NCBI RefSeq assembly: GCF_014192015.1
Contig: NZ_JACHXJ010000001.1
Coordinates: 868,001 to 932,000 of the forward strand
Direction of reading: 5' to 3'
DNA from: Paenibacillus rhizosphaerae
Lineage (GTDB): Bacteria; Bacillota; Bacilli; Paenibacillales; Paenibacillaceae
DNA: 64,000 bases
Shown here: piece after piece, positions 1-64,000 of the stretch
Numbering within the stretch: position 1 is the first letter of the stretch
Layout of the letters: each line of letters starts with the position of its first letter
Translations under genes and position numbers: made by a program
Notes under the pieces: generated by a model
Told to the model about the DNA's origin: nothing
The model's database searches: none
Seen by the model: only the letters and a program-made list of their open reading frames with translations

Positions 1-101
1 GGCAACAAAGTAAATAATCACTATATTGAGATAAGCAACCCCGTCTTCTATCATCATGTGCAAGCGGCTCGTGTTTGTTTCGTTAAGGAGTTGATGCGTA
101 C

Positions 102-1295
102 ATGATCGAATTGACAAACCGGCAGGCACGGCAATTTCTGTTATTGAAGCACGGGCTGTTAGGTGAATATCGATTTACTGGAAAGCAGGGAGTATTGGAT
201 TTTGTGCGGCAGGTCGGCTGTATTCAATACGATCCCATCGATGTTTGCGGAAAAAACGCCGAATTGGTTCTGCAGTCGAGAATCGAAGGATTTACGAAGA
301 ACATGCTCGACGAGTTGCTGTATAAAGATAGATTCCTGATCGATTATCCCGACAAGAATCTCGCTATTATGCCTCTCGAGGACTGGCCGTATTTTGAGCG
401 GTACAGGCAGGCCGCCCGACAACACGCTAAGCGCTATCCCGAAATGGAAGTGTTGACAGAGCAAGTTCGGGTTCACCTCCAACATCACGGTCCGCTTAGT
501 TCGGATGATCTAAAATTGGATGGAAATTTCTCATGGCAATCGGCCATCCACTGGAGCAGCGGAAACAACGCATCCCGGTCGGTGCTGGAACAGATGTACT
601 CCACAGGCGAGTTGATTATCCATCACAAAAAAGGAACACGTAAATATTACGATATCGCTGGAAAGTACATACCGCCAAACCTGCTGAATGCGTCGGAGCC
701 GCTGGAAGCCGAGCTTGAGCATCACAAGTGGCGGGTACTGCGCCGGATCGGCGAAGTTGGCCTTTTATGGAATCGCGCATCCGATGCCTGGCTAAACATA
801 TGGGGATTGAAGGCGGTACAGCGCAACGAGGTTTTCCGCCAGTTGTTGGACGAAGCTCGCATTGTTGCTATAACCGTAGAGCAATTAAAGGATACACTGT
901 ACTGCCGCGCGGAGGACTTGCCGCTTATAGAAGCCGTCCTGCAAAATCCGGAGCCGAAATTTCGCTGCGAGCTGATTGCCCCGCTGGACAATTTGATATG
1001 GGACAGAAAGCTGATTAACGAATTGTTTGGCTTTGATTACACCTGGGAGATTTACACGCCCGCAATCAAACGGAAATTCGGGTATTATGTGCTGCCTCTA
1101 TTATACGGAGAAAGCCTAATCGGAAGAGTCGAAGTCATCGCGGATCGAAAAGCCGGGACGCTCGTTGTTAAAAACATCTGGTACGAGAACGGCATTCAGC
1201 CAACAAAGCGGTTGCGAACAGCGCTGAACCATTGTTTTCAACATTTCGCTTTATTCAACGGATGCGAGACGATTTCGACAGCGTCTGTGGACTGA
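102..1295 (+). CDS. AlkZ/YcaQ-like winged-helix protein (putative DNA glycosylase family)
   Basis: A 397-residue protein of the HTH_42 (YcaQ/AlkZ) superfamily, made of tandem winged-helix modules. Characterised members remove alkylated bases or unhook DNA crosslinks. The segment around residues 41-47 (IQYDPID) gives Q42-Y43-D44, matching the catalytic Q-aliphatic/aromatic-D motif of the AlkZ-like branch. The start is the ATG at 102, preceded by AAGGAG at 84-90 with normal spacing. It converges on the esterase gene, leaving a 67-base gap. It shows no link to the sugar locus. The family call is firm; glycosylase activity is inferred from the motif only. Confidence 0.8.
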   Translation: MIELTNRQARQFLLLKHGLLGEYRFTGKQGVLDFVRQVGCIQYDPIDVCGKNAELVLQSRIEGFTKNMLDELLYKDRFLIDYPDKNLAIMPLEDWPYFERYRQAARQHAKRYPEMEVLTEQVRVHLQHHGPLSSDDLKLDGNFSWQSAIHWSSGNNASRSVLEQMYSTGELIIHHKKGTRKYYDIAGKYIPPNLLNASEPLEAELEHHKWRVLRRIGEVGLLWNRASDAWLNIWGLKAVQRNEVFRQLLDEARIVAITVEQLKDTLYCRAEDLPLIEAVLQNPEPKFRCELIAPLDNLIWDRKLINELFGFDYTWEIYTPAIKRKFGYYVLPLLYGESLIGRVEVIADRKAGTLVVKNIWYENGIQPTKRLRTALNHCFQHFALFNGCETISTASVD

Positions 1296-1362
1296 ACTTT
1301 CCAATTTCCCGGTACCCCTCCGCCGGCAAGCCTCCTCATAGGATTGTTCTATCGAGCAATGT

Positions 1363-2256
1363 TCATCTGAGATGCTGGGAGATGAACAGCGCAGCACGGT
1401 CCAGAGCTTGATCGGCTTCATCGAGAATACCCGCGAACGCCTGGAAAACATGCGGGACGTCGGCAATAACGTCAAGGATTACATCTACGCCTGCTGCCCG
1501 TGCGCGGTCGGCTAACTGCGTGGAGTCGTCAAGGAGTACCTCGTTGGTTCCGACCTGCAGCAGGAGCGGCGGGAATCCCGTAAGATCGGCGAACCTGGCG
1601 GGACTTACGAGTTCGTGATTCGGGTCCTGTCCAGCGAGGTACATCACGTCCGTCATTGAAAAGCTCTCACGTGTGAAGAACGGGTCGAGCCCCACTTTAC
1701 TATCCATACTTGCTCCGGAATGTGTCTTATCGAGCCCTGCCGAGAACATCACTACCGCTGCTGGCATCGGCAGGCCTGCGTCACGTGCCATGAGGCAAGT
1801 CGAGACAGCAATACCGCCACCGGCGGAGTCGCCAGCAAACGCAATGGACGTTGCCTGGGTTCCGTTGTCCAGAAGCTCCTGATAGGCGGCTAGAGCATCC
1901 ATAATAGCAGCAGGGAACGGATGTTCCGGAGCCAGACGATAATCGAGTGAGACGGACTGGATACGGGTCCTGTTGACCAGGTTCGCAGTAAGGGACATGG
2001 CTGTGTAAGGGGAACCCATGATATACGAGCCGCCATGGAAATAGAGAATTATTCCTGGGCGGGCATCCTGTGCAGGGTCAACGATCACACCGGGTCGATT
2101 ACCAATGGTCGCCGGCGTGGTCCGCACGCCCGCAGGTACTAACATCGTTGCCATCATGGCAGCGAAGTTAGCGCGCATTTCCTCGATGCTTTGTGGCTTG
2201 GCGGGCTCAGAACGCCGCAGCATTTCTTCCAATATTTTACGTTGTTCTCTAGACAT
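1363..2256 (-). CDS. alpha/beta-hydrolase, HSL family esterase/lipase
   Basis: A 297-residue hydrolase of the hormone-sensitive-lipase family, expected to hydrolyse short-chain carboxylic esters in the cytoplasm. The oxyanion-hole HGG lies at residues 74-76, the nucleophile elbow GDSAG at 142-146 (Ser144) and the catalytic His at about 269 (VPHVF). The acidic member is probably in the GTNEVLLDD segment near residue 239, where Glu stands where Asp is more usual. Length is typical and there is no signal peptide. On the coding strand the start is preceded by three to four tandem GGAGAA units that include the ribosome binding site. It is divergent from the degraded YafY-type regulator at 2390. 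Confidence 0.9.
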   Translation of the reverse strand: MSREQRKILEEMLRRSEPAKPQSIEEMRANFAAMMATMLVPAGVRTTPATIGNRPGVIVDPAQDARPGIILYFHGGSYIMGSPYTAMSLTANLVNRTRIQSVSLDYRLAPEHPFPAAIMDALAAYQELLDNGTQATSIAFAGDSAGGGIAVSTCLMARDAGLPMPAAVVMFSAGLDKTHSGASMDSKVGLDPFFTRESFSMTDVMYLAGQDPNHELVSPARFADLTGFPPLLLQVGTNEVLLDDSTQLADRARAAGVDVILDVIADVPHVFQAFAGILDEADQALDRAALFISQHLR

Positions 2257-2260
2257 ATGA

Positions 2261-2285
2261 TCTTCTCCTTCTCCTTCTCCTTCTT
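2261..2285 (-). repeat. GGAGAA hexamer tandem repeat forming the esterase RBS
   Basis: On the minus strand this stretch reads as consecutive GGAGAA units ending five bases before the esterase ATG, so several overlapping Shine-Dalgarno sequences are stacked. Slippage here could change translation; that consequence is inference. Confidence 0.6.
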
Positions 2286-2349
2286 ATATCGCTTTCTTCT
2301 ACCGCAATCTCCCCAGCGATCCGGCTTATTCATAGTGTATAATATGAAT

Positions 2350-2366
2350 GTGACAGAACTTGTCAC
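2350..2366. promoter_or_regulatory. Inverted repeat, putative operator between esterase and YafY-type gene
   Basis: GTGACAGAACTTGTCAC has perfect 6-bp arms around a 5-bp centre. It sits next to a TATAAT-like stretch at about 2338-2343 and 24 bases before the regulator ATG. It is a plausible autoregulatory site for the adjacent HTH gene, but binding is unproven. Confidence 0.45.
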
Positions 2367-2389
2367 TATAATCTTTGGGGGTGAATATA

Positions 2390-2819
2390 ATGGGGAAGCC
2401 GAGGCGCCTGATTGAATTGATGATGGCGGTAAATCGAAAGCGGAAATTCACCGTCAAAGAGCTCGCCGAAGCATTTGGTGTGTCCACCCGAACCATGCTG
2501 CGCGATTTGCAGGAGCTGAGTAGAATGGGAGTGCCTTTATACTCTCAAGTTGGTGCGGGAGGCGGATACCAGGTTCTGACAGAACGAAGCCTTCCACGGA
2601 GATAAAGCTGGATTTTCCCTTGGGGAGAAGTACATCGTTCCAACGACGGTACAGGCATACTAGAGATGGGGATCTTCCCCTCAGAAATACCATTCTTCGC
2701 TGAATATTTCTTTTCGTTCGGCGCTGAAGCGGTTGTGCTCCAACCGGAAGAACTAAGAGAAGCTGTCAGAAGAAAGTTAATCCGTGCTCTCGAAGAATAT
2801 AATGTTCCACAATCCTAGT
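2390..2819 (+). pseudogene. Degraded YafY/WYL-type transcriptional regulator
   Basis: The first part (2390-2605) encodes a DeoR/YafY-like winged helix with the typical KELAEAFGVSTRTMLRDLQEL segment, then stops. After about 60 bases, a second frame (roughly 2665-2819) encodes a C-terminal piece ending EELREAVRRKLIRAL and a short tail, which resembles the C-terminal extension of WYL regulators. Intact family members are around 300 residues, whereas the whole span could encode only about 143. The WYL core is therefore deleted and the frame broken. The ATG at 2390 follows a GGGGG Shine-Dalgarno. The N-terminal HTH could still be expressed as a short DNA-binding peptide. The esterase across the divergent promoter was probably its neighbour target. 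Confidence 0.7.
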
Positions 2820-2952
2820 CTCCCGATTTCAATGTTATTGGTGGATATAGATGTCTTTCTCGAGTTCGTTGCGGAGAACAGTGCCCTATGCAAAAGTAAC
2901 TTGATACCCTCAAGGCGGTCCAGCATTCGGGCTGCTTTTTTGTGTTTGTGTG

Positions 2953-2978
2953 TTCGCTAAGGTGCTTTCGCTAAAGTG
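2953..2978. repeat. 14-bp spaced direct repeat upstream of the hybrid kinase
   Basis: TTCGCTAAGGTG is followed 14 bases later by TTCGCTAAAGTG, about 30-55 bases upstream of the kinase promoter's -35 box. It could be an activator or response-regulator site. No regulator is known from the sequence. Confidence 0.4.
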
Positions 2979-3006
2979 TAATTTTTAACTTTTAACTGGC
3001 AGAAAA

Positions 3007-3035
3007 ATGACAGATTTTAATCGGCATAGTAGAAT
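3007..3035 (+). promoter_or_regulatory. SigmaA-type promoter of the hybrid kinase gene
   Basis: ATGACA at 3007-3012 (5/6 to TTGACA) and TAGAAT at 3030-3035 (5/6 to TATAAT) are separated by exactly 17 bases. This places transcription start near 3042 and rules out the ATG at 3007 as the translation start. Confidence 0.6.
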
Positions 3036-3099
3036 AATAGAGATATCATGTTTATTAGCAATGAACGGTGCAAAATTATGTCGAGAGAGGGATTTGACC

Positions 3100-6000
3100 A
3101 TGTCGGATCAGCATTTGAAACCGGATTCGCAAGAGAGCCAGGTTCAGTCCAAAGAGCTGCTCGATGCGCTGATGGCTTTTAAAAAGGGAGACTTTACTTA
3201 CCGCATGCCGTACGATCAGACGGGCATCGCCGGAAAAATCGCAGACACCTTTAATGAGATCATGGAAATGCAGGAAAGCCTTGTGTCCGAAATCGATACC
3301 GTTGCCAGGGTTGTCGGTAAAGAGGGCAAGCTGTCGCGCAGGTTTTCCCATAAAAATACCGGCGGGTCTTGGGAGGCGGCCGTAGAATCGTTAAACGGTC
3401 TTGTCAGTGACCTGATCCAGCCGACCAGCGAGATGGTGCGCGTGATCAACGCGGTTGCCCAGGGCGATTTGAGGCAAAAGGTGGATCTGGAGTTTGAAGG
3501 GCGGCCGCTGACCGGCGAGTTCAAAAAGTCCGCAAACAACATCAACAAGATGGTCAACCAGCTGAGCAAGTTTGCTTCGGAAGTGACCCGCGTAGCCAAA
3601 GAGGTGGGGACCGAAGGCATTTTGGGCGGTCAAGCCGATGTTGAAGGGGTCTCAGGGACATGGAAGGATCTGACCGACAGCGTGAACGGCATGGCGGCCA
3701 ATCTGACGAGCCAGGTCCGCAGCATCGCCGAAGTGACGACGGCAGTGGCCAAGGGCGATCTCACCAAGCAGATCACGGTCAATGCCAGCGGCGAAATTTT
3801 GGAATTGAAAAATACGATTAATACGATGGTGGATCAGCTGTCGACCTTTGCGTCCGAGGTTACCCGAATGGCCCGCGAGGTCGGCACGGAAGGGAAGCTC
3901 GGCGGGCAGGCGAACGTTAAGGGCGTGTCCGGCACGTGGAGAGATTTGACGGAGAGCGTCAACGACATGGCCACGAATTTGACGGATCAGGTCCGCAATA
4001 TCGCGGTCGTTACGACGGCTGTTGCCAACGGAGATTTATCAAAAAAAATTACTGCCAACGTGCAGGGTGAAATTCTGGAACTCAAAAATACGATCAACAC
4101 GATGGTGGACCAGCTGTCCATGTTCGCTTCCGAAGTGACGAAGATCGCCCGCGAGGTCGGCACCGAGGGCATACTGGGCGGACAGGCGGAGGTCAGCGGC
4201 GTTGCGGGAACCTGGCGTGATTTGACCGAAAGCGTCAACTCCATGGCCAGCAATCTGACCAACCAGGTGCGCAACATCGCCGAAGTGACGACGGCGGTGG
4301 CAAAGGGCGACCTGTCCAAGCATATTACGGTCAACGCCAAGGGTGAAATTCTCGAGCTGAAAAATACGATCAACACGATGGTGGATCAGCTCAGCACGTT
4401 TGCGTCCGAAGTTACCCGCGTCGCCCGCGAGGTCGGAACGCTCGGCATGCTTGGCGGTCAAGCGCAGGTGAAGGGCGTGGCCGGCACGTGGCGCGATCTG
4501 ACCGAGAACGTCAATTACATGGCTTCGAACCTGACGAACCAGGTGCGCAATATCGCCGTCGTGACGACGGCGGTGGCGAACGGTGACCTGTCGAAGAAGA
4601 TCACTGCGGACGTGCAGGGCGAAATCCTTGAGCTGAAAAACACGATCAACACGATGGTGGATCAGCTCAGCACGTTTGCGTCCGAGGTCACCCGCGTCGC
4701 CCGCGAGGTCGGAACCGAAGGGAAGCTCGGCGGACAAGCCGAGGTCCGTGGCGTCGGCGGCACGTGGAAGGATTTGACTGAAGGCGTCAACAACATGGCC
4801 CGCAACCTGACGAATCAGGTGCGGAACATTGCCGAAGTGACGACGGCGGTAGCGAAGGGCGACTTGTCCAAGAAAATTACGGTCGACGTCAAAGGCGAGC
4901 TGCTCGAGCTGAAAAACACGATGAACACGATGGTGGACCAGCTCAGCAATTTCGCGTCGGAAGTAACGCGGGTGGCCAGCGAGGTCGGCACCGAGGGCAA
5001 GCTCGGCGCCCAGGCGAACGTCAAGGATGTGTCGGGAACCTGGAAGGACCTGACCGATACGGTGAACAACATGACACGCAACCTGACCATCCAGATGCGG
5101 AACATTGCCGGTGTGACCACAGCGGTCGCTAACGGGGATCTGTCCAAGAAAATTACGGTCGACGTCAGCGGCGAGCTGCTGGAGCTGAAAAATACAGTCA
5201 ATACGATGGTGGACCAGCTGAACTCGTTTGCGTCCGAGGTCACACGCGTCGCCCGCGAAGTCGGAACGGACGGCAAGCTGGGCGGACAGGCACAGGTGAG
5301 TGGGGTCGGCGGCATCTGGAAGGATTTGACCGACAACGTTAACATTATGGCGAACAATCTGACGGATCAGGTCCGCGGCATCGCCAAGGTCGTGACCGCC
5401 GTGGCGAACGGGAACCTGAAGCAGAAGCTGAACGTGGACGCGAAGGGCGAAATCGCCGAACTGGCCGATACGATCAACAATATGACCGAGACGCTGGATA
5501 CGTTCGCCGATCAGGTCATTACCGTCGCCCGTGAGGTCGGCGCGGAAGGCAAGCTGGGCGGTCAGGCCAGCGTGCCGGGAGCCGCAGGCACGTGGCGGGA
5601 TTTGACCGACAATGTCAACTATATGGCGAGCACATTGACCACGCAGGTTCGGGCGATCACCAACGTGGCCACGGCGGTAGCCAAAGGGGACCTGTCCCGG
5701 ACGATCGATGTCGCAGCGGCCGGTGAGGTTGCCGCGCTGAAGGACAATGTGAACGAAATGATCCGGAACTTGAAAGAGACGACCCGCATCAATACCGAGC
5801 AGGACTGGCTGAAGACCAATCTTGCCAAGTTTTCGAGATTGCTGCAGGGACAGCGCGACTTGTATGCCATCAGCCGCATGATCCTGTCGGAGCTGGCGCC
5901 GCTCGTGTCGATACAGCACGGCGTCTTCTATATCAGCGAGCCGGAGAACGACGAACCGGTGCTGACGCTGTTTGCCAGCTACGCCTACCAGAACCGGAAG

Positions 6001-8565
6001 CATCTGTCGAACCGCTTCCGTGCCGGCGAAGGGCTGGTCGGCCAGTGCCTCGTGGAGAAGCAGCGCATCCTGCTGACGAACGTGCCGCAGGATTATGTCA
6101 TGATTTCCTCGGGACTCGGCGAAGCCGTGCCGCTCAACATCGTGCTGCTGCCGATTATATTCGAGGAGCATGTGCTTGGCGTGCTGGAGCTGGCGTCCTT
6201 CCGGGCGTTTACCGAGATCGACCTGGCTTTCCTGGATCAGCTGACCGAATCGATCGGCATCGTTGTGAACACGATGCAGGCGAACCGCCGGACGGAGGAA
6301 CTGCTCATGCAGTCGCAATCCCTGACGGAGGAGCTGCAAAAGCAGCAGATGGAGCTTCAGCATACGAATGAGGAGCTCGAGGACAAGGCGAAGCTGCTCG
6401 TCCTGCAGAAGGCCGAGGTCGAGAGCAAAAACCAGGAGGTCGAGGTTGCGAAGCAGTTCCTGGAGGAGAAGGCGGAGCAGTTAGCGCTGACCTCCCGCTA
6501 TAAGTCGGAATTTTTGGCCAATATGTCGCATGAATTAAGAACGCCGCTCAATTCTCTGCTCCTTCTTGCCGAACAGCTTGCGGATAACCCGGATGAGAAC
6601 CTGAGCGAACATCAGGTCAAATTCGCCAAAACGATCCAGGATTCGGGTCTGGAGCTGCTGAACCTGATCAATGAAATTTTGGACCTGTCCAAAATTGAAT
6701 CGGGCACCGTTACGCCGGATTACAGCGAAGTGTCCCTCAAAGCGCTGACGGACGGCCTTGACCGGTCGTTCCGCCCGATGGTGGATAACAGTCTGCTCGA
6801 GTTCAGCATCAAGCTGGATCCGAACGTGCCGGATACGGTGGTTACCGATCAGAAGCGGCTGCAGCAGGTGCTCAAAAATCTCCTGTCTAACGCCTTTAAG
6901 TTCACAAAGAAGGGACAGGTTACTTTGGCCCTGCGGCGGGCCAGCGAAGGCTGGAGCAAGGATAACGAATCGCTGAATCAAGCGCCGAATGTGCTGTGCT
7001 TCTCGGTCAGCGACACCGGGATCGGCATTCCGGAGGACAAGCAGCAGATCATTTTCGAGGCGTTCCAGCAGGCGGACGGCAGCACAAACCGGGTGTACGG
7101 CGGTACGGGGCTCGGATTGGCCATTTCCCGCGAGATTGCCCATTTGCTGGGCGGGGAGCTGACGCTTTACAGCGTCGTCGGCAAAGGCAGCATTTTCAAT
7201 CTCTACCTGCCGGTCGACACCGAAATGGGGCCGCAGGAGGAAATTGCGAAATACGTGCCGGAAATCATCGACGTCACGCCGCCGGAGCAGAAGCTGACCT
7301 TCAGCCGCAAGGCGGATGCCGTGAACGACGACCGGGAGCAGATCGAGCCGGGGGACCGCGTCTTTCTCATCATTGAAGACGACGTGAAGTTTAACGAGAT
7401 CCTGCTGGAGCTGCTGCACCGGAAGAACATCAAGGCCGTCATCACAACGAAAGGATCCGGCGCACTCGAGCTGGCGAGAAAATATCAGCCGGAGGCGATT
7501 ACGCTGGATCTGCGTCTCGGCGACATGGACGGCTGGATGGTCATTGAGCACTTGAAGAACGATTTGGCCACCCGGCATATTCCGGTCTGCGTCATTACTG
7601 TCGAGGAGGACGAAGTAGAACTGCTCCGCAAGGGAGTTTATGAGTATGTCTGCAAGCCGGTCACCAACGAAGACCTCGAGAAGGCGCTGGATCAGTTGAG
7701 CCGCTTTGCCGCTGAACAAAGCCGCAGCCTCCTGCTGACCGGAACGCAAAAAGATCGCTGCCAGGAATGGGCGGCTCTTCTGGGCAGTGAGGACGTGCGG
7801 ATCGTCATGGCGCAGACCGCCCGGGAAGCGCTCGAGACCTTGAAGAAGGAGCATTTCGACTGCGTGCTCGCGGATAACGATCTGGAGGATATGAACATTC
7901 TCCAGTTCGTCCGGGAAATCCAGAAGAATCCAAAGAACAAGCACATACCATTAGTCTTGAACCGGAGCGTCAAATGGAACCATGCGCAGGAGGAAGAACT
8001 GGAGGAGCTGACCAAATCCGCGGTCATCAAGGAAGTCAAGACACCGGCTCAGCTGGTCGACGAGACGAGCTTGTTCCTGCACCGCAAGCTGGATGACCTT
8101 CCAGACCAGTCGGGAGAGCTTGTGCGCAAGCTGTATCAATCCGACGAAATGATTCAGTATAAAAAGGTGCTGGTGGTGGACGACGATATCCGCAATATTT
8201 TTGCCTTGACTACCATCCTGGAGCGCCATCAGATGATGGTCGTTCCTGCCGAAAACGGACACGAAGCCATTCAAATCCTGGAGCAGACGCCGGATATCGA
8301 GATCGTGCTGATGGACATCATGATGCCGGTCATGGACGGCTACGAAACGACCCGGGCGATCCGCAGCAAGCCGCAGTTCAAGGATCTCCCGATCATCGCC
8401 CTGACCGCCAAGGCGATGAAAGGCGACCGGGAGGAATGCCTGGAAGCCGGAGCATCCGATTACATCACCAAGCCGGTGAACAGCGCGCAGCTGTTGTCGA
8501 TGATCCGCAGCTGGCTTGGAACGACGGCACCCGAGGAGGATGCCGGGTCCGACCAGGAGGAGTAA
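3100..8565 (+). CDS. Soluble poly-HAMP hybrid histidine kinase with GAF and three receiver domains
   Basis: A 1,821-residue sensor kinase. I chose ATG 3100 because AGAGAGG precedes it by eight bases; longer in-frame starts fall on or near the promoter. Residues about 27-897 are a ladder of HAMP units. Nine 92-residue double repeats alternate an AVAxGDL half and an [12 protein letters not shown]/GTWxDLT half, plus an initial unit. A GAF domain follows (about 910-1070), then a short coiled coil, HisKA with the phospho-acceptor His1144 ([10 protein letters not shown]), and a HATPase with the N box [10 protein letters not shown] and the DTGIGIP and GTGLGL glycine boxes. REC1 (Asp1470), REC2 (Asp1592, lacking the usual N-terminal acidic pair) and REC3 (DDD pocket, Asp1739) close the protein. 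No membrane segment is visible, so it is cytosolic, like fungal group III Nik1-type kinases. No partner response regulator is adjacent. Confidence 0.92.
3466..5790 (+). repeat. In-frame 276-bp tandem repeats encoding HAMP pairs
   Basis: The coding DNA repeats with a 276-bp (92-codon) period. For example, the AVAxGDL codons begin at 3742 and again at 4018. Some neighbouring copies are highly similar at the base level, which suggests expansion by unequal recombination and continuing instability or homogenisation. Confidence 0.8.
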
Positions 8566-8633
8566 GGGAAGCGAGTCCAAAATCCAGTTCTTTATGGCAG
8601 AGATGACATACCGACCCTTCCAGAACGTACAGA

Positions 8634-8684
8634 AACCCACAAGAGAGACACTTTGATGAAAAGTGTTCCTTTTGTGGGTTTTTT
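8634..8684 (+). terminator. Rho-independent terminator after the hybrid kinase
   Basis: ACCCACAA pairs with TTGTGGGT and an inner ACACTTT pairs with AAAGTGT. The hairpin is followed by a run of six T. It separates the kinase gene from the glycosidase genes. Confidence 0.85.
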
Positions 8685-8892
8685 GCTACTGAGGATTTCA
8701 TCAGGAAGGGATTGGAGGAGAACGGCTCGGTATGCAAGGGACCCACGCTTCGGAATTGAATTCTGTACAGCGATCGCCGCCGTATGGTTGAAATGACCTA
8801 TGAATATGCAGGGTTGACGGATTGTGCACCTATATTGGGGGTGCTACGATGATCAAAATAAGTTGCAATATGAAAAAAAGGAGGATTCCCGA
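8685..8892 (+). other. Non-coding leader before the GH2 gene
   Basis: Together with the terminator, this forms a 327-base stretch without a gene. It holds CCTATG (8797) and CCTATA (8829), which resemble the locus half-site but are 32 rather than 22 bases apart. A TTGACG at 8814 has no good -10 at 17 bases. A promoter must lie here, but I cannot place it. Confidence 0.4.
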
Positions 8893-11800
8893 TTGTCTTC
8901 TACAGAAACGGAAACGGGCAGGCCGCAGGCCATGAACCCTTTTGCAGAAATTGCGTTCCGCGAGCATCCTTTGGCCAAAGACGGCATGGAAGAAATAAAG
9001 CCGAGAGCGTGGGAGCGGAAGTTGTTCCGCAGCAGCGGGTCGGCCGCTGAAGCCTATGCGGTGAAGGGCTTTGAAGAGCGTATGGAATGGTTCAAAGAGG
9101 AGCTGAACAGGCTTCGATTGCAATATCGCCCCTACTTACGAAGCCTGTCGCCGTCCTCTGTCTATATACGGCCCAGGCAGGAGCTAACCCGATTTGACTT
9201 TCGCTATGCCGATGAACGGCGCGGTGAATTTTCGCAGGTGCTGCTGGGCGAGGGAGAATGGGAGCATGTATCCATTCCCGATTTTCGAGGACCGACCAAG
9301 GAAGAGGGAAGGTGGACCGGCTACTACCGCACAACGTTCAACGATCCGAAACCGCAAGCCGGTCACAGGGTGTACCTTGTGTTTAAGGGTGTTGACTATG
9401 AGGCGGCCGTCTACGTGAACGGCAAATGCGTCGGGATGCATGAAGGACTGTTTGCGCCGTTTGAGTTCGATATTACTTCCTTGCTCGAAGAGACAAACGT
9501 GCTTGTGGTCGAAGTGAACAATGATTACCCGATGATGGGTGTGAACGGTACGCGCCTGGACGGCGACAAAATGTATGCCGCCACGGGTCCCGGCTGGGAC
9601 GAACCGGTGTACGGCTGGCATCACTGCCCGCCGGGTGCGGGAATCTACAACCGCGTCTATTTGGAGGAACGGTCCGGGCTGTTCGTCGATGATATTTTTG
9701 TCAGGCCGGATCCCGAAAACGGTTCTTTCGAAGCCTGGGTCGATGTGACGAATACAACGGCCGGATTGATCGAAGGGGCTGAGCTGTCAATTGACGTGTA
9801 TGCGGACAATTTCGAAGGCAAGGGACTCTCGGGCATAGGCTTTCCGATAGAATACGCCGGCCCGGGCAGCAACAATTACCGCTACAGGATTGACTTCGAA
9901 TCAGCCCGTTTATGGGAACCGGACGCCCCATGCTTGTACCGGATCCGGGTAAGTCTCAAGCACGAAGGAGAGCTGCTGGACGTAAAGGACCGCTGTTTTG
10001 GCATGAGATCCTTCCGGATGGATGAGTCGGAAGAGCCTAAAGGGTCGCTGTGGCTGAACGGCCAAAAGGTGATGCTGCGCGGAGCGAATGAAATGGGGCA
10101 TCTGCAGCAGTGTGTCATGCAGGGAAACGAGGAACAGCTGATCGACGACATTCTGATCGCCAAGCTTGCGCATATGAATTTCTACCGGATTACGCAGCGC
10201 CCCGTGCAGGAGGAAATTTATGACGCCATGGATCGGCTCGGCATGATGAACCAGTGCGATTTGCCGGCGTTCAGCTACATACGCAGAAGCAAATTCAGTG
10301 AGGCGGTGCGTCAAGCCGGCGAGATGGAACGGTTGGTCCGCAGCCATCCGAGCGTCATTATGGTATCGCTGATCAATGAGCCGTCCCGCCCGGCCAAACG
10401 GGGGAAAGGCCATCGGCATTTATACCGGGATGAGCTTGAAGCCTTTTTCGTCTCCGCAAGAAATGCCGTATCCATTGAGAATCCCGATCGTGTCGTAAAA
10501 AATGCCGAGGGGGACTATGATCCGCCGACCGATGCCGGTTTGTCCGATGTCCACTGCTATACGATGTGGTACACAAATCATATGATTTCGTTCGGAGAAC
10601 TGTACAAGGGCGGACTCCCGCCGATCAGAAAAGGCTGGAAGACCGGGTTCGGCGAGTATGGCTCGGAAGCGTTGGATCATCTTGCCCTGATGCAGCAGCG
10701 CTACCCCAAGGCATGGCTGCCGCAGCGGCTGGATGATGTTTGGATGCCCGATGCGATTGTGGACAGCCAAACCTACTCGCTGCATGGGGATTGGTATCCG
10801 GAATCGGAACGGATTGAAGACTGGATTGAGAACAGTCAACAATATCAAGCCTTTGTCACCATCTTGATGACGGATGCGATCCGCCGGCGCTCAGACCTCA
10901 TTGTGCAGTCCGCCATTCACCTTCTTATCGATGCCTGGCCGTCGGGGTGGATGAAATCTCTCGTAGGAGCAGACCGGGTGCCCAAGCCGGGCTACTTCGC
11001 ATACCTCGACAGCCTCACACCGCTGCGCGTCCACTTGCGGGGAGACCGCTGGCGGGCATATGCCGGCGGGCTCATTGAGCTGGAGGCTTGGCTGCTTAAC
11101 GATACGCCTTGCGACTATGAAGGACTGCGGCTCGTTGTGACGCTGCGGGATGACGACCGTGACTTTGCTTCATATGAGCTGGACGCAGAAATCGGGAGCG
11201 CCGCATCCGCATGTGTTGGGACTGTGCAGCTCCGCATGCCGAAAATGGATGGACGAAAAACGTTCCATGCCGATATTTCGATGTATGACCAAAGCGGAGA
11301 GCACCTAAACAGTGAGCGCTTCAGCATCGAGGTATTTGCGGAGAACGCGCAGGTGGCGAAAGCTGCGGCCGGCCCCACGATTGTCACCCTTGGGCAGAAC
11401 GCGGAAGCCTTGGTCACGGCGATGGGGGCGGAGTGCAAAAAATATGAAGCCGGACGCCCGTTTGATGTTATTGTGATGTCCTCTATCGTAGCTTACCTTC
11501 AGCATGAACCGCAAATCGCGAGTCTGATTCGTGCTGGAGCAAGAGCAATCGTTCTTCCTGATGAAGAAGGGGAGACCGACTGGCCCATTGGCGGAAATGT
11601 GGTGCAGCAGACGAAGGTGAGCAGCTTATATACGCTTGCTTTTGATGACAATGAGCATTGGCTCAAGTCGTATAGGACCTATGATTTTCAATATTTCTAT
11701 AACCAAACGTCCGATCGGATGGACGCGCTTACACGCTGCGCCTGGCAGTCGGAATCGGTCGTTCCGCTACTGTATACCTACGCGAAGCCGAAGCAAGGCT

Positions 11801-12000
11801 CGGATTCTGCCGGAACACGCAAAAGGCGGGTACCCGTCGTAGGCTCCGTACGTCTCGGCACCGGTGAGTACATTATGCTGGGATTGCGGCTGGAAGGGAG
11901 AATCGGCTATAATCCGCCGCTGGATTACCTTATGCAAGATCTTGTTATCGGCAGGGGGCAGTCCCCGGCAAAACACACGCATGATAGCGGCAACCGATAG
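8893..12000 (+). CDS. Glycoside hydrolase family 2 protein
   Basis: A 1,035-residue GH2-type enzyme with the usual order: jelly-roll sugar-binding domain (GRWTGYYRTTF, YVNGKCVGMHEG near the N-terminus), immunoglobulin-like domain, then the TIM barrel. The probable acid/base is Glu496 (LINEPSR) and the nucleophile Glu588 (GFGEYGSE). About 300 further C-terminal residues form extra beta and alpha/beta domains. The start is TTG 8893 with AAGGAGG eight bases upstream; the in-frame ATG at 8824 lacks a ribosome binding site. It has no signal peptide, so it is cytoplasmic. It is the first gene of the block with GH29, GH95 and the 15635 gene. GH2 covers beta-galactosidase, beta-glucuronidase and related activities, and the substrate cannot be fixed from sequence. 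Confidence 0.85.
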   Translation: MSSTETETGRPQAMNPFAEIAFREHPLAKDGMEEIKPRAWERKLFRSSGSAAEAYAVKGFEERMEWFKEELNRLRLQYRPYLRSLSPSSVYIRPRQELTRFDFRYADERRGEFSQVLLGEGEWEHVSIPDFRGPTKEEGRWTGYYRTTFNDPKPQAGHRVYLVFKGVDYEAAVYVNGKCVGMHEGLFAPFEFDITSLLEETNVLVVEVNNDYPMMGVNGTRLDGDKMYAATGPGWDEPVYGWHHCPPGAGIYNRVYLEERSGLFVDDIFVRPDPENGSFEAWVDVTNTTAGLIEGAELSIDVYADNFEGKGLSGIGFPIEYAGPGSNNYRYRIDFESARLWEPDAPCLYRIRVSLKHEGELLDVKDRCFGMRSFRMDESEEPKGSLWLNGQKVMLRGANEMGHLQQCVMQGNEEQLIDDILIAKLAHMNFYRITQRPVQEEIYDAMDRLGMMNQCDLPAFSYIRRSKFSEAVRQAGEMERLVRSHPSVIMVSLINEPSRPAKRGKGHRHLYRDELEAFFVSARNAVSIENPDRVVKNAEGDYDPPTDAGLSDVHCYTMWYTNHMISFGELYKGGLPPIRKGWKTGFGEYGSEALDHLALMQQRYPKAWLPQRLDDVWMPDAIVDSQTYSLHGDWYPESERIEDWIENSQQYQAFVTILMTDAIRRRSDLIVQSAIHLLIDAWPSGWMKSLVGADRVPKPGYFAYLDSLTPLRVHLRGDRWRAYAGGLIELEAWLLNDTPCDYEGLRLVVTLRDDDRDFASYELDAEIGSAASACVGTVQLRMPKMDGRKTFHADISMYDQSGEHLNSERFSIEVFAENAQVAKAAAGPTIVTLGQNAEALVTAMGAECKKYEAGRPFDVIVMSSIVAYLQHEPQIASLIRAGARAIVLPDEEGETDWPIGGNVVQQTKVSSLYTLAFDDNEHWLKSYRTYDFQYFYNQTSDRMDALTRCAWQSESVVPLLYTYAKPKQGSDSAGTRKRRVPVVGSVRLGTGEYIMLGLRLEGRIGYNPPLDYLMQDLVIGRGQSPAKHTHDSGNR

Positions 12001-12045
12001 GCTCTGCCGAATTGAAACAAAGAGCTGTATGAGGAGGAAACGAAA

Positions 12046-13362
12046 TTGACTAATCCGTTAATGCATCAGAATGAGAGAACAGAATGGTTTACGCATGACC
12101 GGTTCGGCCTGTTTATTCACTGGGGATTGTATTCGCTGGGTGCCCGCCACGAATGGCTGAAATCCCGCGAATTTATGACAACCGAGCAATACGATAAATA
12201 CTTCAAACGGTTTGACCCGGATCTGTACGACCCTGAATTGTGGGCGGAGGCAGCCTCCAATGCCGGAATGAAGTATTTCGTCATTACGACAAAGCATCAT
12301 GAAGGCTTCTGCTTATGGGACTCCAAGCTGACGGACTATACAGCAGTTCACTCCCCGGCAGGGCGTGATTTGCTCCGGCCCATGGTGGACGCGTTCCGAA
12401 AGCGCAATATGAAAACAGGCCTGTATTATTCGCTGCTCGATTGGCATCATCCGGATTATACCGTCGATGTGAAGCACCCGCTGCGTTATAATCCGGAGTT
12501 TGTGCAGCAGGACGGCACACGCCAGTTTCAGCGTTATGTCGATTATATGTTCGGACAAACGAGAGAGCTTCTTACGGGATATGGACCGGTCGATCTGATG
12601 TTCCTGGACTTCTCCATTCCGCCGGAAGAAGGATTCGCCGGCAAAGGGAAAAACGAATGGCAGAGTGAGAAATTCGTAAATATGGTCCGCGAGCTGCAGC
12701 CGAACATCCTGCTGAACGACCGGCTCGAAGTCGCCGGGGATATTACGACGCCGGAGCAGTATATGCCGAAAGAGTGGGTCAAGGTCGGCGGGCGCCCCGT
12801 CGTCTGGGAGGCTTGCCATACGTTCAGCGGTTCGTGGGGGTATTACCGCGACGAGGAATCGTGGAAGAGCGTCGACATGCTGATTAAAATGCTGATCGAC
12901 AGCGTCAGTAAAGGCGGCAATCTGCTGCTGAACGTTGGACCGACGGGACGCGGTGAGATCGATGAGCGCGCCCTGGAGCGCCTGCAGGGCATCGGCGAAT
13001 GGATGAAGCGGCATAATCGTTCGATCTATGGCTGCACCGCCGCTCCCGAAGGCGTGAAGGCCCCGGACGACTGCCGTTTTACGTACAATCCGAAGACGAA
13101 TCGTCTGTACTTGCACATGTTCAGCTGGCCGTTCAAGTCGATTCACGTGAGCGGGTTAGCCGGCAGGATCGAATACGCGCAGCTGCTGAACGACGCATCG
13201 GAGATCAAGATGAAGCAGGGAGCAAAGGCAAGCTCGATGGCTGCCGGAGCGTTAAGCGAAGGAAGGGATGCAGACACTGTAACGCTAAGCATCCCGGTGA
13301 AGAAACCGAATGCGGCCGTCCCGGTCATCGAACTGTTTCTGAAACCGGGAGCCTTTGCTTAA
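12046..13362 (+). CDS. Alpha-L-fucosidase, GH29
   Basis: A 438-residue GH29 enzyme, retaining alpha-L-fucosidase or a related alpha-L-sugar hydrolase. Family signatures are FGLFIHWGLYS near residue 20, ITTKHHEGFCLWDS near 85-98 and the nucleophile region LMFLDFS with Asp188. The C-terminal part forms the small beta domain. The gene starts with TTG, preceded by GAGGAGG. It lies 45 bases after GH2 and 27 before GH95, so it is co-transcribed. There is no secretion signal. In a pectin context its target could be fucose or 2-O-methylfucose on side chains; that is inference. Confidence 0.9.
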   Translation: MTNPLMHQNERTEWFTHDRFGLFIHWGLYSLGARHEWLKSREFMTTEQYDKYFKRFDPDLYDPELWAEAASNAGMKYFVITTKHHEGFCLWDSKLTDYTAVHSPAGRDLLRPMVDAFRKRNMKTGLYYSLLDWHHPDYTVDVKHPLRYNPEFVQQDGTRQFQRYVDYMFGQTRELLTGYGPVDLMFLDFSIPPEEGFAGKGKNEWQSEKFVNMVRELQPNILLNDRLEVAGDITTPEQYMPKEWVKVGGRPVVWEACHTFSGSWGYYRDEESWKSVDMLIKMLIDSVSKGGNLLLNVGPTGRGEIDERALERLQGIGEWMKRHNRSIYGCTAAPEGVKAPDDCRFTYNPKTNRLYLHMFSWPFKSIHVSGLAGRIEYAQLLNDASEIKMKQGAKASSMAAGALSEGRDADTVTLSIPVKKPNAAVPVIELFLKPGAFA

Positions 13363-13389
13363 TATCCCGCGAAGAAAGGGGGAGGTCCT

Positions 13390-15642
13390 GTGAAAGCCGG
13401 TAAGGCCGACATTTCCTACGAAGTACCGTGGACATTGGACACCGCTTATTGCCATGATGGAATTCCGCTCTCGAACGGCGTGTTGGGGGCGCTGGTCTGG
13501 TTTCAAGACCAGACGTTGATGCTGACGGTGAACCGTGCCGATTACTGGGATCATCGCGGAGGCACCGTATGGCGTGATGATTGCACGTACGATCATTTAA
13601 AAGCACTGCTCACGAGCGGTGACTTTGAAAGCGCGCGCGGACTTTTTCCGACCGCAAAAGTGAATGGCAAGGAGAAACGGCCGACGCGGCTTGCGATGGG
13701 GCGCTTCGAAGTGAAGCTGCAGCCGGGAGCCCGCATTCAATCCGCCTCTCTGCTGTTAACTGAAGGGGAAGCTCGGTTGGTCTGTCATGTCAGAGGAGAG
13801 GAACATCTGATACGCCTAACCGTCGCGATCGACCAGCCTGTCCTGCTGCTCTCGGACCCGGACAGCCTCGTGACGGCAGTAAAGCCCGTACCATCCTACT
13901 CGTTTGCCCGGACGAAAGCCTACTTCGATGATTTCGGCATTGCTGCGCCAACTTCCTTGAAGGACGGATGGGTGCAGGAACTGCCGGAGGATCCGTCGTG
14001 CGCGGTGCTGCTGCACCGGCAGGAAGGAATGTTTGCCATCGCCGCGGAATACGGGGCCGATCCGGAAGACGCGGTGGGCAGGACGCGTGCGATTCTGGAT
14101 GCCTATTCTCGGGCTGCTGCGGGTTACGATGGCATAGCGGCAGGGACACGGGAGCATTGGCGGTCATTATGGAGAGAAGCGGCGGATATCCACCTGCCCG
14201 ACGACGAAATAGAGCGGATGTATTATTTGGGCATCTACCGGATGCTGGGGAGCTCCATGCCCGGCCGGATCGCGCCGACGCTGCAAGGCCCGTGGGTGGA
14301 AGAATTCCGGAATCCGCCGTGGAGCTGCGATTATCATTTTAATATTAACGTCCAGCAGTGCTTGTGGCCCGCTTACGGTGCAAATTTGCTGGACTGCCTC
14401 ATGCCGCTGTTCAAGATGATCGACGGCTGGAAGCCGATATTGGCCCGGAACGCCAAGCGGTTCGTGGGCATAGAAGACGGGTACATGCTGGGCCATTCGG
14501 TAGACGACCGGGGCCATCCCGTCGGCGGGATGTGGACGGGTACGATCGATCAAGCGAATACCTCGTGGATCGCCCAAATGATGTGGCAGTATGCCCGGTA
14601 TGCCGGTGATGAAGCGTTCATGCTGGATGAAGTACATCCCTTCATGGTGAAGACGCTTCGCGTGTTTCACCAGATGATGGAGCGGGACGGCGATCTATAT
14701 TCGCTACCGGTGAGCGTTTCGCCTGAATTCGGCGGTTCGTCGCCGAGAGGGCTCGCCCGGAACTCGACTTTTTTCCTCGTCAATGTACGATTTTTGTGCG
14801 AGAAGCTGCTCGAACTTGAGGAGAAGTACGCCGTCGATCCGGAAGCTGCGGCCATGGCTGCGGATATCTATGCGAAGCTTCCGCCTTACACGGCGGGCCC
14901 AAGGCAATTCCAGGAGTTCAGCACCAAGCCTGGGCTTGAGCTGTACCTGTGGGAGGATCAGCCGCTGTCCGAATCGCACAGGCACCACTCCCATTTAGCC
15001 GGCATCTTCCCTTTTGACACGATGGATATGGACGATCCCGCCCAGAAAGAGGCGGCAATGAATGCTTACAGGTCATGGGTCGATAAAGGGATGGGGCGCT
15101 GGTCGGGCTGGTCGATGCCTTGGGCGTCGATCCTGCACAACCGGCTGGGCTCCCCCGATATGGCTCTTTTGTCACTTCGGCTTTTGAAGGATGTTTACAT
15201 GATGCCTAGTTATGCGACCAGACATAATGCCAACTACAGAGGCTTCAGCGAATTTACGGGCGGAGACGTCATGCAGGTCGAGGCTTCGATCGCTACAGCC
15301 GCAGCGATCCTGGAAATGTATGTGAGCTGCGTCAGGGGTACCGTCCACGTGTTCAGCGGCTTGCCGGGGCGGTTCAAGGATGCATCTTTCTCAGGGATCC
15401 GGACGGAAGGTGCCTTCCTGCTCTCGGGCGTAAAGTCTTCCGGAAAGGTACGGACGGTTACGGTATTCAGTGAGCGGGACGACACGCTTCGGCTCGCTAA
15501 TCCTTTCGGCGGGAGGGCAGCGATACGCAAGGACGGCTCGCTGACTTGGACGGAGGAGGACGTTATTGTCCTGGAGCTTCGGCGCGGGGAATGCCTTGTC
15601 TTAGAAAACGCTGAGAATGGGGGAACAGCAGCAAATGGGTAA
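13390..15642 (+). CDS. GH95-like alpha-L-fucosidase/alpha-L-galactosidase family protein
   Basis: A 750-residue protein with the GH95 layout: an N-terminal beta-sandwich (PLSNGVLGALVW), an (alpha/alpha)6 barrel and a C-terminal beta domain. NIN at residues 318-320 and the SHRHHSHLAG segment near 529-537 correspond to conserved GH95 active-site blocks. It starts with GTG 13390 behind GGGGGAGG. Known GH95 members are inverting alpha-1,2-L-fucosidases or alpha-L-galactosidases, and the latter activity is used in rhamnogalacturonan-II breakdown. It overlaps the next gene by eight bases. There is no signal peptide. It is divergent from textbook members, so the exact sugar is uncertain. Confidence 0.78.
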   Translation: MKAGKADISYEVPWTLDTAYCHDGIPLSNGVLGALVWFQDQTLMLTVNRADYWDHRGGTVWRDDCTYDHLKALLTSGDFESARGLFPTAKVNGKEKRPTRLAMGRFEVKLQPGARIQSASLLLTEGEARLVCHVRGEEHLIRLTVAIDQPVLLLSDPDSLVTAVKPVPSYSFARTKAYFDDFGIAAPTSLKDGWVQELPEDPSCAVLLHRQEGMFAIAAEYGADPEDAVGRTRAILDAYSRAAAGYDGIAAGTREHWRSLWREAADIHLPDDEIERMYYLGIYRMLGSSMPGRIAPTLQGPWVEEFRNPPWSCDYHFNINVQQCLWPAYGANLLDCLMPLFKMIDGWKPILARNAKRFVGIEDGYMLGHSVDDRGHPVGGMWTGTIDQANTSWIAQMMWQYARYAGDEAFMLDEVHPFMVKTLRVFHQMMERDGDLYSLPVSVSPEFGGSSPRGLARNSTFFLVNVRFLCEKLLELEEKYAVDPEAAAMAADIYAKLPPYTAGPRQFQEFSTKPGLELYLWEDQPLSESHRHHSHLAGIFPFDTMDMDDPAQKEAAMNAYRSWVDKGMGRWSGWSMPWASILHNRLGSPDMALLSLRLLKDVYMMPSYATRHNANYRGFSEFTGGDVMQVEASIATAAAILEMYVSCVRGTVHVFSGLPGRFKDASFSGIRTEGAFLLSGVKSSGKVRTVTVFSERDDTLRLANPFGGRAAIRKDGSLTWTEEDVIVLELRRGECLVLENAENGGTAANG

Positions 15643-17290
15643 TCGATCTTCAGCCAGCAGTACCAGATTCGGCATTCAGGGACCTGTGGTGGCGTGGCAG
15701 GATCCTTGGGCGGGAGACGCGTCCGACCGCGTGATGCGGACGGGGACGGGCGCGGTGTACCCCTCGCAGGACGATGCGCCTTCCGGGGAGTCGTTTGTCT
15801 CCGCGCTGCAAAGCCTGGGTGCAGATTTTTACGTCCATCATGTGCTGCCGGGCATGGAAGGCTTCAAAGACATGGTGGAGGAAATGAAACGGTCCGGCAT
15901 GGACGTCTGCCTAGGGAACGAGTACGGCAATATTAACGGCCCTTGGGCGGATGGAACGAACCGGTGGGATGTGCCGGATGAGGCTGTTACGGAGGCGGCA
16001 GGGAGCGGAAGGCTGATCGGACTGCTGTACGATGAACCGGAGCATTTGCAAATCAATGCGGCACAGTACCGGAAAGACGGTTGGCATCCGCACTGGGGAG
16101 CAGCTGACGGGCTTGAGCTGAAGGAAGCGGCCGCCGCGGTTGCGAATACCGTTCAAGAACGGGTTACCCGCGTCACGGAGCTGGCAAAAAGCAGCGGATG
16201 CGCCCAAGCGGATATTCCCCTTATTGCAGAGCATGTGTTTCCGGTAATGTTCCATGTGCACGCAAGCGGCGGCATGGCGGTGTGCCCCAAGATTATGAAG
16301 GAATCGTTTCAGGCGCTGCAGCTGGGCACGGCGCTTGGGGCCGCCAAGCAGTACAAGCGGCCGATGTGGATATGCGCAGATCTATGGGGACCGGACATCG
16401 GCCATTGGTTTACCCGACTCTCGGGGTTCCCCGGGCACTCGCCCGAGGAATTCGCATCGGCGCTGCGGATGGGCTATTTGATGGCCCCTACGCATTTATT
16501 TGCGGAGAACGTGGATGCACTGCTTCACCACCGGGATCACCGATTCGTGCGGACGGAATTCGGAGAGGTATGGGAGCAGTTTATCCGCGAATATGTGCCA
16601 ACCCATCCGCTGGATTGGTCTCACGCCGATATCACTCCCGACACGGTCCTGATTCATGCGGATGACAGCAATTACGGCCAGAACGCAAGACTGTTCGGCA
16701 GCCGGACTGGTGAAGCTGAAGAATCGACGAAGAGCGTATTCGCCGCATGGCATCTGCTGAGTCACGGAACCATTCCGGCGCACGGCAGCTGCATGCATAT
16801 TCCGGGGTATGACTTCCCGAGGCATCAACTCAAGCGGCACGCTGCCGCAGGCAGCTTCCCTTTGCCTTCGGGTTATCCGGACCTGCCGCAGACGTCGATG
16901 CATACGCTGTTCCACCCTGTTAATAACGTAATCGTTTTCGATGAAACGGTGCGGTACGAGCAGCTTGGGCAGCCTAAGCTGATTCTCGTAGCGGGCTCGC
17001 GACTTTCCAAAGCGACGGCTGCGGCGATTAGACGCCTGGCAGAGGAAGGCTCCGTCGTCGTCATTATGTCATGGCTTGCGCCGCAGGCCTGGCGAGACAG
17101 CAAGGTCTACCCGGGCGGAGGAGCTTGGGTTGTGACGGACGACTTCCTGAGCGGAGAGGCATGCGAAGCGGCCGCTCCGCACTTGGGATCTGATGACTGC
17201 TGGAGACTCTGCTTTGGCGAACATGAAGTTCGTTTCTATAAGGGGGATCCTTCCGGCAGGACGCTGGATATCGAGGTGCTTCACCGTTGA
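15635..17290 (+). CDS. Uncharacterised protein, possibly a barrel-type glycosidase
   Basis: A 551-residue protein I cannot assign to a named family. The start ATG 15635 has GGGGGA about ten bases before it and overlaps the GH95 stop. The first 330 residues alternate strands and helices and carry acidic motifs at likely strand ends (LLYDEPEH, IAEHVFP, MWICADLWG, HLFAENVD), as in clan-A TIM-barrel hydrolases. The last 200 residues look like a Rossmann/GATase-like domain (LILVAGSRLSKATAAAIRRLAEEGSVVV), an architecture seen in GH42-like enzymes. It has no signal peptide. Translational coupling to GH95 suggests it acts on the same oligosaccharide. The function is unknown. Confidence 0.6.
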   Translation: MGNRSSASSTRFGIQGPVVAWQDPWAGDASDRVMRTGTGAVYPSQDDAPSGESFVSALQSLGADFYVHHVLPGMEGFKDMVEEMKRSGMDVCLGNEYGNINGPWADGTNRWDVPDEAVTEAAGSGRLIGLLYDEPEHLQINAAQYRKDGWHPHWGAADGLELKEAAAAVANTVQERVTRVTELAKSSGCAQADIPLIAEHVFPVMFHVHASGGMAVCPKIMKESFQALQLGTALGAAKQYKRPMWICADLWGPDIGHWFTRLSGFPGHSPEEFASALRMGYLMAPTHLFAENVDALLHHRDHRFVRTEFGEVWEQFIREYVPTHPLDWSHADITPDTVLIHADDSNYGQNARLFGSRTGEAEESTKSVFAAWHLLSHGTIPAHGSCMHIPGYDFPRHQLKRHAAAGSFPLPSGYPDLPQTSMHTLFHPVNNVIVFDETVRYEQLGQPKLILVAGSRLSKATAAAIRRLAEEGSVVVIMSWLAPQAWRDSKVYPGGGAWVVTDDFLSGEACEAAAPHLGSDDCWRLCFGEHEVRFYKGDPSGRTLDIEVLHR

Positions 17291-17303
17291 TGATTTGCTG
17301 AAT

Positions 17304-17329
17304 GCTGTTTTTCCCCCTATAAAAACAGC
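17304..17329 (+). other. Perfect hairpin containing a CCCCCTAT loop
   Basis: GCTGTTTTT pairs with AAAAACAGC around the 8-base loop CCCCCTAT. There is no T-run after the stem, so it is a poor terminator. Its loop is the upstream copy of the regulatory half-site of the next promoter. Confidence 0.55.
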
Positions 17330-17369
17330 GGGTTTAACCTATAAACGAAACGGCGGGAACGTGTAAAGT
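17313..17369 (+). promoter_or_regulatory. CCCTATA-repeat promoter before the 17402 gene
   Basis: CCCCCTATA (17313-17321) and CCTATAAA (17338-17345) have their CTATA cores exactly 22 bases apart. A -10-like TAAAGT lies at 17364, 24 bases after the second core. The predicted -35 position falls inside the second repeat and has no TTGACA, as expected for an activator-dependent promoter. The same geometry occurs at 23429 and 29572. Confidence 0.75.
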
Positions 17370-17401
17370 TATTGTCAGGCGTACGACAAAGGAGAGCAGG
17401 C

Positions 17402-19234
17402 ATGGAGCAGTTGGAAAATCATATTCGATATGTTGGCGGCGTGACCGCCAACACGGATTATCATCACGGACAGCTGCGACCGGTGATCGGTGTCCGCAGC
17501 AGGCAGGTCGTCAGGGCCAATCGGACGCGGCCCGAGCTTTCAGACGGAACGGGGTGGACGTATAATCATGCCCCGATGCTGGCTTATTGGAAGGGACAAT
17601 TTTATCTCGAATATTTAAGCTGCCCTGTACATGAGCATGTGCCGCCGGGGCAAACGCTATTGACGGCTTCGAGGGACGGCTGGCTTTGGTCGGCTCCCGT
17701 CATCCTGTTTCCGCCTTACCGGCTGAACGAGGAGTTTGTTTATCCTGACGGAGAACGGATTCCGGAAGGAACGTACTGTGTCATGCATCAAAGAATGGGT
17801 TTCTATGCTTCATCCAATGGGCGCTTGCTGGCATTGGCCTTCTATGGGTTTTGCCCGCAGCCGAGCATCAGCCCGAACAACGGCAGGGGGATTGGCCGTG
17901 TGGTAAGAGAGATCATGGAGGACGGCAGCTTTGGGCCGATATATTTTATCCGTTTGAACCGGCATGCCGGGTGGACGGAGCCAAAGGTTCAGTATCCCTT
18001 GTTCACCGCTTCCGGCGATCAAGGTTTTATTGAGGCCTGCGAAGAGCTGCTCGCAGACCGCATAGCAACGCTGCAATGGTGGGAGGAAGACCGCAGTCCC
18101 GATGATTTCTACGCCGTGAAAGGCGGAACCGCCTTTAATTCATACAGGCTGCCTGATGGAAGAATCATGGGATTGTGGAAGCATTCGGTCCATGCGATAT
18201 CGGAGGACGAAGGGCGCTCATGGACGCCGCAGAGCCGCGCGAAATCCCTGATCATGGCCGGCGGCAAAGTATGGGGCGAACGCACCTCGGACGCCAAATA
18301 CGCGCTTCTGTACAACCCTTCGCCGGTTGGAAATCATCGCTGGCCGCTTGCGGCGGTAACGAGCAATGACGGCCTGAAATTCGAAGACATGCTTGTCGTC
18401 AACGGGGAGGTCCCCCCGCGGCGATTTTTCGGTAACCACAAAAATTATGGCATGAGTTACACCCGCGGCGTTGAGGCGGGGGATGCGCCTCCAGGTGGCA
18501 GCATGTGGGTAACCTACAGCTCAAACAAAGAGGACATATGGGTGAGTGAAATTCCTGTTCCGATGCGTTCTGCGGTTAGTGAGCCCGTCCACGATACGTT
18601 TAACGGCCTGAAGGAAGAGGACAGAGTGCCCGATTGGAATATTTACAGCCCGCTGTGGGCCAGCGTTTCCGTCTCCCCCGTTCCGTCCGAAAGCGACCGA
18701 AGCCTGGAGCTGTGCGATGCGGATCCTTACGATTATGCGAAGGCGGAGCGCGTATTTCCTGAATGCGCTGCAGGCGAGATGAGGTTGCGGCTGATGGCAA
18801 AGCAGTCGGATCGAGGACAGTTATACATCGAACTGTGCGATGCCAAAAGCTCGGCAGCAATACGGTTGCGGTTAGAATCAGGCGGTATGCTGCAGGTGCT
18901 TCAAGCGGGTACATGGATGACGCTGCAGTCGTATGAGTCCGGCATCTGGTACGACATAGCCATTTGTTTTGATACGGGGGGCCAGCGCTTCACTGTGAAA
19001 CTGAACGATCGTGACGCTGCGAAAGCGTATTCGTTTTCCATGCCGGCTTACACGCTTGAAAGGCTTACGCTCAGAACCGGTCCGGCCCGGCGGGAACCGA
19101 ATATTGAGACGCCGCTGGTTACTGGGGATGTGGAGCATCCGGACGAACCGGTTCCTGCCGTTCATTATTATATTAACGAAATGCATATCAACCCGTTGAA
19201 AGGAGAGGCCGATCCATGGCAGCGACAAAACTGA
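17402..19234 (+). CDS. Beta-propeller sialidase-like hydrolase with C-terminal lectin-like domain
   Basis: A 610-residue protein. ATG 17402 is chosen because AAGGAGAG precedes it; the longer frame lacks a site. The N-terminal 390 residues look like a five- or six-bladed sialidase-type propeller, with repeated Ser-x-Asp/Gly-Trp turns (TASRDGWLWSAP, SEDEGRSWTPQ, TSNDGLKFED). The last 200 residues are a concanavalin-like beta-sandwich (DTFNGL to LTLRTGPA). It is cytoplasmic. It heads an operon, overlapping GH28 by 19 bases. The family is not certain: it may be a sialidase-fold hydrolase or lyase acting on a ketosidic or uronic residue. The propeller call is moderate. Confidence 0.65.
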   Translation: MEQLENHIRYVGGVTANTDYHHGQLRPVIGVRSRQVVRANRTRPELSDGTGWTYNHAPMLAYWKGQFYLEYLSCPVHEHVPPGQTLLTASRDGWLWSAPVILFPPYRLNEEFVYPDGERIPEGTYCVMHQRMGFYASSNGRLLALAFYGFCPQPSISPNNGRGIGRVVREIMEDGSFGPIYFIRLNRHAGWTEPKVQYPLFTASGDQGFIEACEELLADRIATLQWWEEDRSPDDFYAVKGGTAFNSYRLPDGRIMGLWKHSVHAISEDEGRSWTPQSRAKSLIMAGGKVWGERTSDAKYALLYNPSPVGNHRWPLAAVTSNDGLKFEDMLVVNGEVPPRRFFGNHKNYGMSYTRGVEAGDAPPGGSMWVTYSSNKEDIWVSEIPVPMRSAVSEPVHDTFNGLKEEDRVPDWNIYSPLWASVSVSPVPSESDRSLELCDADPYDYAKAERVFPECAAGEMRLRLMAKQSDRGQLYIELCDAKSSAAIRLRLESGGMLQVLQAGTWMTLQSYESGIWYDIAICFDTGGQRFTVKLNDRDAAKAYSFSMPAYTLERLTLRTGPARREPNIETPLVTGDVEHPDEPVPAVHYYINEMHINPLKGEADPWQRQN

Positions 19235-20643
19235 CGGAAGAAAAAGACTTGCCGTTCGATATGCCTGCAGTGGAATTGCCCGTCATTCCGGACGAGGAGT
19301 TCAATATTGTAGATTTCGGCGCGAGGGGCGACGGGCGGCATGATAATACGTCATCCATCCAAGCAGCGATTGAGGCCTGTTCAATGCAAGGGGGCGGAAC
19401 GGTCCGCATTCCGGCGGGAATTTGGCGGACCGGGCCCATTCGGCTCCAGAGCCATATGCGGCTGCATGCCGAATCCGGAGCGCTCATTATTTTCAACAGC
19501 AACCGCGATGATTACCCGTTGATTTTTACAAGTTATGAAGGACTCCGAACCGTTCGCTGCATCCCGGCGATTTACGGTGCCGATCTGGAACATGTCGCGA
19601 TAACGGGACAAGGCGTTTTTGACGGATCAGGGGAAGCCTGGCGGCCGGTCAAACGGATGAAATTGACGGATGGCCAGTGGCAGAAACTAACCAACTCCGG
19701 CGGATATGTCGAAGGGGGCACCTGGTGGCCGACGGAGATGTCTTTAAAGGGCGCAAGCCTCGTCAAGAGCTTGATTGCGAAGAACATTCAGGATCCGGCG
19801 GCTTTCCGGCCCGCCCGCGATCATTTGCGCCCGACGCTCGTGCAGCTGGACCGCTGCCGGTATGTATTGTTCGACGGTCCCACCTTCCGGAATTCGGCAG
19901 CATGGAACGTTCATCCATGGTTATGCGAACACGTAACGATTCGGAATGTCTCGATCCGCAATCCGTGGAACTCACAGAATGGCGACGGACTTGATCTCGA
20001 CTCTTGCCGTTATGCAAACATCTGCGATTCGGTCTTCGACGTAGGGGATGACGCGATCTGCATCAAATCAGGCAAGGATGCCGACGGCCGGGATCTTGGA
20101 GCGCCGACGGAGTACGTGACGATCCGGAACTGCCAGGTGTTTCACGGGCATGGCGGCTTTGTGATTGGCAGCGAAATGTCGGGCGGCGTCCGCCATGTTT
20201 ACCTGACAGACTGCGTATTCATCGGTACGGACGCCGGACTCCGCTTCAAAAGCACCAGGGGCCGCGGGGGGACAGTGGAGAAAATTTATATCCGCAACGT
20301 CAGGATGAAGGATATCGGCAAGGAAGCGATTATTTTCAGTTCGTATTATTCAGGAAAGAACAACACGGAAGAGGCGGTCCCCGTAACGGAAGAGACGCCC
20401 GTGTTCCGCGATTTTACGATCCGCGACACAACCTGCGTCGGTGCCGGCAGAGCTGTTCTCATCAAAGGACTGCCTGAAATGCCGGTTCAGAATGTCCTCT
20501 TCGACAATGTGCTGCTGGCAGCCCGGACGGGGGCAGCCTGCGCAAATGCCGAACATATTGTGTTCCGAAACACGACCGTCATACCAGAGCAAGGAGAAGC
20601 TTTTACAGTGGATGATGCGGAGAAGGTCATCATACCTGAATAA
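19216..20643 (+). CDS. GH28 polygalacturonase-family exo-hydrolase
   Basis: A 475-residue right-handed beta-helix enzyme of family GH28, which cleaves galacturonic-acid linkages in pectin. The N-terminal NIVDFGARGDG is the family hallmark. The catalytic blocks are all present: NGDGLDLD near residue 255, VGDDAICIKSG near 278, GHGG near 312 and RFKS near 343. There is no signal peptide, so it acts on imported oligogalacturonides, probably in exo mode. The ATG at 19216 lies inside the end of the preceding gene behind AAAGGAGAGG, indicating coupled translation. Confidence 0.93.
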   Translation: MAATKLTEEKDLPFDMPAVELPVIPDEEFNIVDFGARGDGRHDNTSSIQAAIEACSMQGGGTVRIPAGIWRTGPIRLQSHMRLHAESGALIIFNSNRDDYPLIFTSYEGLRTVRCIPAIYGADLEHVAITGQGVFDGSGEAWRPVKRMKLTDGQWQKLTNSGGYVEGGTWWPTEMSLKGASLVKSLIAKNIQDPAAFRPARDHLRPTLVQLDRCRYVLFDGPTFRNSAAWNVHPWLCEHVTIRNVSIRNPWNSQNGDGLDLDSCRYANICDSVFDVGDDAICIKSGKDADGRDLGAPTEYVTIRNCQVFHGHGGFVIGSEMSGGVRHVYLTDCVFIGTDAGLRFKSTRGRGGTVEKIYIRNVRMKDIGKEAIIFSSYYSGKNNTEEAVPVTEETPVFRDFTIRDTTCVGAGRAVLIKGLPEMPVQNVLFDNVLLAARTGAACANAEHIVFRNTTVIPEQGEAFTVDDAEKVIIPE

Positions 20644-20675
20644 CAGTGACGCTACATGGACTGGGAGGAAGACGC

Positions 20676-23408
20676 ATGCTGGAAATGATCACGATAGGCT
20701 ACGATATGGATTCATCGCCTCGTATAAAGCACGGTGTGGGAATGCTGAAGTCAGCGCTTGAGGCATGCGGGTACAGTGTAGTAGAACGTCCGGGTGGCTG
20801 GACGTGGGACCGTTACAGGGAAACGGAAGGCAGCAGAATCTATGTCGGGAGCCGCACCCGCTCCGAGCTGCTTGCGGGACTTGAGGAGCAGGAGGTTTTG
20901 CTGTACCACAAAGAAGATCCTGCCTTGGAAGGGTTCTATCTGTTCTCCTGTCCGGGACAGCTTACGGTTGTGTCCGGAGGGGACGACAGCGGCGCATTAT
21001 ACGGATGCCAGGAATTGTCGAGGATCGTCAGGGAACAGGGCTTGCTTCCGCGCGAGTTGGCATACGGAGACGCACCCCGTTTGGTTTGGCGCGGGCCTGC
21101 GGTCGGCATTCAAAAGCAGGAGGTCGAGCCTGGGCGCGAGCCGTTTGAATATCCGTGGACGCCGGATCGCTTTCCTTGGCTGTACGATAAAGCGATGTGG
21201 CTGGACTACTTAGACATGCTGCTTGAACACCGGGGTAATGTGCTCTTTTTGTGGAACGCCAATCCGTTCTCCTCGTTAATCGATCTGCCGGAAGAACCTG
21301 AAGCGCTGGAAGTGACCAGATTGCAGCTGGAGCGGAATGCCGGCATGCTGAGTTGGTTGGCTGACGAGGCCGATAAGCGCGGCATTCGGGTCTTCTTGTC
21401 TTTCTACAGTATACATATTCCCCATAAGTTTGCTGACAAGCATGGGCTAGCCTACAAGCAGATTCAGCCGACCTCAGTGACGAGCCAATATTATCGGCGG
21501 CTGCTGTCCGAATTTGTGCTTGCCTTTCCGGCCATAGGGCTGATGGTGTGCCTCGGTGAACAACTGAAAGGGGAAATGTACGGGGCGGAGTGGCTGTGCG
21601 AGACGATTCTACCTGGAATTATGGACGGTGTGCGGCAGTCTTCCGCCGCGGAGCCGCCGCCGGTCATTGTCCGCTCACACGGCATTGAGATCGAGAAGGT
21701 AATGGAGGCCGCCGCACCTCTGTATCCGAATTTGCATTCCGAAATGAAGTATAACGGAGAATCGCTTACGACGTGGACGCCGCGAGGCGCCGCACAGAAG
21801 GTCCACCAGCGGCTTGGATCGCGGGCTAACGAGCATGTCGCGACGATTCATTCGGTAACCAACCTGGAACCTTTCCGGTGGGGGGCGCCCTCCTTTATTC
21901 AGCGGTGCGTCCAAGCCGTCCATTACCGGCTGAAAGCCTCATCCCTCCAATTTTACCCGTTGTCCTATTGGGGCTGGCCGTATTCGCCAGACCGGACGGA
22001 TATCCGTTTGAAGCAGATGGAGCGGGACTGGATCTGGTTTGAAGCATGGCTTAGATATGCCTGGAACCCGGACAGGGATGCAAGAGCCGAGAGGCAGCAT
22101 TGGATTGCCCGCCTGGAGCACAAGTACGGCAGCAAGGAGGCCGGCGAACGAATCCTTGATGCGTACGAAGCCTCCGGCAAGTGCGCACCGATGCTGCTTC
22201 GACGTTTCGGGATCACGCAGGGCAACCGCCAAACGATGAGTCTTGGAATGACGATGAGCCAGCTGACGAATCCGGACCGGTACGTGCCTTGGTCTGAACT
22301 GTGGAAGTCGCATGCTCCTCCCGGGGAACGTTTGGAAGAGTACGTTCTGAAGGATTTGGCCGGTCTTCCGCATGTCGGGGAGACTCCGCTCGATATCGTC
22401 AAGGAGGTGGAACGGTCTTCCGACGAGGCGTATAACGCCGTGAATCTGGCCAGAAATTCCGTGATGAAGGGTAAATCTGAGTTCGAACGATTTGCCAGTG
22501 ATGTCGAAGCGATACGAGCCATGACGGGCGTGTATACGTGTAAGGTAAGAGCCGCCATGCTCGTCTTGATGTATAAGCATATGGTTGGAGGGAGGTATAC
22601 ACAGAAGGTTGAGCTGCTGGAAGAAGCAGCCGATTGGGTAGAGCGGAGTGTGGCGGAGTACCGCAGGCTGACTGAAATCACCGAAAGCCAATATTGGTAC
22701 GCCGGCGGCATGCAGACGAGACTGCGTAAAGTGCCCTTCCGCGATGGCAAAGCCTTTAACCATTGGAAGGATTGCTTGCCGATGTATGAACGCGAGCTGG
22801 ACGTTTTCCGCCGGAGAATCAGCGAACTGCGCGCGGGTCAACTGCCCTCCGAATTGCTCAGTCCGTCACCTCCATATGAGCGTTATCGTCAATCCCAATT
22901 TACTTTGCACAGTGAGCATGCCGAACTGTTCCGGATTGAGAAGGGCGCCCGCGTGTTCAAGGATGGAAATATTCCGATTATTTACTGTGCGGAAGAATTG
23001 TCCGGTTTGACGGGAATCCGATTCAGCCAGATGCAGGCCGCGCACGAAGAGATGAGTTTGGACATCGAGCTGCAGAGCCCCGCGCTAGTCCTGCTTGGAT
23101 ATTTTCGTTCCCAGGACGATCCGTGGCTGAAACCAACCGAGCGGGAAATCGAAGAAATCCAGCGGACGGAACTGGGTCCCGTACTGCATAAGGGCTTACG
23201 TTTGTTCGCTTACCCCTCCGTAAATATTCATGCATTGCCATATCCGGCAGGGAAGCATACCCTCCGTTTTGGGAGAGGGGCCTTCCTCATCGCTGGTATT
23301 ATCGAAACCGATCAAAAGCTGTCGGACCGGGAGTTCAATCCGCGGAATAATGACAGAGTCCTGCTCGATTGGCTGTATGAAGCAGCCGAGGAGCGCATCA
23401 CGCCATAG
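20676..23408 (+). CDS. GH67/GH20-like glycosidase (alpha-glucuronidase-type fold), copy 1
   Basis: A 910-residue protein. ATG 20676 follows GGGAGGAA. The N-terminal domain (IYVGSR to GGDDSGALYGCQEL) is the zincin-like module that precedes the barrel in GH67, GH20 and GH84 enzymes. A TIM-barrel region follows, with LMVCLGEQLKGEMYGAEW and SEMKYNGESLTTWTPRG as likely active-site loops. The C-terminal 400 residues are largely helical, then beta-rich. It is closely related along its whole length to the protein at 53242. There is no signal peptide. In this setting an exo-acting uronidase is plausible but not shown. Confidence 0.7.
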   Translation: MLEMITIGYDMDSSPRIKHGVGMLKSALEACGYSVVERPGGWTWDRYRETEGSRIYVGSRTRSELLAGLEEQEVLLYHKEDPALEGFYLFSCPGQLTVVSGGDDSGALYGCQELSRIVREQGLLPRELAYGDAPRLVWRGPAVGIQKQEVEPGREPFEYPWTPDRFPWLYDKAMWLDYLDMLLEHRGNVLFLWNANPFSSLIDLPEEPEALEVTRLQLERNAGMLSWLADEADKRGIRVFLSFYSIHIPHKFADKHGLAYKQIQPTSVTSQYYRRLLSEFVLAFPAIGLMVCLGEQLKGEMYGAEWLCETILPGIMDGVRQSSAAEPPPVIVRSHGIEIEKVMEAAAPLYPNLHSEMKYNGESLTTWTPRGAAQKVHQRLGSRANEHVATIHSVTNLEPFRWGAPSFIQRCVQAVHYRLKASSLQFYPLSYWGWPYSPDRTDIRLKQMERDWIWFEAWLRYAWNPDRDARAERQHWIARLEHKYGSKEAGERILDAYEASGKCAPMLLRRFGITQGNRQTMSLGMTMSQLTNPDRYVPWSELWKSHAPPGERLEEYVLKDLAGLPHVGETPLDIVKEVERSSDEAYNAVNLARNSVMKGKSEFERFASDVEAIRAMTGVYTCKVRAAMLVLMYKHMVGGRYTQKVELLEEAADWVERSVAEYRRLTEITESQYWYAGGMQTRLRKVPFRDGKAFNHWKDCLPMYERELDVFRRRISELRAGQLPSELLSPSPPYERYRQSQFTLHSEHAELFRIEKGARVFKDGNIPIIYCAEELSGLTGIRFSQMQAAHEEMSLDIELQSPALVLLGYFRSQDDPWLKPTEREIEEIQRTELGPVLHKGLRLFAYPSVNIHALPYPAGKHTLRFGRGAFLIAGIIETDQKLSDREFNPRNNDRVLLDWLYEAAEERITP

Positions 23409-23428
23409 CGATTTGAAGTTTGTTGCAT

Positions 23429-23485
23429 CCCCCTATAGGTAAGGTTGCTTCGCCCTACGAATCTTCCCGCATTCCTAACTATAAT
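23429..23485 (+). promoter_or_regulatory. CCCTATA-repeat promoter of the orphan binding-protein gene
   Basis: CCCCCTATA (23429-23437) and the imperfect CCCTACGA (23453-23460) have cores 22 bases apart. A perfect TATAAT begins at 23480, exactly 24 bases after the second core. The -35 position has no consensus. Confidence 0.8.
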
Positions 23486-23553
23486 TAGCAACAGCCAAAG
23501 ATAATTCAAGCCATACGCAGAAAGGGGGACGAAGCTGTATTTTCCAGCAGAAT

Positions 23554-23567
23554 AGATAGCGCTTACA
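23554..23567 (-). promoter_or_regulatory. Putative CcpA cre site
   Basis: On the minus strand it reads TGTAAGCGCTATCT, matching 13 of 14 positions of TGNAARCGNWWWCA. It lies about 65 bases downstream of the predicted transcription start and before the RBS, a typical roadblock position for catabolite repression. Confidence 0.7.
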
Positions 23568-23611
23568 AGAAAGGGAATTCAGGGTCCATTCAAAGGGAGG
23601 AAATAATTCTG

Positions 23612-24958
23612 ATGGTACGTAAGATGATGACGACGGTGCTATCCGCCGTGATGCTGTTATCCGTTCTGGCAGCATGCACGGGCAAGGGTGCTGAACCCAA
23701 TGCCGAAGAGTCGCAAACCACCAAGCCGGCGGACGCGAAAACCGAAGAAACCGCCAGCACAAATAACCCGGATGAGATCACAGCCGACCTGACCTGGTTT
23801 GGTCTTGCCTCACCCAAGGATTTTGAGGACCGGTACGGACAGTATATAAAGAAAAAATTCCCTAATATCAAAATCACCTACATTAATCAAACGGATGATC
23901 GCAAATTGGAGCAAGTCATCGCATCAGGCACGCAAATTGATATGTATCTGTCCTCTGCCGGCGAATTGCGCGAGGATTACATTCCGGCCAATATGGCGCT
24001 TGATCTCGGTCCTTTGATTAAGTCGCACAATATTCCCGTAGATACGATCGAACCTGCTTATTTGGGACCGGTGACGATTGATCAAAAAACCTATTTACTG
24101 CCTGTCAGCGACAATAAATTCGTGATGTACTACAACAAAAGCATCTTTGATAAATTCGGTGTTCCATATCCGAAGGACGGCATGACTTGGGACGAAGCGA
24201 TTGACCTTTCCAAGAAAATAACCCGGAATGAAGATGGCAAGCAGTATATGGGATTATGGTTATCTCCAAAGCATTATTTACGCGTTGCTCAAAACTCTGC
24301 CGGGTTTGTTGATCCCGAGACGAATAAGGCAACGGTCGATAACGACCAGTGGAAATTCATTTTCGATAACATCTTCTATAAGCTTTCAAGGGACCCGGGA
24401 GTACAGCAGCGTGCGCTTGAGAAATTTTATTCCCATGAGGACTTTATGAAGGATTCGGTCATCGCCATGTATGTGTACACATCCGGCTGGATGAATTCTG
24501 ATGATTCGCTTCCACCGGATTGGGATATCGCATCCGTTCCGGAGTTCAAGGAATACCCGGGATTAAATACGCAGACATATGCAACTTACATCGGCATTTC
24601 GGCCACATCCAAACAGCAGGACGCTGCCGCGGAAATTTTGAAATATTTAACCTCCGAAGAACATCAGACCACCATGTCCAAACGGGGATTCATTACCCCG
24701 CTTCTTACACAATCGGTACGTGATGCTGCCTTTACCGATTACCCGTTCGCCAAAACGAAAAATATTCAAGCCCTGTATCATGGCAAACCGGCTCCTTCAA
24801 GAACTATGACGCAATATGATGAACTTGTTATAGAGGATGCCTTTCAAACGGATGCCATTCCCAAAATCGTAAGAAATCAACTCGATGTCAACACCGCATT
24901 AAGGCAAGCCCAAGAGAATTCGGATAAATTAATTCAAGAACAAATTGCAAAGCAATAA
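23612..24958 (+). CDS. Sugar ABC transporter solute-binding lipoprotein (orphan)
   Basis: A 448-residue family-1 extracellular solute-binding protein. The lipoprotein signal ends LSVLAAC with the lipidated Cys22, followed by a Glu/Thr/Lys-rich linker. The mature part has the usual two-lobe features (DMYLSSAGELREDY, MYYNKSIFDKFGVPYPKDGMTWDE, ATSKQQDAAAEILKYL). AGGGAGG precedes the start. It has its own promoter and terminator and no permease beside it. It may feed one of the permease pairs at 35352-37231 or 41673-43505; the second pair lacks an adjacent binding protein. The substrate is unknown. Confidence 0.9.
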   Translation: MVRKMMTTVLSAVMLLSVLAACTGKGAEPNAEESQTTKPADAKTEETASTNNPDEITADLTWFGLASPKDFEDRYGQYIKKKFPNIKITYINQTDDRKLEQVIASGTQIDMYLSSAGELREDYIPANMALDLGPLIKSHNIPVDTIEPAYLGPVTIDQKTYLLPVSDNKFVMYYNKSIFDKFGVPYPKDGMTWDEAIDLSKKITRNEDGKQYMGLWLSPKHYLRVAQNSAGFVDPETNKATVDNDQWKFIFDNIFYKLSRDPGVQQRALEKFYSHEDFMKDSVIAMYVYTSGWMNSDDSLPPDWDIASVPEFKEYPGLNTQTYATYIGISATSKQQDAAAEILKYLTSEEHQTTMSKRGFITPLLTQSVRDAAFTDYPFAKTKNIQALYHGKPAPSRTMTQYDELVIEDAFQTDAIPKIVRNQLDVNTALRQAQENSDKLIQEQIAKQ

Positions 24959-24965
24959 TTAAGCT

Positions 24966-25013
24966 AAAGTCCTCCCCCTGCCTCGTGACGGGGGACGGAC
25001 TTTCTACTGAATG
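24966..25013 (+). terminator. Hairpin terminator after the orphan binding protein
   Basis: AAAGTCC pairs with GGACTTT and CCCCC with GGGGG. The stem is strong, but the trailing T-run is only three bases. Confidence 0.65.
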
Positions 25014-25075
25014 AATTGAAAGTAGGGGATTCCGGTAAAACCATCACAGACTCGGGTCGAAATATGATTCGATTG

Positions 25076-25085
25076 CCCTATAAAT
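25076..25085 (+). promoter_or_regulatory. Single CCCTATAAA half-site
   Basis: CCCTATAAA matches the regulatory half-site of the locus and lies 91 bases before the 25173 start. No partner copy is found 22 bases away and no clear -10 follows at 24, so promoter function is uncertain. Confidence 0.4.
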
Positions 25086-25172
25086 CCTCCAGCGAAACCC
25101 AATGAACAATCTTTACTACAGCACTATGCTAATACCATGGGGCGTAGGCACATGACAGGAGGTGCGTTACGT

Positions 25173-27308
25173 ATGATCGACAATAAGCTTAGGGCGGGGA
25201 TGAAGACGCTGCGTACGGTTCCCGGAGGCTTGTTGCTGGGTTCCACGGGCGCGCGTCTCTGGGCGGATTATGTGAAGCCTGCTCCAGGCTTCGCCGGCCG
25301 GTTCGACTTTATTCACAAAGTTAACATCCCGCTGTTGTTCCAGATTTCAATTAACGGGCGATCCTGCAATATGGACACGGCAATCTCCGATTGGTATCCC
25401 AGCCAGCTTCGGATGACGTACACCGACGATTGGCTCCGCTTCGAGGAAACGAAATTCATAACGTGGGACGACTGCGCCGTCTCCTGCCAATCGTGGACAA
25501 ACCGGTCCGATCAAGAAATACGGCTGAAACTGGAGGCGCCTTCCGGGTTTGCTGCAGCCTATGAGGAATACCTGCAGGGCGGGTTTGATATTCCGTTCTA
25601 CTCCTTCGATATCGATGCGTGCATCGCAGCGAGCGATTCACTGTTATTAAACGAAGGAATTAAGGTAGCTCCCGGAGAAGTGAAGACATTTATTGTTGTC
25701 CTTAGTGCGGGGATCCGCTCGCAGGATCCGATGGACACCCTGAAGGATCGAGCGGTTCAGGCGGTCGGGAAGTATACGGCTGACCTAGCTAAGGCCTCGT
25801 CCGAGCAGGAAAAAGCATTTGAGAAATGGTTCGACGGCACCCCGCGATTTAAATGCAATGACCCACTGTTGAACAAAACCTGGGCGTATCGCTGGTTTCT
25901 GCTTCGCCATAATTTGGCGGATCCCCGTTATGGATTGCTTCAGCATCCGCTGTTTTACGAAGGGCGGTCGCACAAGAAGAGCAAACGCCCGTTTTCAAAA
26001 GGAGGATGGGAGTTCAGCAAGCTGATCAATCTGTCCGTCCCGCTTCACATGACCGACGCCAAATGGCATCACGATTCGGCCGCGAGCATGGGGGCGCTGC
26101 GCAATATGCAGGATACGCCGGCGGAAAACGGCATGTACTGCTGTTTAACGGTGGATGAACGCATGCATTCTTTTGCCAATTATATCGGATGGGCGGCCTA
26201 CCAATTATTCCTCGTGCACCGGGACGAAGCTGCGGTTTTGGAGGCGCTTCCAGGACTCAAAGCACAGGTAGCGAGCTGGCAGGAAGTTTACGGCAATGAG
26301 ACCGACGGCTTAATGACGGAATACCGCCACACCCGGACGGGCAAGGAATACCAGCCGAGCTATTGGTATTTTCATAACTATCCACAGAACCCGAAAGATC
26401 CGGAGACATACACCCATGTAAAGCGCGTGGACCGAACCGTCTATCATTATATGAATATTATCGGCGTCGCCCGGCTGTGTGAAATGGTTGGCGATCCGGA
26501 GGCTGCCATTTACCTGCAGCTGGCCGAGAGGGTCAAGAACGATGTACTGGTGAAAATGTGGGACGAAGCTACGGCCTTTTTCTACGATCTGCATTATCAG
26601 ACGGACGAGAAGGCCTTCGTTAAAAATATCGTCGGTTTTTACCCGGCATGGGCGGGGTTGCTGGACAGCAGACATGATCAGCTTGTCAAGCATTTGCTGA
26701 ACCCGGGTGAATTCGCTACAACCTGCCGCTATCCGAGCGTGTCGGCCGACAGCACGGCTTATGCCAAAGAAGGCGGCTGGTTTGGCCTTTTCGTCAAAGG
26801 ACGCAACGGGTGCATGTGGAACGGGCCCACCTGGCCCTATACCAACGCCATTACCCTGGATGCGTTGGCCCGCGAGAGCAAGCGGAGCGATCATGCGTAC
26901 GACGGCGAATTCGCGAAGGGGCTCAGGGAATATTCCTTCCTGCATTTCCAGAACCGTGATTTGTCGCGGCCATGCCTTGTTGAGCATTATAACAGCCAGA
27001 CGGGCGAACCGCTTAGCGATGAGCAGGAATACAATCATTCTTATTATATTGACCTCATCATCAGCCATGTTGCGGGGCTATCCCTTTCGGCTGACAGCCT
27101 GAGCCTTGAGCCGCTCGATATCGGGTTGGATTATTTCGAGCTGGACCGGGTGAAGGCAGCAGGCCAAGACATCCGGATTACATATGGTAAGCCGGGACTC
27201 GGCAGGTACCCTGACGGCATCGAAGAGGGCTACAGATTGTATGTGAATGGCAGATTGGTCTGTAAGCAGGACCGATTAGCAAGTGTCCAAAGTATTTCTA
27301 TTACTTAA
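25173..27308 (+). CDS. MGH1-like (alpha/alpha)6-barrel glycoside hydrolase
   Basis: A 711-residue protein. ATG 25173 follows AGGAGGTG. A beta-rich N-terminal domain of about 230 residues precedes an (alpha/alpha)6 toroid of the GH63/trehalase/mannosylglycerate-hydrolase type. Recognisable blocks are TWAYRWFLLRHNLADP, GRNGCMWNGPTWPYTNAITL (the typical WNGPxWP) and VEHYNSQTGEP near the C-terminus. It has no signal peptide. It lies 43 bases before the sialidase-like gene, with which it is probably co-transcribed. The substrate is unknown; family relatives remove terminal alpha- or beta-sugars. Confidence 0.75.
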   Translation: MIDNKLRAGMKTLRTVPGGLLLGSTGARLWADYVKPAPGFAGRFDFIHKVNIPLLFQISINGRSCNMDTAISDWYPSQLRMTYTDDWLRFEETKFITWDDCAVSCQSWTNRSDQEIRLKLEAPSGFAAAYEEYLQGGFDIPFYSFDIDACIAASDSLLLNEGIKVAPGEVKTFIVVLSAGIRSQDPMDTLKDRAVQAVGKYTADLAKASSEQEKAFEKWFDGTPRFKCNDPLLNKTWAYRWFLLRHNLADPRYGLLQHPLFYEGRSHKKSKRPFSKGGWEFSKLINLSVPLHMTDAKWHHDSAASMGALRNMQDTPAENGMYCCLTVDERMHSFANYIGWAAYQLFLVHRDEAAVLEALPGLKAQVASWQEVYGNETDGLMTEYRHTRTGKEYQPSYWYFHNYPQNPKDPETYTHVKRVDRTVYHYMNIIGVARLCEMVGDPEAAIYLQLAERVKNDVLVKMWDEATAFFYDLHYQTDEKAFVKNIVGFYPAWAGLLDSRHDQLVKHLLNPGEFATTCRYPSVSADSTAYAKEGGWFGLFVKGRNGCMWNGPTWPYTNAITLDALARESKRSDHAYDGEFAKGLREYSFLHFQNRDLSRPCLVEHYNSQTGEPLSDEQEYNHSYYIDLIISHVAGLSLSADSLSLEPLDIGLDYFELDRVKAAGQDIRITYGKPGLGRYPDGIEEGYRLYVNGRLVCKQDRLASVQSISIT

Positions 27309-27351
27309 GAGGTCTTTTGAACTCGCATGATAAGAAAAGGGGAGAGGTCTA

Positions 27352-28461
27352 ATGAATGCAACTGAAAGATTTAACGGCATGTTGACACCGTCTGCGCAGG
27401 ATCCGCAGATCACGGAAGCGTATCTGCCGATTCGGTATGAGCCGGATAGTCATTCGGCCAATTTGCTCGAGCTGGACAATGGCGATTTGCTGTGCGTCTG
27501 GTTCTCGGGGAGCGGCGAGGGCAATCCGGATACGAACGTGCTGCTGGCGAGGCTTCCCGCCGGTGGGAACCGTTGGGAGGAACCGATTGAAGTCGCTTCA
27601 GATCCGGATCGTTCCGAGCAGAATCCGCTAGTATTCCAGGCACCCGATGGGAGAATCTGGCTCATGCATACGTCGACAGAGCCGCATAATCAGCGCACCT
27701 CGCGAGTCGTCGTCCGGATTTCGGATGATCGGGGCGATACCTGGGGCAAGCCATATATCCTGCATGAAGGCCCCGGCCTGTTCCTTCGCCATCCGATCCT
27801 GGCCATGAGCAACGGGGAATGGCTGCTGCCGTGCTATTACTGCAAAGCAGGGGGGCATTACAGCGTCGTTCTGATCTCCAGCGATCAGGGAGCGACTTGG
27901 CAGGAATTCGAAATAGACGGCAGCCTGCACCGCGTTCAGATGAGCGTCGTTGAACGTCAAGACGGAACGTTGTTCGCCGTCTACCGCAGCCGCGAGGCCG
28001 ACCGGATCTACAGCACGGTTTCGTCCGATTTCGGCAGAACCTGGAGCCCGGCCGCCCGAACGACGCTGCCCAACAATAATTCGTCCGTGCAGATGACGAA
28101 GCTGTCAAACGGGCATTTTGCGCTCATATTCAACGATTCTACCATGGAGAGAGACCAATGCCGCTTTGTACAAAGCAAGGGCGAATGGCGGAAAAAGCCG
28201 CTGCGGACGCCGCTGACCGTCGCGGTTTCGGAAGACGGCGGAGCCACTTGGCCTTATGTGAAAAATATTCAGGTTTCCGATCTCGAGTATCGGGAATCGC
28301 AAATGGGTTACTCGTACCCCAGCATCATACAAACCAAGGATGGCTCAATCCATGCGGCCTATTCCTACCTGCGGAAGGCCATCAAGTACGTTCGATTCAC
28401 AGAAGAGTGGGTGAAGGAGAACGGCAGGACACTCTTAGACTATTCCATCATGGATGATTAG
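27352..28461 (+). CDS. Sialidase-family (BNR/Asp-box) glycosidase
   Basis: A 369-residue six-bladed propeller protein. Four Asp boxes are visible: SDDRGDTW (124-131), SSDQGATW (176-183), SSDFGRTW (224-231) and SEDGGATW (293-300). The N-terminal ELDNGDLLCVWFSGSGEG and PLVFQAPDGRIWLMHT segments are typical of the BNR_2 group. There is no secretion signal. In plant cell-wall loci such proteins may release 2-keto-3-deoxy sugar acids (Kdo, Dha) or rhamnose rather than sialic acid; that is inference. The gene ends just before the AraC regulator. Confidence 0.82.
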   Translation: MNATERFNGMLTPSAQDPQITEAYLPIRYEPDSHSANLLELDNGDLLCVWFSGSGEGNPDTNVLLARLPAGGNRWEEPIEVASDPDRSEQNPLVFQAPDGRIWLMHTSTEPHNQRTSRVVVRISDDRGDTWGKPYILHEGPGLFLRHPILAMSNGEWLLPCYYCKAGGHYSVVLISSDQGATWQEFEIDGSLHRVQMSVVERQDGTLFAVYRSREADRIYSTVSSDFGRTWSPAARTTLPNNNSSVQMTKLSNGHFALIFNDSTMERDQCRFVQSKGEWRKKPLRTPLTVAVSEDGGATWPYVKNIQVSDLEYRESQMGYSYPSIIQTKDGSIHAAYSYLRKAIKYVRFTEEWVKENGRTLLDYSIMDD

Positions 28462-28486
28462 TCGGTGTTCCTCATTCCAAAGGAAT

Positions 28487-28500
28487 TGTAAACGCTTTAT
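28487..28500 (+). promoter_or_regulatory. Putative cre site before the AraC gene
   Basis: TGTAAACGCTTTAT matches 12 of 14 positions of the CcpA consensus and lies 69 bases before the regulator start. Confidence 0.45.
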
Positions 28501-28568
28501 CCCCACGTTGCGGCGTGACACGGGAAATTTCTCAAATCCATTTACACACACTTAACCGGGGTGATGAT

Positions 28569-29471
28569 ATGGACTGGCGCGTAACCGAACTGAGCGGTAA
28601 CAAATTTTTTCAACCTGAATTCGATATTTTTATCAACCGTGAAATTGAATCATTCTCTCTCTCACAGCATACCCACGATTTCATCGAAATTAGTTTCGTC
28701 GAAGAAGGAAGCGGTTTTCATTATATCGAGGATCAGATGATTCCGATTAAACGCGGGGATCTGTTCGTGATTCCAATTGGAACGTCACATGTGTTTCGGC
28801 CTTCTTCCCGGGATAAGCAGCTTGTCATTTACAACTGCATCTTTAAGGTCGAATTATTGGAGCAGCTGCGGTCCGTGATTAGCGAGGCTTCGATGCTGTA
28901 CAGATTTTTATATGAAGCGCCGCCCGCTTCCGTCAAGTGGCTGCATTACCAAGACAAGTTTGACAAGTTTCTCAACATCGTCCTTAACATGTACAGGGAG
29001 TTTATTAACAAGAGTCCCTGTTACGAATACCTCATGATGGGGCAGCTTATTCAGGTACTTGCGATGCTGCAGCGCTATGAGTGCGACGGCAGCCTTGTTT
29101 CGACACCGTCCAATAACATGGATGATGCCATTCTGTATATTCATGATCACTTTGCGATGAACATCACGGTCCAGCAAGTAGCAGAGCGATCGTTCATGAG
29201 CCCGAGTCATTTTCAACGGTTGTTCAAAAAAACGTCAGGTGTAACATTCATGCAGTATCTGCAAAATATCCGGATACAGCGCTGCTGCGAGCTGCTCAAA
29301 TCGACCGAGCTGTCCATTCAGGAGGCCGCCAATCAAGTGGGTTACCAGGATATGAAATTTTTCCATGCACTGTTTCGCAGGAAAACCGGCGTGACACCGA
29401 GACAGTACCGAAAAAGCTCACAAGATAACGAAGAGCATTCATTCGGAGCTTCGGAACAAAAAGTCATATGA
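28569..29471 (+). CDS. AraC-family transcriptional regulator
   Basis: A 300-residue regulator. I prefer ATG 28569 behind a GGGGTGAT stretch; a longer GTG frame from 28515 has no ribosome site. The N-terminal cupin (SQHTHDFIEISFVEEGSG to GDLFVIPIGTSHVF) should bind the sugar effector. The C-terminal 100 residues hold two helix-turn-helix motifs (ITVQQVAERSFMSPSHFQRLFKK and SIQEAANQVGYQDMKFFHALFRRKTG-type). It is the only AraC-type protein in the window and sits between the promoter modules with 22-bp CCCTATA repeats, spacing typical for AraC half-sites. It is therefore the best candidate for their activator. Confidence 0.9.
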   Translation: MDWRVTELSGNKFFQPEFDIFINREIESFSLSQHTHDFIEISFVEEGSGFHYIEDQMIPIKRGDLFVIPIGTSHVFRPSSRDKQLVIYNCIFKVELLEQLRSVISEASMLYRFLYEAPPASVKWLHYQDKFDKFLNIVLNMYREFINKSPCYEYLMMGQLIQVLAMLQRYECDGSLVSTPSNNMDDAILYIHDHFAMNITVQQVAERSFMSPSHFQRLFKKTSGVTFMQYLQNIRIQRCCELLKSTELSIQEAANQVGYQDMKFFHALFRRKTGVTPRQYRKSSQDNEEHSFGASEQKVI

Positions 29472-29480
29472 TGAGGATCG

Positions 29481-29529
29481 TAAAAAAGATCGTCCGCCCT
29501 GATGTTTAACGGGGTGACGATCTTTTTTG
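29481..29529 (+). terminator. Terminator after the AraC gene
   Basis: AAAAAAGATCGTC pairs with GACGATCTTTTTT around a roughly 20-base loop. The tract is followed by more T, and the stem could act in both directions. Confidence 0.85.
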
Positions 29530-29571
29530 TTTTACGGTGTTTTGCGGTTTAGGGGACCTGAAAGGGGGCAT

Positions 29572-29648
29572 CCCTATGTGAGCGCTTGCATCCCCCTATA
29601 GAATCGACTTTAATCCCCTATAAACCTGTGAAATTCGCATTGTATAAT
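29572..29648 (+). promoter_or_regulatory. Triple CCCTATA-repeat promoter of the large operon
   Basis: Three copies, CCCTATG (29572), CCCCCTATA (29592) and CCCCTATAAA (29615), have cores exactly 22 bases apart at 29575, 29597 and 29619. A perfect TATAAT starts at 29643, 24 bases after the third core. The third copy overlaps the -35 position, as for class II AraC activation. Confidence 0.85.
29577..29590 (-). promoter_or_regulatory. Putative cre site within the large-operon promoter
   Basis: On the minus strand it reads TGCAAGCGCTCACA, 13 of 14 to the CcpA consensus. It lies between the first and second CCCTATA copies, so CcpA could compete with the activator. Confidence 0.65.
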
Positions 29649-29712
29649 GAGGAAAATTTACTTCCGGCGGTTCTCTTGACGTGGTCGGCCGGTCATCTGG
29701 GAGGAGAGAAGC

Positions 29713-31203
29713 ATGACAACAGACCATGCGGTGGAACGCTGGGCTGTATATGAAACCTCGATTCACTCCAGCGAAGCAATCGGGAATCCGTATCGCGACG
29801 TCTGGCTGCTGGCCGTATTCCGGAACGGCGACCGGGTCGTCAAGGCAGACGGTTTCTATGACGGGGACGGCGCATACAAAATCAGATTTATGCCGGATTC
29901 CGTCGGCAGATGGGTATTCTCGACAAAAAGCAACATACCGTCAATGGACGGAATAGCCGGCGAATTCGAGTGCATGGATCCCGGCAGCGGCAACCACGGG
30001 ATGGTTCGGACCGTGTCCCCGGACCATTTCGAGTATGAAGACGGCACGCTTTATATGCCCTTCGGCACGACTTGTTACGCTTGGATTCACCAGAGCGAAG
30101 CACTACAGGATGAGACGCTCGCCGTGCTCAAAGCGTCACCTTTCAATAAAATTCGCATGTGCGTATTTCCAAAGAGGTATACGTATAATACCGCCGAGCC
30201 GGAGCTGTTTCCGTTCCAGGGCTCGAAAGAGCTAGGCTTTGATCTTGAGCGCTTTGAGCCGCGCTTCTTCCGGAAGCTTGAGCGCAGAATCAAGCAGCTG
30301 GGGGATATGGGAATAGAGGCGGATATCATCCTGTTTCACCCGTATGACAAGGGGCATTGGGGATTCGACCGTATGAGCGCTGAAGATGACGACGCTTATC
30401 TCCGGTACGTCATCGCCCGGCTGTCGGCCTACCGCAACGTATGGTGGTCCCTCGCGAACGAATATGACTTCATGCGGGAGAAGCGGACGGAGGACTGGGA
30501 CAGGTTCTTTCAAATCGTTCAACAGCATGATCCCTATCAGCATCTTCGCTCGATTCATAACGGAACCAAAATGTACGATCCGTCCTCGCTTCATCTGTAC
30601 GATCACGCGAAGCCATGGGTCGATCACGTGAGTCTGCAGCATTGGGACCTGACCGTCACGGATGCGATCCGGCGCCAATACAACAAGCCGGTCGTGATTG
30701 ACGAATGCTGTTATGAAGGGGACATCCCCCGCCGATGGGGCAACATTACCGGTGAAGAAATGACGCACCGCTTCTGGGAGGGCATGGCCCGCGGCGGCTA
30801 TGTCGGACACGGCGAAACCTATTTGCATCAAGACAATATCATCTGGTGGTCGCATGGCGGGCAGCTGCACGGGACGAGTCCGGAGCGCATCCGGTTTCTG
30901 CGTCAGATCCTTGAAGACGCGCCAGGGAAGCCGGTTGTCCTGGACACGGTGAAAGACGTGCCGGCAATAGGCATGGAGGGCGGCTATTACTTACTATACT
31001 TTGGTGTTCACCGTCCTGCTGTTTTTCCTATGGAACTGCCGGAAGGGAAAGAGTTTACGGCAGAAGTCATCGATACGCAGAGCATGACGATCGAGCGGCT
31101 GAAAGGAACTTTTTCCGGAGCTTGCAGCATTCCGCTTCCTGGGAGGCCGTATTTGGCGTTACGGGTACGCTCGCTGGATTCTTCGGCAATGAATAGGCAA
31201 TAG
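29713..31203 (+). CDS. DUF5060/DUF4038/DUF5605-type glycoside hydrolase (GH140-like), copy 1
   Basis: A 496-residue cytoplasmic protein. The N-terminal DUF5060-like beta domain (DGFYDGDGAYKIRFMP) is followed by a TIM barrel beginning YMPFGTTCYAW and a C-terminal DUF5605-like beta domain. The likely acid/base is Glu250 (SLANEYDF). The nucleophile is probably Glu331 (VIDECC) or Glu335 (CYEGD). FHPYDKGHWGF and HNGTKMYD line the pocket. DUF4038 relatives include the GH140 apiosidases. GGAGGAG precedes the start. It is the first gene of the 27-kb block, directly behind the triple-repeat promoter, and has two paralogues at 43533 and 45241. Apiosidase activity is inferred from family and context. 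Confidence 0.78.
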   Translation: MTTDHAVERWAVYETSIHSSEAIGNPYRDVWLLAVFRNGDRVVKADGFYDGDGAYKIRFMPDSVGRWVFSTKSNIPSMDGIAGEFECMDPGSGNHGMVRTVSPDHFEYEDGTLYMPFGTTCYAWIHQSEALQDETLAVLKASPFNKIRMCVFPKRYTYNTAEPELFPFQGSKELGFDLERFEPRFFRKLERRIKQLGDMGIEADIILFHPYDKGHWGFDRMSAEDDDAYLRYVIARLSAYRNVWWSLANEYDFMREKRTEDWDRFFQIVQQHDPYQHLRSIHNGTKMYDPSSLHLYDHAKPWVDHVSLQHWDLTVTDAIRRQYNKPVVIDECCYEGDIPRRWGNITGEEMTHRFWEGMARGGYVGHGETYLHQDNIIWWSHGGQLHGTSPERIRFLRQILEDAPGKPVVLDTVKDVPAIGMEGGYYLLYFGVHRPAVFPMELPEGKEFTAEVIDTQSMTIERLKGTFSGACSIPLPGRPYLALRVRSLDSSAMNRQ

Positions 31204-31239
31204 AGCGGAATCCTTACATTATGGTTCGGAGGTGCCGTC

Positions 31240-32361
31240 ATGGGGCGCATTGTACTCAAAAATGTGGATAAACGGTTTGGCAAAGAAAAACAGTACGCCG
31301 TGAAGGATTTTAACCTGGAGATCGAGGACGGCGAATTTCTGGTGATGGTCGGCCAGTCCGGCTGCGGTAAATCAACGACGCTGCGCATGATCGCCGGGCT
31401 CGAGGACATTACTTCAGGAGAGCTGTATATCGGGGATAAGCTCGTGAATCACCTGCCGCCGAAGGACCGGGATATCGCCATGGTATTCCAGAACTACGCG
31501 CTGTACCCGAACATGAACGTGTATGAAAATATTGCGTTCGGCCTGCGTCTGCGCAAGGAGCCGAAGCATGAGATCGACCAATCCGTAAAGTCGGCCTCCC
31601 GCACGCTGGAGATTGAGCAGTATCTGGAACGAAAGCCGAAGGCGTTATCGGGCGGCCAGCGCCAGCGGGTGGCGCTGGGCAGGGCAATCGTGAGGAAACC
31701 GAGCGTTTTCCTGATGGATGAACCGTTATCCAACCTGGATGCCAAGCTTAGAGTGCAGATGCGCACGGAAATTATCCGGCTGCATAAACAGCTCGGGGTT
31801 ACTACGGTATATGTGACGCACGATCAGGTGGAAGCGATGACGATGGGAAACCGGATTGTCGTGATGAAGGATGGCGTCATTCAGCAGGTTGATAGCCCGC
31901 GCGTGATTTACAGCAATCCGAAAAATATGTTTGTAGCGGGTTTTATCGGGACGCCGCCGATCAACTTTATCGAAGGAACCGTTGAGGAACAGGGCGAGAA
32001 GCTCCAGCTGAAGACGAAACGGACCTATTTAACCATTGCGGACCATCACGCGGAAATGCTGCGGAAGCACGGCAAGGTGAACCGCAAGGTCGTTCTTGGA
32101 ATCCGTTGTGAGAACACGTACGCGGATCCGGAGATGATCGGCCGTCATCCGCAATCCCAAATCCCGGGTACCGTGAAACTTTCGGAGCTCATGGGCGCTG
32201 ATACATATCTATACCTTGATATCGGCAGCGATTCTTCCTTCATCGTTCGAACGCTGACCGGATCGGACTATAAAGACGATGAGCCCGTTACCATCTCGCT
32301 GGATATGTCGAAAGCGCTTTACTTCGATAAGGATACGACGGAAAACCTGATGTACGTATGA
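31240..32361 (+). CDS. Carbohydrate ABC importer ATPase (UgpC/MsmX type)
   Basis: A 373-residue ATPase that energises CUT1-type sugar importers at the cytoplasmic face. Walker [10 protein letters not shown] is at residues 38-46, the signature [14 protein letters not shown] near 135-148 and Walker B VFLMDEP near 155-161, with the D-loop SNLDAKL and the H-loop [12 protein letters not shown]-terminal TOBE-type regulatory region follows. In many Firmicutes such ATPases are encoded apart from the transporters. Here it is the first gene of the importer cassette, so it probably serves both permease pairs. Confidence 0.95.
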
Positions 32362-32386
32362 TATTGGCGAAAGGGAGAGACGGTTC

Positions 32387-35365
32387 ATGTTAAGGGCATT
32401 TAAGAAACGGTTTTCAGTGATTGGTCTGGCCTTGATTCTCGCCTTGATGCCGGCCTCGGCGGGGCTTGCGGAGAATGGCGGCGGGGGGCAGCCCTCCGAC
32501 CAGAAGCAGAGTTCATACGCAGCGGGTAATCAGGAACCGGTTTCTGTAAACGCTGACCATACCGATGAACCCTATTTTCATGAAAAGCTTGCGGAATGGA
32601 AGCAGTCCGGCGCGTCCACCGATCATAACGGCAGCATCGTTGTGCCGGTTGCCGATTATGCGCGCACTTCGGAACAAGCCCATGTTCAGATCGCCACTGT
32701 AGACGGCAAAGCGGGCGTTCTGGATTGGCGCGTCCAAAGCAGCGAATGGATCGAATACGAGCTGAACGTGACGCAAGCCGGGTTGTACCAAATTCATATG
32801 ACTTACCGCCCCGTCACAGATGAAAACCGGAAAAGGCCGATTCTGCTGAATGTCACCTTGGACGGCAAGAACGATTTCATTGAATCCAAATCCATCTCGC
32901 TGGACCGGAGATGGAAAGATCCCGACAAGCTGTCCCTGGATGCGCATGGCGACCAGATTCGGCCAGTAGCCGAGGATATCAGCGGCTGGATGACGACAGC
33001 GCTCCGTGATGCAGGCGGCGCCTACGTCGAACCGCTGGAATGGTTCCTGCAGCCCGGCAAGCATACGCTTCGCTTGACAAGCAATGAGCCGTTGTCCATT
33101 TCGGGGATTGAACTGGGTGCACCCGACCAAATCCAAGATTATGCAGCTGTAAGCAAGTCCTATGCGGAAACGAACGTTGGCAGCGCAGAGGCTAAGCCGA
33201 TTGTGATCGAAGCGGAGAAGGCCGACTGGAAAAGCAATTCCTCGATTTCTTTTAAATACGACAGCGAGATCGAGAGTACGCCCTATAAACGAGGCAAGAT
33301 CCGTTATAACACCATCGACGGCGCCCGCTGGTCCTCCGGTAACGGTGAACTCAGCTGGACATTCGAGGTTCCTGAAAGCGGATACTATAAACTCGGCCTT
33401 CGCGCCAAGCAAAATTTCTCGTCCAACCGTTCCTCCTTCCGAACGATCCGTATCAACGGCCAAATACCGTTCGCCGAAATGGAGACGTACCGGTTTCCGT
33501 ATGCGTCCGGTTGGCAGGGGATCAAACTGGCGGATGATAATGAGCAGCCGTATTTATTTTATTTGAATAAAGGGACCAACACGATTTCCATGCAGGTGAC
33601 CCAGGCACCCGTCAAGCCGATGATCGATGAGCTGGAGAGCATCGTAAGCAAGCTGATGGCTCTTGGCGAGGATCTCAAGGCGCTGACCGGGGGCTCGGAT
33701 GATGAGAACCGGACCTGGAAAATGGATCAGGACTTGCCCGGTTTCACGGCGGACGTGGATCAAACCGCAGATACGTTGGAACGCGTCCAGCAGAGCCTGG
33801 TTGAAGTGAATGGCAGGAAGAGCGATGTCACGCAAGGACTGCTCACTTCACTGAAGGATATCCGGTCTATGCTGTCCGACCCGAACCAAATCCCCTATCA
33901 AATCGACAATTTCATTACGATCCAGGGAAAGGTAGCCGACCTGCTGCAGCAGTTAAAAAGTCAGCCACTAGGACTGGACCGCCTGTATATCGTACCGTCG
34001 AACCAGCCGTACCCGCGGATGGAATCGACGTTCTTCGAAAAGGTGGAGGGCTCGTTCGTCAATTTCTTTTACTCCTTCCAATCCAAGGATAAGCTTGGCG
34101 ATATGGATGAAGATGTGCTGAACGTGTGGGTGCTGCGCGGGCGCGATTACATCAACGCATTGCAGGAGCTTGCGGATGCGGAATTCACGCCGAAGACGGG
34201 AATCAAGGTAAAAATCAACTTGCTGCCGGATACTAACCTGCTGGTTCTGATGAACGCGGCGGATATTTCCCCAGATATCGCACTCGGATTGCCGCAGACG
34301 CTTCCCTACGATTACGCCATTCGCAACGGATTGTACGATCTCTCGAAGTTCCCTGATTTCAATTCGATGTATCAGCGCTTTGCGCCGGGGACGTGGCTGC
34401 CTTTTTATTACGACAATGGGTATTACGGGGTGCCCGAGACCCAAAGCTTCTCCATGCTGTATTACCGCAAGGACATCCTCGACAAGCTGGGGCTCAACGT
34501 TCCAAACACGTGGGAGGATGTCTATGACATGCTGCCGATTTTGCAGCAGAACAATTTGAATATGATGACGGTCCCGCATACGCCGTTCTTTTACCAGAAC
34601 GGAGCGGAATATTTCACGAAGGACGGCATGCATACGGGCATAGGCACGGAAGCCGGCTACAAGGCATTTAAAGAGTGGACCGATTTGTACAACGTGTACG
34701 CCGTTCCGCAGCAGGTCGCCAGCTTCTACCAGTCGTTCCGCAGCGGCACCGTGCCGATCGGGATCGCCGATTTCAGCATGTACATTCAATTAATGGTGGC
34801 TGCGCCCGAGTTGAACGGATATTGGGGAATTGCCCCGGTTCCGGGCGTTCCGCAGCAGGATGGAGAAGTCGCCAGATGGATGGGAGGAACGGAACAGGCA
34901 GCCGTCATTTTCAAACGTACGAAAAAGGCAAGCGAAAGCTGGGAGTTTCTCAAGTGGTGGACGTCGGCCGATACGCAGGAATCGTACGGTTCCGATCTGG
35001 AAACGCTGAACGGCCTGACTTTCCGTTGGAACACCTCCAATATCGAAGCTTTTGTCCATCTTCCTTGGAGGCAGGACGACTTGAACGCGATTCTTGAGCA
35101 GTGGCGCTGGTATAAGGAAATTCCAAACGTACCGGGCAGTTACTTCCTGGAGCGGGAACTGCAGAATGCCTGGAACCGTACCGTTGTCGACGGAATGAAT
35201 TACCGGAGCTCGCTCGAAACGGCTATCGGAGAAATCGAGAGGGAAATGCAGAGGAAGATGCAGGAATTCGGGATTACGGACAGCCAAGGGAAAGTTCTCC
35301 GCAAGCAGGAGCTGCCTGAAGTGAACAAACCGTGGGAAGGGGTGGATCCATATGTCCAGAAGTGA
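32387..35365 (+). CDS. Giant solute-binding protein with N-terminal CBM-like domains
   Basis: A 992-residue secreted protein. A Sec signal peptide (about 1-29, ending PASAGLA) lacks a lipobox Cys. Two beta-sandwich modules follow: about 60-250, and about 265-410 beginning IVIEAEKADW, like CBM6/CBM35 modules. Next is a helical, probably coiled-coil spacer (about 410-525), then a family-1 solute-binding domain (about 570-965; GVPETQSFSMLYYRKDILDKLGLNVPNTWEDVYD). Ordinary binding proteins are near 430 residues, so this is a fusion. It overlaps the first permease gene by 14 bases. It probably captures a large or branched glycan and passes it to the permeases. Confidence 0.88.
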   Translation: MLRAFKKRFSVIGLALILALMPASAGLAENGGGGQPSDQKQSSYAAGNQEPVSVNADHTDEPYFHEKLAEWKQSGASTDHNGSIVVPVADYARTSEQAHVQIATVDGKAGVLDWRVQSSEWIEYELNVTQAGLYQIHMTYRPVTDENRKRPILLNVTLDGKNDFIESKSISLDRRWKDPDKLSLDAHGDQIRPVAEDISGWMTTALRDAGGAYVEPLEWFLQPGKHTLRLTSNEPLSISGIELGAPDQIQDYAAVSKSYAETNVGSAEAKPIVIEAEKADWKSNSSISFKYDSEIESTPYKRGKIRYNTIDGARWSSGNGELSWTFEVPESGYYKLGLRAKQNFSSNRSSFRTIRINGQIPFAEMETYRFPYASGWQGIKLADDNEQPYLFYLNKGTNTISMQVTQAPVKPMIDELESIVSKLMALGEDLKALTGGSDDENRTWKMDQDLPGFTADVDQTADTLERVQQSLVEVNGRKSDVTQGLLTSLKDIRSMLSDPNQIPYQIDNFITIQGKVADLLQQLKSQPLGLDRLYIVPSNQPYPRMESTFFEKVEGSFVNFFYSFQSKDKLGDMDEDVLNVWVLRGRDYINALQELADAEFTPKTGIKVKINLLPDTNLLVLMNAADISPDIALGLPQTLPYDYAIRNGLYDLSKFPDFNSMYQRFAPGTWLPFYYDNGYYGVPETQSFSMLYYRKDILDKLGLNVPNTWEDVYDMLPILQQNNLNMMTVPHTPFFYQNGAEYFTKDGMHTGIGTEAGYKAFKEWTDLYNVYAVPQQVASFYQSFRSGTVPIGIADFSMYIQLMVAAPELNGYWGIAPVPGVPQQDGEVARWMGGTEQAAVIFKRTKKASESWEFLKWWTSADTQESYGSDLETLNGLTFRWNTSNIEAFVHLPWRQDDLNAILEQWRWYKEIPNVPGSYFLERELQNAWNRTVVDGMNYRSSLETAIGEIEREMQRKMQEFGITDSQGKVLRKQELPEVNKPWEGVDPYVQK

Positions 35366-36332
35366 TACTCAGGTGATGAACCGCGGTTACGCCCCCGGTA
35401 CCACCGTTCGCACGAAGGGGAAGCTGTCTCTCCTGATGAAAGAGATTTGGCGCTATCGGCTGTCATACCTATTCATCGCGCCGTTTATGATCTGCTTTAC
35501 GTTTTTTATCCTAGTCCCGGTCGTGTGCGCGCTGCTGCTCAGCTTTACGTCCTATAACTCGCTCGAACCGCCGCGTTTCATCGGTTGGGCGAATTTTCGA
35601 TACATGATTTCAGGCGATTTGCTGTTCCTGCAGTACGCATTGCCGAATACGTTTAAATTCGCTGTTATTGCCGGGCCGCTCGGTTACATTGCTTCTTTCC
35701 TGCTGGCATGGCTCATTTCCATCCTTCCCGGCGTCTGGCGCAAATGGTTCGCACTCGCGATGTATTCGCCCTCACTCATGGGCGGGATCGCGATGACAAT
35801 TGTTTGGCTGCCTCTATTAAGCGGGGACCGCATCGGTTATTTAAACAGTTTCCTGCTGGAATGGGGATTCATTAAAGAGCCGGTCCTGTGGGTCACGAGC
35901 AAGGACCATCTCATGACATCAATGATTGTGGTCACTTTGTGGTCCAGTATGGGAATCGGCTTTCTAGCGATGCTGGCAGGGATATTAAACGTGAATCCGG
36001 AGCTGTATGAAGCCGGAAAGCTGGACGGCATTAAATCCAGACTGGAAGAAATCTGGTACATTACGATTCCGTCGATGAAGCCGCAGATGCTGTTCGGCGC
36101 CGTGATGGCGATTGTCGGCACGTTCAAGGCCGGCGGCATCGGGACGCAGCTGTCCGGCATGAATCCGACACCGCAGTATTCGGGTCACCTCATCATGAAC
36201 CAGATTGACGATTACGGCTTTATCCGCTTCGAGCTTGGCTATGCAAGCGCATTGTCCGTATTCCTGCTGCTGCTGATGTATTTATCCAATAAGTTCTGCT
36301 GGCGGCTGTTCGGATCAAAGGGGGATGAATAA
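35352..36332 (+). CDS. Sugar ABC transporter permease, MalF type (pair 1)
   Basis: A 326-residue inner-membrane permease with six predicted transmembrane helices, the first near residues 35-60 (YLFIAPFMICFTFFILVP). The ATPase-docking EAA loop is EAGKLDGIKSRLEEIWYITI near residue 220. The start overlaps the giant binding protein gene by 14 bases, and the next permease begins two bases after its stop. It forms the heterodimeric channel with the 36335 product. Confidence 0.95.
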   Translation: MSRSDTQVMNRGYAPGTTVRTKGKLSLLMKEIWRYRLSYLFIAPFMICFTFFILVPVVCALLLSFTSYNSLEPPRFIGWANFRYMISGDLLFLQYALPNTFKFAVIAGPLGYIASFLLAWLISILPGVWRKWFALAMYSPSLMGGIAMTIVWLPLLSGDRIGYLNSFLLEWGFIKEPVLWVTSKDHLMTSMIVVTLWSSMGIGFLAMLAGILNVNPELYEAGKLDGIKSRLEEIWYITIPSMKPQMLFGAVMAIVGTFKAGGIGTQLSGMNPTPQYSGHLIMNQIDDYGFIRFELGYASALSVFLLLLMYLSNKFCWRLFGSKGDE

Positions 36333-36334
36333 CT

Positions 36335-37231
36335 ATGACGATCCCTTTCACTCGAAAGCGGTTCCGTTTCAGAAGGCGATCCAAGCTGTTCAGGCTGAGC
36401 CGGTTTGAGGTGCTGATTACCTTGCTGCTGGTGCTGCTGAGTGCGTTCATGCTGCTGCCGCTCGTTTACATTTTCAATCATGCATTCAAGCCGTACGATG
36501 AATTGTTCATCTATCCGCCGACCATATGGGCACGCCAACCGTCGCTGCAAAACTTTATCGAGCTGTTCAATATTACATCGGAACAAGTTGTGCCGGTTAC
36601 GCGCTATATCTTCAACAGCTTGGTCGTCGCCGTGCTCAGCGTAGTTGTGGTCACGCTGGTCAGCGCATTATGTGCGTACCCGCTGTCGAAGCATAAGTTT
36701 CCCGGTTCCCAGCTCGTGTTCGCGACGATCATGCTCACTATGCTGTTCGCGCCGGAGACAGTAACGATTCCGCGGTATCTCGTCGTCAGCCATTTAGGCA
36801 TTATGAATACGTATTGGGGTCACGTCCTGCCCATGGTTGCCGTACCGGTCGCCGTCTTTCTCATGAAGCAGTTCGTTGACCAAATTCCGGACGATCTGCT
36901 CGAGTCGGCACGGATGGACGGGGCCCGCGAGTTTACGGTGTTTCTGCGTATTGTCGTGCCCGTCATCATGCCTGCTGTCGCCACCATCGGCATTATTTCG
37001 TTCCAGACCGCCTGGGGCAACGTCGAATCGTCCACGTTATTTATGCAGAACGAAGAGATGAAGACATTCCCTTATTTTGTATCGACGCTGACGGCGAATA
37101 TGGCCAACAGCGTGGCAAGACAGGGGGCGGTCGCGGCGGCGGCGCTGTTCATGTTTATACCGAACCTGATTATTTTCCTTGTTTTCCAAAGCAAGGTGAT
37201 CGCAACGATGGCCCATTCCGGCATTAAATGA
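36335..37231 (+). CDS. Carbohydrate ABC transporter permease, MalG type (pair 1)
   Basis: A 298-residue permease with six helices. The EAA motif is ESARMDGAREFTVFLRIVVP near residue 190. The N-terminal 25 residues are strongly basic (RKRFRFRRRSK), anchoring the cytoplasmic end. It is tightly spaced after the MalF-type gene and 18 bases before the NHL/Yip1 gene. Confidence 0.95.
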   Translation: MTIPFTRKRFRFRRRSKLFRLSRFEVLITLLLVLLSAFMLLPLVYIFNHAFKPYDELFIYPPTIWARQPSLQNFIELFNITSEQVVPVTRYIFNSLVVAVLSVVVVTLVSALCAYPLSKHKFPGSQLVFATIMLTMLFAPETVTIPRYLVVSHLGIMNTYWGHVLPMVAVPVAVFLMKQFVDQIPDDLLESARMDGAREFTVFLRIVVPVIMPAVATIGIISFQTAWGNVESSTLFMQNEEMKTFPYFVSTLTANMANSVARQGAVAAAALFMFIPNLIIFLVFQSKVIATMAHSGIK

Positions 37232-37249
37232 ATCACGGGAGGAGAACTT

Positions 37250-39397
37250 ATGAAGCCGGCAAAGTTGAAAATAATCCGTCTCCTGTGGGGCTTGTTGGCT
37301 GTGTGCCTCGTATGGGTCGGTTATCCGGCGGTTGCATCCGCCGATTATCCTTATGCAACGAATTATAGAAGCGAAACGGATCCGCTGGTATGGACGCAGG
37401 CCGCATTCGCGCCGGAGCAGGTGCTGGGCCGGGATATTTTCATCCCTGATCCGGAGGATCCGCAGAAGCAGGTGCTCTCGCCGCTTGCGCAGCCCAGCGA
37501 CCTGTTCGTCGATTCGCAGGATGTTATCTACGTCGCCGATACAGGCAACAATCGGATCGTCGTCTTCCAGCGGGACGGAACGTTTGATCGGGTGCTCCCG
37601 GCGCTTCCGGAAAAGCCGCTGTCAAGCCCGAAGGGACTGTACGTTGACGGGAAGGGCCATATTTATGTGGCCGATACCGGCAATGCACGGATCGTGATGC
37701 TTGATTCAGACGGAAAGCTGCTGAAGGAATATACGCTTCCGAAATCGCGTTTCATTCCCGAAGGATACCGCTTTGAACCGATCAAGGTCGCGGTGGATAA
37801 GCGGGGATACGTATACATCGTCTCGCTGGGTAGCTATAACGGGCTCCTTCAGCTTGATCCTGACGGCGGTTTCGTCCGATTCTTTGCTGCGAACAAGGCG
37901 CCGTTCACGCTGCTGGACTCCATTAAGCGGAAAATTTATACGAGAGCGATGTACGAGAAGCAAATCAGCAAGCTGCCTCCTGCGATCAACAATGTAAATA
38001 TCGACGAACGCGGTTTTGTGTACACCGTTTCGTTTGGTGAACAGCTGAAGAGCTCGCAAGTGAAGAAGCTGAATTACGCTGGTAAGGATTTTCTCGCTTC
38101 CGATAACTCGACGGGAACGAGCAACGATACATTCGGCGAAATCCGGTTTGCTGCTGCAACCCAGATCCCGAACTTAACCGATATCGCCGTTGACCGGCTC
38201 GGGAATTTCTCCGTCATCGACAGCGATTCGAAAGTGATCAGCCAATATGACACGTTCGGCAACCTGCTGTTTTTCTGGTCAGGCGACGCAAGTCCGAACA
38301 CCACGCAGCTCGGCATCGTGAAGAGCCCGGCGGCCATCGACATCAATTCCCAGAACGAGATTTACATTCTGGACAACAATGCAAACCTGATTCAGAAGTT
38401 CCGCCAAACGGAATTCGGCGCACTCGTCTATAAAGCAAACAATTTGACCATCGACGGAAGATATAAGGAAGCGGAGCCCGTCTGGCGTGAAGTGCTGCAT
38501 CTGAACGCGTATTATACGCCGGCCGTTATCGGCCTCGCCCAAGCAGCGTATTCCCGCGGGGATTATCCGGAAGCGAAGAAGCTGTACCTTCAGGCAGGCA
38601 TACAAAAAGGGTACTCCAATGCGTTTTGGCAAATCCGTCTCGAATGGCTGCAGGATCGGTTCGGCCTCTTAATGAACATCCTGATTGGCGTCATTGTCCT
38701 GTACATTCTGTACAGGATCGCTGCGAAACGCTATCCCGCGCTGAGCCGGTTAAGGCTGTCGCGTATCCGGCTGACCTCGCGGTTTATAGGGCAATTAAGG
38801 CACACCTTCTATGTTCTGCGGCATCCGGTTGACGGCTTCTATGCGCTCCGGTATGAACATAAAGGCAGTTACCTGAGCGCATGCGTCGTTCTCGTGCTTG
38901 CCTATATCTCCTATGCCGTCATCCGATCGTATACGAGTTTTTCCTTTAACGCCGAGGCGATCAAAGCGCTGAGCGCAACGACCGTATTTCTGCAGTTTTT
39001 CCTGGTATGGGTCGGATGGGTGATATCGAACTACCTGGTGAGCAGCATTATGCGCGGCGAAGGCCGGTTTAAGGACGTATTTATCGGCAGCTCCTATGCG
39101 CTTACGCCGTTCATCGTCGTAGGTTTGCCATTAACGCTTATATCAAACGGCATGTCGTTGAGCGAAGAGTCCATCTATCAATTTCTTCATCAAGGGATGT
39201 ACGTATGGGTGTTTCTGCTGCTCATCTGGAAGGTGATGTCGATTCAAAATTATACCGTTGGCGAGACGGCCGTTAATTTACTGTATACCGTCGGTACGAT
39301 GGTTATTATCGGAGTGCTGTGCTTCATCCTGTTCGGTCTGTCGACCGAGCTGCGCAGCTTCATCTACTCGATCGTTCAGGAGGTGTCGGTGCGTTGA
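37250..39397 (+). CDS. NHL beta-propeller / TPR / Yip1 membrane protein
   Basis: A 715-residue protein. A signal peptide (about 1-31) precedes NHL repeats (about 75-390) with the typical IYVADTGNNRIVVF and IYVADTGNARIVML strands. A TPR-like pair follows (about 400-455), then a transmembrane helix (about 472-492, LLMNILIGVIVLYILYRIA). After a basic cytoplasmic segment comes a Yip1-type domain with about five helices (530-715). The propeller should face outward. It sits between permease pair 1 and the DUF5696 gene and overlaps the latter by four bases, so it is probably a structural or sensory part of the importer. No enzymatic motif is visible. Confidence 0.8.
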   Translation: MKPAKLKIIRLLWGLLAVCLVWVGYPAVASADYPYATNYRSETDPLVWTQAAFAPEQVLGRDIFIPDPEDPQKQVLSPLAQPSDLFVDSQDVIYVADTGNNRIVVFQRDGTFDRVLPALPEKPLSSPKGLYVDGKGHIYVADTGNARIVMLDSDGKLLKEYTLPKSRFIPEGYRFEPIKVAVDKRGYVYIVSLGSYNGLLQLDPDGGFVRFFAANKAPFTLLDSIKRKIYTRAMYEKQISKLPPAINNVNIDERGFVYTVSFGEQLKSSQVKKLNYAGKDFLASDNSTGTSNDTFGEIRFAAATQIPNLTDIAVDRLGNFSVIDSDSKVISQYDTFGNLLFFWSGDASPNTTQLGIVKSPAAIDINSQNEIYILDNNANLIQKFRQTEFGALVYKANNLTIDGRYKEAEPVWREVLHLNAYYTPAVIGLAQAAYSRGDYPEAKKLYLQAGIQKGYSNAFWQIRLEWLQDRFGLLMNILIGVIVLYILYRIAAKRYPALSRLRLSRIRLTSRFIGQLRHTFYVLRHPVDGFYALRYEHKGSYLSACVVLVLAYISYAVIRSYTSFSFNAEAIKALSATTVFLQFFLVWVGWVISNYLVSSIMRGEGRFKDVFIGSSYALTPFIVVGLPLTLISNGMSLSEESIYQFLHQGMYVWVFLLLIWKVMSIQNYTVGETAVNLLYTVGTMVIIGVLCFILFGLSTELRSFIYSIVQEVSVR

Positions 39398-41676
39398 CCA
39401 GGGCAAGAAAGCGAGACTTCAACTTCAAGCTGACGAAGCTGCTTCCCGGAACCGTTTGCATCCTGGTTGCAGCGGCGGCCGGCATCTACATATGGACGCA
39501 TTCCGTCAGCGGAACATCAAATGTCACCGAGCAAGCGCAGGCGGCAGAGGCCGCCATTCCTGCAGATTTGAAACCGGCTGTCAGTACAAGCGGCGATTTA
39601 CCGAATGATGCCGACTTTGAGCAGGTAGCAGAAACAGGCAAGCTGGTTCTGTATGCGGATAAGCACACCGGACATTTCAAGGTCCGTGACAAAAGGGACG
39701 GCCATGAACTGAGGTCGTACCCGAATCCGGAAGATTGGCCATATGAAACCATCAGCGGCAATTGGCGCAGCAATCTGCTCTCCCCGATTATGATGGAGAC
39801 GATCGACACGGCTAAACAGACCGAGGTTCTGGTAAGCAGCTTGCTGTCGCAAAAAGGCGGCATCATGAGCTGGAAACCGGTCGAGCACGGATTCGCGGTC
39901 ACTTTCGCGCTTCCTTCGCTTCAATTAATAATTCCGGTCGAGGTCACGATTAAGGACGATTACGTGGAAACAAAGGTTATTGATTCGGGCATTGCCGAAG
40001 GAAAGAACCAGCTGCTCAGCTTAAAAGCCTATCCGTTTCTGGGCGCTGCACAGCCCCGCGGGCAAGAGGGGTACATTCTGCTGCCGGACGGTTCGGGCGC
40101 GATCTATAACCTGAAGGAGAATATCACGAATGACCGCAGCGTGTACCGTGAGCCGATTTACGGCCCCGACAGCGCGTACGCCCCGATATTTACGAACCGG
40201 AAGCCGGTCACGATGCCGATCTACGGCATCAAGTCGGGCGGCAGCGCTTTTCTGGCTGTAGCGGATCAAGGGGCGGAATACGGCGCTATTTATGCGGCCC
40301 AAGCAGGCGTGTACAGCAAATATGCCTGGGCTACGATTGAGCAGGAATATCGCATGCAGTACTTCCAGCCGACCTCGGTCGATCAAAAGACGGGTTTTAA
40401 TACGTACAGCAAAGTCAGATTCGGGGAGGACCGCGCGGTCCGTTATTACGTTCTTCCCAAAACGGAGAGTGATTACTCCGGTATGGCCGCAAGGTACCGT
40501 CAATATTTAACCGAAGAGCAGAACATGAAGCGGCTTCAGACAGCCGGCTCACCGCTTCCTTTATTTCTCGATATCGTGGGCGGCGATTCGCAGAAGGGCT
40601 TCCTTCAGAACAAGTTTATTACCGGAACGACGACGGTTGAGGCGCAGTCGATCCTGGATCGCCTTCATTCGCAGGGCATCCCGTTCATTGTGGCCACCTA
40701 TCAAGGATGGCAGACCGGAGGGGTCAGCCGGTTCGGGTTCGGGACGCAGGTTGATAAGCATCTGGGCGGCAACACAGGTATGAAAAGCCTGGCTGAGTAC
40801 GCGAAGTCAAAAGGAGATACGCTTTTGCTCGAGACGAATTACACCTTGAATACGGACGGCGGCGATTTTAACCCGAAAAGGGAAGCGATGCAGGATCAGG
40901 CAGGAGGAATACTCAAGTTTAACCGCCGCGAGGCGAACGATCAGATTGCTTTGGTCAGTCCGGCGGTGTCGCTGGACAGGATCAAGAGCCGGATCGATTC
41001 GTTTAAGGCGCTGGGAGTCGATGGACTGGCGCTTGCCGGCACGGGCTCGAGCCTGGACAGCAACTATAACCGGAAATACGCGGCAAACCGCAGCGAGGCT
41101 GCGAAACTGCAGCAGGAATTTATCGATACGGTCAAGTCGGAGTTTTCCACCGTGAGCACGATCGGCGGCAACGCTTATGCTCTTCAGAAAACGAATGCCG
41201 TCCGGTCCATTTCAGGGGACTACTCTTACGATTTGTTTTTGGATGAACCCGTGCCGTTTGCGCAAATGGTACTGCATGGCTTGGTCCCATATACGATGAA
41301 CTGGGGGAATGCAAGAGACGAGTATCAAAAAGACTTCCTGCGCAGCATCGAATACGGGGCTGCTCCGGCCTTTGGCGTGATGCAGGCAAAGACAGAGGAG
41401 ATGAAGCGTGCATACTCGGTTTGGCAGTACAGTCTGAACTTTGACGAGTGGGAGCCATCTATCCTGCAGGAGTATAAGCGATATAGCGAAGCGCTCGGGG
41501 ATGTTCAGGACCAGTTCATCATGAGTAACCGGACGGTCGCTCCCAATGTGAAGGAGACCGTATATGCGAATGGGAAGAAAATTATCGTGAACTACAACAA
41601 TACGCAAGTCACGGTGGCAGGACGGCAGATTCCAGCAAATGATTTTATCGTCGTGAAAGGAGGAGAGGGGTCATGA
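39394..41676 (+). CDS. DUF5696-type membrane-anchored extracellular protein
   Basis: A 760-residue protein. I chose TTG 39394 because AGGAGGTG lies ten bases upstream; the start overlaps the previous stop (TTGA). One N-terminal helix (about 16-36, LLPGTVCILVAAAAGIYIWTH) anchors it. The remainder is extracellular: a beta-sandwich (about 90-370) and a barrel-like region (about 380-660; PLFLDIVGGDSQKG, GIPFIVATYQGWQTGG, LLLETNYTLNTDGGDF, GVDGLALAGTGSSLDSN), with an overall resemblance to large glycosidases. A short beta tail follows. I recognise it as the DUF5696 group, which has no known activity. It overlaps the next permease by ATGA. Confidence 0.72.
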   Translation: MTRARKRDFNFKLTKLLPGTVCILVAAAAGIYIWTHSVSGTSNVTEQAQAAEAAIPADLKPAVSTSGDLPNDADFEQVAETGKLVLYADKHTGHFKVRDKRDGHELRSYPNPEDWPYETISGNWRSNLLSPIMMETIDTAKQTEVLVSSLLSQKGGIMSWKPVEHGFAVTFALPSLQLIIPVEVTIKDDYVETKVIDSGIAEGKNQLLSLKAYPFLGAAQPRGQEGYILLPDGSGAIYNLKENITNDRSVYREPIYGPDSAYAPIFTNRKPVTMPIYGIKSGGSAFLAVADQGAEYGAIYAAQAGVYSKYAWATIEQEYRMQYFQPTSVDQKTGFNTYSKVRFGEDRAVRYYVLPKTESDYSGMAARYRQYLTEEQNMKRLQTAGSPLPLFLDIVGGDSQKGFLQNKFITGTTTVEAQSILDRLHSQGIPFIVATYQGWQTGGVSRFGFGTQVDKHLGGNTGMKSLAEYAKSKGDTLLLETNYTLNTDGGDFNPKREAMQDQAGGILKFNRREANDQIALVSPAVSLDRIKSRIDSFKALGVDGLALAGTGSSLDSNYNRKYAANRSEAAKLQQEFIDTVKSEFSTVSTIGGNAYALQKTNAVRSISGDYSYDLFLDEPVPFAQMVLHGLVPYTMNWGNARDEYQKDFLRSIEYGAAPAFGVMQAKTEEMKRAYSVWQYSLNFDEWEPSILQEYKRYSEALGDVQDQFIMSNRTVAPNVKETVYANGKKIIVNYNNTQVTVAGRQIPANDFIVVKGGEGS

Positions 41677-42539
41677 GCGGCTGGATTCGGATAAAGAACG
41701 TTTTCACCCAGCGGTATGAGGGGATATTGCTCATCTTGCCCTGGATCGTCGGGTTCCTGTTATTCGTTTCGTTCCCCCTCTTTTATTCGCTGTATATGAG
41801 CTTTCACAGCGTACGCATTACCGGGAACGGTATTCTTACCGAATTCGTCGGATGGAAGTATTATTCGAATATTTTGTTCCAGGACGGCGGCGTCTTTTAC
41901 GATCAGCTGCTTCCGTTTCTGCGGCAGGTGCTGTTTATGATTCCAATCATCGTCATCTTCTCGTTTATGATTGCGATCATGCTGAACCAAAAGTTTTTCG
42001 GGAGGGGCTTGTTCCGGGCGGTCTTCTTTCTTCCGGTCATTTTTTCATCGGGCAACGTCATCCAGCGTTTCCTAAGCCAGGGCCGAGGGGAGCTCGGGTT
42101 CCTCGAGAAATATTCCATCTCGACGGCGCTCACGCAATACTTGCCTGCTTCCTGGTCAATGCCAATCGTCACCGTCCTGAATTCCTTCATCCTGATTCTA
42201 TGGTATTCCGGCGTTCAAATTTTACTGTTTCTTGCGGGACGGCAGACGATCTCGTCATCGGTGTACGAGGCCGCTCGTATTGACGGAGCCAATCCATGGG
42301 AAGTGTTCTGGAAGATCACACTGCCGGCGATGATGCCCTTTGTGCTCTTGAATACGGTTTACACGGTCGTAGACTTGTTTACGTTCCCCGGGAATCCGAT
42401 CATCGCGAGCGTCAATCCGACGCAGTACGGCCCTACGAGCGCGCTGATTTGGGTATATTTCATCATCATCCTGCTGTTCCTGGGGCTTGTATTCCTGGTG
42501 CTGGGAAGAGCGGCTCGGGGCACGACATTTACGAGGTAG
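41673..42539 (+). CDS. Sugar ABC transporter permease, MalF type (pair 2)
   Basis: A 288-residue permease with six helices. The EAA loop is EAARIDGANPWEVFWKITLP near residue 200. The start shares ATGA with the DUF5696 stop. It is short of the N-terminal extension found in the pair-1 MalF protein. No binding protein is encoded beside this pair. Confidence 0.95.
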   Translation: MSGWIRIKNVFTQRYEGILLILPWIVGFLLFVSFPLFYSLYMSFHSVRITGNGILTEFVGWKYYSNILFQDGGVFYDQLLPFLRQVLFMIPIIVIFSFMIAIMLNQKFFGRGLFRAVFFLPVIFSSGNVIQRFLSQGRGELGFLEKYSISTALTQYLPASWSMPIVTVLNSFILILWYSGVQILLFLAGRQTISSSVYEAARIDGANPWEVFWKITLPAMMPFVLLNTVYTVVDLFTFPGNPIIASVNPTQYGPTSALIWVYFIIILLFLGLVFLVLGRAARGTTFTR

Positions 42540-42551
42540 GGGGAGACCACG

Positions 42552-43505
42552 ATGGAGAAAGTGATAAACGTCCTGCGGAAGCAGCATATGCGCTCCGGTT
42601 TATACGGGCTTGGCGAGCGCCTTAGGGTCCTGCTGTTCGGACGTGAAGCCGATAAGGGGCTGATCTTCCGGCTGTTCATTTACATTGTGCTGATCGAAAC
42701 GGCATACCTGTATTTGAATCCTATACTTTATATGATTTCTACCATGGTTAAGGGACTGAGCGATTTACTGGATCCGACTGTAAATTGGATCCCGAAGTCG
42801 ATCTATTGGGGACATCTGAAAGAAGCATGGACGTCGCTGAATTACCCGGTTTCGTTCGGCGTCAGCGCCAGCCTGTCCCTCGCATCTTCGCTCATTCAGC
42901 TTATTTCCTGCGCTATGGCGGGTTATGCGTTCGCGAGACTAAAGTTTCCGTTCAAGAAATTTTGGTTTGCATGCCTGATCTTCACGTTCATTATTCCGCC
43001 GCAGGTCACCGTGCTGCCATTGATTTTGATGTACAGGGAAGTAGGATGGGTTGACACGTATTTCCCGATGATCATCCCCACGCTGTTTGGGCATGGACTG
43101 AAGGGCGCGCTGTATGTCATCATTTACCGTCAGTTTTTCTCTGTCCTCCCAAAGGAGCTGGAAGAAGCGGCGAAAATCGACGGTGCGAGCATATACCGCG
43201 TTTTCTTCAAGGTGATGCTGCCGATCGCGACGCCCGCGATTGTCGTCGTGTTCTTGTTCTCCTTCGTATGGAGCTGGAACGACAGCTATTTTCCGATGAT
43301 GTTCCTGTTCAAAATGCAGGATGTGCCGCTGTCCATTGCGCTGGCGAAAGCGACCGCCGCCACGGGCACCAATGAAGGCAAAATATTCGCGCAGTCGATC
43401 GAAATGGCAAAGTCATTTTTATCCGTGATGCCGCCGCTCGTCTTGTATATGTTCACGCAGCGCTGGTTCGTGGAAGGCGTTGAGCGGACCGGTCTGGTCG
43501 AATAG
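42552..43505 (+). CDS. Carbohydrate ABC transporter permease, MalG type (pair 2)
   Basis: A 317-residue permease with six helices and the EAA loop EEAAKIDGASIYRVFFKVML near residue 210. A basic N-terminal segment of about 38 residues precedes the first helix. It lies 12 bases after the pair-2 MalF gene and 27 before the second GH140-like gene. Confidence 0.95.
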   Translation: MEKVINVLRKQHMRSGLYGLGERLRVLLFGREADKGLIFRLFIYIVLIETAYLYLNPILYMISTMVKGLSDLLDPTVNWIPKSIYWGHLKEAWTSLNYPVSFGVSASLSLASSLIQLISCAMAGYAFARLKFPFKKFWFACLIFTFIIPPQVTVLPLILMYREVGWVDTYFPMIIPTLFGHGLKGALYVIIYRQFFSVLPKELEEAAKIDGASIYRVFFKVMLPIATPAIVVVFLFSFVWSWNDSYFPMMFLFKMQDVPLSIALAKATAATGTNEGKIFAQSIEMAKSFLSVMPPLVLYMFTQRWFVEGVERTGLVE

Positions 43506-43532
43506 CAATGGAATGGAGGAGCTTATAAACTC

Positions 43533-44954
43533 ATGGAGATGCAAGAAGTCGAACGCTGGGGAATGTTTGAAATCGCATTAGAGGGGCCTGCGGAAGGAAA
43601 TCCGTTTCAGGATGTGGAACTGTCGGCGGAATTTCAATACCGGAACGACCGGATTGCCGTTGACGGCTTCTATGACGGGGCGGGGATATACCGAATCCGG
43701 TTCATGCCAGACCGGGAGGGCGCTTGGCGTTTCATCACGAAGAGCAGCGCCAAGGAGCTCGACGGTCGCTCGGGTGACTTTGTATGCACGAAAGCATCAT
43801 TTGAAAATCATGGACCGGTTCGCGTACGCAAAGGCTATTTATTCGAATACGGGGACGGAACGCCTTTCCTGCCATTCGGTACGACATGCTACCACTGGAC
43901 CCATACGGGGGACGAGGAGCATGAGCGGTTAACGATAGAGGAGCTCCGGAAATCCCCGTTCAACAAGGTCCGAATGTGCCTGCTTCCCACGCGGGATATG
44001 CGTCCGGGCGCGGTAGCATATGAGGGAACATGTCCAGAAGACGCGGACACAACCCGGTTTAACCCGGCTTTCTTCGCCCACTTGGAAAAATGCATACATG
44101 AGCTGATGCAGATCGGAGTCGAAGCGGACCTCATTCTGTTCCACCCTTACGATAAGCAGGGGGGATGGGGCTTCAACGGCTTGTCAAATGAGCAGGATTT
44201 CTTTTATTTGCGCTACGTGATCGCGCGACTTGGCGCGTTTCGCAATGTATGGTGGTCGTTATCGAACGAATACGATTTTAACCGGATGAAGACGGTGGAG
44301 GATTGGGACCGGCTGCTCCTATATGTGCAGCGCAGAGATGCTTACCAGCATCTTCGTTCGATTCATAACGGAACCAAGATGTATGAGCATGCCACCGTAT
44401 ACGATTTCACCAAATCGTGGCTCACGCATCAAAGCATTCAGCATTGGGATGCGGGTGCAACGACAGAACTGCTGGCCAAGGCGCACAAACCGGTCGTTAT
44501 CGATGAGATATCCTATGAAGGCAATGTCGCTAAACGCTGGGGAAATATTACGGGTCTCGAACTGATGGACCGGTATTGGGAAGGTATGACGAGAGGCGGT
44601 TTCGTTGCGCACGGCGAGTGCTTCGAGAATAAACCGACCGGTGCCTGGATTTCGCGCGGAGGAAGGCTGTACGGGGAAAGCCCCGAACGCATCCGTTTCC
44701 TGCGGCGGCTGATTGAAGAAGGACCCGAGGATTGGATGGGTGCGCGTGAGGAAGGCTCCTATGCGCTGATTTATTTGGGCAAATATCGCTTCTCTTCCTA
44801 TAAACTGTCGATGCCTTCCGACCGGCAGTACCAGATCGAGCTCATTGATATTTGGAACATGTCGGTATCAAAAGTAACAGGCACATATACGGGACAGAGC
44901 GAGGTGACGCTGCCGGCCCAGCCTTATATGGCCTTGCGCCTCCAGGCAGTATGA
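43533..44954 (+). CDS. DUF5060/DUF4038/DUF5605-type glycoside hydrolase (GH140-like), copy 2
   Basis: A 473-residue paralogue of the 29713 product with the same three-domain order. Catalytic candidates are intact: Glu246 (SLSNEYDF) and Glu325 (VIDEISYEG). The entry motif FLPFGTTCYHW and the pocket motif HNGTKMYE are kept. GGAGGAG precedes the start. Differences around the pocket (HPYDKQGGWGF against HPYDKGHWGF) suggest a related but not identical linkage. A repetitive element follows directly after the stop codon. Confidence 0.78.
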   Translation: MEMQEVERWGMFEIALEGPAEGNPFQDVELSAEFQYRNDRIAVDGFYDGAGIYRIRFMPDREGAWRFITKSSAKELDGRSGDFVCTKASFENHGPVRVRKGYLFEYGDGTPFLPFGTTCYHWTHTGDEEHERLTIEELRKSPFNKVRMCLLPTRDMRPGAVAYEGTCPEDADTTRFNPAFFAHLEKCIHELMQIGVEADLILFHPYDKQGGWGFNGLSNEQDFFYLRYVIARLGAFRNVWWSLSNEYDFNRMKTVEDWDRLLLYVQRRDAYQHLRSIHNGTKMYEHATVYDFTKSWLTHQSIQHWDAGATTELLAKAHKPVVIDEISYEGNVAKRWGNITGLELMDRYWEGMTRGGFVAHGECFENKPTGAWISRGGRLYGESPERIRFLRRLIEEGPEDWMGAREEGSYALIYLGKYRFSSYKLSMPSDRQYQIELIDIWNMSVSKVTGTYTGQSEVTLPAQPYMALRLQAV

Positions 44955-44961
44955 GAGAGGA
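44950..44961 (+). repeat. 12-bp direct repeat flanking the repetitive element (left)
   Basis: TATGAGAGAGGA, which contains the stop codon of copy 2, recurs exactly at 45215-45226 on the other side of the element. It may be a target-site duplication. Confidence 0.65.
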
Positions 44962-45214
44962 TGTTCAAAAAGTTGTCTTCCGATGACGAAGTAGTTCAAG
45001 GAGCGGAATCGACGTAGAATCTTGAATTCAGCCGGGCCAAAGCGGGTGCTTCCGAAGGATGTTTCTTACAGAAACATTTCAGTACGTAGATCTGTCTACG
45101 CTCCGCTACTTAGTCCCTAGCTTTCAGCTCAAGCGTTTTGAAAAAACGCACTTCGGAAGCATACGCTTCGGTCCTAGAAACCCGACTTTTTGAACTTACA
45201 TTTTGAACTTACAT
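44962..45214. mobile_element. MITE-like non-coding repetitive element
   Basis: About 250 bases without an ORF. Terminal inverted repeats are GTTCAAAAAGT (44963-44973) and ACTTTTTGAAC (45185-45195). Inside are nested inverted repeats: TGCTTCCGAAG with CTTCGGAAGCA, ATGTTTCT with AGAAACAT, CGTAGA with TCTACG and GCGTTTT with AAAACGC. The right end carries a 13-bp tandem copy (TTTGAACTTACAT twice). The element is flanked by 12-bp direct repeats. Removing it and one repeat would leave the stop of copy 2 directly followed by the RBS of copy 3. Confidence 0.75.
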
Positions 45215-45226
45215 TATGAGAGAGGA
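45215..45226 (+). repeat. 12-bp direct repeat flanking the repetitive element (right)
   Basis: An exact second copy of TATGAGAGAGGA. It merges into AGGAGAGG, the ribosome binding site of the 45241 gene. Confidence 0.65.
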
Positions 45227-45240
45227 GAGGAAAACGATTG

Positions 45241-46734
45241 ATGCAATTCGAAGACACGGTCAGGCGTTGGGATGCGTTTGAACTGCGGCTTCCCTCTGAT
45301 CCGGATGACGCATTGTACGCGGAAGCAGGGCTCCGCACTGTATTTGCAAAGGGAACGCGGCAGTTGTATGCGGACGGCTTTTACGACGGGAACGGCTCGT
45401 TGATCGTCCGCTTCATGCCGGACGAACAAGGGGTGTGGTCGTTCCATGCGGATGGTCCGTCGCTCCCTATCGGCGGATTGAAGGGTGAGTTTTTGTGCCT
45501 GCCGGCGGATGCCGGCGTGCATGGGCCTGTACGCGTGGCCGACGCAACGCATTTTGCCTATGCGGATGGAACGGCTTTTACGCCATTTGGTACGGAACTG
45601 TCAGCATGGCATATCCAGGACGATGCATGCCGTGCCAAGACGATCCATACGCTGCAAGCGTCGGTTTTCAATAAAGCCCGTATGAGTTTGATGCCGAATG
45701 CGGAAAACAGAGGACCGGGGGAAACTGTCTTCTCGCCGTTCGCGGCCGGCGAAGGCGGCAAGCTGGACTTCGATCGCTATAACCCGGCTTATTTCGCCAG
45801 ATTGGAGGAATGTCTGCAGGCGCTGGGCCAGCACGGGATCGAGGCGGAGCTTACGCTCTTCCCGGCAAATGAAGCGGATATTCAGCTGACGCCGGTGCAG
45901 GAAGAACGTTACATCCGCTATGTCGTATCGCGTTTGGCGGCTTATCGGAATGTATGGTGGACGATAGCCGATTTGGGAGACGGCACGCTGCGACGGGATA
46001 AAGATTGGCGGTGCGGCTGCCGAACCGTCCGTGAATGCGATTACGGCCAGCATTTGCTTACCGTTCATGGTGCGCCTGCTGCGTATGATTGGGGGGCTCC
46101 TTGGCTGACCCATATCAGTCTCCGGCATGAGGAGGTAACAATTGCCTCAACCTTTACGCTTCAGTATGAGAAGCCGGTCATCATTGACCACTGCGGTTAT
46201 GAAGGAACCGGGCCGGGAAAAGAAAACGCCTTGCCGCCGGAAGAGCTGGTGTACCGGATTTGGGAAGGCCTGACCCGCGGCGGATATGTGACCCATGGTG
46301 AAGCGCTCATCGGCTCCGGGGACACGTGCTGGTCCATTCATGGCGGCGAGCTGCAAGGGGAGTGCTGGCCGCGCATCGATTATTTGCGCAAGCTAATCTC
46401 TGATGCGCCGGAATTTTTGACGTACAACAGAATGCGTCATGACGTATCGACGATAGAGCGGCAAGGCGATTACTCCCTGTCTTATTTCGGAGCACATCGC
46501 TGCACGTCACGCTTATTCGCAATGCCGGGCGGCGAATTCGCGGTGGATCTGATCGATACCTGGAATATGAAGCTCGAGAGGCTGGACCAGACCTTTCAGG
46601 AACGGTTTGTGATCAAGCTGCCGGGCAAGCTGTATTATGCACTTCGTCTCCAAAAGGTTAGCGATGTTCCGGTAACCGGCACCATTACAGAGCAGGAACA
46701 AGAACCGCTGCTGGCCGTAGGAGACGGGGATTGA
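45241..46734 (+). CDS. DUF5060/DUF5605-type paralogue, copy 3, probable pseudoenzyme
   Basis: A 497-residue paralogue with an intact frame and the same domain order (DGFYDGNGSLIVRFMP, TPFGTELSAW). The expected Asn-Glu acid/base is replaced by Asp244-Leu245 (WTIADLGD), and Asp-Glu by Asp316-His317 (VIIDHCG). Only the Glu of YEG (Glu321) remains. The pocket motifs HNGTKM and FHPYDK are also gone. The N-terminal and C-terminal beta domains are well kept, so a binding or regulatory role is more likely than hydrolysis. The start is ATG 45241 (or TTG 45238), behind AGGAGAGG. Confidence 0.75.
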   Translation: MQFEDTVRRWDAFELRLPSDPDDALYAEAGLRTVFAKGTRQLYADGFYDGNGSLIVRFMPDEQGVWSFHADGPSLPIGGLKGEFLCLPADAGVHGPVRVADATHFAYADGTAFTPFGTELSAWHIQDDACRAKTIHTLQASVFNKARMSLMPNAENRGPGETVFSPFAAGEGGKLDFDRYNPAYFARLEECLQALGQHGIEAELTLFPANEADIQLTPVQEERYIRYVVSRLAAYRNVWWTIADLGDGTLRRDKDWRCGCRTVRECDYGQHLLTVHGAPAAYDWGAPWLTHISLRHEEVTIASTFTLQYEKPVIIDHCGYEGTGPGKENALPPEELVYRIWEGLTRGGYVTHGEALIGSGDTCWSIHGGELQGECWPRIDYLRKLISDAPEFLTYNRMRHDVSTIERQGDYSLSYFGAHRCTSRLFAMPGGEFAVDLIDTWNMKLERLDQTFQERFVIKLPGKLYYALRLQKVSDVPVTGTITEQEQEPLLAVGDGD

Positions 46735-46776
46735 TCCTGTCCGGATGTAGAAACGATAGGGAAGGAGCGTGGCAGA

Positions 46777-48900
46777 ATGAAGACATTCCGGCTGGCAAGT
46801 CGTGCCGGTAATCGAATCGTTGAGCTGCGGCAGTCGGACAACGATATTGATTGGCAGCTGACTAGCGGGGGAGACGCCAAGCCTTATTTTAGCGATTCGT
46901 TAAGCCGTATGGCGGTGTGCTCCCAAGGGCGTCCATGGCGCGCCGATCGGATCACGCTTAAGTCTTCGCGGGTCGAGTGCGATGACGATATGCTGCGCGT
47001 GGCCGCGGATTGCGGTGAGCTCCACCTTGCGATCGAGCTGAGCTTCGATGCGGAAGGACTGCTCCGCGTGGATGTGACATGGGAAAACACGGGAGACGTG
47101 ACTTTGAAAGACGCCGCCGTGGGCCTGGAATGGGAGCTTGGCACCCGCGGCAAAGAGAACGTGACCATTCCGCATATGATCTACAATAACAATCCGTCCG
47201 CCGATCCGGCAAGGCTTGTACCGCGTCTTGGCGTCGGGGAGTTTCAGGGGTTCATCTGTGAAGAGCACCGGCTGCCCATTCCATGCGTCAACGTGGAATG
47301 GGAGGAGGATAAGGGTCATCAAAGGTCGTTCACCTTGTTCTCACTGCCCTCTTATATCGAGTCGGAGGACGGCACCGTTCATTACGGCTCGCTCGGCGCA
47401 TACAGACGAAACGGAAATATTTCGCTGACGGCTATGAGCGGCGTGCTGATGTTCAACGGCGAAAAGGATATCGTCTATGTGAGTAAAAGCTTGACGGGAC
47501 CTTATGACGGCGGCTATACCGATTTTCCCCCGGGTTTCTCCCTAACAAAGCATTATGTGTTGGAATGGGGTCCGCAGCAGGTGCCGGGCCGGGCCTTCTC
47601 ACAGGTCGTTCACCGCGCTGTCCGGCTGTATGAGCCGAGAGGGGCAGCCCCGCATTCAATTGATGAGCTGATCCGATTGAAGACTCTGGCGATGGATGAC
47701 CGCTGGCGGGAGACGGAGCAAGCTGCCGGTTATGTGAAGTTCAATGACCGGAATGCATTCGGCCTCGTTTCGAAGCATGGGCTGCATTATATGTACGGCT
47801 GGACGGGACAGTGCCTGAAGCTGGCGTGGTGCGACGCTTTTATCGGATTCGGCGAGCGGGATTCCGAACGCATGCTGCGGTGCAAAAAAGCGGTGAGCTT
47901 TTACCTGAAAGGAAGCGGTACCGCGGTGCCCGGGCTTCGCAGCAGCTCGTACCATCTGTCAGACGGCCGCTGGGAAAATTTCCATCGGCAGCTGGAGGCG
48001 GTCGTCTCAAGCCGTGCCTTTGGAGAAACAGAGAGCGACTTGGCGGACATTATTCTGTTATTCCGCAGCAGAGGCGAGGCGGTGCCGGAGGATTGGACGG
48101 ATGAGCTTAAACGATCCGCGGATTTCCTGCTCAGCGCAGCCATGCCTTCAGGCATTTTTCCGGCGAGCTGGAGCTTGGATGGGCAAGCAGCCGAGACGGA
48201 AATTACGGCTGCCGGCATTCCGTGTGTCATCGCATTACTGAAAGCTTACCAGGTTACGGGCGAAGCCACCTACCTCCAAGTCTCGACATCCTCCATGGAA
48301 CGCTATTATGAGCTGCATGCCAAGACCTTTGAGCGACCATTCGCACGGTCCACGCTGGATGCAAGATGCGAGGACAAGGAGGCGGGGATGTTTTTCTTCA
48401 TCGCGGCCTATGAGCTGTTCCGGCTGACCGATGAAGCTGAGTACCGGGAATGGGCCGAAATCGCAGCGGACTGGATTCTGACTTATGTGTATCTGTGGAA
48501 TCCGGCTTATGATCAAGGATCAGCGTTTAGGGAACGGGGATTCAATGCCGTGGGCTGGCCGGGCGTGAGCGTGCAGAATCATCACCTCGACGTCTTCTTT
48601 CCGACGTATGAGCTGTGGCAATTCGGACGCCTTACTGGAAACGAAATGTACGTTCGCCTGGCCCGGACGATCTTTGACGCCCTTGGCCAGGGCATTTGCA
48701 CCAAGCCGGGCGAGTGGGGATTTACCGTCGTTGGAGAACAGGCCGAAGGATTTTTTCAATCCAATTTTCAGGGGCGGGGGCGCTCCAATACCTGGAATCC
48801 GTCATGGGTCATTTCGGAGGTGCTTCATCATGCCCTTCGTTTTCGGGCTGCCCTGGCACAAGAGGATGAAGCGCTTCAAGGAAGGGTCAATTATCACTGA
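46777..48900 (+). CDS. Uncharacterised (alpha/alpha)-toroid protein
   Basis: A 707-residue protein without a family I can name. Residues 1-290 look like a beta-sandwich (LLRVDVTWENTGDVTLKDAAVGLEWELG). Residues 330-690 are helical with a toroid-like periodicity (GIPCVIALLKAYQVTGEATYLQVS, AGMFFFIAAYELFRLTDEAEYREWAEIAADW, VQNHHLDVFFPTYELWQFGRLTG). This resembles glycosidases and lyases of the (alpha/alpha)6 type. No signal peptide is present. AAGGAG precedes the start. It lies between the GH140-like pseudoenzyme and the DapA-family lyase, so a cytoplasmic sugar-processing role is likely but unproven. Confidence 0.65.
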   Translation: MKTFRLASRAGNRIVELRQSDNDIDWQLTSGGDAKPYFSDSLSRMAVCSQGRPWRADRITLKSSRVECDDDMLRVAADCGELHLAIELSFDAEGLLRVDVTWENTGDVTLKDAAVGLEWELGTRGKENVTIPHMIYNNNPSADPARLVPRLGVGEFQGFICEEHRLPIPCVNVEWEEDKGHQRSFTLFSLPSYIESEDGTVHYGSLGAYRRNGNISLTAMSGVLMFNGEKDIVYVSKSLTGPYDGGYTDFPPGFSLTKHYVLEWGPQQVPGRAFSQVVHRAVRLYEPRGAAPHSIDELIRLKTLAMDDRWRETEQAAGYVKFNDRNAFGLVSKHGLHYMYGWTGQCLKLAWCDAFIGFGERDSERMLRCKKAVSFYLKGSGTAVPGLRSSSYHLSDGRWENFHRQLEAVVSSRAFGETESDLADIILLFRSRGEAVPEDWTDELKRSADFLLSAAMPSGIFPASWSLDGQAAETEITAAGIPCVIALLKAYQVTGEATYLQVSTSSMERYYELHAKTFERPFARSTLDARCEDKEAGMFFFIAAYELFRLTDEAEYREWAEIAADWILTYVYLWNPAYDQGSAFRERGFNAVGWPGVSVQNHHLDVFFPTYELWQFGRLTGNEMYVRLARTIFDALGQGICTKPGEWGFTVVGEQAEGFFQSNFQGRGRSNTWNPSWVISEVLHHALRFRAALAQEDEALQGRVNYH

Positions 48901-48947
48901 CGATTTCGGGGAACCGGGATCGGCGGTGTTTAGGGGAGTGATGCATA

Positions 48948-49838
48948 ATGATTAAACCGCAAGGTATTATTCCTGCCATGGTGACGCCGTTCGATGACAA
49001 TGGGCGCCTTCATGAAAAGGTTGTCCGTCAAATGATTCGCCGTTTGCTGCAGGCAGGGGTTCACGGAATATTTGTGCTTGGGACCAATGGCGAGTTTTTT
49101 GCGATGAACGATGATGAGAAGGTTGAACTGGTGCGTATCGCGGCGGATGAAATTGCAGGCCAGGTTCCGCTCTATGCCGGTTCAGGCGCGGTGACGACAG
49201 CGGAGACCGTCTCGTTGTCCCGCAAATTGGAGGAGGCGGGTGCAGACGTATTATCCGTGATCACGCCTTACTTTGTTCCGGTGAATCCATCGGAGATCCA
49301 TGAGCATTTTAAGGCGGCGGCGGGATCCACGGACCTGCCGATCGTTCTCTACAACATCCCGGCACGTACGGGTGTCATGCTGGAAGCGGGTACGGTTGCC
49401 TCGCTGTCGCAAATCCCCAATATCGTCGGGGTGAAGGATTCGAGCGGCAACTTCGAGCATATGCTTCAGCTTATTCAACAGACGGATCCCGACTTCTCCG
49501 TTCTTGCAGGTACGGACTCCTTCATTTTATCGGTTCTGATGGCGGGCGGATCCGGCGCCATCGCCGCATCCGCGAATATTGCGCCGGAAAAGGTCGTCTC
49601 CATTTACAGCCATTGGCAGGCCGGGCGGCATGCCGAAGCTGCAAAGGCCCAGGCTGACATCGCGGTCGTCCGCAAGCTGATGCAGTACGGGACGATCCCC
49701 GCGGGGCTGAAGGAAGTGATGAACCAGCTCGGAATCGAGGCTGGCTCGCCCCGCCTGCCTGTGCAGCCGGTCAGCGCAGAGGTGCGGAGTACCATTGCTC
49801 ATGTTTTGGGCGAGGCAGGCTTCGTGAAGGGGAGGTAA
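48948..49838 (+). CDS. DapA/N-acetylneuraminate-lyase family aldolase
   Basis: A 296-residue TIM-barrel class I aldolase. The Schiff-base Lys163 (IVGVKDSSG), the Tyr135 (VLYNIPARTG) and the GTNGEF loop at 45-50 (usually GTTGE) define the family. True DHDPS, N-acetylneuraminate lyase and 2-keto-3-deoxy-sugar-acid aldolases share this fold. In this locus, after sialidase-like and galacturonic-acid enzymes, pyruvate release from a keto-deoxy sugar acid (Kdo, Dha or KDG) is more likely than lysine synthesis. It is four bases upstream of the alcohol dehydrogenase. Confidence 0.85.
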   Translation: MIKPQGIIPAMVTPFDDNGRLHEKVVRQMIRRLLQAGVHGIFVLGTNGEFFAMNDDEKVELVRIAADEIAGQVPLYAGSGAVTTAETVSLSRKLEEAGADVLSVITPYFVPVNPSEIHEHFKAAAGSTDLPIVLYNIPARTGVMLEAGTVASLSQIPNIVGVKDSSGNFEHMLQLIQQTDPDFSVLAGTDSFILSVLMAGGSGAIAASANIAPEKVVSIYSHWQAGRHAEAAKAQADIAVVRKLMQYGTIPAGLKEVMNQLGIEAGSPRLPVQPVSAEVRSTIAHVLGEAGFVKGR

Positions 49839-49842
49839 GGTG

Positions 49843-51036
49843 ATGGCGGTTCTGTTTCAGACGGCCGGATCCATTCTGGCCGGGGGAGGAACGTTCCATA
49901 CGGTCGCAGAGCAAATCCGGAAGCAGCTCGGTCCAATCCAGCGCGCGCTAATCATCACGACACAAAGCCTCAGGAGGAACGGAACTGCGGAACAGCTTCA
50001 GGAGCAGCTGCGCCATTCGGACATTGCCGCTGACATTCTCGGGGAAGACATTCTTCCCGAACCGACGGCTGCGGCGATAGAAGCCATTCATGCGGCAATC
50101 CACGGCGAAGCGTACGAAGCTTATATCGGGATCGGCGGCGGCAGTGTGCTCGACGCAACCAAGCTGCTCTCGGTGCTGGCGACGAACGGCAAGCCGATCG
50201 AAGACATGCTTGGCACGGACAACATCGAACACGAAGGCATTCCGACCGTGCTTATTCCAACGACATCAGGCACAGGGGCGGAGGTTACGCCCAATGCGAT
50301 TGTGACGCTGCCTGAGCGCCAATTGAAGATCGGAGTCGTAAGCCGCCGCTTATATCCCAGGTTGGCGGTGCTGGACCCCGAGCTGACGCTTACGCTTCCG
50401 AAGGCGGTGACCGCATCGACGGGCATGGATGCTTTTACCCATGCGCTGGAATCGTTCATAGGACAAAAAGCAAATCCAATCAGCGATTTGTTTGCGCTTG
50501 AATCAATCCGGCTGATCAGCGGAAGCATCGTGGAAGCATGCGAAGACGGAAGCTCCATTCGCGCCCGCTCAGCGATGCTGTACGGCTCGGCGTACGGCGG
50601 AGCAGCCCTTGCAGCTTCGGGTACGGCTGCCGTGCACGCGATGGCCTATCCGTTAGGCGGCCGGTTCGGAATTCCGCATGGCACGGCGAATGCGATGCTC
50701 CTGCCCCATGTCATGGAGATGCAGCTTGACGCAATCGCCGGCCGCCTTGCGCAGGCAGCGGCAGCGATGCGGCAGGGCATGGGCCACGCCGCAAGCCGTG
50801 ACAGTCATGCCCGCGCCGAAGCCGAATGGGCGCTTGGACAGATCGCGGAGTGGACGGACCAGATTGGAATCCCGCAGAATTTGGCGGAATACGGCGTGAT
50901 GGAGCAGGATCTCCCGGCGATGGCCCTTGGGGCCTCGGAGGTGAAGCGCCTTATGGATAACAATCCGAAGCGGTTCTCTCTTGAAGAACTGGAGAGCATC
51001 TATCGAAAACTGTTGCCTACAACGAAAGTGAAATAG
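49843..51036 (+). CDS. Iron-containing alcohol dehydrogenase
   Basis: A 397-residue group III dehydrogenase. The NAD-binding GIGGGSVLDATK lies near residue 100, and metal-ligand histidines occur in MDAFTHALESF and FGIPHGTANAMLLPHVME. ATG 49843 follows GGGGAGG, while GTG three bases earlier is less well spaced. Directly behind the aldolase gene, it probably reduces the aldehyde produced by that or another aldolase step, such as lactaldehyde or a glyceraldehyde-type product. The substrate is inferred. Confidence 0.88.
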   Translation: MAVLFQTAGSILAGGGTFHTVAEQIRKQLGPIQRALIITTQSLRRNGTAEQLQEQLRHSDIAADILGEDILPEPTAAAIEAIHAAIHGEAYEAYIGIGGGSVLDATKLLSVLATNGKPIEDMLGTDNIEHEGIPTVLIPTTSGTGAEVTPNAIVTLPERQLKIGVVSRRLYPRLAVLDPELTLTLPKAVTASTGMDAFTHALESFIGQKANPISDLFALESIRLISGSIVEACEDGSSIRARSAMLYGSAYGGAALAASGTAAVHAMAYPLGGRFGIPHGTANAMLLPHVMEMQLDAIAGRLAQAAAAMRQGMGHAASRDSHARAEAEWALGQIAEWTDQIGIPQNLAEYGVMEQDLPAMALGASEVKRLMDNNPKRFSLEELESIYRKLLPTTKVK

Positions 51037-51047
51037 GAGGTACCCAT

Positions 51048-51983
51048 ATGCGGACCATTGTGGTGGATCAAAGCGGAAACGGAGATGTTCTTACGGTGGC
51101 GGAAGCGATCGCAGCTGTGCCGGATCATGCCGCCGAACGAACGCTCATCATGTTGAAGAACGGGGAGTACTGCGAAAAAATAACCGTTCCGGCAAGCAAG
51201 ACGAACCTTTGTCTAAGTGGCGAAAGCAGGGACGGCGCCGTCATCGTGTATGACGATTCGGTCTCAAAGTTAAAACCGAACGGCGAGAAAATGACGACTT
51301 ACGAAACGGCCACCTTTACCGTGCTGGCTAACGATTTTTACGCGGAGAATGTGACCTTTGCGAATTCTGCCAGCAGGCTGGAGCGTGCTGGGCAGGCTGT
51401 TGCCCTTGAAGCGGCAGGGGACCGCGCGATCTTCCGGAGCGTCGCAATCCTGGGACACCAGGATACTTTATATACGCCTGGAAATGGCAGACAATTGTAC
51501 GATCGTTGTTATATTGAGGGAACGGTGGACTTTGTGTTCGGGTCGGCGACAGCCGTGTTCAAGGAATGCGAGCTGCATAATCTGAACCGCCATAACGGCT
51601 ATGTGACGGCCGCTTCGACCGGTATTGAGCAGCCTTACGGTTACGTGCTGCTTCAATGCAGGCTGACGTCATCCACCACTGCGGAGACGGTAAGCCTGGG
51701 CCGGCCATGGAAACCATACGGAAGCACGATCTTTGTAAATACGTGGATGGATCGCCATATCCGCCCGTCAGGTTGGGATAACTGGCGTGATCCGAGCAAA
51801 GAGATTACTTCACGGTATGCGGAATACGGAAGCACGGGACCGGGTGCCGTGCAGGCGGACCGGATCGGCTGGGCCAAAATGCTGACGGAACAATCGGCGG
51901 CCACGTTAAGCGTCAGCAGCGTGCTGGCAGGGGAAGACGGATGGAATCCGGAGGAGATCGGCCTTCCGACGGCATCAGCCTGA
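51048..51983 (+). CDS. Pectin methylesterase, CE8, cytoplasmic
   Basis: A 311-residue beta-helix esterase that removes methyl groups from galacturonate. The catalytic set is complete: Gln116 (GQAVAL), Gln138-Asp139 (GHQDTLY), Asp161 (GTVDFVFG) and Arg219 (LGRPWK). Most bacterial CE8 enzymes are secreted. This one begins directly with the domain and has no signal peptide, pointing to demethylation of imported oligomers. GGAGG precedes the ATG, 11 bases after the dehydrogenase stop. Confidence 0.94.
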   Translation: MRTIVVDQSGNGDVLTVAEAIAAVPDHAAERTLIMLKNGEYCEKITVPASKTNLCLSGESRDGAVIVYDDSVSKLKPNGEKMTTYETATFTVLANDFYAENVTFANSASRLERAGQAVALEAAGDRAIFRSVAILGHQDTLYTPGNGRQLYDRCYIEGTVDFVFGSATAVFKECELHNLNRHNGYVTAASTGIEQPYGYVLLQCRLTSSTTAETVSLGRPWKPYGSTIFVNTWMDRHIRPSGWDNWRDPSKEITSRYAEYGSTGPGAVQADRIGWAKMLTEQSAATLSVSSVLAGEDGWNPEEIGLPTASA

Positions 51984-52135
51984 TTTGGCTTCGCGATTCT
52001 TAATCTTTGATATGAACCTTTGAAGCCTTAAAAACACCGAAGCTCCTAGACTTCCATAAGTCAGTGCGCGGGCGGGCGATATCTCGGTAATCAGACTTAC
52101 ACAGAGCTTTCTTACGGAGAGAGGAGTGAATAGCG

Positions 52136-53182
52136 TTGTGGAATCCTGATTCTTTTATAGAGATGCTGTATGCAAATTCAGACCCTGCCAGAAAGGAAAA
52201 CTCCAAGCTAAGCCGCCCAGCGCGCAAAGCGCTGTTGAAAGAGCAGCTTCAATCTTCGCTGACGCTGGCATTATTCGATGACATGCGCACACCGCTTGAG
52301 CCGGTTATTCTGGAACGCGTCGAATATGAAGATTATATCCGGGAACGCGTCGACATCGGTACAGTCACCGGACTGCGGATGCCGGTCTATATCCTCATTC
52401 CGAAAAAGCCGGCAGCGTCCGGTAAGCTTCCAGGCATGCTGGCGCTGCACGGCCATGGCTATGGGAGCCGAGAGGTCGTGGGCCTTGCCGAAGACGGCAC
52501 GATCCAAGAGAAGAAAGGCGGGCATAACAGCTTTGCGCTCGAGCTCATGAAGCAGGGGCATATGGTCGCAGCACCGGAAATGATCGGCTTGGGCGACCGC
52601 AGGCTCATCCGTGATACGAAACCGGGCAAGGAAAGGAGCTCCTGCGTTTCCCTGACCGGCCAATTGATGATGTACGGCATGTCCCTTGCAGGGCTTCGCG
52701 TATTCGAAGCACTTCGAGCGCTGGATTATTTGGCGTCCCGGCCTGAAGTCAATCCCGGGCAGATCGGCTGTATGGGTTTTTCCGGCGGCGGTTTGGTCGC
52801 AGCCTACGCATCGGCGCTGGATGAGCGGATACGGGCAGCGGTGCTGTGCGCCTTTACCAATACGTTTATTGGCAGCATTCTATCGATCAATCACTGCATA
52901 GATAACTTCATACCCGGCGTACTCGGTTATGCCGAGCTCCCCGACCTCATTGGCATTATTGCCCCGCGTCCGCTTTTCATCGAATCGGGAGCAAACGACC
53001 CGATCTTTCCAGCCGCTTCGGTCCGGGAGGCGGTTGAGATTCTTCAAAACGTTTATCTTGAGGAAAACGCGGCGTCCATGCTCCAGTACGATATATTCCC
53101 GGGCGTGCACGAAGTGAGCGGACGCGCTGCATATCCATGGCTTCTCTCGACATGGCGCGGCGGCAAGTCGGCCGCACAGTGA
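52136..53182 (+). CDS. Alpha/beta-hydrolase (acetyl-esterase/dienelactone-hydrolase-like)
   Basis: A 348-residue hydrolase. The nucleophile elbow GFSGGG has Ser216; Asp288 (ANDPIFP) and His325 (GVHEVSG) complete the triad. The N-terminal 90 residues (RERVDIGTVTGLRMPVYILIP) resemble the abhydrolase_7/acetyl-xylan-esterase group. It starts with TTG behind GAGAGGAG. The gap to CE8 is 152 bases, without an obvious promoter or terminator. An acetyl- or methyl-esterase for decorated pectin oligomers is a reasonable inference. Confidence 0.8.
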   Translation: MWNPDSFIEMLYANSDPARKENSKLSRPARKALLKEQLQSSLTLALFDDMRTPLEPVILERVEYEDYIRERVDIGTVTGLRMPVYILIPKKPAASGKLPGMLALHGHGYGSREVVGLAEDGTIQEKKGGHNSFALELMKQGHMVAAPEMIGLGDRRLIRDTKPGKERSSCVSLTGQLMMYGMSLAGLRVFEALRALDYLASRPEVNPGQIGCMGFSGGGLVAAYASALDERIRAAVLCAFTNTFIGSILSINHCIDNFIPGVLGYAELPDLIGIIAPRPLFIESGANDPIFPAASVREAVEILQNVYLEENAASMLQYDIFPGVHEVSGRAAYPWLLSTWRGGKSAAQ

Positions 53183-53241
53183 AGGATGGCGTATTGCCGT
53201 GACAAGAAAATTGAAAGATGCTATCGGAGGTGCTACAAACA

Positions 53242-55953
53242 ATGAACCCAAGCGTATGGCTGAGCATACAACGTGATGCAACACCACGGATGCAGCATGG
53301 ACTAGAGCAGCTGATCGGCGCACTGAAGGACAGCGGTTATGAGACGAATGTGGCGGATGAGGAATGGAATGCGCTTTCTTATACAAAATCCCCGGACTTG
53401 AAAATTTACATCGGTCACCGCGAAGAGTCGGAATTGATCCGGACTTTGGAACAGCAAGAGGTGTTAATCTACCATTCGCATGCACCGGGCAAGGAGGGCT
53501 TTTATTTAGCCACGCTGCCAGGGAATTTGATCGTCGTATCCGGAGGAAATGATACGGGCGCCTTATACGGAGCGATGGAGCTCGCCAGCAGGATCCGCTC
53601 GGCAGGGAAAGTGCCGAATCTCCTCGCGCATGGGGAAACCCCGGATTTTGTTTTGCGCGGCCCTGTGCTTGGACTGCAGAAGACGGAGATCGAGCCGCCC
53701 CGGCGTACATATGAGTATCCGATTACGCCCCAACGGTTCCCTTGGTTTTATGATCGATCGATGTGGATCGACTATTTAGATATGCTGTGCCGGCAGCGCA
53801 GCAATGTCGTGTATATCTGGACGGGACACCCTTTCGCTTCCTTGGTCAAAGTCGAAGATTATCCCGAAGCGCTGGAAGTGACGGAAGAAGAGTATCAGCT
53901 CAACTCCGAGACGTTCAGCTGGCTGACGCAAGAGGCGGATAGACGCGGCATTTGGGTTGTACTGAATTTCTACAATATACATATCCCGCTGCCGTTTGCC
54001 AAAAAACACGGGCTGGAACTTCACCAGCCGAAACCGCTGCCGATTACCGCAGACTATACCCGGAAATCGATCGCGGCATTTGTTCGAACCTATCCAAGCG
54101 TCGGGCTGATGCTGTGTCTCGGCGAAGCGCTTCAAGGGAGCGTCTATGGAGCGGAATGGTTTATTGACACCATTCTTGCCGGGGTGAACGAAGGGCTTCA
54201 CGATCTGAACATGAAGGATTATCCGCCCATCATTCTGCGTGCCCACGCGCTGAAGGCGGAGCCGATCATCGAAAAGGCTGCCCCGCTGTATCCGAATTTG
54301 TATACCGAAGCCAAGTACAACGGCGAGTCGTTGACGACCTGGACGCCAAGGGGCGGTTGGGTACAGACTCATCGGAACTTAAGCAGCATGCAGTCGGTGC
54401 ATATCGTAAATATTCACATCTTGGCGAATCTGGAGCCCTTCCGTTACGGAGCACCTGCTTTCATACAAAAGAGCATGCAGGCAGCGAAGCATCGGCAGAA
54501 GGCGAACGGCCTGCATGTGTATCCGTTATTTTACTGGGATTGGCCTTATAGCGGAGACAAGGCGGAGCCGAGGCTGAAGCAGGCGGATCGCGATTGGATA
54601 TGGTATGCCGCCTGGGCACGCTATGCCTGGAATCCGGACAGGGACCCGGAAACGGAGGCATACTATTGGATCGAGGAATTTGCTGCAAGGTTCGGCTCAC
54701 GTGAAGCGGGCGCTCTGCTGCTTGAAGCGTACGATGCCTTCGGGGAATGCGCACCGAGGATTCTGCGCCGGTTTGGGATAACGGAAGGAAACAGGCAGAC
54801 CTTATCGCTCGGCATGAAAATGAGCCAGTTGACCAATCCGGACCGGTATTCCCCTTACAGAGCGCTTTGGGAGGATCACGCGCCGCAAGGCGAAAGGCTG
54901 GAAACATATGCTGCGAGAGAAGCAGCCGGAGAGCCGCACATCGGCGAGACGCCGATCGATGTCATCGAATCGGCCGAGATGTTTGCCGATCAGGCCTGGG
55001 CCGCCGTGCAGAGGGCCGATTCCCATGTCACGAGCAACAGGGAAGAATACGAACGGATTGTCACAGACGTGGAAGCGATTCGGTATTTGATGAAGTTTTA
55101 TGGAGCCAAGGTGCGCGCAGCCGTCAAGGTGCTTCGATACAAGCATAAGGTGAACGGCAGCTATCTGGATCATACGGATGTCTTGGCGGAGGCGGTTTCC
55201 GATCTTCGCGAAAGCCTGGATTGGTACCGGAAGCTGACAGCGTTGACGGAACGTACCTACCTGTACGCCAACAGCATGCAAACCCCGCATCGCAAAATAC
55301 CGATTCCTGACGGCAAGAAATTCAAGCATTGGAAAGACTGCCTTCCTGTTTATGAGGAGGAGCTACGATGCTTCGAATCCAACGTAAAACAGCTGCAGTC
55401 CGGCAAGCTTCCTGATCACGTTGGCCATGAGCAGAGGTTTGAGCCCTATCGGCAGGCGAAATTTCGTTTAATGACCCAAGGTGCAGAAGGTTATGAGGTA
55501 ACGAAGGACAGCAGTCTGTTCACGGATGGTGAAGTGTATATCCAGAGCTGCGCGGAAGAGTTGGAAGGCTTGACCGGAATCCGGTTTAGCCGCAGGGATG
55601 CCGCGAACCGTGGCATGCCTTTAGAGTTCGAAACGGATATCCCGGTGCGCCTGCTTGTCGGCTATTTCAACTCATCCGATACGCAGTGGCTTCAGGTGCC
55701 GACTTTGGATGAAAATACGCATGCGGATGATCGGGGAGGGCTATCGCCTATTTTGCGGAAAGGGATCAAGACTTCGTTCTATCCGAGCGTTAACGTGCAT
55801 GCGTTCTTGTATGAACCCGGGCGGCATGTGCTGAACCTCGGCAAGGGAGCTTATGCCGTGCTCGGCGTCATTGCCGCCGACCAGCAGATGAAGGAGCGGG
55901 ACGTAGCACCGTTCAGTGAAAGCTCCCGCTCGTTGGATTGGCTGTATAGCTGA
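53242..55953 (+). CDS. GH67/GH20-like glycosidase, copy 2
   Basis: A 903-residue full-length paralogue of the 20676 product. ATG 53242 follows CGGAGGTG. Shared blocks include GGNDTGALYGAMEL, GLMLCLGEALQGSVYGAEW, YTEAKYNGESLTTWTPRG, FGITEGNRQTLSLGMKMSQLTNPDRY and the C-terminal SVNVHAFLYEPGRHVLNLGKGAY. The loop differs at GEALQGS against GEQLKGE, so substrate or linkage preference may differ. It is cytoplasmic. Keeping two copies under different promoters suggests both are needed for the same glycan. Confidence 0.7.
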   Translation: MNPSVWLSIQRDATPRMQHGLEQLIGALKDSGYETNVADEEWNALSYTKSPDLKIYIGHREESELIRTLEQQEVLIYHSHAPGKEGFYLATLPGNLIVVSGGNDTGALYGAMELASRIRSAGKVPNLLAHGETPDFVLRGPVLGLQKTEIEPPRRTYEYPITPQRFPWFYDRSMWIDYLDMLCRQRSNVVYIWTGHPFASLVKVEDYPEALEVTEEEYQLNSETFSWLTQEADRRGIWVVLNFYNIHIPLPFAKKHGLELHQPKPLPITADYTRKSIAAFVRTYPSVGLMLCLGEALQGSVYGAEWFIDTILAGVNEGLHDLNMKDYPPIILRAHALKAEPIIEKAAPLYPNLYTEAKYNGESLTTWTPRGGWVQTHRNLSSMQSVHIVNIHILANLEPFRYGAPAFIQKSMQAAKHRQKANGLHVYPLFYWDWPYSGDKAEPRLKQADRDWIWYAAWARYAWNPDRDPETEAYYWIEEFAARFGSREAGALLLEAYDAFGECAPRILRRFGITEGNRQTLSLGMKMSQLTNPDRYSPYRALWEDHAPQGERLETYAAREAAGEPHIGETPIDVIESAEMFADQAWAAVQRADSHVTSNREEYERIVTDVEAIRYLMKFYGAKVRAAVKVLRYKHKVNGSYLDHTDVLAEAVSDLRESLDWYRKLTALTERTYLYANSMQTPHRKIPIPDGKKFKHWKDCLPVYEEELRCFESNVKQLQSGKLPDHVGHEQRFEPYRQAKFRLMTQGAEGYEVTKDSSLFTDGEVYIQSCAEELEGLTGIRFSRRDAANRGMPLEFETDIPVRLLVGYFNSSDTQWLQVPTLDENTHADDRGGLSPILRKGIKTSFYPSVNVHAFLYEPGRHVLNLGKGAYAVLGVIAADQQMKERDVAPFSESSRSLDWLYS

Positions 55954-55986
55954 GCGTTAAGCCAGTAACAACGAAATGGAGTTGAA

Positions 55987-57066
55987 TTGTACATGGAAAA
56001 GAGCACGTACCGGCTTGGCGTGATCGGCTTGGGGGAAGGAAGAAGTATTCTTTCGGCGGCACAGGCCAGCGGACGCTGGGAGATCGTCAATATGTGCGAT
56101 ATTAATGAAGACATCTGCAAGGAACGGGCGCTTGAATTCGGATTGACCCGTTACACGCTTCAATACGATGAGCTGCTCCATGATCCCGCCATTGACGTGA
56201 TTGCGATATATACGCCGGATCAATGGCATGGGAGACATATCAAGCAGGCATTCGAGGCAGGCAAGCATGTCATCGTCACGAAGCCGATGCTGAATTCGCT
56301 GGAAGGCGTTCATGATGTGCTCGAAGCATCGAAGTCTTCCGGCAAGCATCTGTTTGTTGGACAGAGCAGCCGCTTCTTTGAGCCGATGATTCATCAGCGG
56401 AAAGATTATGTTGCCGGGCGGCACGGTGATCTGGAGGCCGTTGAAGCATATTACATTTCGGACGCCAGATGGTTTCTGGAACGCAGCTGGAGCAAGCAAT
56501 CCGGCTTCAGCTGGATGTACAATTTCATGATTCATGCCGTTGATCTGGCCCTCTGGTATTTGCCGGGGATCGAGGAAGTGTTCGGATACGGGCGTTCAAG
56601 CAGCACCAACAGCGAGCATGGTCTCTCCGTACCGGATACGATGAGATTCCTGATGAGAGACCGTGAAGGGCGCATCGCTCAAGTGAGCGGCTCCTATACG
56701 ACCCCGGCGCTCCGCGGCGTCGATCCGGGAATCAGCTGTACGCTTCGCGGAACAAACGGTACGAGCCGAGCAGTGTACTCCAGGCTGGAGTACTACACCC
56801 ACTTCCATAAGGAGAAGACGGTAGTTCACTCCTTTGAGGAAAAACGGCCCTATTACTTCCGCTTCGAAGGGGAGAGCCACCATGCCGGCGAGTACCAGAA
56901 CTACATCGAATATTTTGCCGAATGCCTTGATCAGGGAGAGATCCCGAAGCCGGACCTTCGTGAAGGCATTCGGACGCTGGCGGTCATGGCCGCGATGGAG
57001 CGCAGCATGGAGACGGGCCAGCCGGTTCGTGTAGAGGATATCCTGCGGGAGCACTCACTCGCTTGA
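55987..57066 (+). CDS. Gfo/Idh/MocA family NAD(P)-dependent oxidoreductase
   Basis: A 359-residue oxidoreductase. The Rossmann GVIGLGEGRS starts at about residue 11; IYTPDQWHGRHIKQAFEAGKHVIVTKPM carries the family lysine. The C-terminal beta-sheet domain includes DLALWYLPG. The start is TTG 55987 (GGAG six bases before) or ATG 55993; spacing favours the former. Relatives oxidise or reduce sugars, inositols or uronic acids. As the last gene before a terminator it completes the large operon. Confidence 0.88.
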   Translation: MYMEKSTYRLGVIGLGEGRSILSAAQASGRWEIVNMCDINEDICKERALEFGLTRYTLQYDELLHDPAIDVIAIYTPDQWHGRHIKQAFEAGKHVIVTKPMLNSLEGVHDVLEASKSSGKHLFVGQSSRFFEPMIHQRKDYVAGRHGDLEAVEAYYISDARWFLERSWSKQSGFSWMYNFMIHAVDLALWYLPGIEEVFGYGRSSSTNSEHGLSVPDTMRFLMRDREGRIAQVSGSYTTPALRGVDPGISCTLRGTNGTSRAVYSRLEYYTHFHKEKTVVHSFEEKRPYYFRFEGESHHAGEYQNYIEYFAECLDQGEIPKPDLREGIRTLAVMAAMERSMETGQPVRVEDILREHSLA

Positions 57067-57084
57067 CCGATGCGGGGAACAAAA

Positions 57085-57133
57085 CCCGGGAAGCGATCAC
57101 TTGATTCCAAGTGGCTGCCTCCCGGTTTTTTTT
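57085..57133 (+). terminator. Terminator of the 27-kb gene block
   Basis: CCGGGA pairs with TCCCGG and an inner CACTT with AAGTG. The hairpin is followed by eight T. Confidence 0.85.
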
Positions 57134-57272
57134 ATGAGGAATACCGGCATCGCAATCCCAAAGAAACTATTATATTCACTACATGTTATCATAAGCCTGT
57201 AACATAAATGATTGCAGACAGGTAAATATCAACTGCTAATTACAGTATCCAAGGTATAGAGAGGGGTAAGGC

Positions 57273-57602
57273 ATGGCAAATATCGAGCACCTGCAAACCG
57301 TACATGTTCCAGCGTCGATGGTGTATGAAGCTTTGACCACCGCTGAGGGACTGTCGGAAATATGGACCAATGAACTCATTATTAATCATCAAATGGGCTC
57401 TATTAACGAATTTCGATTCGGTAGCCATGACATAACTAAGATGAGAATAGAGGAATTGATCCCTAATAAAAAAGTCATATGGAAGTGTATAGATTCAGAT
57501 CCAGAGTGGATAGGTACGATGATTTCCTTTGATATTGAAGAAAAGAATGGGAAGTCTTTTATTACTTTGCGTCAAATGAACTGGAGAGAAGTAACCTTTT
57601 AA
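57273..57602 (+). CDS. SRPBCC (AHSA1-type) domain protein, probably truncated
   Basis: A 109-residue protein starting MANIEHLQTVHVPASMVYEALTTAEGL, a typical START/AHSA1 fold opening. It ends at MNWREVTF. Full-length relatives continue for about 35-45 residues with the long C-terminal helix that closes the ligand cavity. Here the stop comes right after a TTTT run, so a frameshift or deletion has probably removed the helix. GAGAGGGG precedes the start. The function is unknown and unrelated to the sugar genes. Confidence 0.6.
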   Translation: MANIEHLQTVHVPASMVYEALTTAEGLSEIWTNELIINHQMGSINEFRFGSHDITKMRIEELIPNKKVIWKCIDSDPEWIGTMISFDIEEKNGKSFITLRQMNWREVTF

Positions 57603-57794
57603 TAATAATCACCTGGAGTTTTTCCTTTATCTCGGTGTTTTGTTGCGCACTTTGAGATTTGGGGAGGTACTCCTTTTTTCATGCTCTAAAAACATAAGCG
57701 CAGTAAGACCTTAGAATGATGAAATTAATTCTACCTTTTATGACTTCCTGCTATCCTTGAACCCATCAAAATACCAAGCCAGAGGCGGCGAAAA

Positions 57795-57830
57795 TAAACA
57801 AAGACTCCGAATAAACGGAGTCCGAAGCAT
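57795..57830 (-). terminator. Terminator of the isomerase-kinase operon
   Basis: On the minus strand GGACTCCG, loop TTTATT and CGGAGTC are followed by TTTGTTTATTTT. Confidence 0.8.
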
Positions 57831-57858
57831 CCCTGTTTAGGGATATGGTTGAGAACCA

Positions 57859-59385
57859 CTATGGTTCGGCGTGAATTCTGGCTTTTTTGTCCGCATCGAT
57901 GATGGTGTGAACCGCGCTTTTCCAGCCCGCATATAAATGGTGTCTGTCAGCTTCATCCATTTGAGGCATAAAAATTTCGTATAAAAGGGAGTTTCCCGCC
58001 AAGTCATGAAGGCTGGACCAGAAGCCAACGCATAGTCCACCCAAGTATACCGAACCCATGGCCGACAATTCGGCGCATGCGGATCGGGTCAGCGGACGGT
58101 TCAGCAGATCGCTCTGGAATTGCATAAGCCAATCGTTCGCCGAAGCGCCCCCATCCGCCCGGAGTTCCCGGAGGGGTATGCCGGACTTCTCTTCCAGAAT
58201 GGCCACGGAATCTTTGACCTGGTAGGCAATGCTCTCCAGCGCCGCACGAATAATATGACCGCGTCCCGATGAGCGGCTCATCCCAAGAATGGCCGCCCGT
58301 GCGTAAGGTTCCCAATAAGGGGCGCCCAATCCGACAAATGCAGGGACTAAATACACACCCTCCGTCGAGGGGACACTGTCCAGAAGCACCTGCAATTCCT
58401 CATACGTGGAGAACAATCCCAAATTGTCGCGAACCCACTTGATGCTGTCTCCTGTCGTACGCAGGACCGATTCCAGCGCATAGGTTACCTTGCCTCCGGC
58501 TCCCCAGGCGATGGTTGTGACAAGCCCCTCCTCACAAGGGAGTGCTCGTTCTCCCACATTCATCATCACCGATGTTCCTGTACCGTATGTCGCTTTCGCC
58601 ATGCCGGGTTCATGGCAGAACTGTCCGAATAAAGCCCCCTGGGAGTCGCCGATCACGCCTGAAATCGGAATTTGTTCACGGAATAATAAAGGTTCCTTCG
58701 TAAACCCGAAGAGGGTGTCCGACGGTTTGACAGCCGGCAGCAGGGAAGCGGGGACGCGAAACAGGGAGCAGAGGTCTTCATCCCACTGCAGGGTATGAAT
58801 GTTGAACAGCGAAGTCCGGCTTGCATTCGTATAGTCCGTTGCGTGGACGGAACCGCCCGTCAGCTTCCAGACCAGCCAGCTGTCGATCGTCCCGGCGAGC
58901 AGGCGGCCTTCGGCTGAAAGCTTACGCGCTCCGTCCACATGGTCCAGGATCCACTGCAGCTTCGTTGCCGAGAAATAGGGGTCCAACATCAGACCCGTTT
59001 TGTCCGCGACGGTCTGCCCGTTTCCGCCATCATGCAACTGCGTGCATACGTCGGCGGTTCGCTGGCACTGCCAGACGATGGCCGGATAGATGGGTAGGCC
59101 AGTGGTTTTGTCCCAGATCAACGCCGTCTCACGCTGATTGGTCAGGGTTAGCACCGCCAATTCAGCCGGATCAATGCCGGCTGCCTCTAAGCAGGAGCGG
59201 GCCACGGCAATGACATTGCCGTAGATTTCAAGCGGATCATGCTCGACCCAGCCGGGCTGCGGGTAGTACTGCTTGTGCTCCTTCGAGCTGCGGGCAACGG
59301 TGTTCCCTTGACGGTCCACGAGGAGCGCCTTTGTTCCCGAGGTGCTCTGATCGATGGCCAAAATGTATTGCTGCTCATGCATCAT
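57859..59385 (-). CDS. FGGY-family carbohydrate kinase (glycerol-kinase-like)
   Basis: A 508-residue ATP-dependent kinase. The N-terminal ATP-binding block is AIDQSTSGTKALLVD, the family block TNQRETALIWDKTTG, and the C-terminal block is GHIIRAALESIAYQVKDSV with DGGAS. It resembles glycerol kinases, but glpF and glpD are absent and it is translationally coupled (ATGA overlap) to a split transketolase. It therefore probably phosphorylates the ketose made by the upstream isomerase. Apulose kinases belong to FGGY; that assignment is inference. It is last in its operon. Confidence 0.85.
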   Translation of the reverse strand: MMHEQQYILAIDQSTSGTKALLVDRQGNTVARSSKEHKQYYPQPGWVEHDPLEIYGNVIAVARSCLEAAGIDPAELAVLTLTNQRETALIWDKTTGLPIYPAIVWQCQRTADVCTQLHDGGNGQTVADKTGLMLDPYFSATKLQWILDHVDGARKLSAEGRLLAGTIDSWLVWKLTGGSVHATDYTNASRTSLFNIHTLQWDEDLCSLFRVPASLLPAVKPSDTLFGFTKEPLLFREQIPISGVIGDSQGALFGQFCHEPGMAKATYGTGTSVMMNVGERALPCEEGLVTTIAWGAGGKVTYALESVLRTTGDSIKWVRDNLGLFSTYEELQVLLDSVPSTEGVYLVPAFVGLGAPYWEPYARAAILGMSRSSGRGHIIRAALESIAYQVKDSVAILEEKSGIPLRELRADGGASANDWLMQFQSDLLNRPLTRSACAELSAMGSVYLGGLCVGFWSSLHDLAGNSLLYEIFMPQMDEADRHHLYAGWKSAVHTIIDADKKARIHAEP

Positions 59386-60332
59386 GTACTTGCCCTTTGC
59401 TTGTGCATGAGCTGATGAGCCAACTCCTGGAGGTGTGCGGCACTAATGCCGTAGTGACGGAATACCTCCGACGTTTTCCCGGCAATGGCGGGCTCGTCAG
59501 GGATGCCTACAATGTTCACCGGAACGGGGTGATGCTGCACGACAACCTCGGCGACGGCAGCGCCCAGGCCGCCGTAAATGCTGTGTTCTTCGACCGTGAT
59601 GATACGTCCGGTTTCCCGGGCGGCTTTCACGATCACTTCTTTGTCCAGCGGCTTGATCGTGTGCATATTCAGGACCCGGGTGGAAATGCTGTCTCCGGCG
59701 AGGCGGTCTGCAGCGTCCAGGGCGACGCGAACGGTCTCGCCGGTCGCAATGATCGTCACATCCGTCCCCTCCCGCATCGTAACGGCTTTACCGATTTCAA
59801 AGGGATAATCATCGGATGGATAGACGTCTTCGACCGGGTTCCTGCCAATGCGGACATAAGCGCCGCCATCATATCGGACGAGCGCTTCGGTCATTTTCTT
59901 AGTCTCGTGCCGGTCGGCCGGCATCATGACGACGAGCCCCGGAATGGCCCGGGCAACGGCGATATCCTGCACGGAGTGATGCGACATGCCGAGCGCCCCA
60001 TAGCTTACGCCGCCGCTAATCCCAATAAGCTTTACGTTCGTATTGGAGTAAGCGACGTCGACTTTGATCTGTTCGATGCTGCGCATGCTTAAAAAGCAGG
60101 CAGGGGAAGTGACGAAAGGCTTTTTCCCGCTGTGGGCAAGTCCTGCCGACATGCCTACGATATTCTGCTCCGCAATACCCACCTCAACGAATTGCTCGGG
60201 ATAGGCGTTAGCGAAGGGGGCCATCGCCGCGGACCCGCGCGAATCGCTTGCCAGCACCATAATGTCCCGGTCTGTTTTGGCCAGTTCCAGCAGCGTTTCG
60301 CAAATGACCTGCCGGTTTGGAATCGAATTCAT
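59382..60332 (-). CDS. Transketolase, C-terminal subunit
   Basis: A 316-residue protein holding the pyrimidine-binding and C-terminal domains of transketolase. The cofactor-activating Glu55 is in GIAEQN; SPACFLSMRSIEQIKVD and SYGALGMSHHSVQDIA are typical. It is half of a two-gene enzyme with the 60334 product, one base away. Two-subunit transketolases occur in several catabolic operons, including the apulose-4-phosphate transketolase system. Confidence 0.92.
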   Translation of the reverse strand: MNSIPNRQVICETLLELAKTDRDIMVLASDSRGSAAMAPFANAYPEQFVEVGIAEQNIVGMSAGLAHSGKKPFVTSPACFLSMRSIEQIKVDVAYSNTNVKLIGISGGVSYGALGMSHHSVQDIAVARAIPGLVVMMPADRHETKKMTEALVRYDGGAYVRIGRNPVEDVYPSDDYPFEIGKAVTMREGTDVTIIATGETVRVALDAADRLAGDSISTRVLNMHTIKPLDKEVIVKAARETGRIITVEEHSIYGGLGAAVAEVVVQHHPVPVNIVGIPDEPAIAGKTSEVFRHYGISAAHLQELAHQLMHKQRAST

Positions 60333-60333
60333 G

Positions 60334-61179
60334 CTAGATCACCTGTCCTTCACGTGAAAGTTCTGCGATCTGGGCTTCCAGCTCAGAGAACGCGAGCTTC
60401 AGCTGCTCATCATCGGGGACATGATGGTGCCAGGCAGCGACGTTTTCGGCAAAGGAAACCCCCTTGCCCTTAACGGTGTTCGCTATGACCAGGGTCGGCT
60501 TTCCAATGACGACTGGAGCGGAATGAAACGCTTCCACCAATGCGTCCATGTCGTTGCCGTCGATAGAGACGACATGCCAGCCGAAAGCCCGCCATTTCTC
60601 ATCGAGCGGATCCAGCCCCATCACTTCCTCCGTGGTGCCGCTGATCTGGAGGCGATTGCGATCGACGATCCCGATCAAGTTATCCAGCTTATAATGAGCG
60701 CCGGCCATCGCGGCTTCCCAGTTGGAGCCTTCCGCTTGCTCGCCGTCACCCATCAGGCAGAAAACGCGGTACGGCAGACCGTCGCGCTTCGCGGCCAGCG
60801 CCATGCCTGCAGAGATCGGCAGGCCATGGCCGAGCGCGCCGGTGTTCATCTCCACTCCCGGCACCTTGTTGTTGGGATGCCCGATGAGACGCGTTCCGAA
60901 CTGGCTGTACGTTTTCAGTTCTTCTTTCGGAAAAAAGCCTTTGTCCGCAAGGATGCACCACAGCGATTCAACGGAATGGCCTTTACTTGCGATAAACCGG
61001 TCCCGCAGCTCCCATTTCGGATTCGCCGCATCAACGTTCATGACGTCGTAATATAATGCCGTTAAAATGTCGGTATTGCTGAGCGATCCGCCGGTATGCC
61101 CGGTTTTGGCACGGTGAATGATGGTGAGAAGATCCATGCGGATATGGGCTGCCTTGATCTTTAACGCTCTCGTGTCCAT
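60334..61179 (-). CDS. Transketolase, N-terminal (TPP-binding) subunit
   Basis: A 281-residue thiamine-diphosphate-binding half. GHTGGSLSN (27-35), ALGHGLPISAGMALAAK and the metal/TPP motif GDGEQAEG from residue 144 to Asn175 are clear. It forms a heterotetramer with the C-terminal subunit (known for the family). It follows the isomerase gene by 12 bases. Confidence 0.92.
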   Translation of the reverse strand: MDTRALKIKAAHIRMDLLTIIHRAKTGHTGGSLSNTDILTALYYDVMNVDAANPKWELRDRFIASKGHSVESLWCILADKGFFPKEELKTYSQFGTRLIGHPNNKVPGVEMNTGALGHGLPISAGMALAAKRDGLPYRVFCLMGDGEQAEGSNWEAAMAGAHYKLDNLIGIVDRNRLQISGTTEEVMGLDPLDEKWRAFGWHVVSIDGNDMDALVEAFHSAPVVIGKPTLVIANTVKGKGVSFAENVAAWHHHVPDDEQLKLAFSELEAQIAELSREGQVI

Positions 61180-61191
61180 AATGAATCCTCC

Positions 61192-62655
61192 TTAGGCATG
61201 GGTGCTTGCTGATGTCTTGCGGACTAAATCCGAGCCGCGCAGCCAGCTTTGAATTTCCTGCTCTGTAGGATCCACGGGATCGGCCGTAAGACCTGGAATA
61301 TAATTGCAGGCTTCATAGATGGCAGGGATGACATTCGCATGTATGCCAACCGAATGATGCACGTAAGGGCCTTTCACGAGCTTTTCTTCCCAAAGCGGCC
61401 AGTCATTCACTTCGACCCAGACGTAGGAACCCCGTGTATATGGACCTTGAATTCCTTTGGCACGGCCTAAAAAAATCGAATAGTCTCCATGGTCCCCGTC
61501 AAATCGTGCGATGCTCATGCTGCCGCCGCGGATTTCGCCTTCATGGGTTCCGGGAGCATGGTCATCGAAGAGGAAGTGCTTGCGCAGCCGGGGCTTTTGC
61601 TCCACGCTTAACGACACCGGGAAATTGCCGCAATGGAACAGCAGCTCGCCGTTGTCGTTCTCGGGGTGCCTGACGGTAATGTCGGCGAAGAAGGTCGGAT
61701 GCTCATTCATCGCGGCGGCCTGCACTATGATTGAGGTGATCGCCCCATGGATATCGGTCTCGCACGTAACCGGAATTTGTTCGTCCGTCAGAATCGCATT
61801 GGCGAGACACGGCATGATCGACATCGCTTCCTGCAATGAGGACCAGCATTGAATCGCGATGGCGCTGCTATGGGTTTCTTGGGCGTAAGATTTCATGGCG
61901 ACCTTAAGTGCGGCGATCCTGCGGATATCCCCTTCGGTGACTTCGCTGACATCGAGCTTTTCCTTGATGTAATCGATCACTTCCAGCAGCTCACTGCTGC
62001 CGCTGGACTCGATCTTCTTCGACCGCGACTGGATGTCGACGAGCGTAATCGGGTGGATTTCGATGCCGAAGCGTTCCAGCAGTTCGCCTTCATTACAGAT
62101 CATCGTCCAGAACGAAGCGGGGCGGGGACCGATTTGAAGAATGCGGAGGCTTTTAAACTGGCGTACCACATTCGCAGCTGCGATGAAATTGGTAAATCCG
62201 CGCTCGAAGACGGGATCGTTCACCCAGCTGTTTGTGACATAGGTAAAGGGAACGCCGAAACGGCGGAGCACCTTACCGGTGGCAAAAATGCCGCATTGCG
62301 TATCACGCAGGCGCATCCCGTCTTCCAGCGGCGCTTCGTCACGGGGACCCCAGAGAAGAACGGGCTTGCCGAGCGCCTTGCCGACGCGTGCCACGGTATC
62401 CTCCGTTCCGAAGTTGCAGTGGGGAAAGAAGACGGCATCGACCTCTTCCTCCTTGAAACGCTGCGTAATGAGATCGGCGTTCATATGATCGTCATACAGC
62501 AAGCCTTCAGGATTCAATCCCTCTAGGTCGACGATATCGATATCCATACCGAAGCTTTCAATTTGCTTCCGGATCTGCACCTTATACTTAAAGGCGTCTT
62601 CTGCGCTGAAAGTAAACCGCCGGGTAGGCGCATAACCGAGTTTTAACTTCTTCAT
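61192..62655 (-). CDS. L-fucose/L-arabinose-isomerase-like protein
   Basis: A 487-residue protein of the FucI/AraA fold, interconverting aldoses and ketoses with a divalent metal. Blocks include AVFFPHCNFGTEDTVARVGKALGKPVLLWGPRDE, AIQCWSSLQEAMSIMPCLANA and ETDIHGAITSI with the likely metal-binding Glu and Asp. A C-terminal His-rich segment (GPYVHHSVGIHANV) follows. It is shorter than FucI (about 590) and matches the uncharacterised isomerase-like branch. It is first in its operon, so it likely acts on the free sugar released by the cytoplasmic hydrolases; apiose is a candidate. Confidence 0.82.
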   Translation of the reverse strand: MKKLKLGYAPTRRFTFSAEDAFKYKVQIRKQIESFGMDIDIVDLEGLNPEGLLYDDHMNADLITQRFKEEEVDAVFFPHCNFGTEDTVARVGKALGKPVLLWGPRDEAPLEDGMRLRDTQCGIFATGKVLRRFGVPFTYVTNSWVNDPVFERGFTNFIAAANVVRQFKSLRILQIGPRPASFWTMICNEGELLERFGIEIHPITLVDIQSRSKKIESSGSSELLEVIDYIKEKLDVSEVTEGDIRRIAALKVAMKSYAQETHSSAIAIQCWSSLQEAMSIMPCLANAILTDEQIPVTCETDIHGAITSIIVQAAAMNEHPTFFADITVRHPENDNGELLFHCGNFPVSLSVEQKPRLRKHFLFDDHAPGTHEGEIRGGSMSIARFDGDHGDYSIFLGRAKGIQGPYTRGSYVWVEVNDWPLWEEKLVKGPYVHHSVGIHANVIPAIYEACNYIPGLTADPVDPTEQEIQSWLRGSDLVRKTSASTHA

Positions 62656-62688
62656 TATTGATTCTCCTTTAGCAATATTATCTTGCGT

Positions 62689-62729
62689 AGTTTAGTTAAA
62701 TCGAAAATAGTTTAGTTAGTTTAGTTAAG
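62689..62729. promoter_or_regulatory. TTTAGTTAA operator cluster in the isomerase leader
   Basis: Copies at 62691 (TTTAGTTAA), 62711 (TTTAGTTAG) and 62720 (TTTAGTTAA) lie just downstream of the predicted minus-strand transcription start, suitable for repression by the divergent LacI protein. Confidence 0.6.
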
Positions 62730-62742
62730 GAAATATGTAGAA

Positions 62743-62756
62743 ATAAACCGCTTACA
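62743..62756 (-). promoter_or_regulatory. Putative cre site at the isomerase promoter
   Basis: On the minus strand it reads TGTAAGCGGTTTAT, 12 of 14 to the CcpA consensus. It covers the predicted transcription start near 62753. Confidence 0.6.
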
Positions 62757-62759
62757 GCC

Positions 62760-62788
62760 ATGATAGCACCGGTAATCAGGTCGGTCAA
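62760..62788 (-). promoter_or_regulatory. SigmaA promoter of the isomerase-transketolase-kinase operon
   Basis: On the minus strand TTGACC (62788-62783) and TATCAT (62765-62760) are separated by exactly 17 bases; each matches consensus at five of six positions. Confidence 0.75.
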
Positions 62789-62805
62789 TCCATAATATGA
62801 CATTA

Positions 62806-62902
62806 TTTAGTTATAAATCACTTAACATAAAATAAATTTAGTTAAAAATTTAGTTAACTATTGAAGTGAATCTAAAATCGTAGTACACTTCAGTTAACTA
62901 AA
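62806..62902. promoter_or_regulatory. TTTAGTTAA operator cluster at the lacI-type promoter
   Basis: Copies lie at 62806 (TTTAGTTAT), 62837 (TTTAGTTAA), 62849 (TTTAGTTAACTA) and 62889 (TTCAGTTAACTAAA). The last two extend into near-perfect palindromes around GTTAAC and flank a possible promoter (TTGAAG 62861, TACACT 62884, 17-base gap), so autoregulation is likely. Confidence 0.65.
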
Positions 62903-62933
62903 CAGATATCCAAGAAATGGAGAGCAACCTTGT

Positions 62934-64000
62934 ATGAAGATGGAGGACATTGCCAGAATGGCCAATGTTTCCAAGGCAGCCGTTTCATTAGCGTTTAACG
63001 GAAAGCCTGGCATTGGACAGGAGACGCGCGACCGTATTCTGCAAATCGCTGCGGAAGCGGGATATACGCCGAAGATTAGAGCAGCAGGCGCCAGGAAAGA
63101 GGAAGATGAGCAGGGAGATGGAACGAATTACGGATCCGGCGCAGCGGGGCCAAGCTCTTCTCTCGTTTTTCTCGTCGTGACGAATTCCGGAATCGTACTG
63201 GAGGAGTATTATCAGCAGCCCTTTTTCCAGGAGCTGATCCAATACATTGAAGAACGGTGCAGACAGAAGGGCTACCGGCTGTTCTTCTCCAAAGTGGATA
63301 TGGAATCTTTTGAAGAAGAGATACATAGAGACGGAGGGGCCAGCCGTCATCAAGGCGTCATCGTGCTCGGCACGAATCTGTCCCGCAAGCAGATTCATTA
63401 CATTCACCAGCATTTTACGAACGTTGTCGTGCTGGATACATGCTACGAAGAAATGCCGGTGCAATTCGTAGGCATTAACAATATGATGGGTGCCTATCAA
63501 GCGGGAACCTTTTTGTGCGAATCAGGGCATACGTCGATCGGCTATATTGCTTCGAGTGTGCGAATTCATAATTTCGAAGAACGGGAGCGCGGTTTTCTCA
63601 GTGCGCTTGCCGAATACGATTTTCAAGTTGCCCCTGAGCACCGGTTATCCGTCGCGCCGACGATTCTGACGTCGCAGGAAGCTTTGAAGCAGCAGCTGTC
63701 GAGTATTCTTGAAAGCGGAAAATCCTTGCCCACCGCCTGGTTTTGCGAATGCGATTATATCGCCATCAGTGCCATCAAGACGATGTCGGAGCTTGGTATC
63801 CGCGTCCCGGAAGATACGTCGATCATCGGCTTCGACAATATTAAGGAATCGGTCATCGTTTCGCCGGAATTAACGACGATTCACGTAGATAAGGAGCGTA
63901 TGGCTTTCCTTGCCGTGGATATGCTGTCCGATTGGATGGAACAGGAATTAAGCGTCAAAACGAAGATCAAAGTGGATACGACATTTGTAGAACGTAAATC
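62934..64000 (+). CDS. LacI-family transcriptional regulator, runs off the window end
   Basis: At least 355 residues with no stop before the window ends. The N-terminal MKMEDIARMANVSKAAVSLAFNG is the LacI helix-turn-helix and hinge start. A spacer of about 30 residues rich in Gly, Ser and Glu (about 50-75) precedes the periplasmic-binding-like effector domain (GVIVLGTNLSRKQIHYI, FLCESGHTSIGYIAS, DTSIIGFDNIKESVIVSPELTTIHVD). ATG 62934 follows GGAGAG by nine bases. The family length (330-350) implies that only a few residues are missing. It is divergent from the isomerase operon and separated from it by the TTTAGTTAA repeats, so it is probably the local repressor. Confidence 0.92.
   Translation, partial: MKMEDIARMANVSKAAVSLAFNGKPGIGQETRDRILQIAAEAGYTPKIRAAGARKEEDEQGDGTNYGSGAAGPSSSLVFLVVTNSGIVLEEYYQQPFFQELIQYIEERCRQKGYRLFFSKVDMESFEEEIHRDGGASRHQGVIVLGTNLSRKQIHYIHQHFTNVVVLDTCYEEMPVQFVGINNMMGAYQAGTFLCESGHTSIGYIASSVRIHNFEERERGFLSALAEYDFQVAPEHRLSVAPTILTSQEALKQQLSSILESGKSLPTAWFCECDYIAISAIKTMSELGIRVPEDTSIIGFDNIKESVIVSPELTTIHVDKERMAFLAVDMLSDWMEQELSVKTKIKVDTTFVERK

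Follow-up and report, generated by a model that had tools for sequence, protein, structure and literature searches.

Importers of the CUT1 class (MalEFGK, UgpABCE, MsmEFGK) are built from a substrate-binding protein (SBP) of family 1, two permeases with EAA loops and an ATPase of the MalK/UgpC type with OB/TOBE domains. Each operon carries a single permease pair, and in monoderms the SBP is a lipoprotein. Larger assemblies for glycan uptake are familiar from Bacteroidota, in which SusCD systems capture glycans at the surface with the help of accessory glycan-binding proteins and neighbouring glycoside hydrolases, and Gram-positive polysaccharide utilisation loci bring together a regulator, transporters and degrading enzymes. 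A glycosidase-like ectodomain beside a transporter is represented by the SLC3 heavy chains 4F2hc and rBAT, which are anchored by a single transmembrane segment.

We describe here a cassette in a 64,000-nucleotide stretch of the Paenibacillus rhizosphaerae genome (hereafter the window) and its homologues in other Bacillota. The cassette is a variant of the CUT1 importers and shares all three of the above components with them; it departs from them in possessing two dedicated permease pairs, a 992-aa, mostly non-lipidated SBP with CBM-like modules, and obligate NHL/Yip1 and DUF5696 partners. Its resemblance to SusCD is one of idea, in that Pfam finds neither a TonB-dependent barrel nor SusD in the eight proteins and the cassette is built on ABC permeases. 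The SLC3 comparison is an analogy with no homology claimed, those heavy chains being GH13-like, eukaryotic and partnered with another transporter class. Like the Gram-positive utilisation loci, the window locus contains a regulator, transporters and degrading enzymes. By profile homology the DUF5696 protein resembles the GH129 and GH129-like enzymes NagBb (5wzn) and DagB (5opq), from which it differs by having no Pfam GH129 match, by its membrane anchor and by leaving the catalytic Asp unaligned. No description of the cassette was found in the literature searched, a search made without most subscription journals. We consider the best explanation, at moderate confidence, to be a dedicated CUT1-type carbohydrate importer platform that has two pores and draws on exchangeable conventional SBPs.

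The eight-gene block and its recurrence in Bacillota

The block occupies window positions 31240–43505 and consists of eight ORFs, all on the + strand; an earlier claim that these are consecutive genes joined by short overlaps and gaps is borne out by the ORF coordinates and Pfam domains. It opens with a UgpC/MalK-type ATPase (31240..32361; Pfam ABC_tran, OB_MalK and TOBE_2; NCBIfam UgpC at 454.6 bits, cut-off 432), an optional part of the cassette, followed after a gap of 25 bases by the giant SBP (32387..35365; 992 aa; Pfam SBP_bac_1), whose gene runs 14 bases into that of permease MalF1 (overlap 35352–35365; MalF1 35352..36332, BPD_transp_1, EAA loop ELYEAGKLDG). Two bases separate MalF1 from MalG1 (36335..37231; BPD_transp_1 with EAA loop), and 18 bases lie between MalG1 and a gene in which NHL, TPR and Yip1 domains are fused (37250..39397; Pfam NHL, TPR_19 and Yip1). 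A TTGA overlap (39394–39397) leads into the DUF5696 gene (39394..41676; PF18952, E about 1.7e-168 to 1.9e-168); the mechanical ORF call placed its start at GTG 39319, which we set aside in favour of TTG 39394 (760 aa, with the TTGA overlap). A further 4-base overlap (41673–41676) joins DUF5696 to MalF2 (41673..42539; BPD_transp_1, EAA loop VYEAARIDG), and a gap of 12 bases precedes MalG2 (42552..43505; BPD_transp_1 with EAA loop). Upstream, on the same + strand, are an AraC-type regulator (28515..29471; HTH_18/AraC_binding) and a conventional SBP (23612..24958; SBP_bac_1, E 6.1e-25) that belongs to the same locus and is a possible exchangeable partner. Promoter- and terminator-like sites within the block were not clearly more numerous than in shuffled sequence, and lend no support to one-transcript status.

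We collected 68 DUF5696 loci, comprising the window, four others of its genome, a locus from Paenibacillus sp. XY044 (L017; about 90% identical, and the sole near relative from a single-protein contig search), two from plasmids and 60 from other genomes; removal of the near-duplicates L094 and L105 left 66 non-redundant loci. NHL and Yip1 profiles, built from these same loci, match in 68/68. The canonical order giant SBP–MalF1–MalG1–NHL–Yip1–DUF5696–MalF2–MalG2 is present in 50 of the 66, the second half is placed first in five, the second half (NHL–Yip1–DUF5696–MalF2–MalG2) stands alone in ten, and one locus is truncated; some of the half loci lie at contig borders and others (e.g. L049, L051, L071) do not. 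Two permease pairs are thus found in 55/66 loci, and throughout the set all module genes share one strand, with median junctions ranging from −26 to 12 bases (negative values being overlaps). Far from occurring apart from transporters, the NHL, Yip1 and DUF5696 genes adjoin MalF2 and MalG2 in 65/66 loci, the exception being truncated. The preliminary description had put an ATPase at the head of this order; the succession from SBP to MalG2 recurred as described in those 50 loci, whereas an ATPase gene sits directly upstream of the giant SBP in only 14/66. NHL and Yip1 are fused in 33/66 loci and are separate genes in the other half, and no other fusion between components was found.

The distribution of the cassette is wider than Paenibacillaceae, and plasmids of two species, Paenibacillus cellulosilyticus and Butyrivibrio fibrisolvens, carry the canonical order as well; the B. 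fibrisolvens copy lacks an ATPase gene and encodes NHL and Yip1 separately. Adjoining the P. cellulosilyticus cassette are four LLM-class flavin monooxygenases and two SBPs (L006, 21447–30670), an unusual cargo context. Beyond Bacillota the search covered plasmid and phage records; a scan of viral contigs with the DUF5696 alignment was unproductive. Two phage-labelled records from human faeces, both UNVERIFIED “Bacteriophage sp.” entries (L122, MT835600.1; L123, MT835587.1), contain the core genes, seven to eight of them, in the canonical order, and are most likely mislabelled bacterial contigs.

At the level of whole genomes, the same 37 of 398 Bacillota genomes give strong DUF5696 and strong Yip1-subfamily matches, with none of the 361 others doing so at that strength; these counts are not phylogenetically independent, and derive from the best three DUF5696, best seven Yip1 and best four giant SBP candidates of each genome. 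Genomes with weak matches alone were excluded, namely 9 of the 46 that match DUF5696 and 33 of the 70 that match Yip1 (at or below 51 bits). Three of the weak DUF5696 matches were checked against Pfam and rejected as members, two being DUF6259 proteins and one an alpha-amylase. In 80 of 81 strong Yip1 loci DUF5696 comes next, within 2.5 kb, and in the 81st the contig runs out after the first part of DUF5696; an independent Pfam model agrees, in that all five Yip1 genes of the window’s genome adjoin its five DUF5696 genes. The giant SBP is present in 37/37 DUF5696 genomes (36 with an N-terminal region above 400 bits, G103 as a contig-end fragment), and outside these exceeds 400 bits only in G104 and G154, in each case on a short contig (3.8 and 4.3 kb) and followed by MalF1. 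Copy numbers of DUF5696 and giant SBP are equal in G101 (3 vs 3) and G342 (4 vs 4), and unequal in G165 (about 8 vs 4) and G135 (10 vs 4). Five genomes of 2.2–3.0 Mb (G040, G062, G082, G135, G165) show a striking expansion, to about 8 to 20 DUF5696 matches with fragments included.

The DUF5696 ectodomain

The DUF5696 protein is predicted to comprise an N-terminal membrane anchor and a GH129-like ectodomain. Hydropathy gives at least one transmembrane stretch in 61/68 family members; the window protein has such a stretch at its N-terminus and a second, weaker call within the ectodomain. The family profile matches DagB (5opq, E 8.7e-12), a related periplasmic protein (8rzg/8rzk, E 7.6e-12) and the GH129 enzyme NagBb (5wzn, E 7.7e-11, covering part of the barrel); judged by these profiles, DUF5696 is distantly related to GH129-like glycosidases. 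Plain membership of GH129 was rejected, PF11308 being unmatched in 32 members at E values up to 1. The GH129 Pfam model returned nothing in 149 Bacillota genomes and was silent in control genomes too, such that this result is no evidence of absence; a plasmid search with a DagB fragment was unproductive. Two structure models, DUF5696 among them, were made from two near-identical rows; both failed, with pLDDT values of 29.5 and 30.9.

The excerpted account of DagB describes a beta-sandwich, a TIM barrel and an Ig-like domain, with its authors suggesting a new family, and equates DagB Asp486 with the catalytic Asp435 of NagBb (PMC5698469). Distant homology to these active enzymes (5opq, 5wzn) raises the prospect that DUF5696 is itself an active exo-glycosidase, anchored in the membrane and representing a new family, that trims oligosaccharides before import, and not a scaffold or receptor. 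The retention of E653 (56/58), D557 (52/58) and D617 (45/58) in most of 58 non-redundant sequences would agree with catalysis; however, the profile alignment ends ahead of the Asp435/Asp486 position that the same excerpt identifies (PMC5698469), no Asp or Glu is invariant across the barrel region (360–690), and the window protein carries Asn at 557. We regard an active DUF5696 enzyme as a serious possibility, albeit not a probable one.

Binding proteins, permeases and the shared history of the module

The giant SBP has a signal/transmembrane segment (9–27), two CBM-like modules and a helical region (about aa 60–540) and an SBP_bac_1 domain (aa 590–865; E 6.2e-26). That it bears two CBM-like domains, as first proposed, holds for the family (among 22 homologues CBM_35 is matched in six and CBM_6 in two, and the family profile finds solved structures of CBM-bearing enzymes and of coiled coils), but in the window protein itself the modules stay under the Pfam cut-offs (Golvesin_C 1.8e-4, GH115_C 5.8e-4). 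Secreted proteins of about 530–545 aa resembling its N-terminal part are encoded in one other Bacillota family (L118 8678–10312, L119 5151–6743, L121 977–2584), without an SBP domain and with no transporter adjoining.

By a crude pattern, a lipobox-like motif is present in 3/38 giant SBPs vs 33/49 conventional SBPs of Paenibacillaceae; across all loci the same crude pattern finds it in 4/57 giant and only 38/78 conventional SBPs. An unlipidated secreted SBP in a monoderm would need another tether, which makes the NHL/Yip1 and DUF5696 membrane proteins obvious candidates; alternatively, the signal segment might stay uncleaved and hold the protein. Conventional SBPs lie within a stretch of roughly 20 kb in 54/66 loci, the window being scored as having none because its gene is more than 10 kb from DUF5696.

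The permeases of the cassette form subfamilies of their own. With profiles built without sequences of the window’s genome, five of its permeases score 408–502 bits for MalF1 (next, 178; 150 candidates scored, 127 matches) and five score 318–368 bits for MalF2 (next, 165; 150 candidates scored, 151 matches), and in both instances the top five are those of the genome’s five cassettes. The window MalF1 itself reaches 435 bits vs 178 for the top non-cassette permease, and the window MalF2 318.5 bits vs 165. The Glu and Gly of the EAA loop are 100% conserved in all four permease groups (57, 57, 67 and 67 sequences), and each permease would therefore be able to couple to an ATPase.

Inter-locus distances of different module proteins correlate at 0.67–0.91 (55 loci). 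Measured against DUF5696, module proteins give r values of 0.81–0.87 (45 loci) while the nearest same-strand conventional SBP, used as a control over the same 45 loci, gives 0.43–0.49, which argues that the module is inherited as a block and that conventional SBPs are exchanged. Paralogous cassettes within a genome reproduce this (0.82–0.98, and 0.99 for the two SBP parts, in 18 pairs; 0.52–0.70 for the conventional SBP control, in 14 pairs). Across Bacillota a single heritable unit comprises the giant SBP, MalF1, MalG1, NHL, Yip1, DUF5696, MalF2 and MalG2. The preliminary description had taken these genes for one functional unit beyond a standard CUT1 transporter, and this gains strong genetic support from the fixed gene order, co-occurrence, the dedicated permease subfamilies and the shared history.

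The main rival to a single platform is a pair of separate CUT1 importers with a common operon and ATPase, one made of giant SBP, MalF1 and MalG1, the other of MalF2 and MalG2 with a conventional SBP, and with NHL/Yip1 and DUF5696 serving the second only. With the common signal taken out, the correlations between pairs of trees fall to about zero or below, the exceptions being the SBP halves and pairs within a transporter (MalF1–MalG1 0.37, MalF1–SBPc 0.22, MalG1–SBPc 0.16, MalF2–MalG2 0.15; two of 0.07); they indicate no specific contact between the two cassette halves, and the positive values for MalF1–MalG1 and MalF2–MalG2 suit two importers. So do the ten loci with the second half alone and the five with swapped halves, the unequal DUF5696 and giant SBP copy numbers of some genomes, and the frequency of conventional SBPs (54/66). 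Set against this are the giant SBP in every one of the 37 DUF5696 genomes and otherwise above 400 bits only on the G104 and G154 contigs, together with the common history of both halves within a genome (0.82–0.99); we hold two independent importers to be doubtful. For the four permeases, an arrangement as two heterodimers is as likely as one complex.

The window NHL protein combines a secreted propeller, a TPR-like stretch and a transmembrane Yip1 domain. It could instead lie outside the import path, as a sensor or as a factor in permease assembly or stability, given that NHL and TPR are general protein-interaction folds and that Yip1 here is a predicted membrane domain only; however, Pfam detects no signalling domain in it, and the exact genome co-occurrence of the Yip1 subfamily with DUF5696 suits a structural part as well, and we consider such an accessory role unlikely. 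An ordinary transporter operon with chance neighbours, to which the commonness of each domain type taken singly would lend itself, is contradicted by gene order, co-occurrence, the dedicated permease subfamilies and the conventional SBP control, and we reject it as wholly improbable.

A putative pectin locus and the candidate import platform

The cassette lies within what appears as an RG-II-type pectin degradation locus (8824–57066), containing relatives of enzymes described chiefly in Bacteroides. Two genes encode homologues of BPa0997/alpha-D-galacturonidase (53218–55953, E 4.2e-208; 20646–23408, 847 bits), both matches falling short of NCBIfam's threshold of 1300. The 5mqr enzyme corresponds to two genes in the window, one per module, the first half being matched at 17372–19234 (E 8.6e-156) and the other, of GH142 type, weakly at 25137–27308 (E 9.2e-14). 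Three apiosidase-like enzymes, GH95, GH29, GH28, GH2 and a pectinesterase complete the set, such that GH138-, GH143-, GH142-, apiosidase-, GH95- and GH28-type homologues occur together. We take 5mqr and BPa0997 to be RG-II enzymes, and the family numbers GH138, GH142 and GH143 are those we presume for the matched PDB entries. The excerpt of PMC7922503 states that GH137–GH143 debranch RG-II and are found primarily in Bacteroidetes; the window locus belongs to Paenibacillaceae.

Two further proteins of the locus (46777–48900, 707 aa; 15617–17290, 557 aa) match nothing in Pfam at 1e-5 or in the PDB at 0.01; they are possible new pectin-active enzymes. At 3007–8565 the window encodes a hybrid histidine kinase of 1852 aa, which has a GAF domain besides seven or eight matches to HAMP and three to receiver domains. 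In a survey of the flanks of the cassettes, 102 of 120 ORFs were scanned (the 18 omitted being short, cut or too large) and 41 were SBP_bac_1, a raw count with no background set; the others included GH10, GH5, GH3, GH30, GH31, GH43 and apiosidase-like enzymes and AraC/LacI regulators.

The most likely cargo of the window cassette would be fragments of rhamnogalacturonan-II-type pectin. The large or branched oligosaccharide substrate suggested in the preliminary description fits both the RG-II-type enzyme neighbourhood and the predicted CBM-like modules.

For the single two-pore platform that we favour, the parts may be envisaged to work as follows. The NHL/TPR/Yip1 protein and the anchored DUF5696 would build a membrane-bound scaffold at the surface and keep the giant SBP, which is mostly non-lipidated, in place; the propeller, the CBM-like modules and the GH129-like barrel would all take part in capturing oligosaccharides. 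One pore, a MalF1–MalG1 heterodimer, would be fed by the giant SBP; the other, a MalF2–MalG2 heterodimer, would be tied to DUF5696 and NHL/Yip1 and probably fed by exchangeable conventional SBPs. Import through both would be driven by a UgpC/MsmX-type ATPase, whose gene may lie in the operon or at another site. Only tentatively do we extend this to its most specific form, a distinct class of Gram-positive ABC glycan importer whose two dedicated pores work with an obligatory surface platform, in which a GH129-derived DUF5696 without canonical catalysis would act as receptor or gate, NHL/TPR/Yip1 would hold the non-lipidated giant SBP, and conventional SBPs would swap specificity.

These findings provide a testable role for DUF5696, for bacterial NHL–Yip1 proteins and for two generically annotated permease subfamilies, and concern 37 of the 398 sampled Bacillota genomes and 67/98 of the window’s own family. 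If the cassette is one machine, it would be a Gram-positive, multi-part capture-and-import platform for complex glycans, in which a glycosidase-like ectodomain has been added to an ABC importer, and it would explain how branched fragments, e.g. of RG-II, pass the monoderm envelope. The cassette suggests that complex plant sugars have an uptake machine that has received little study.
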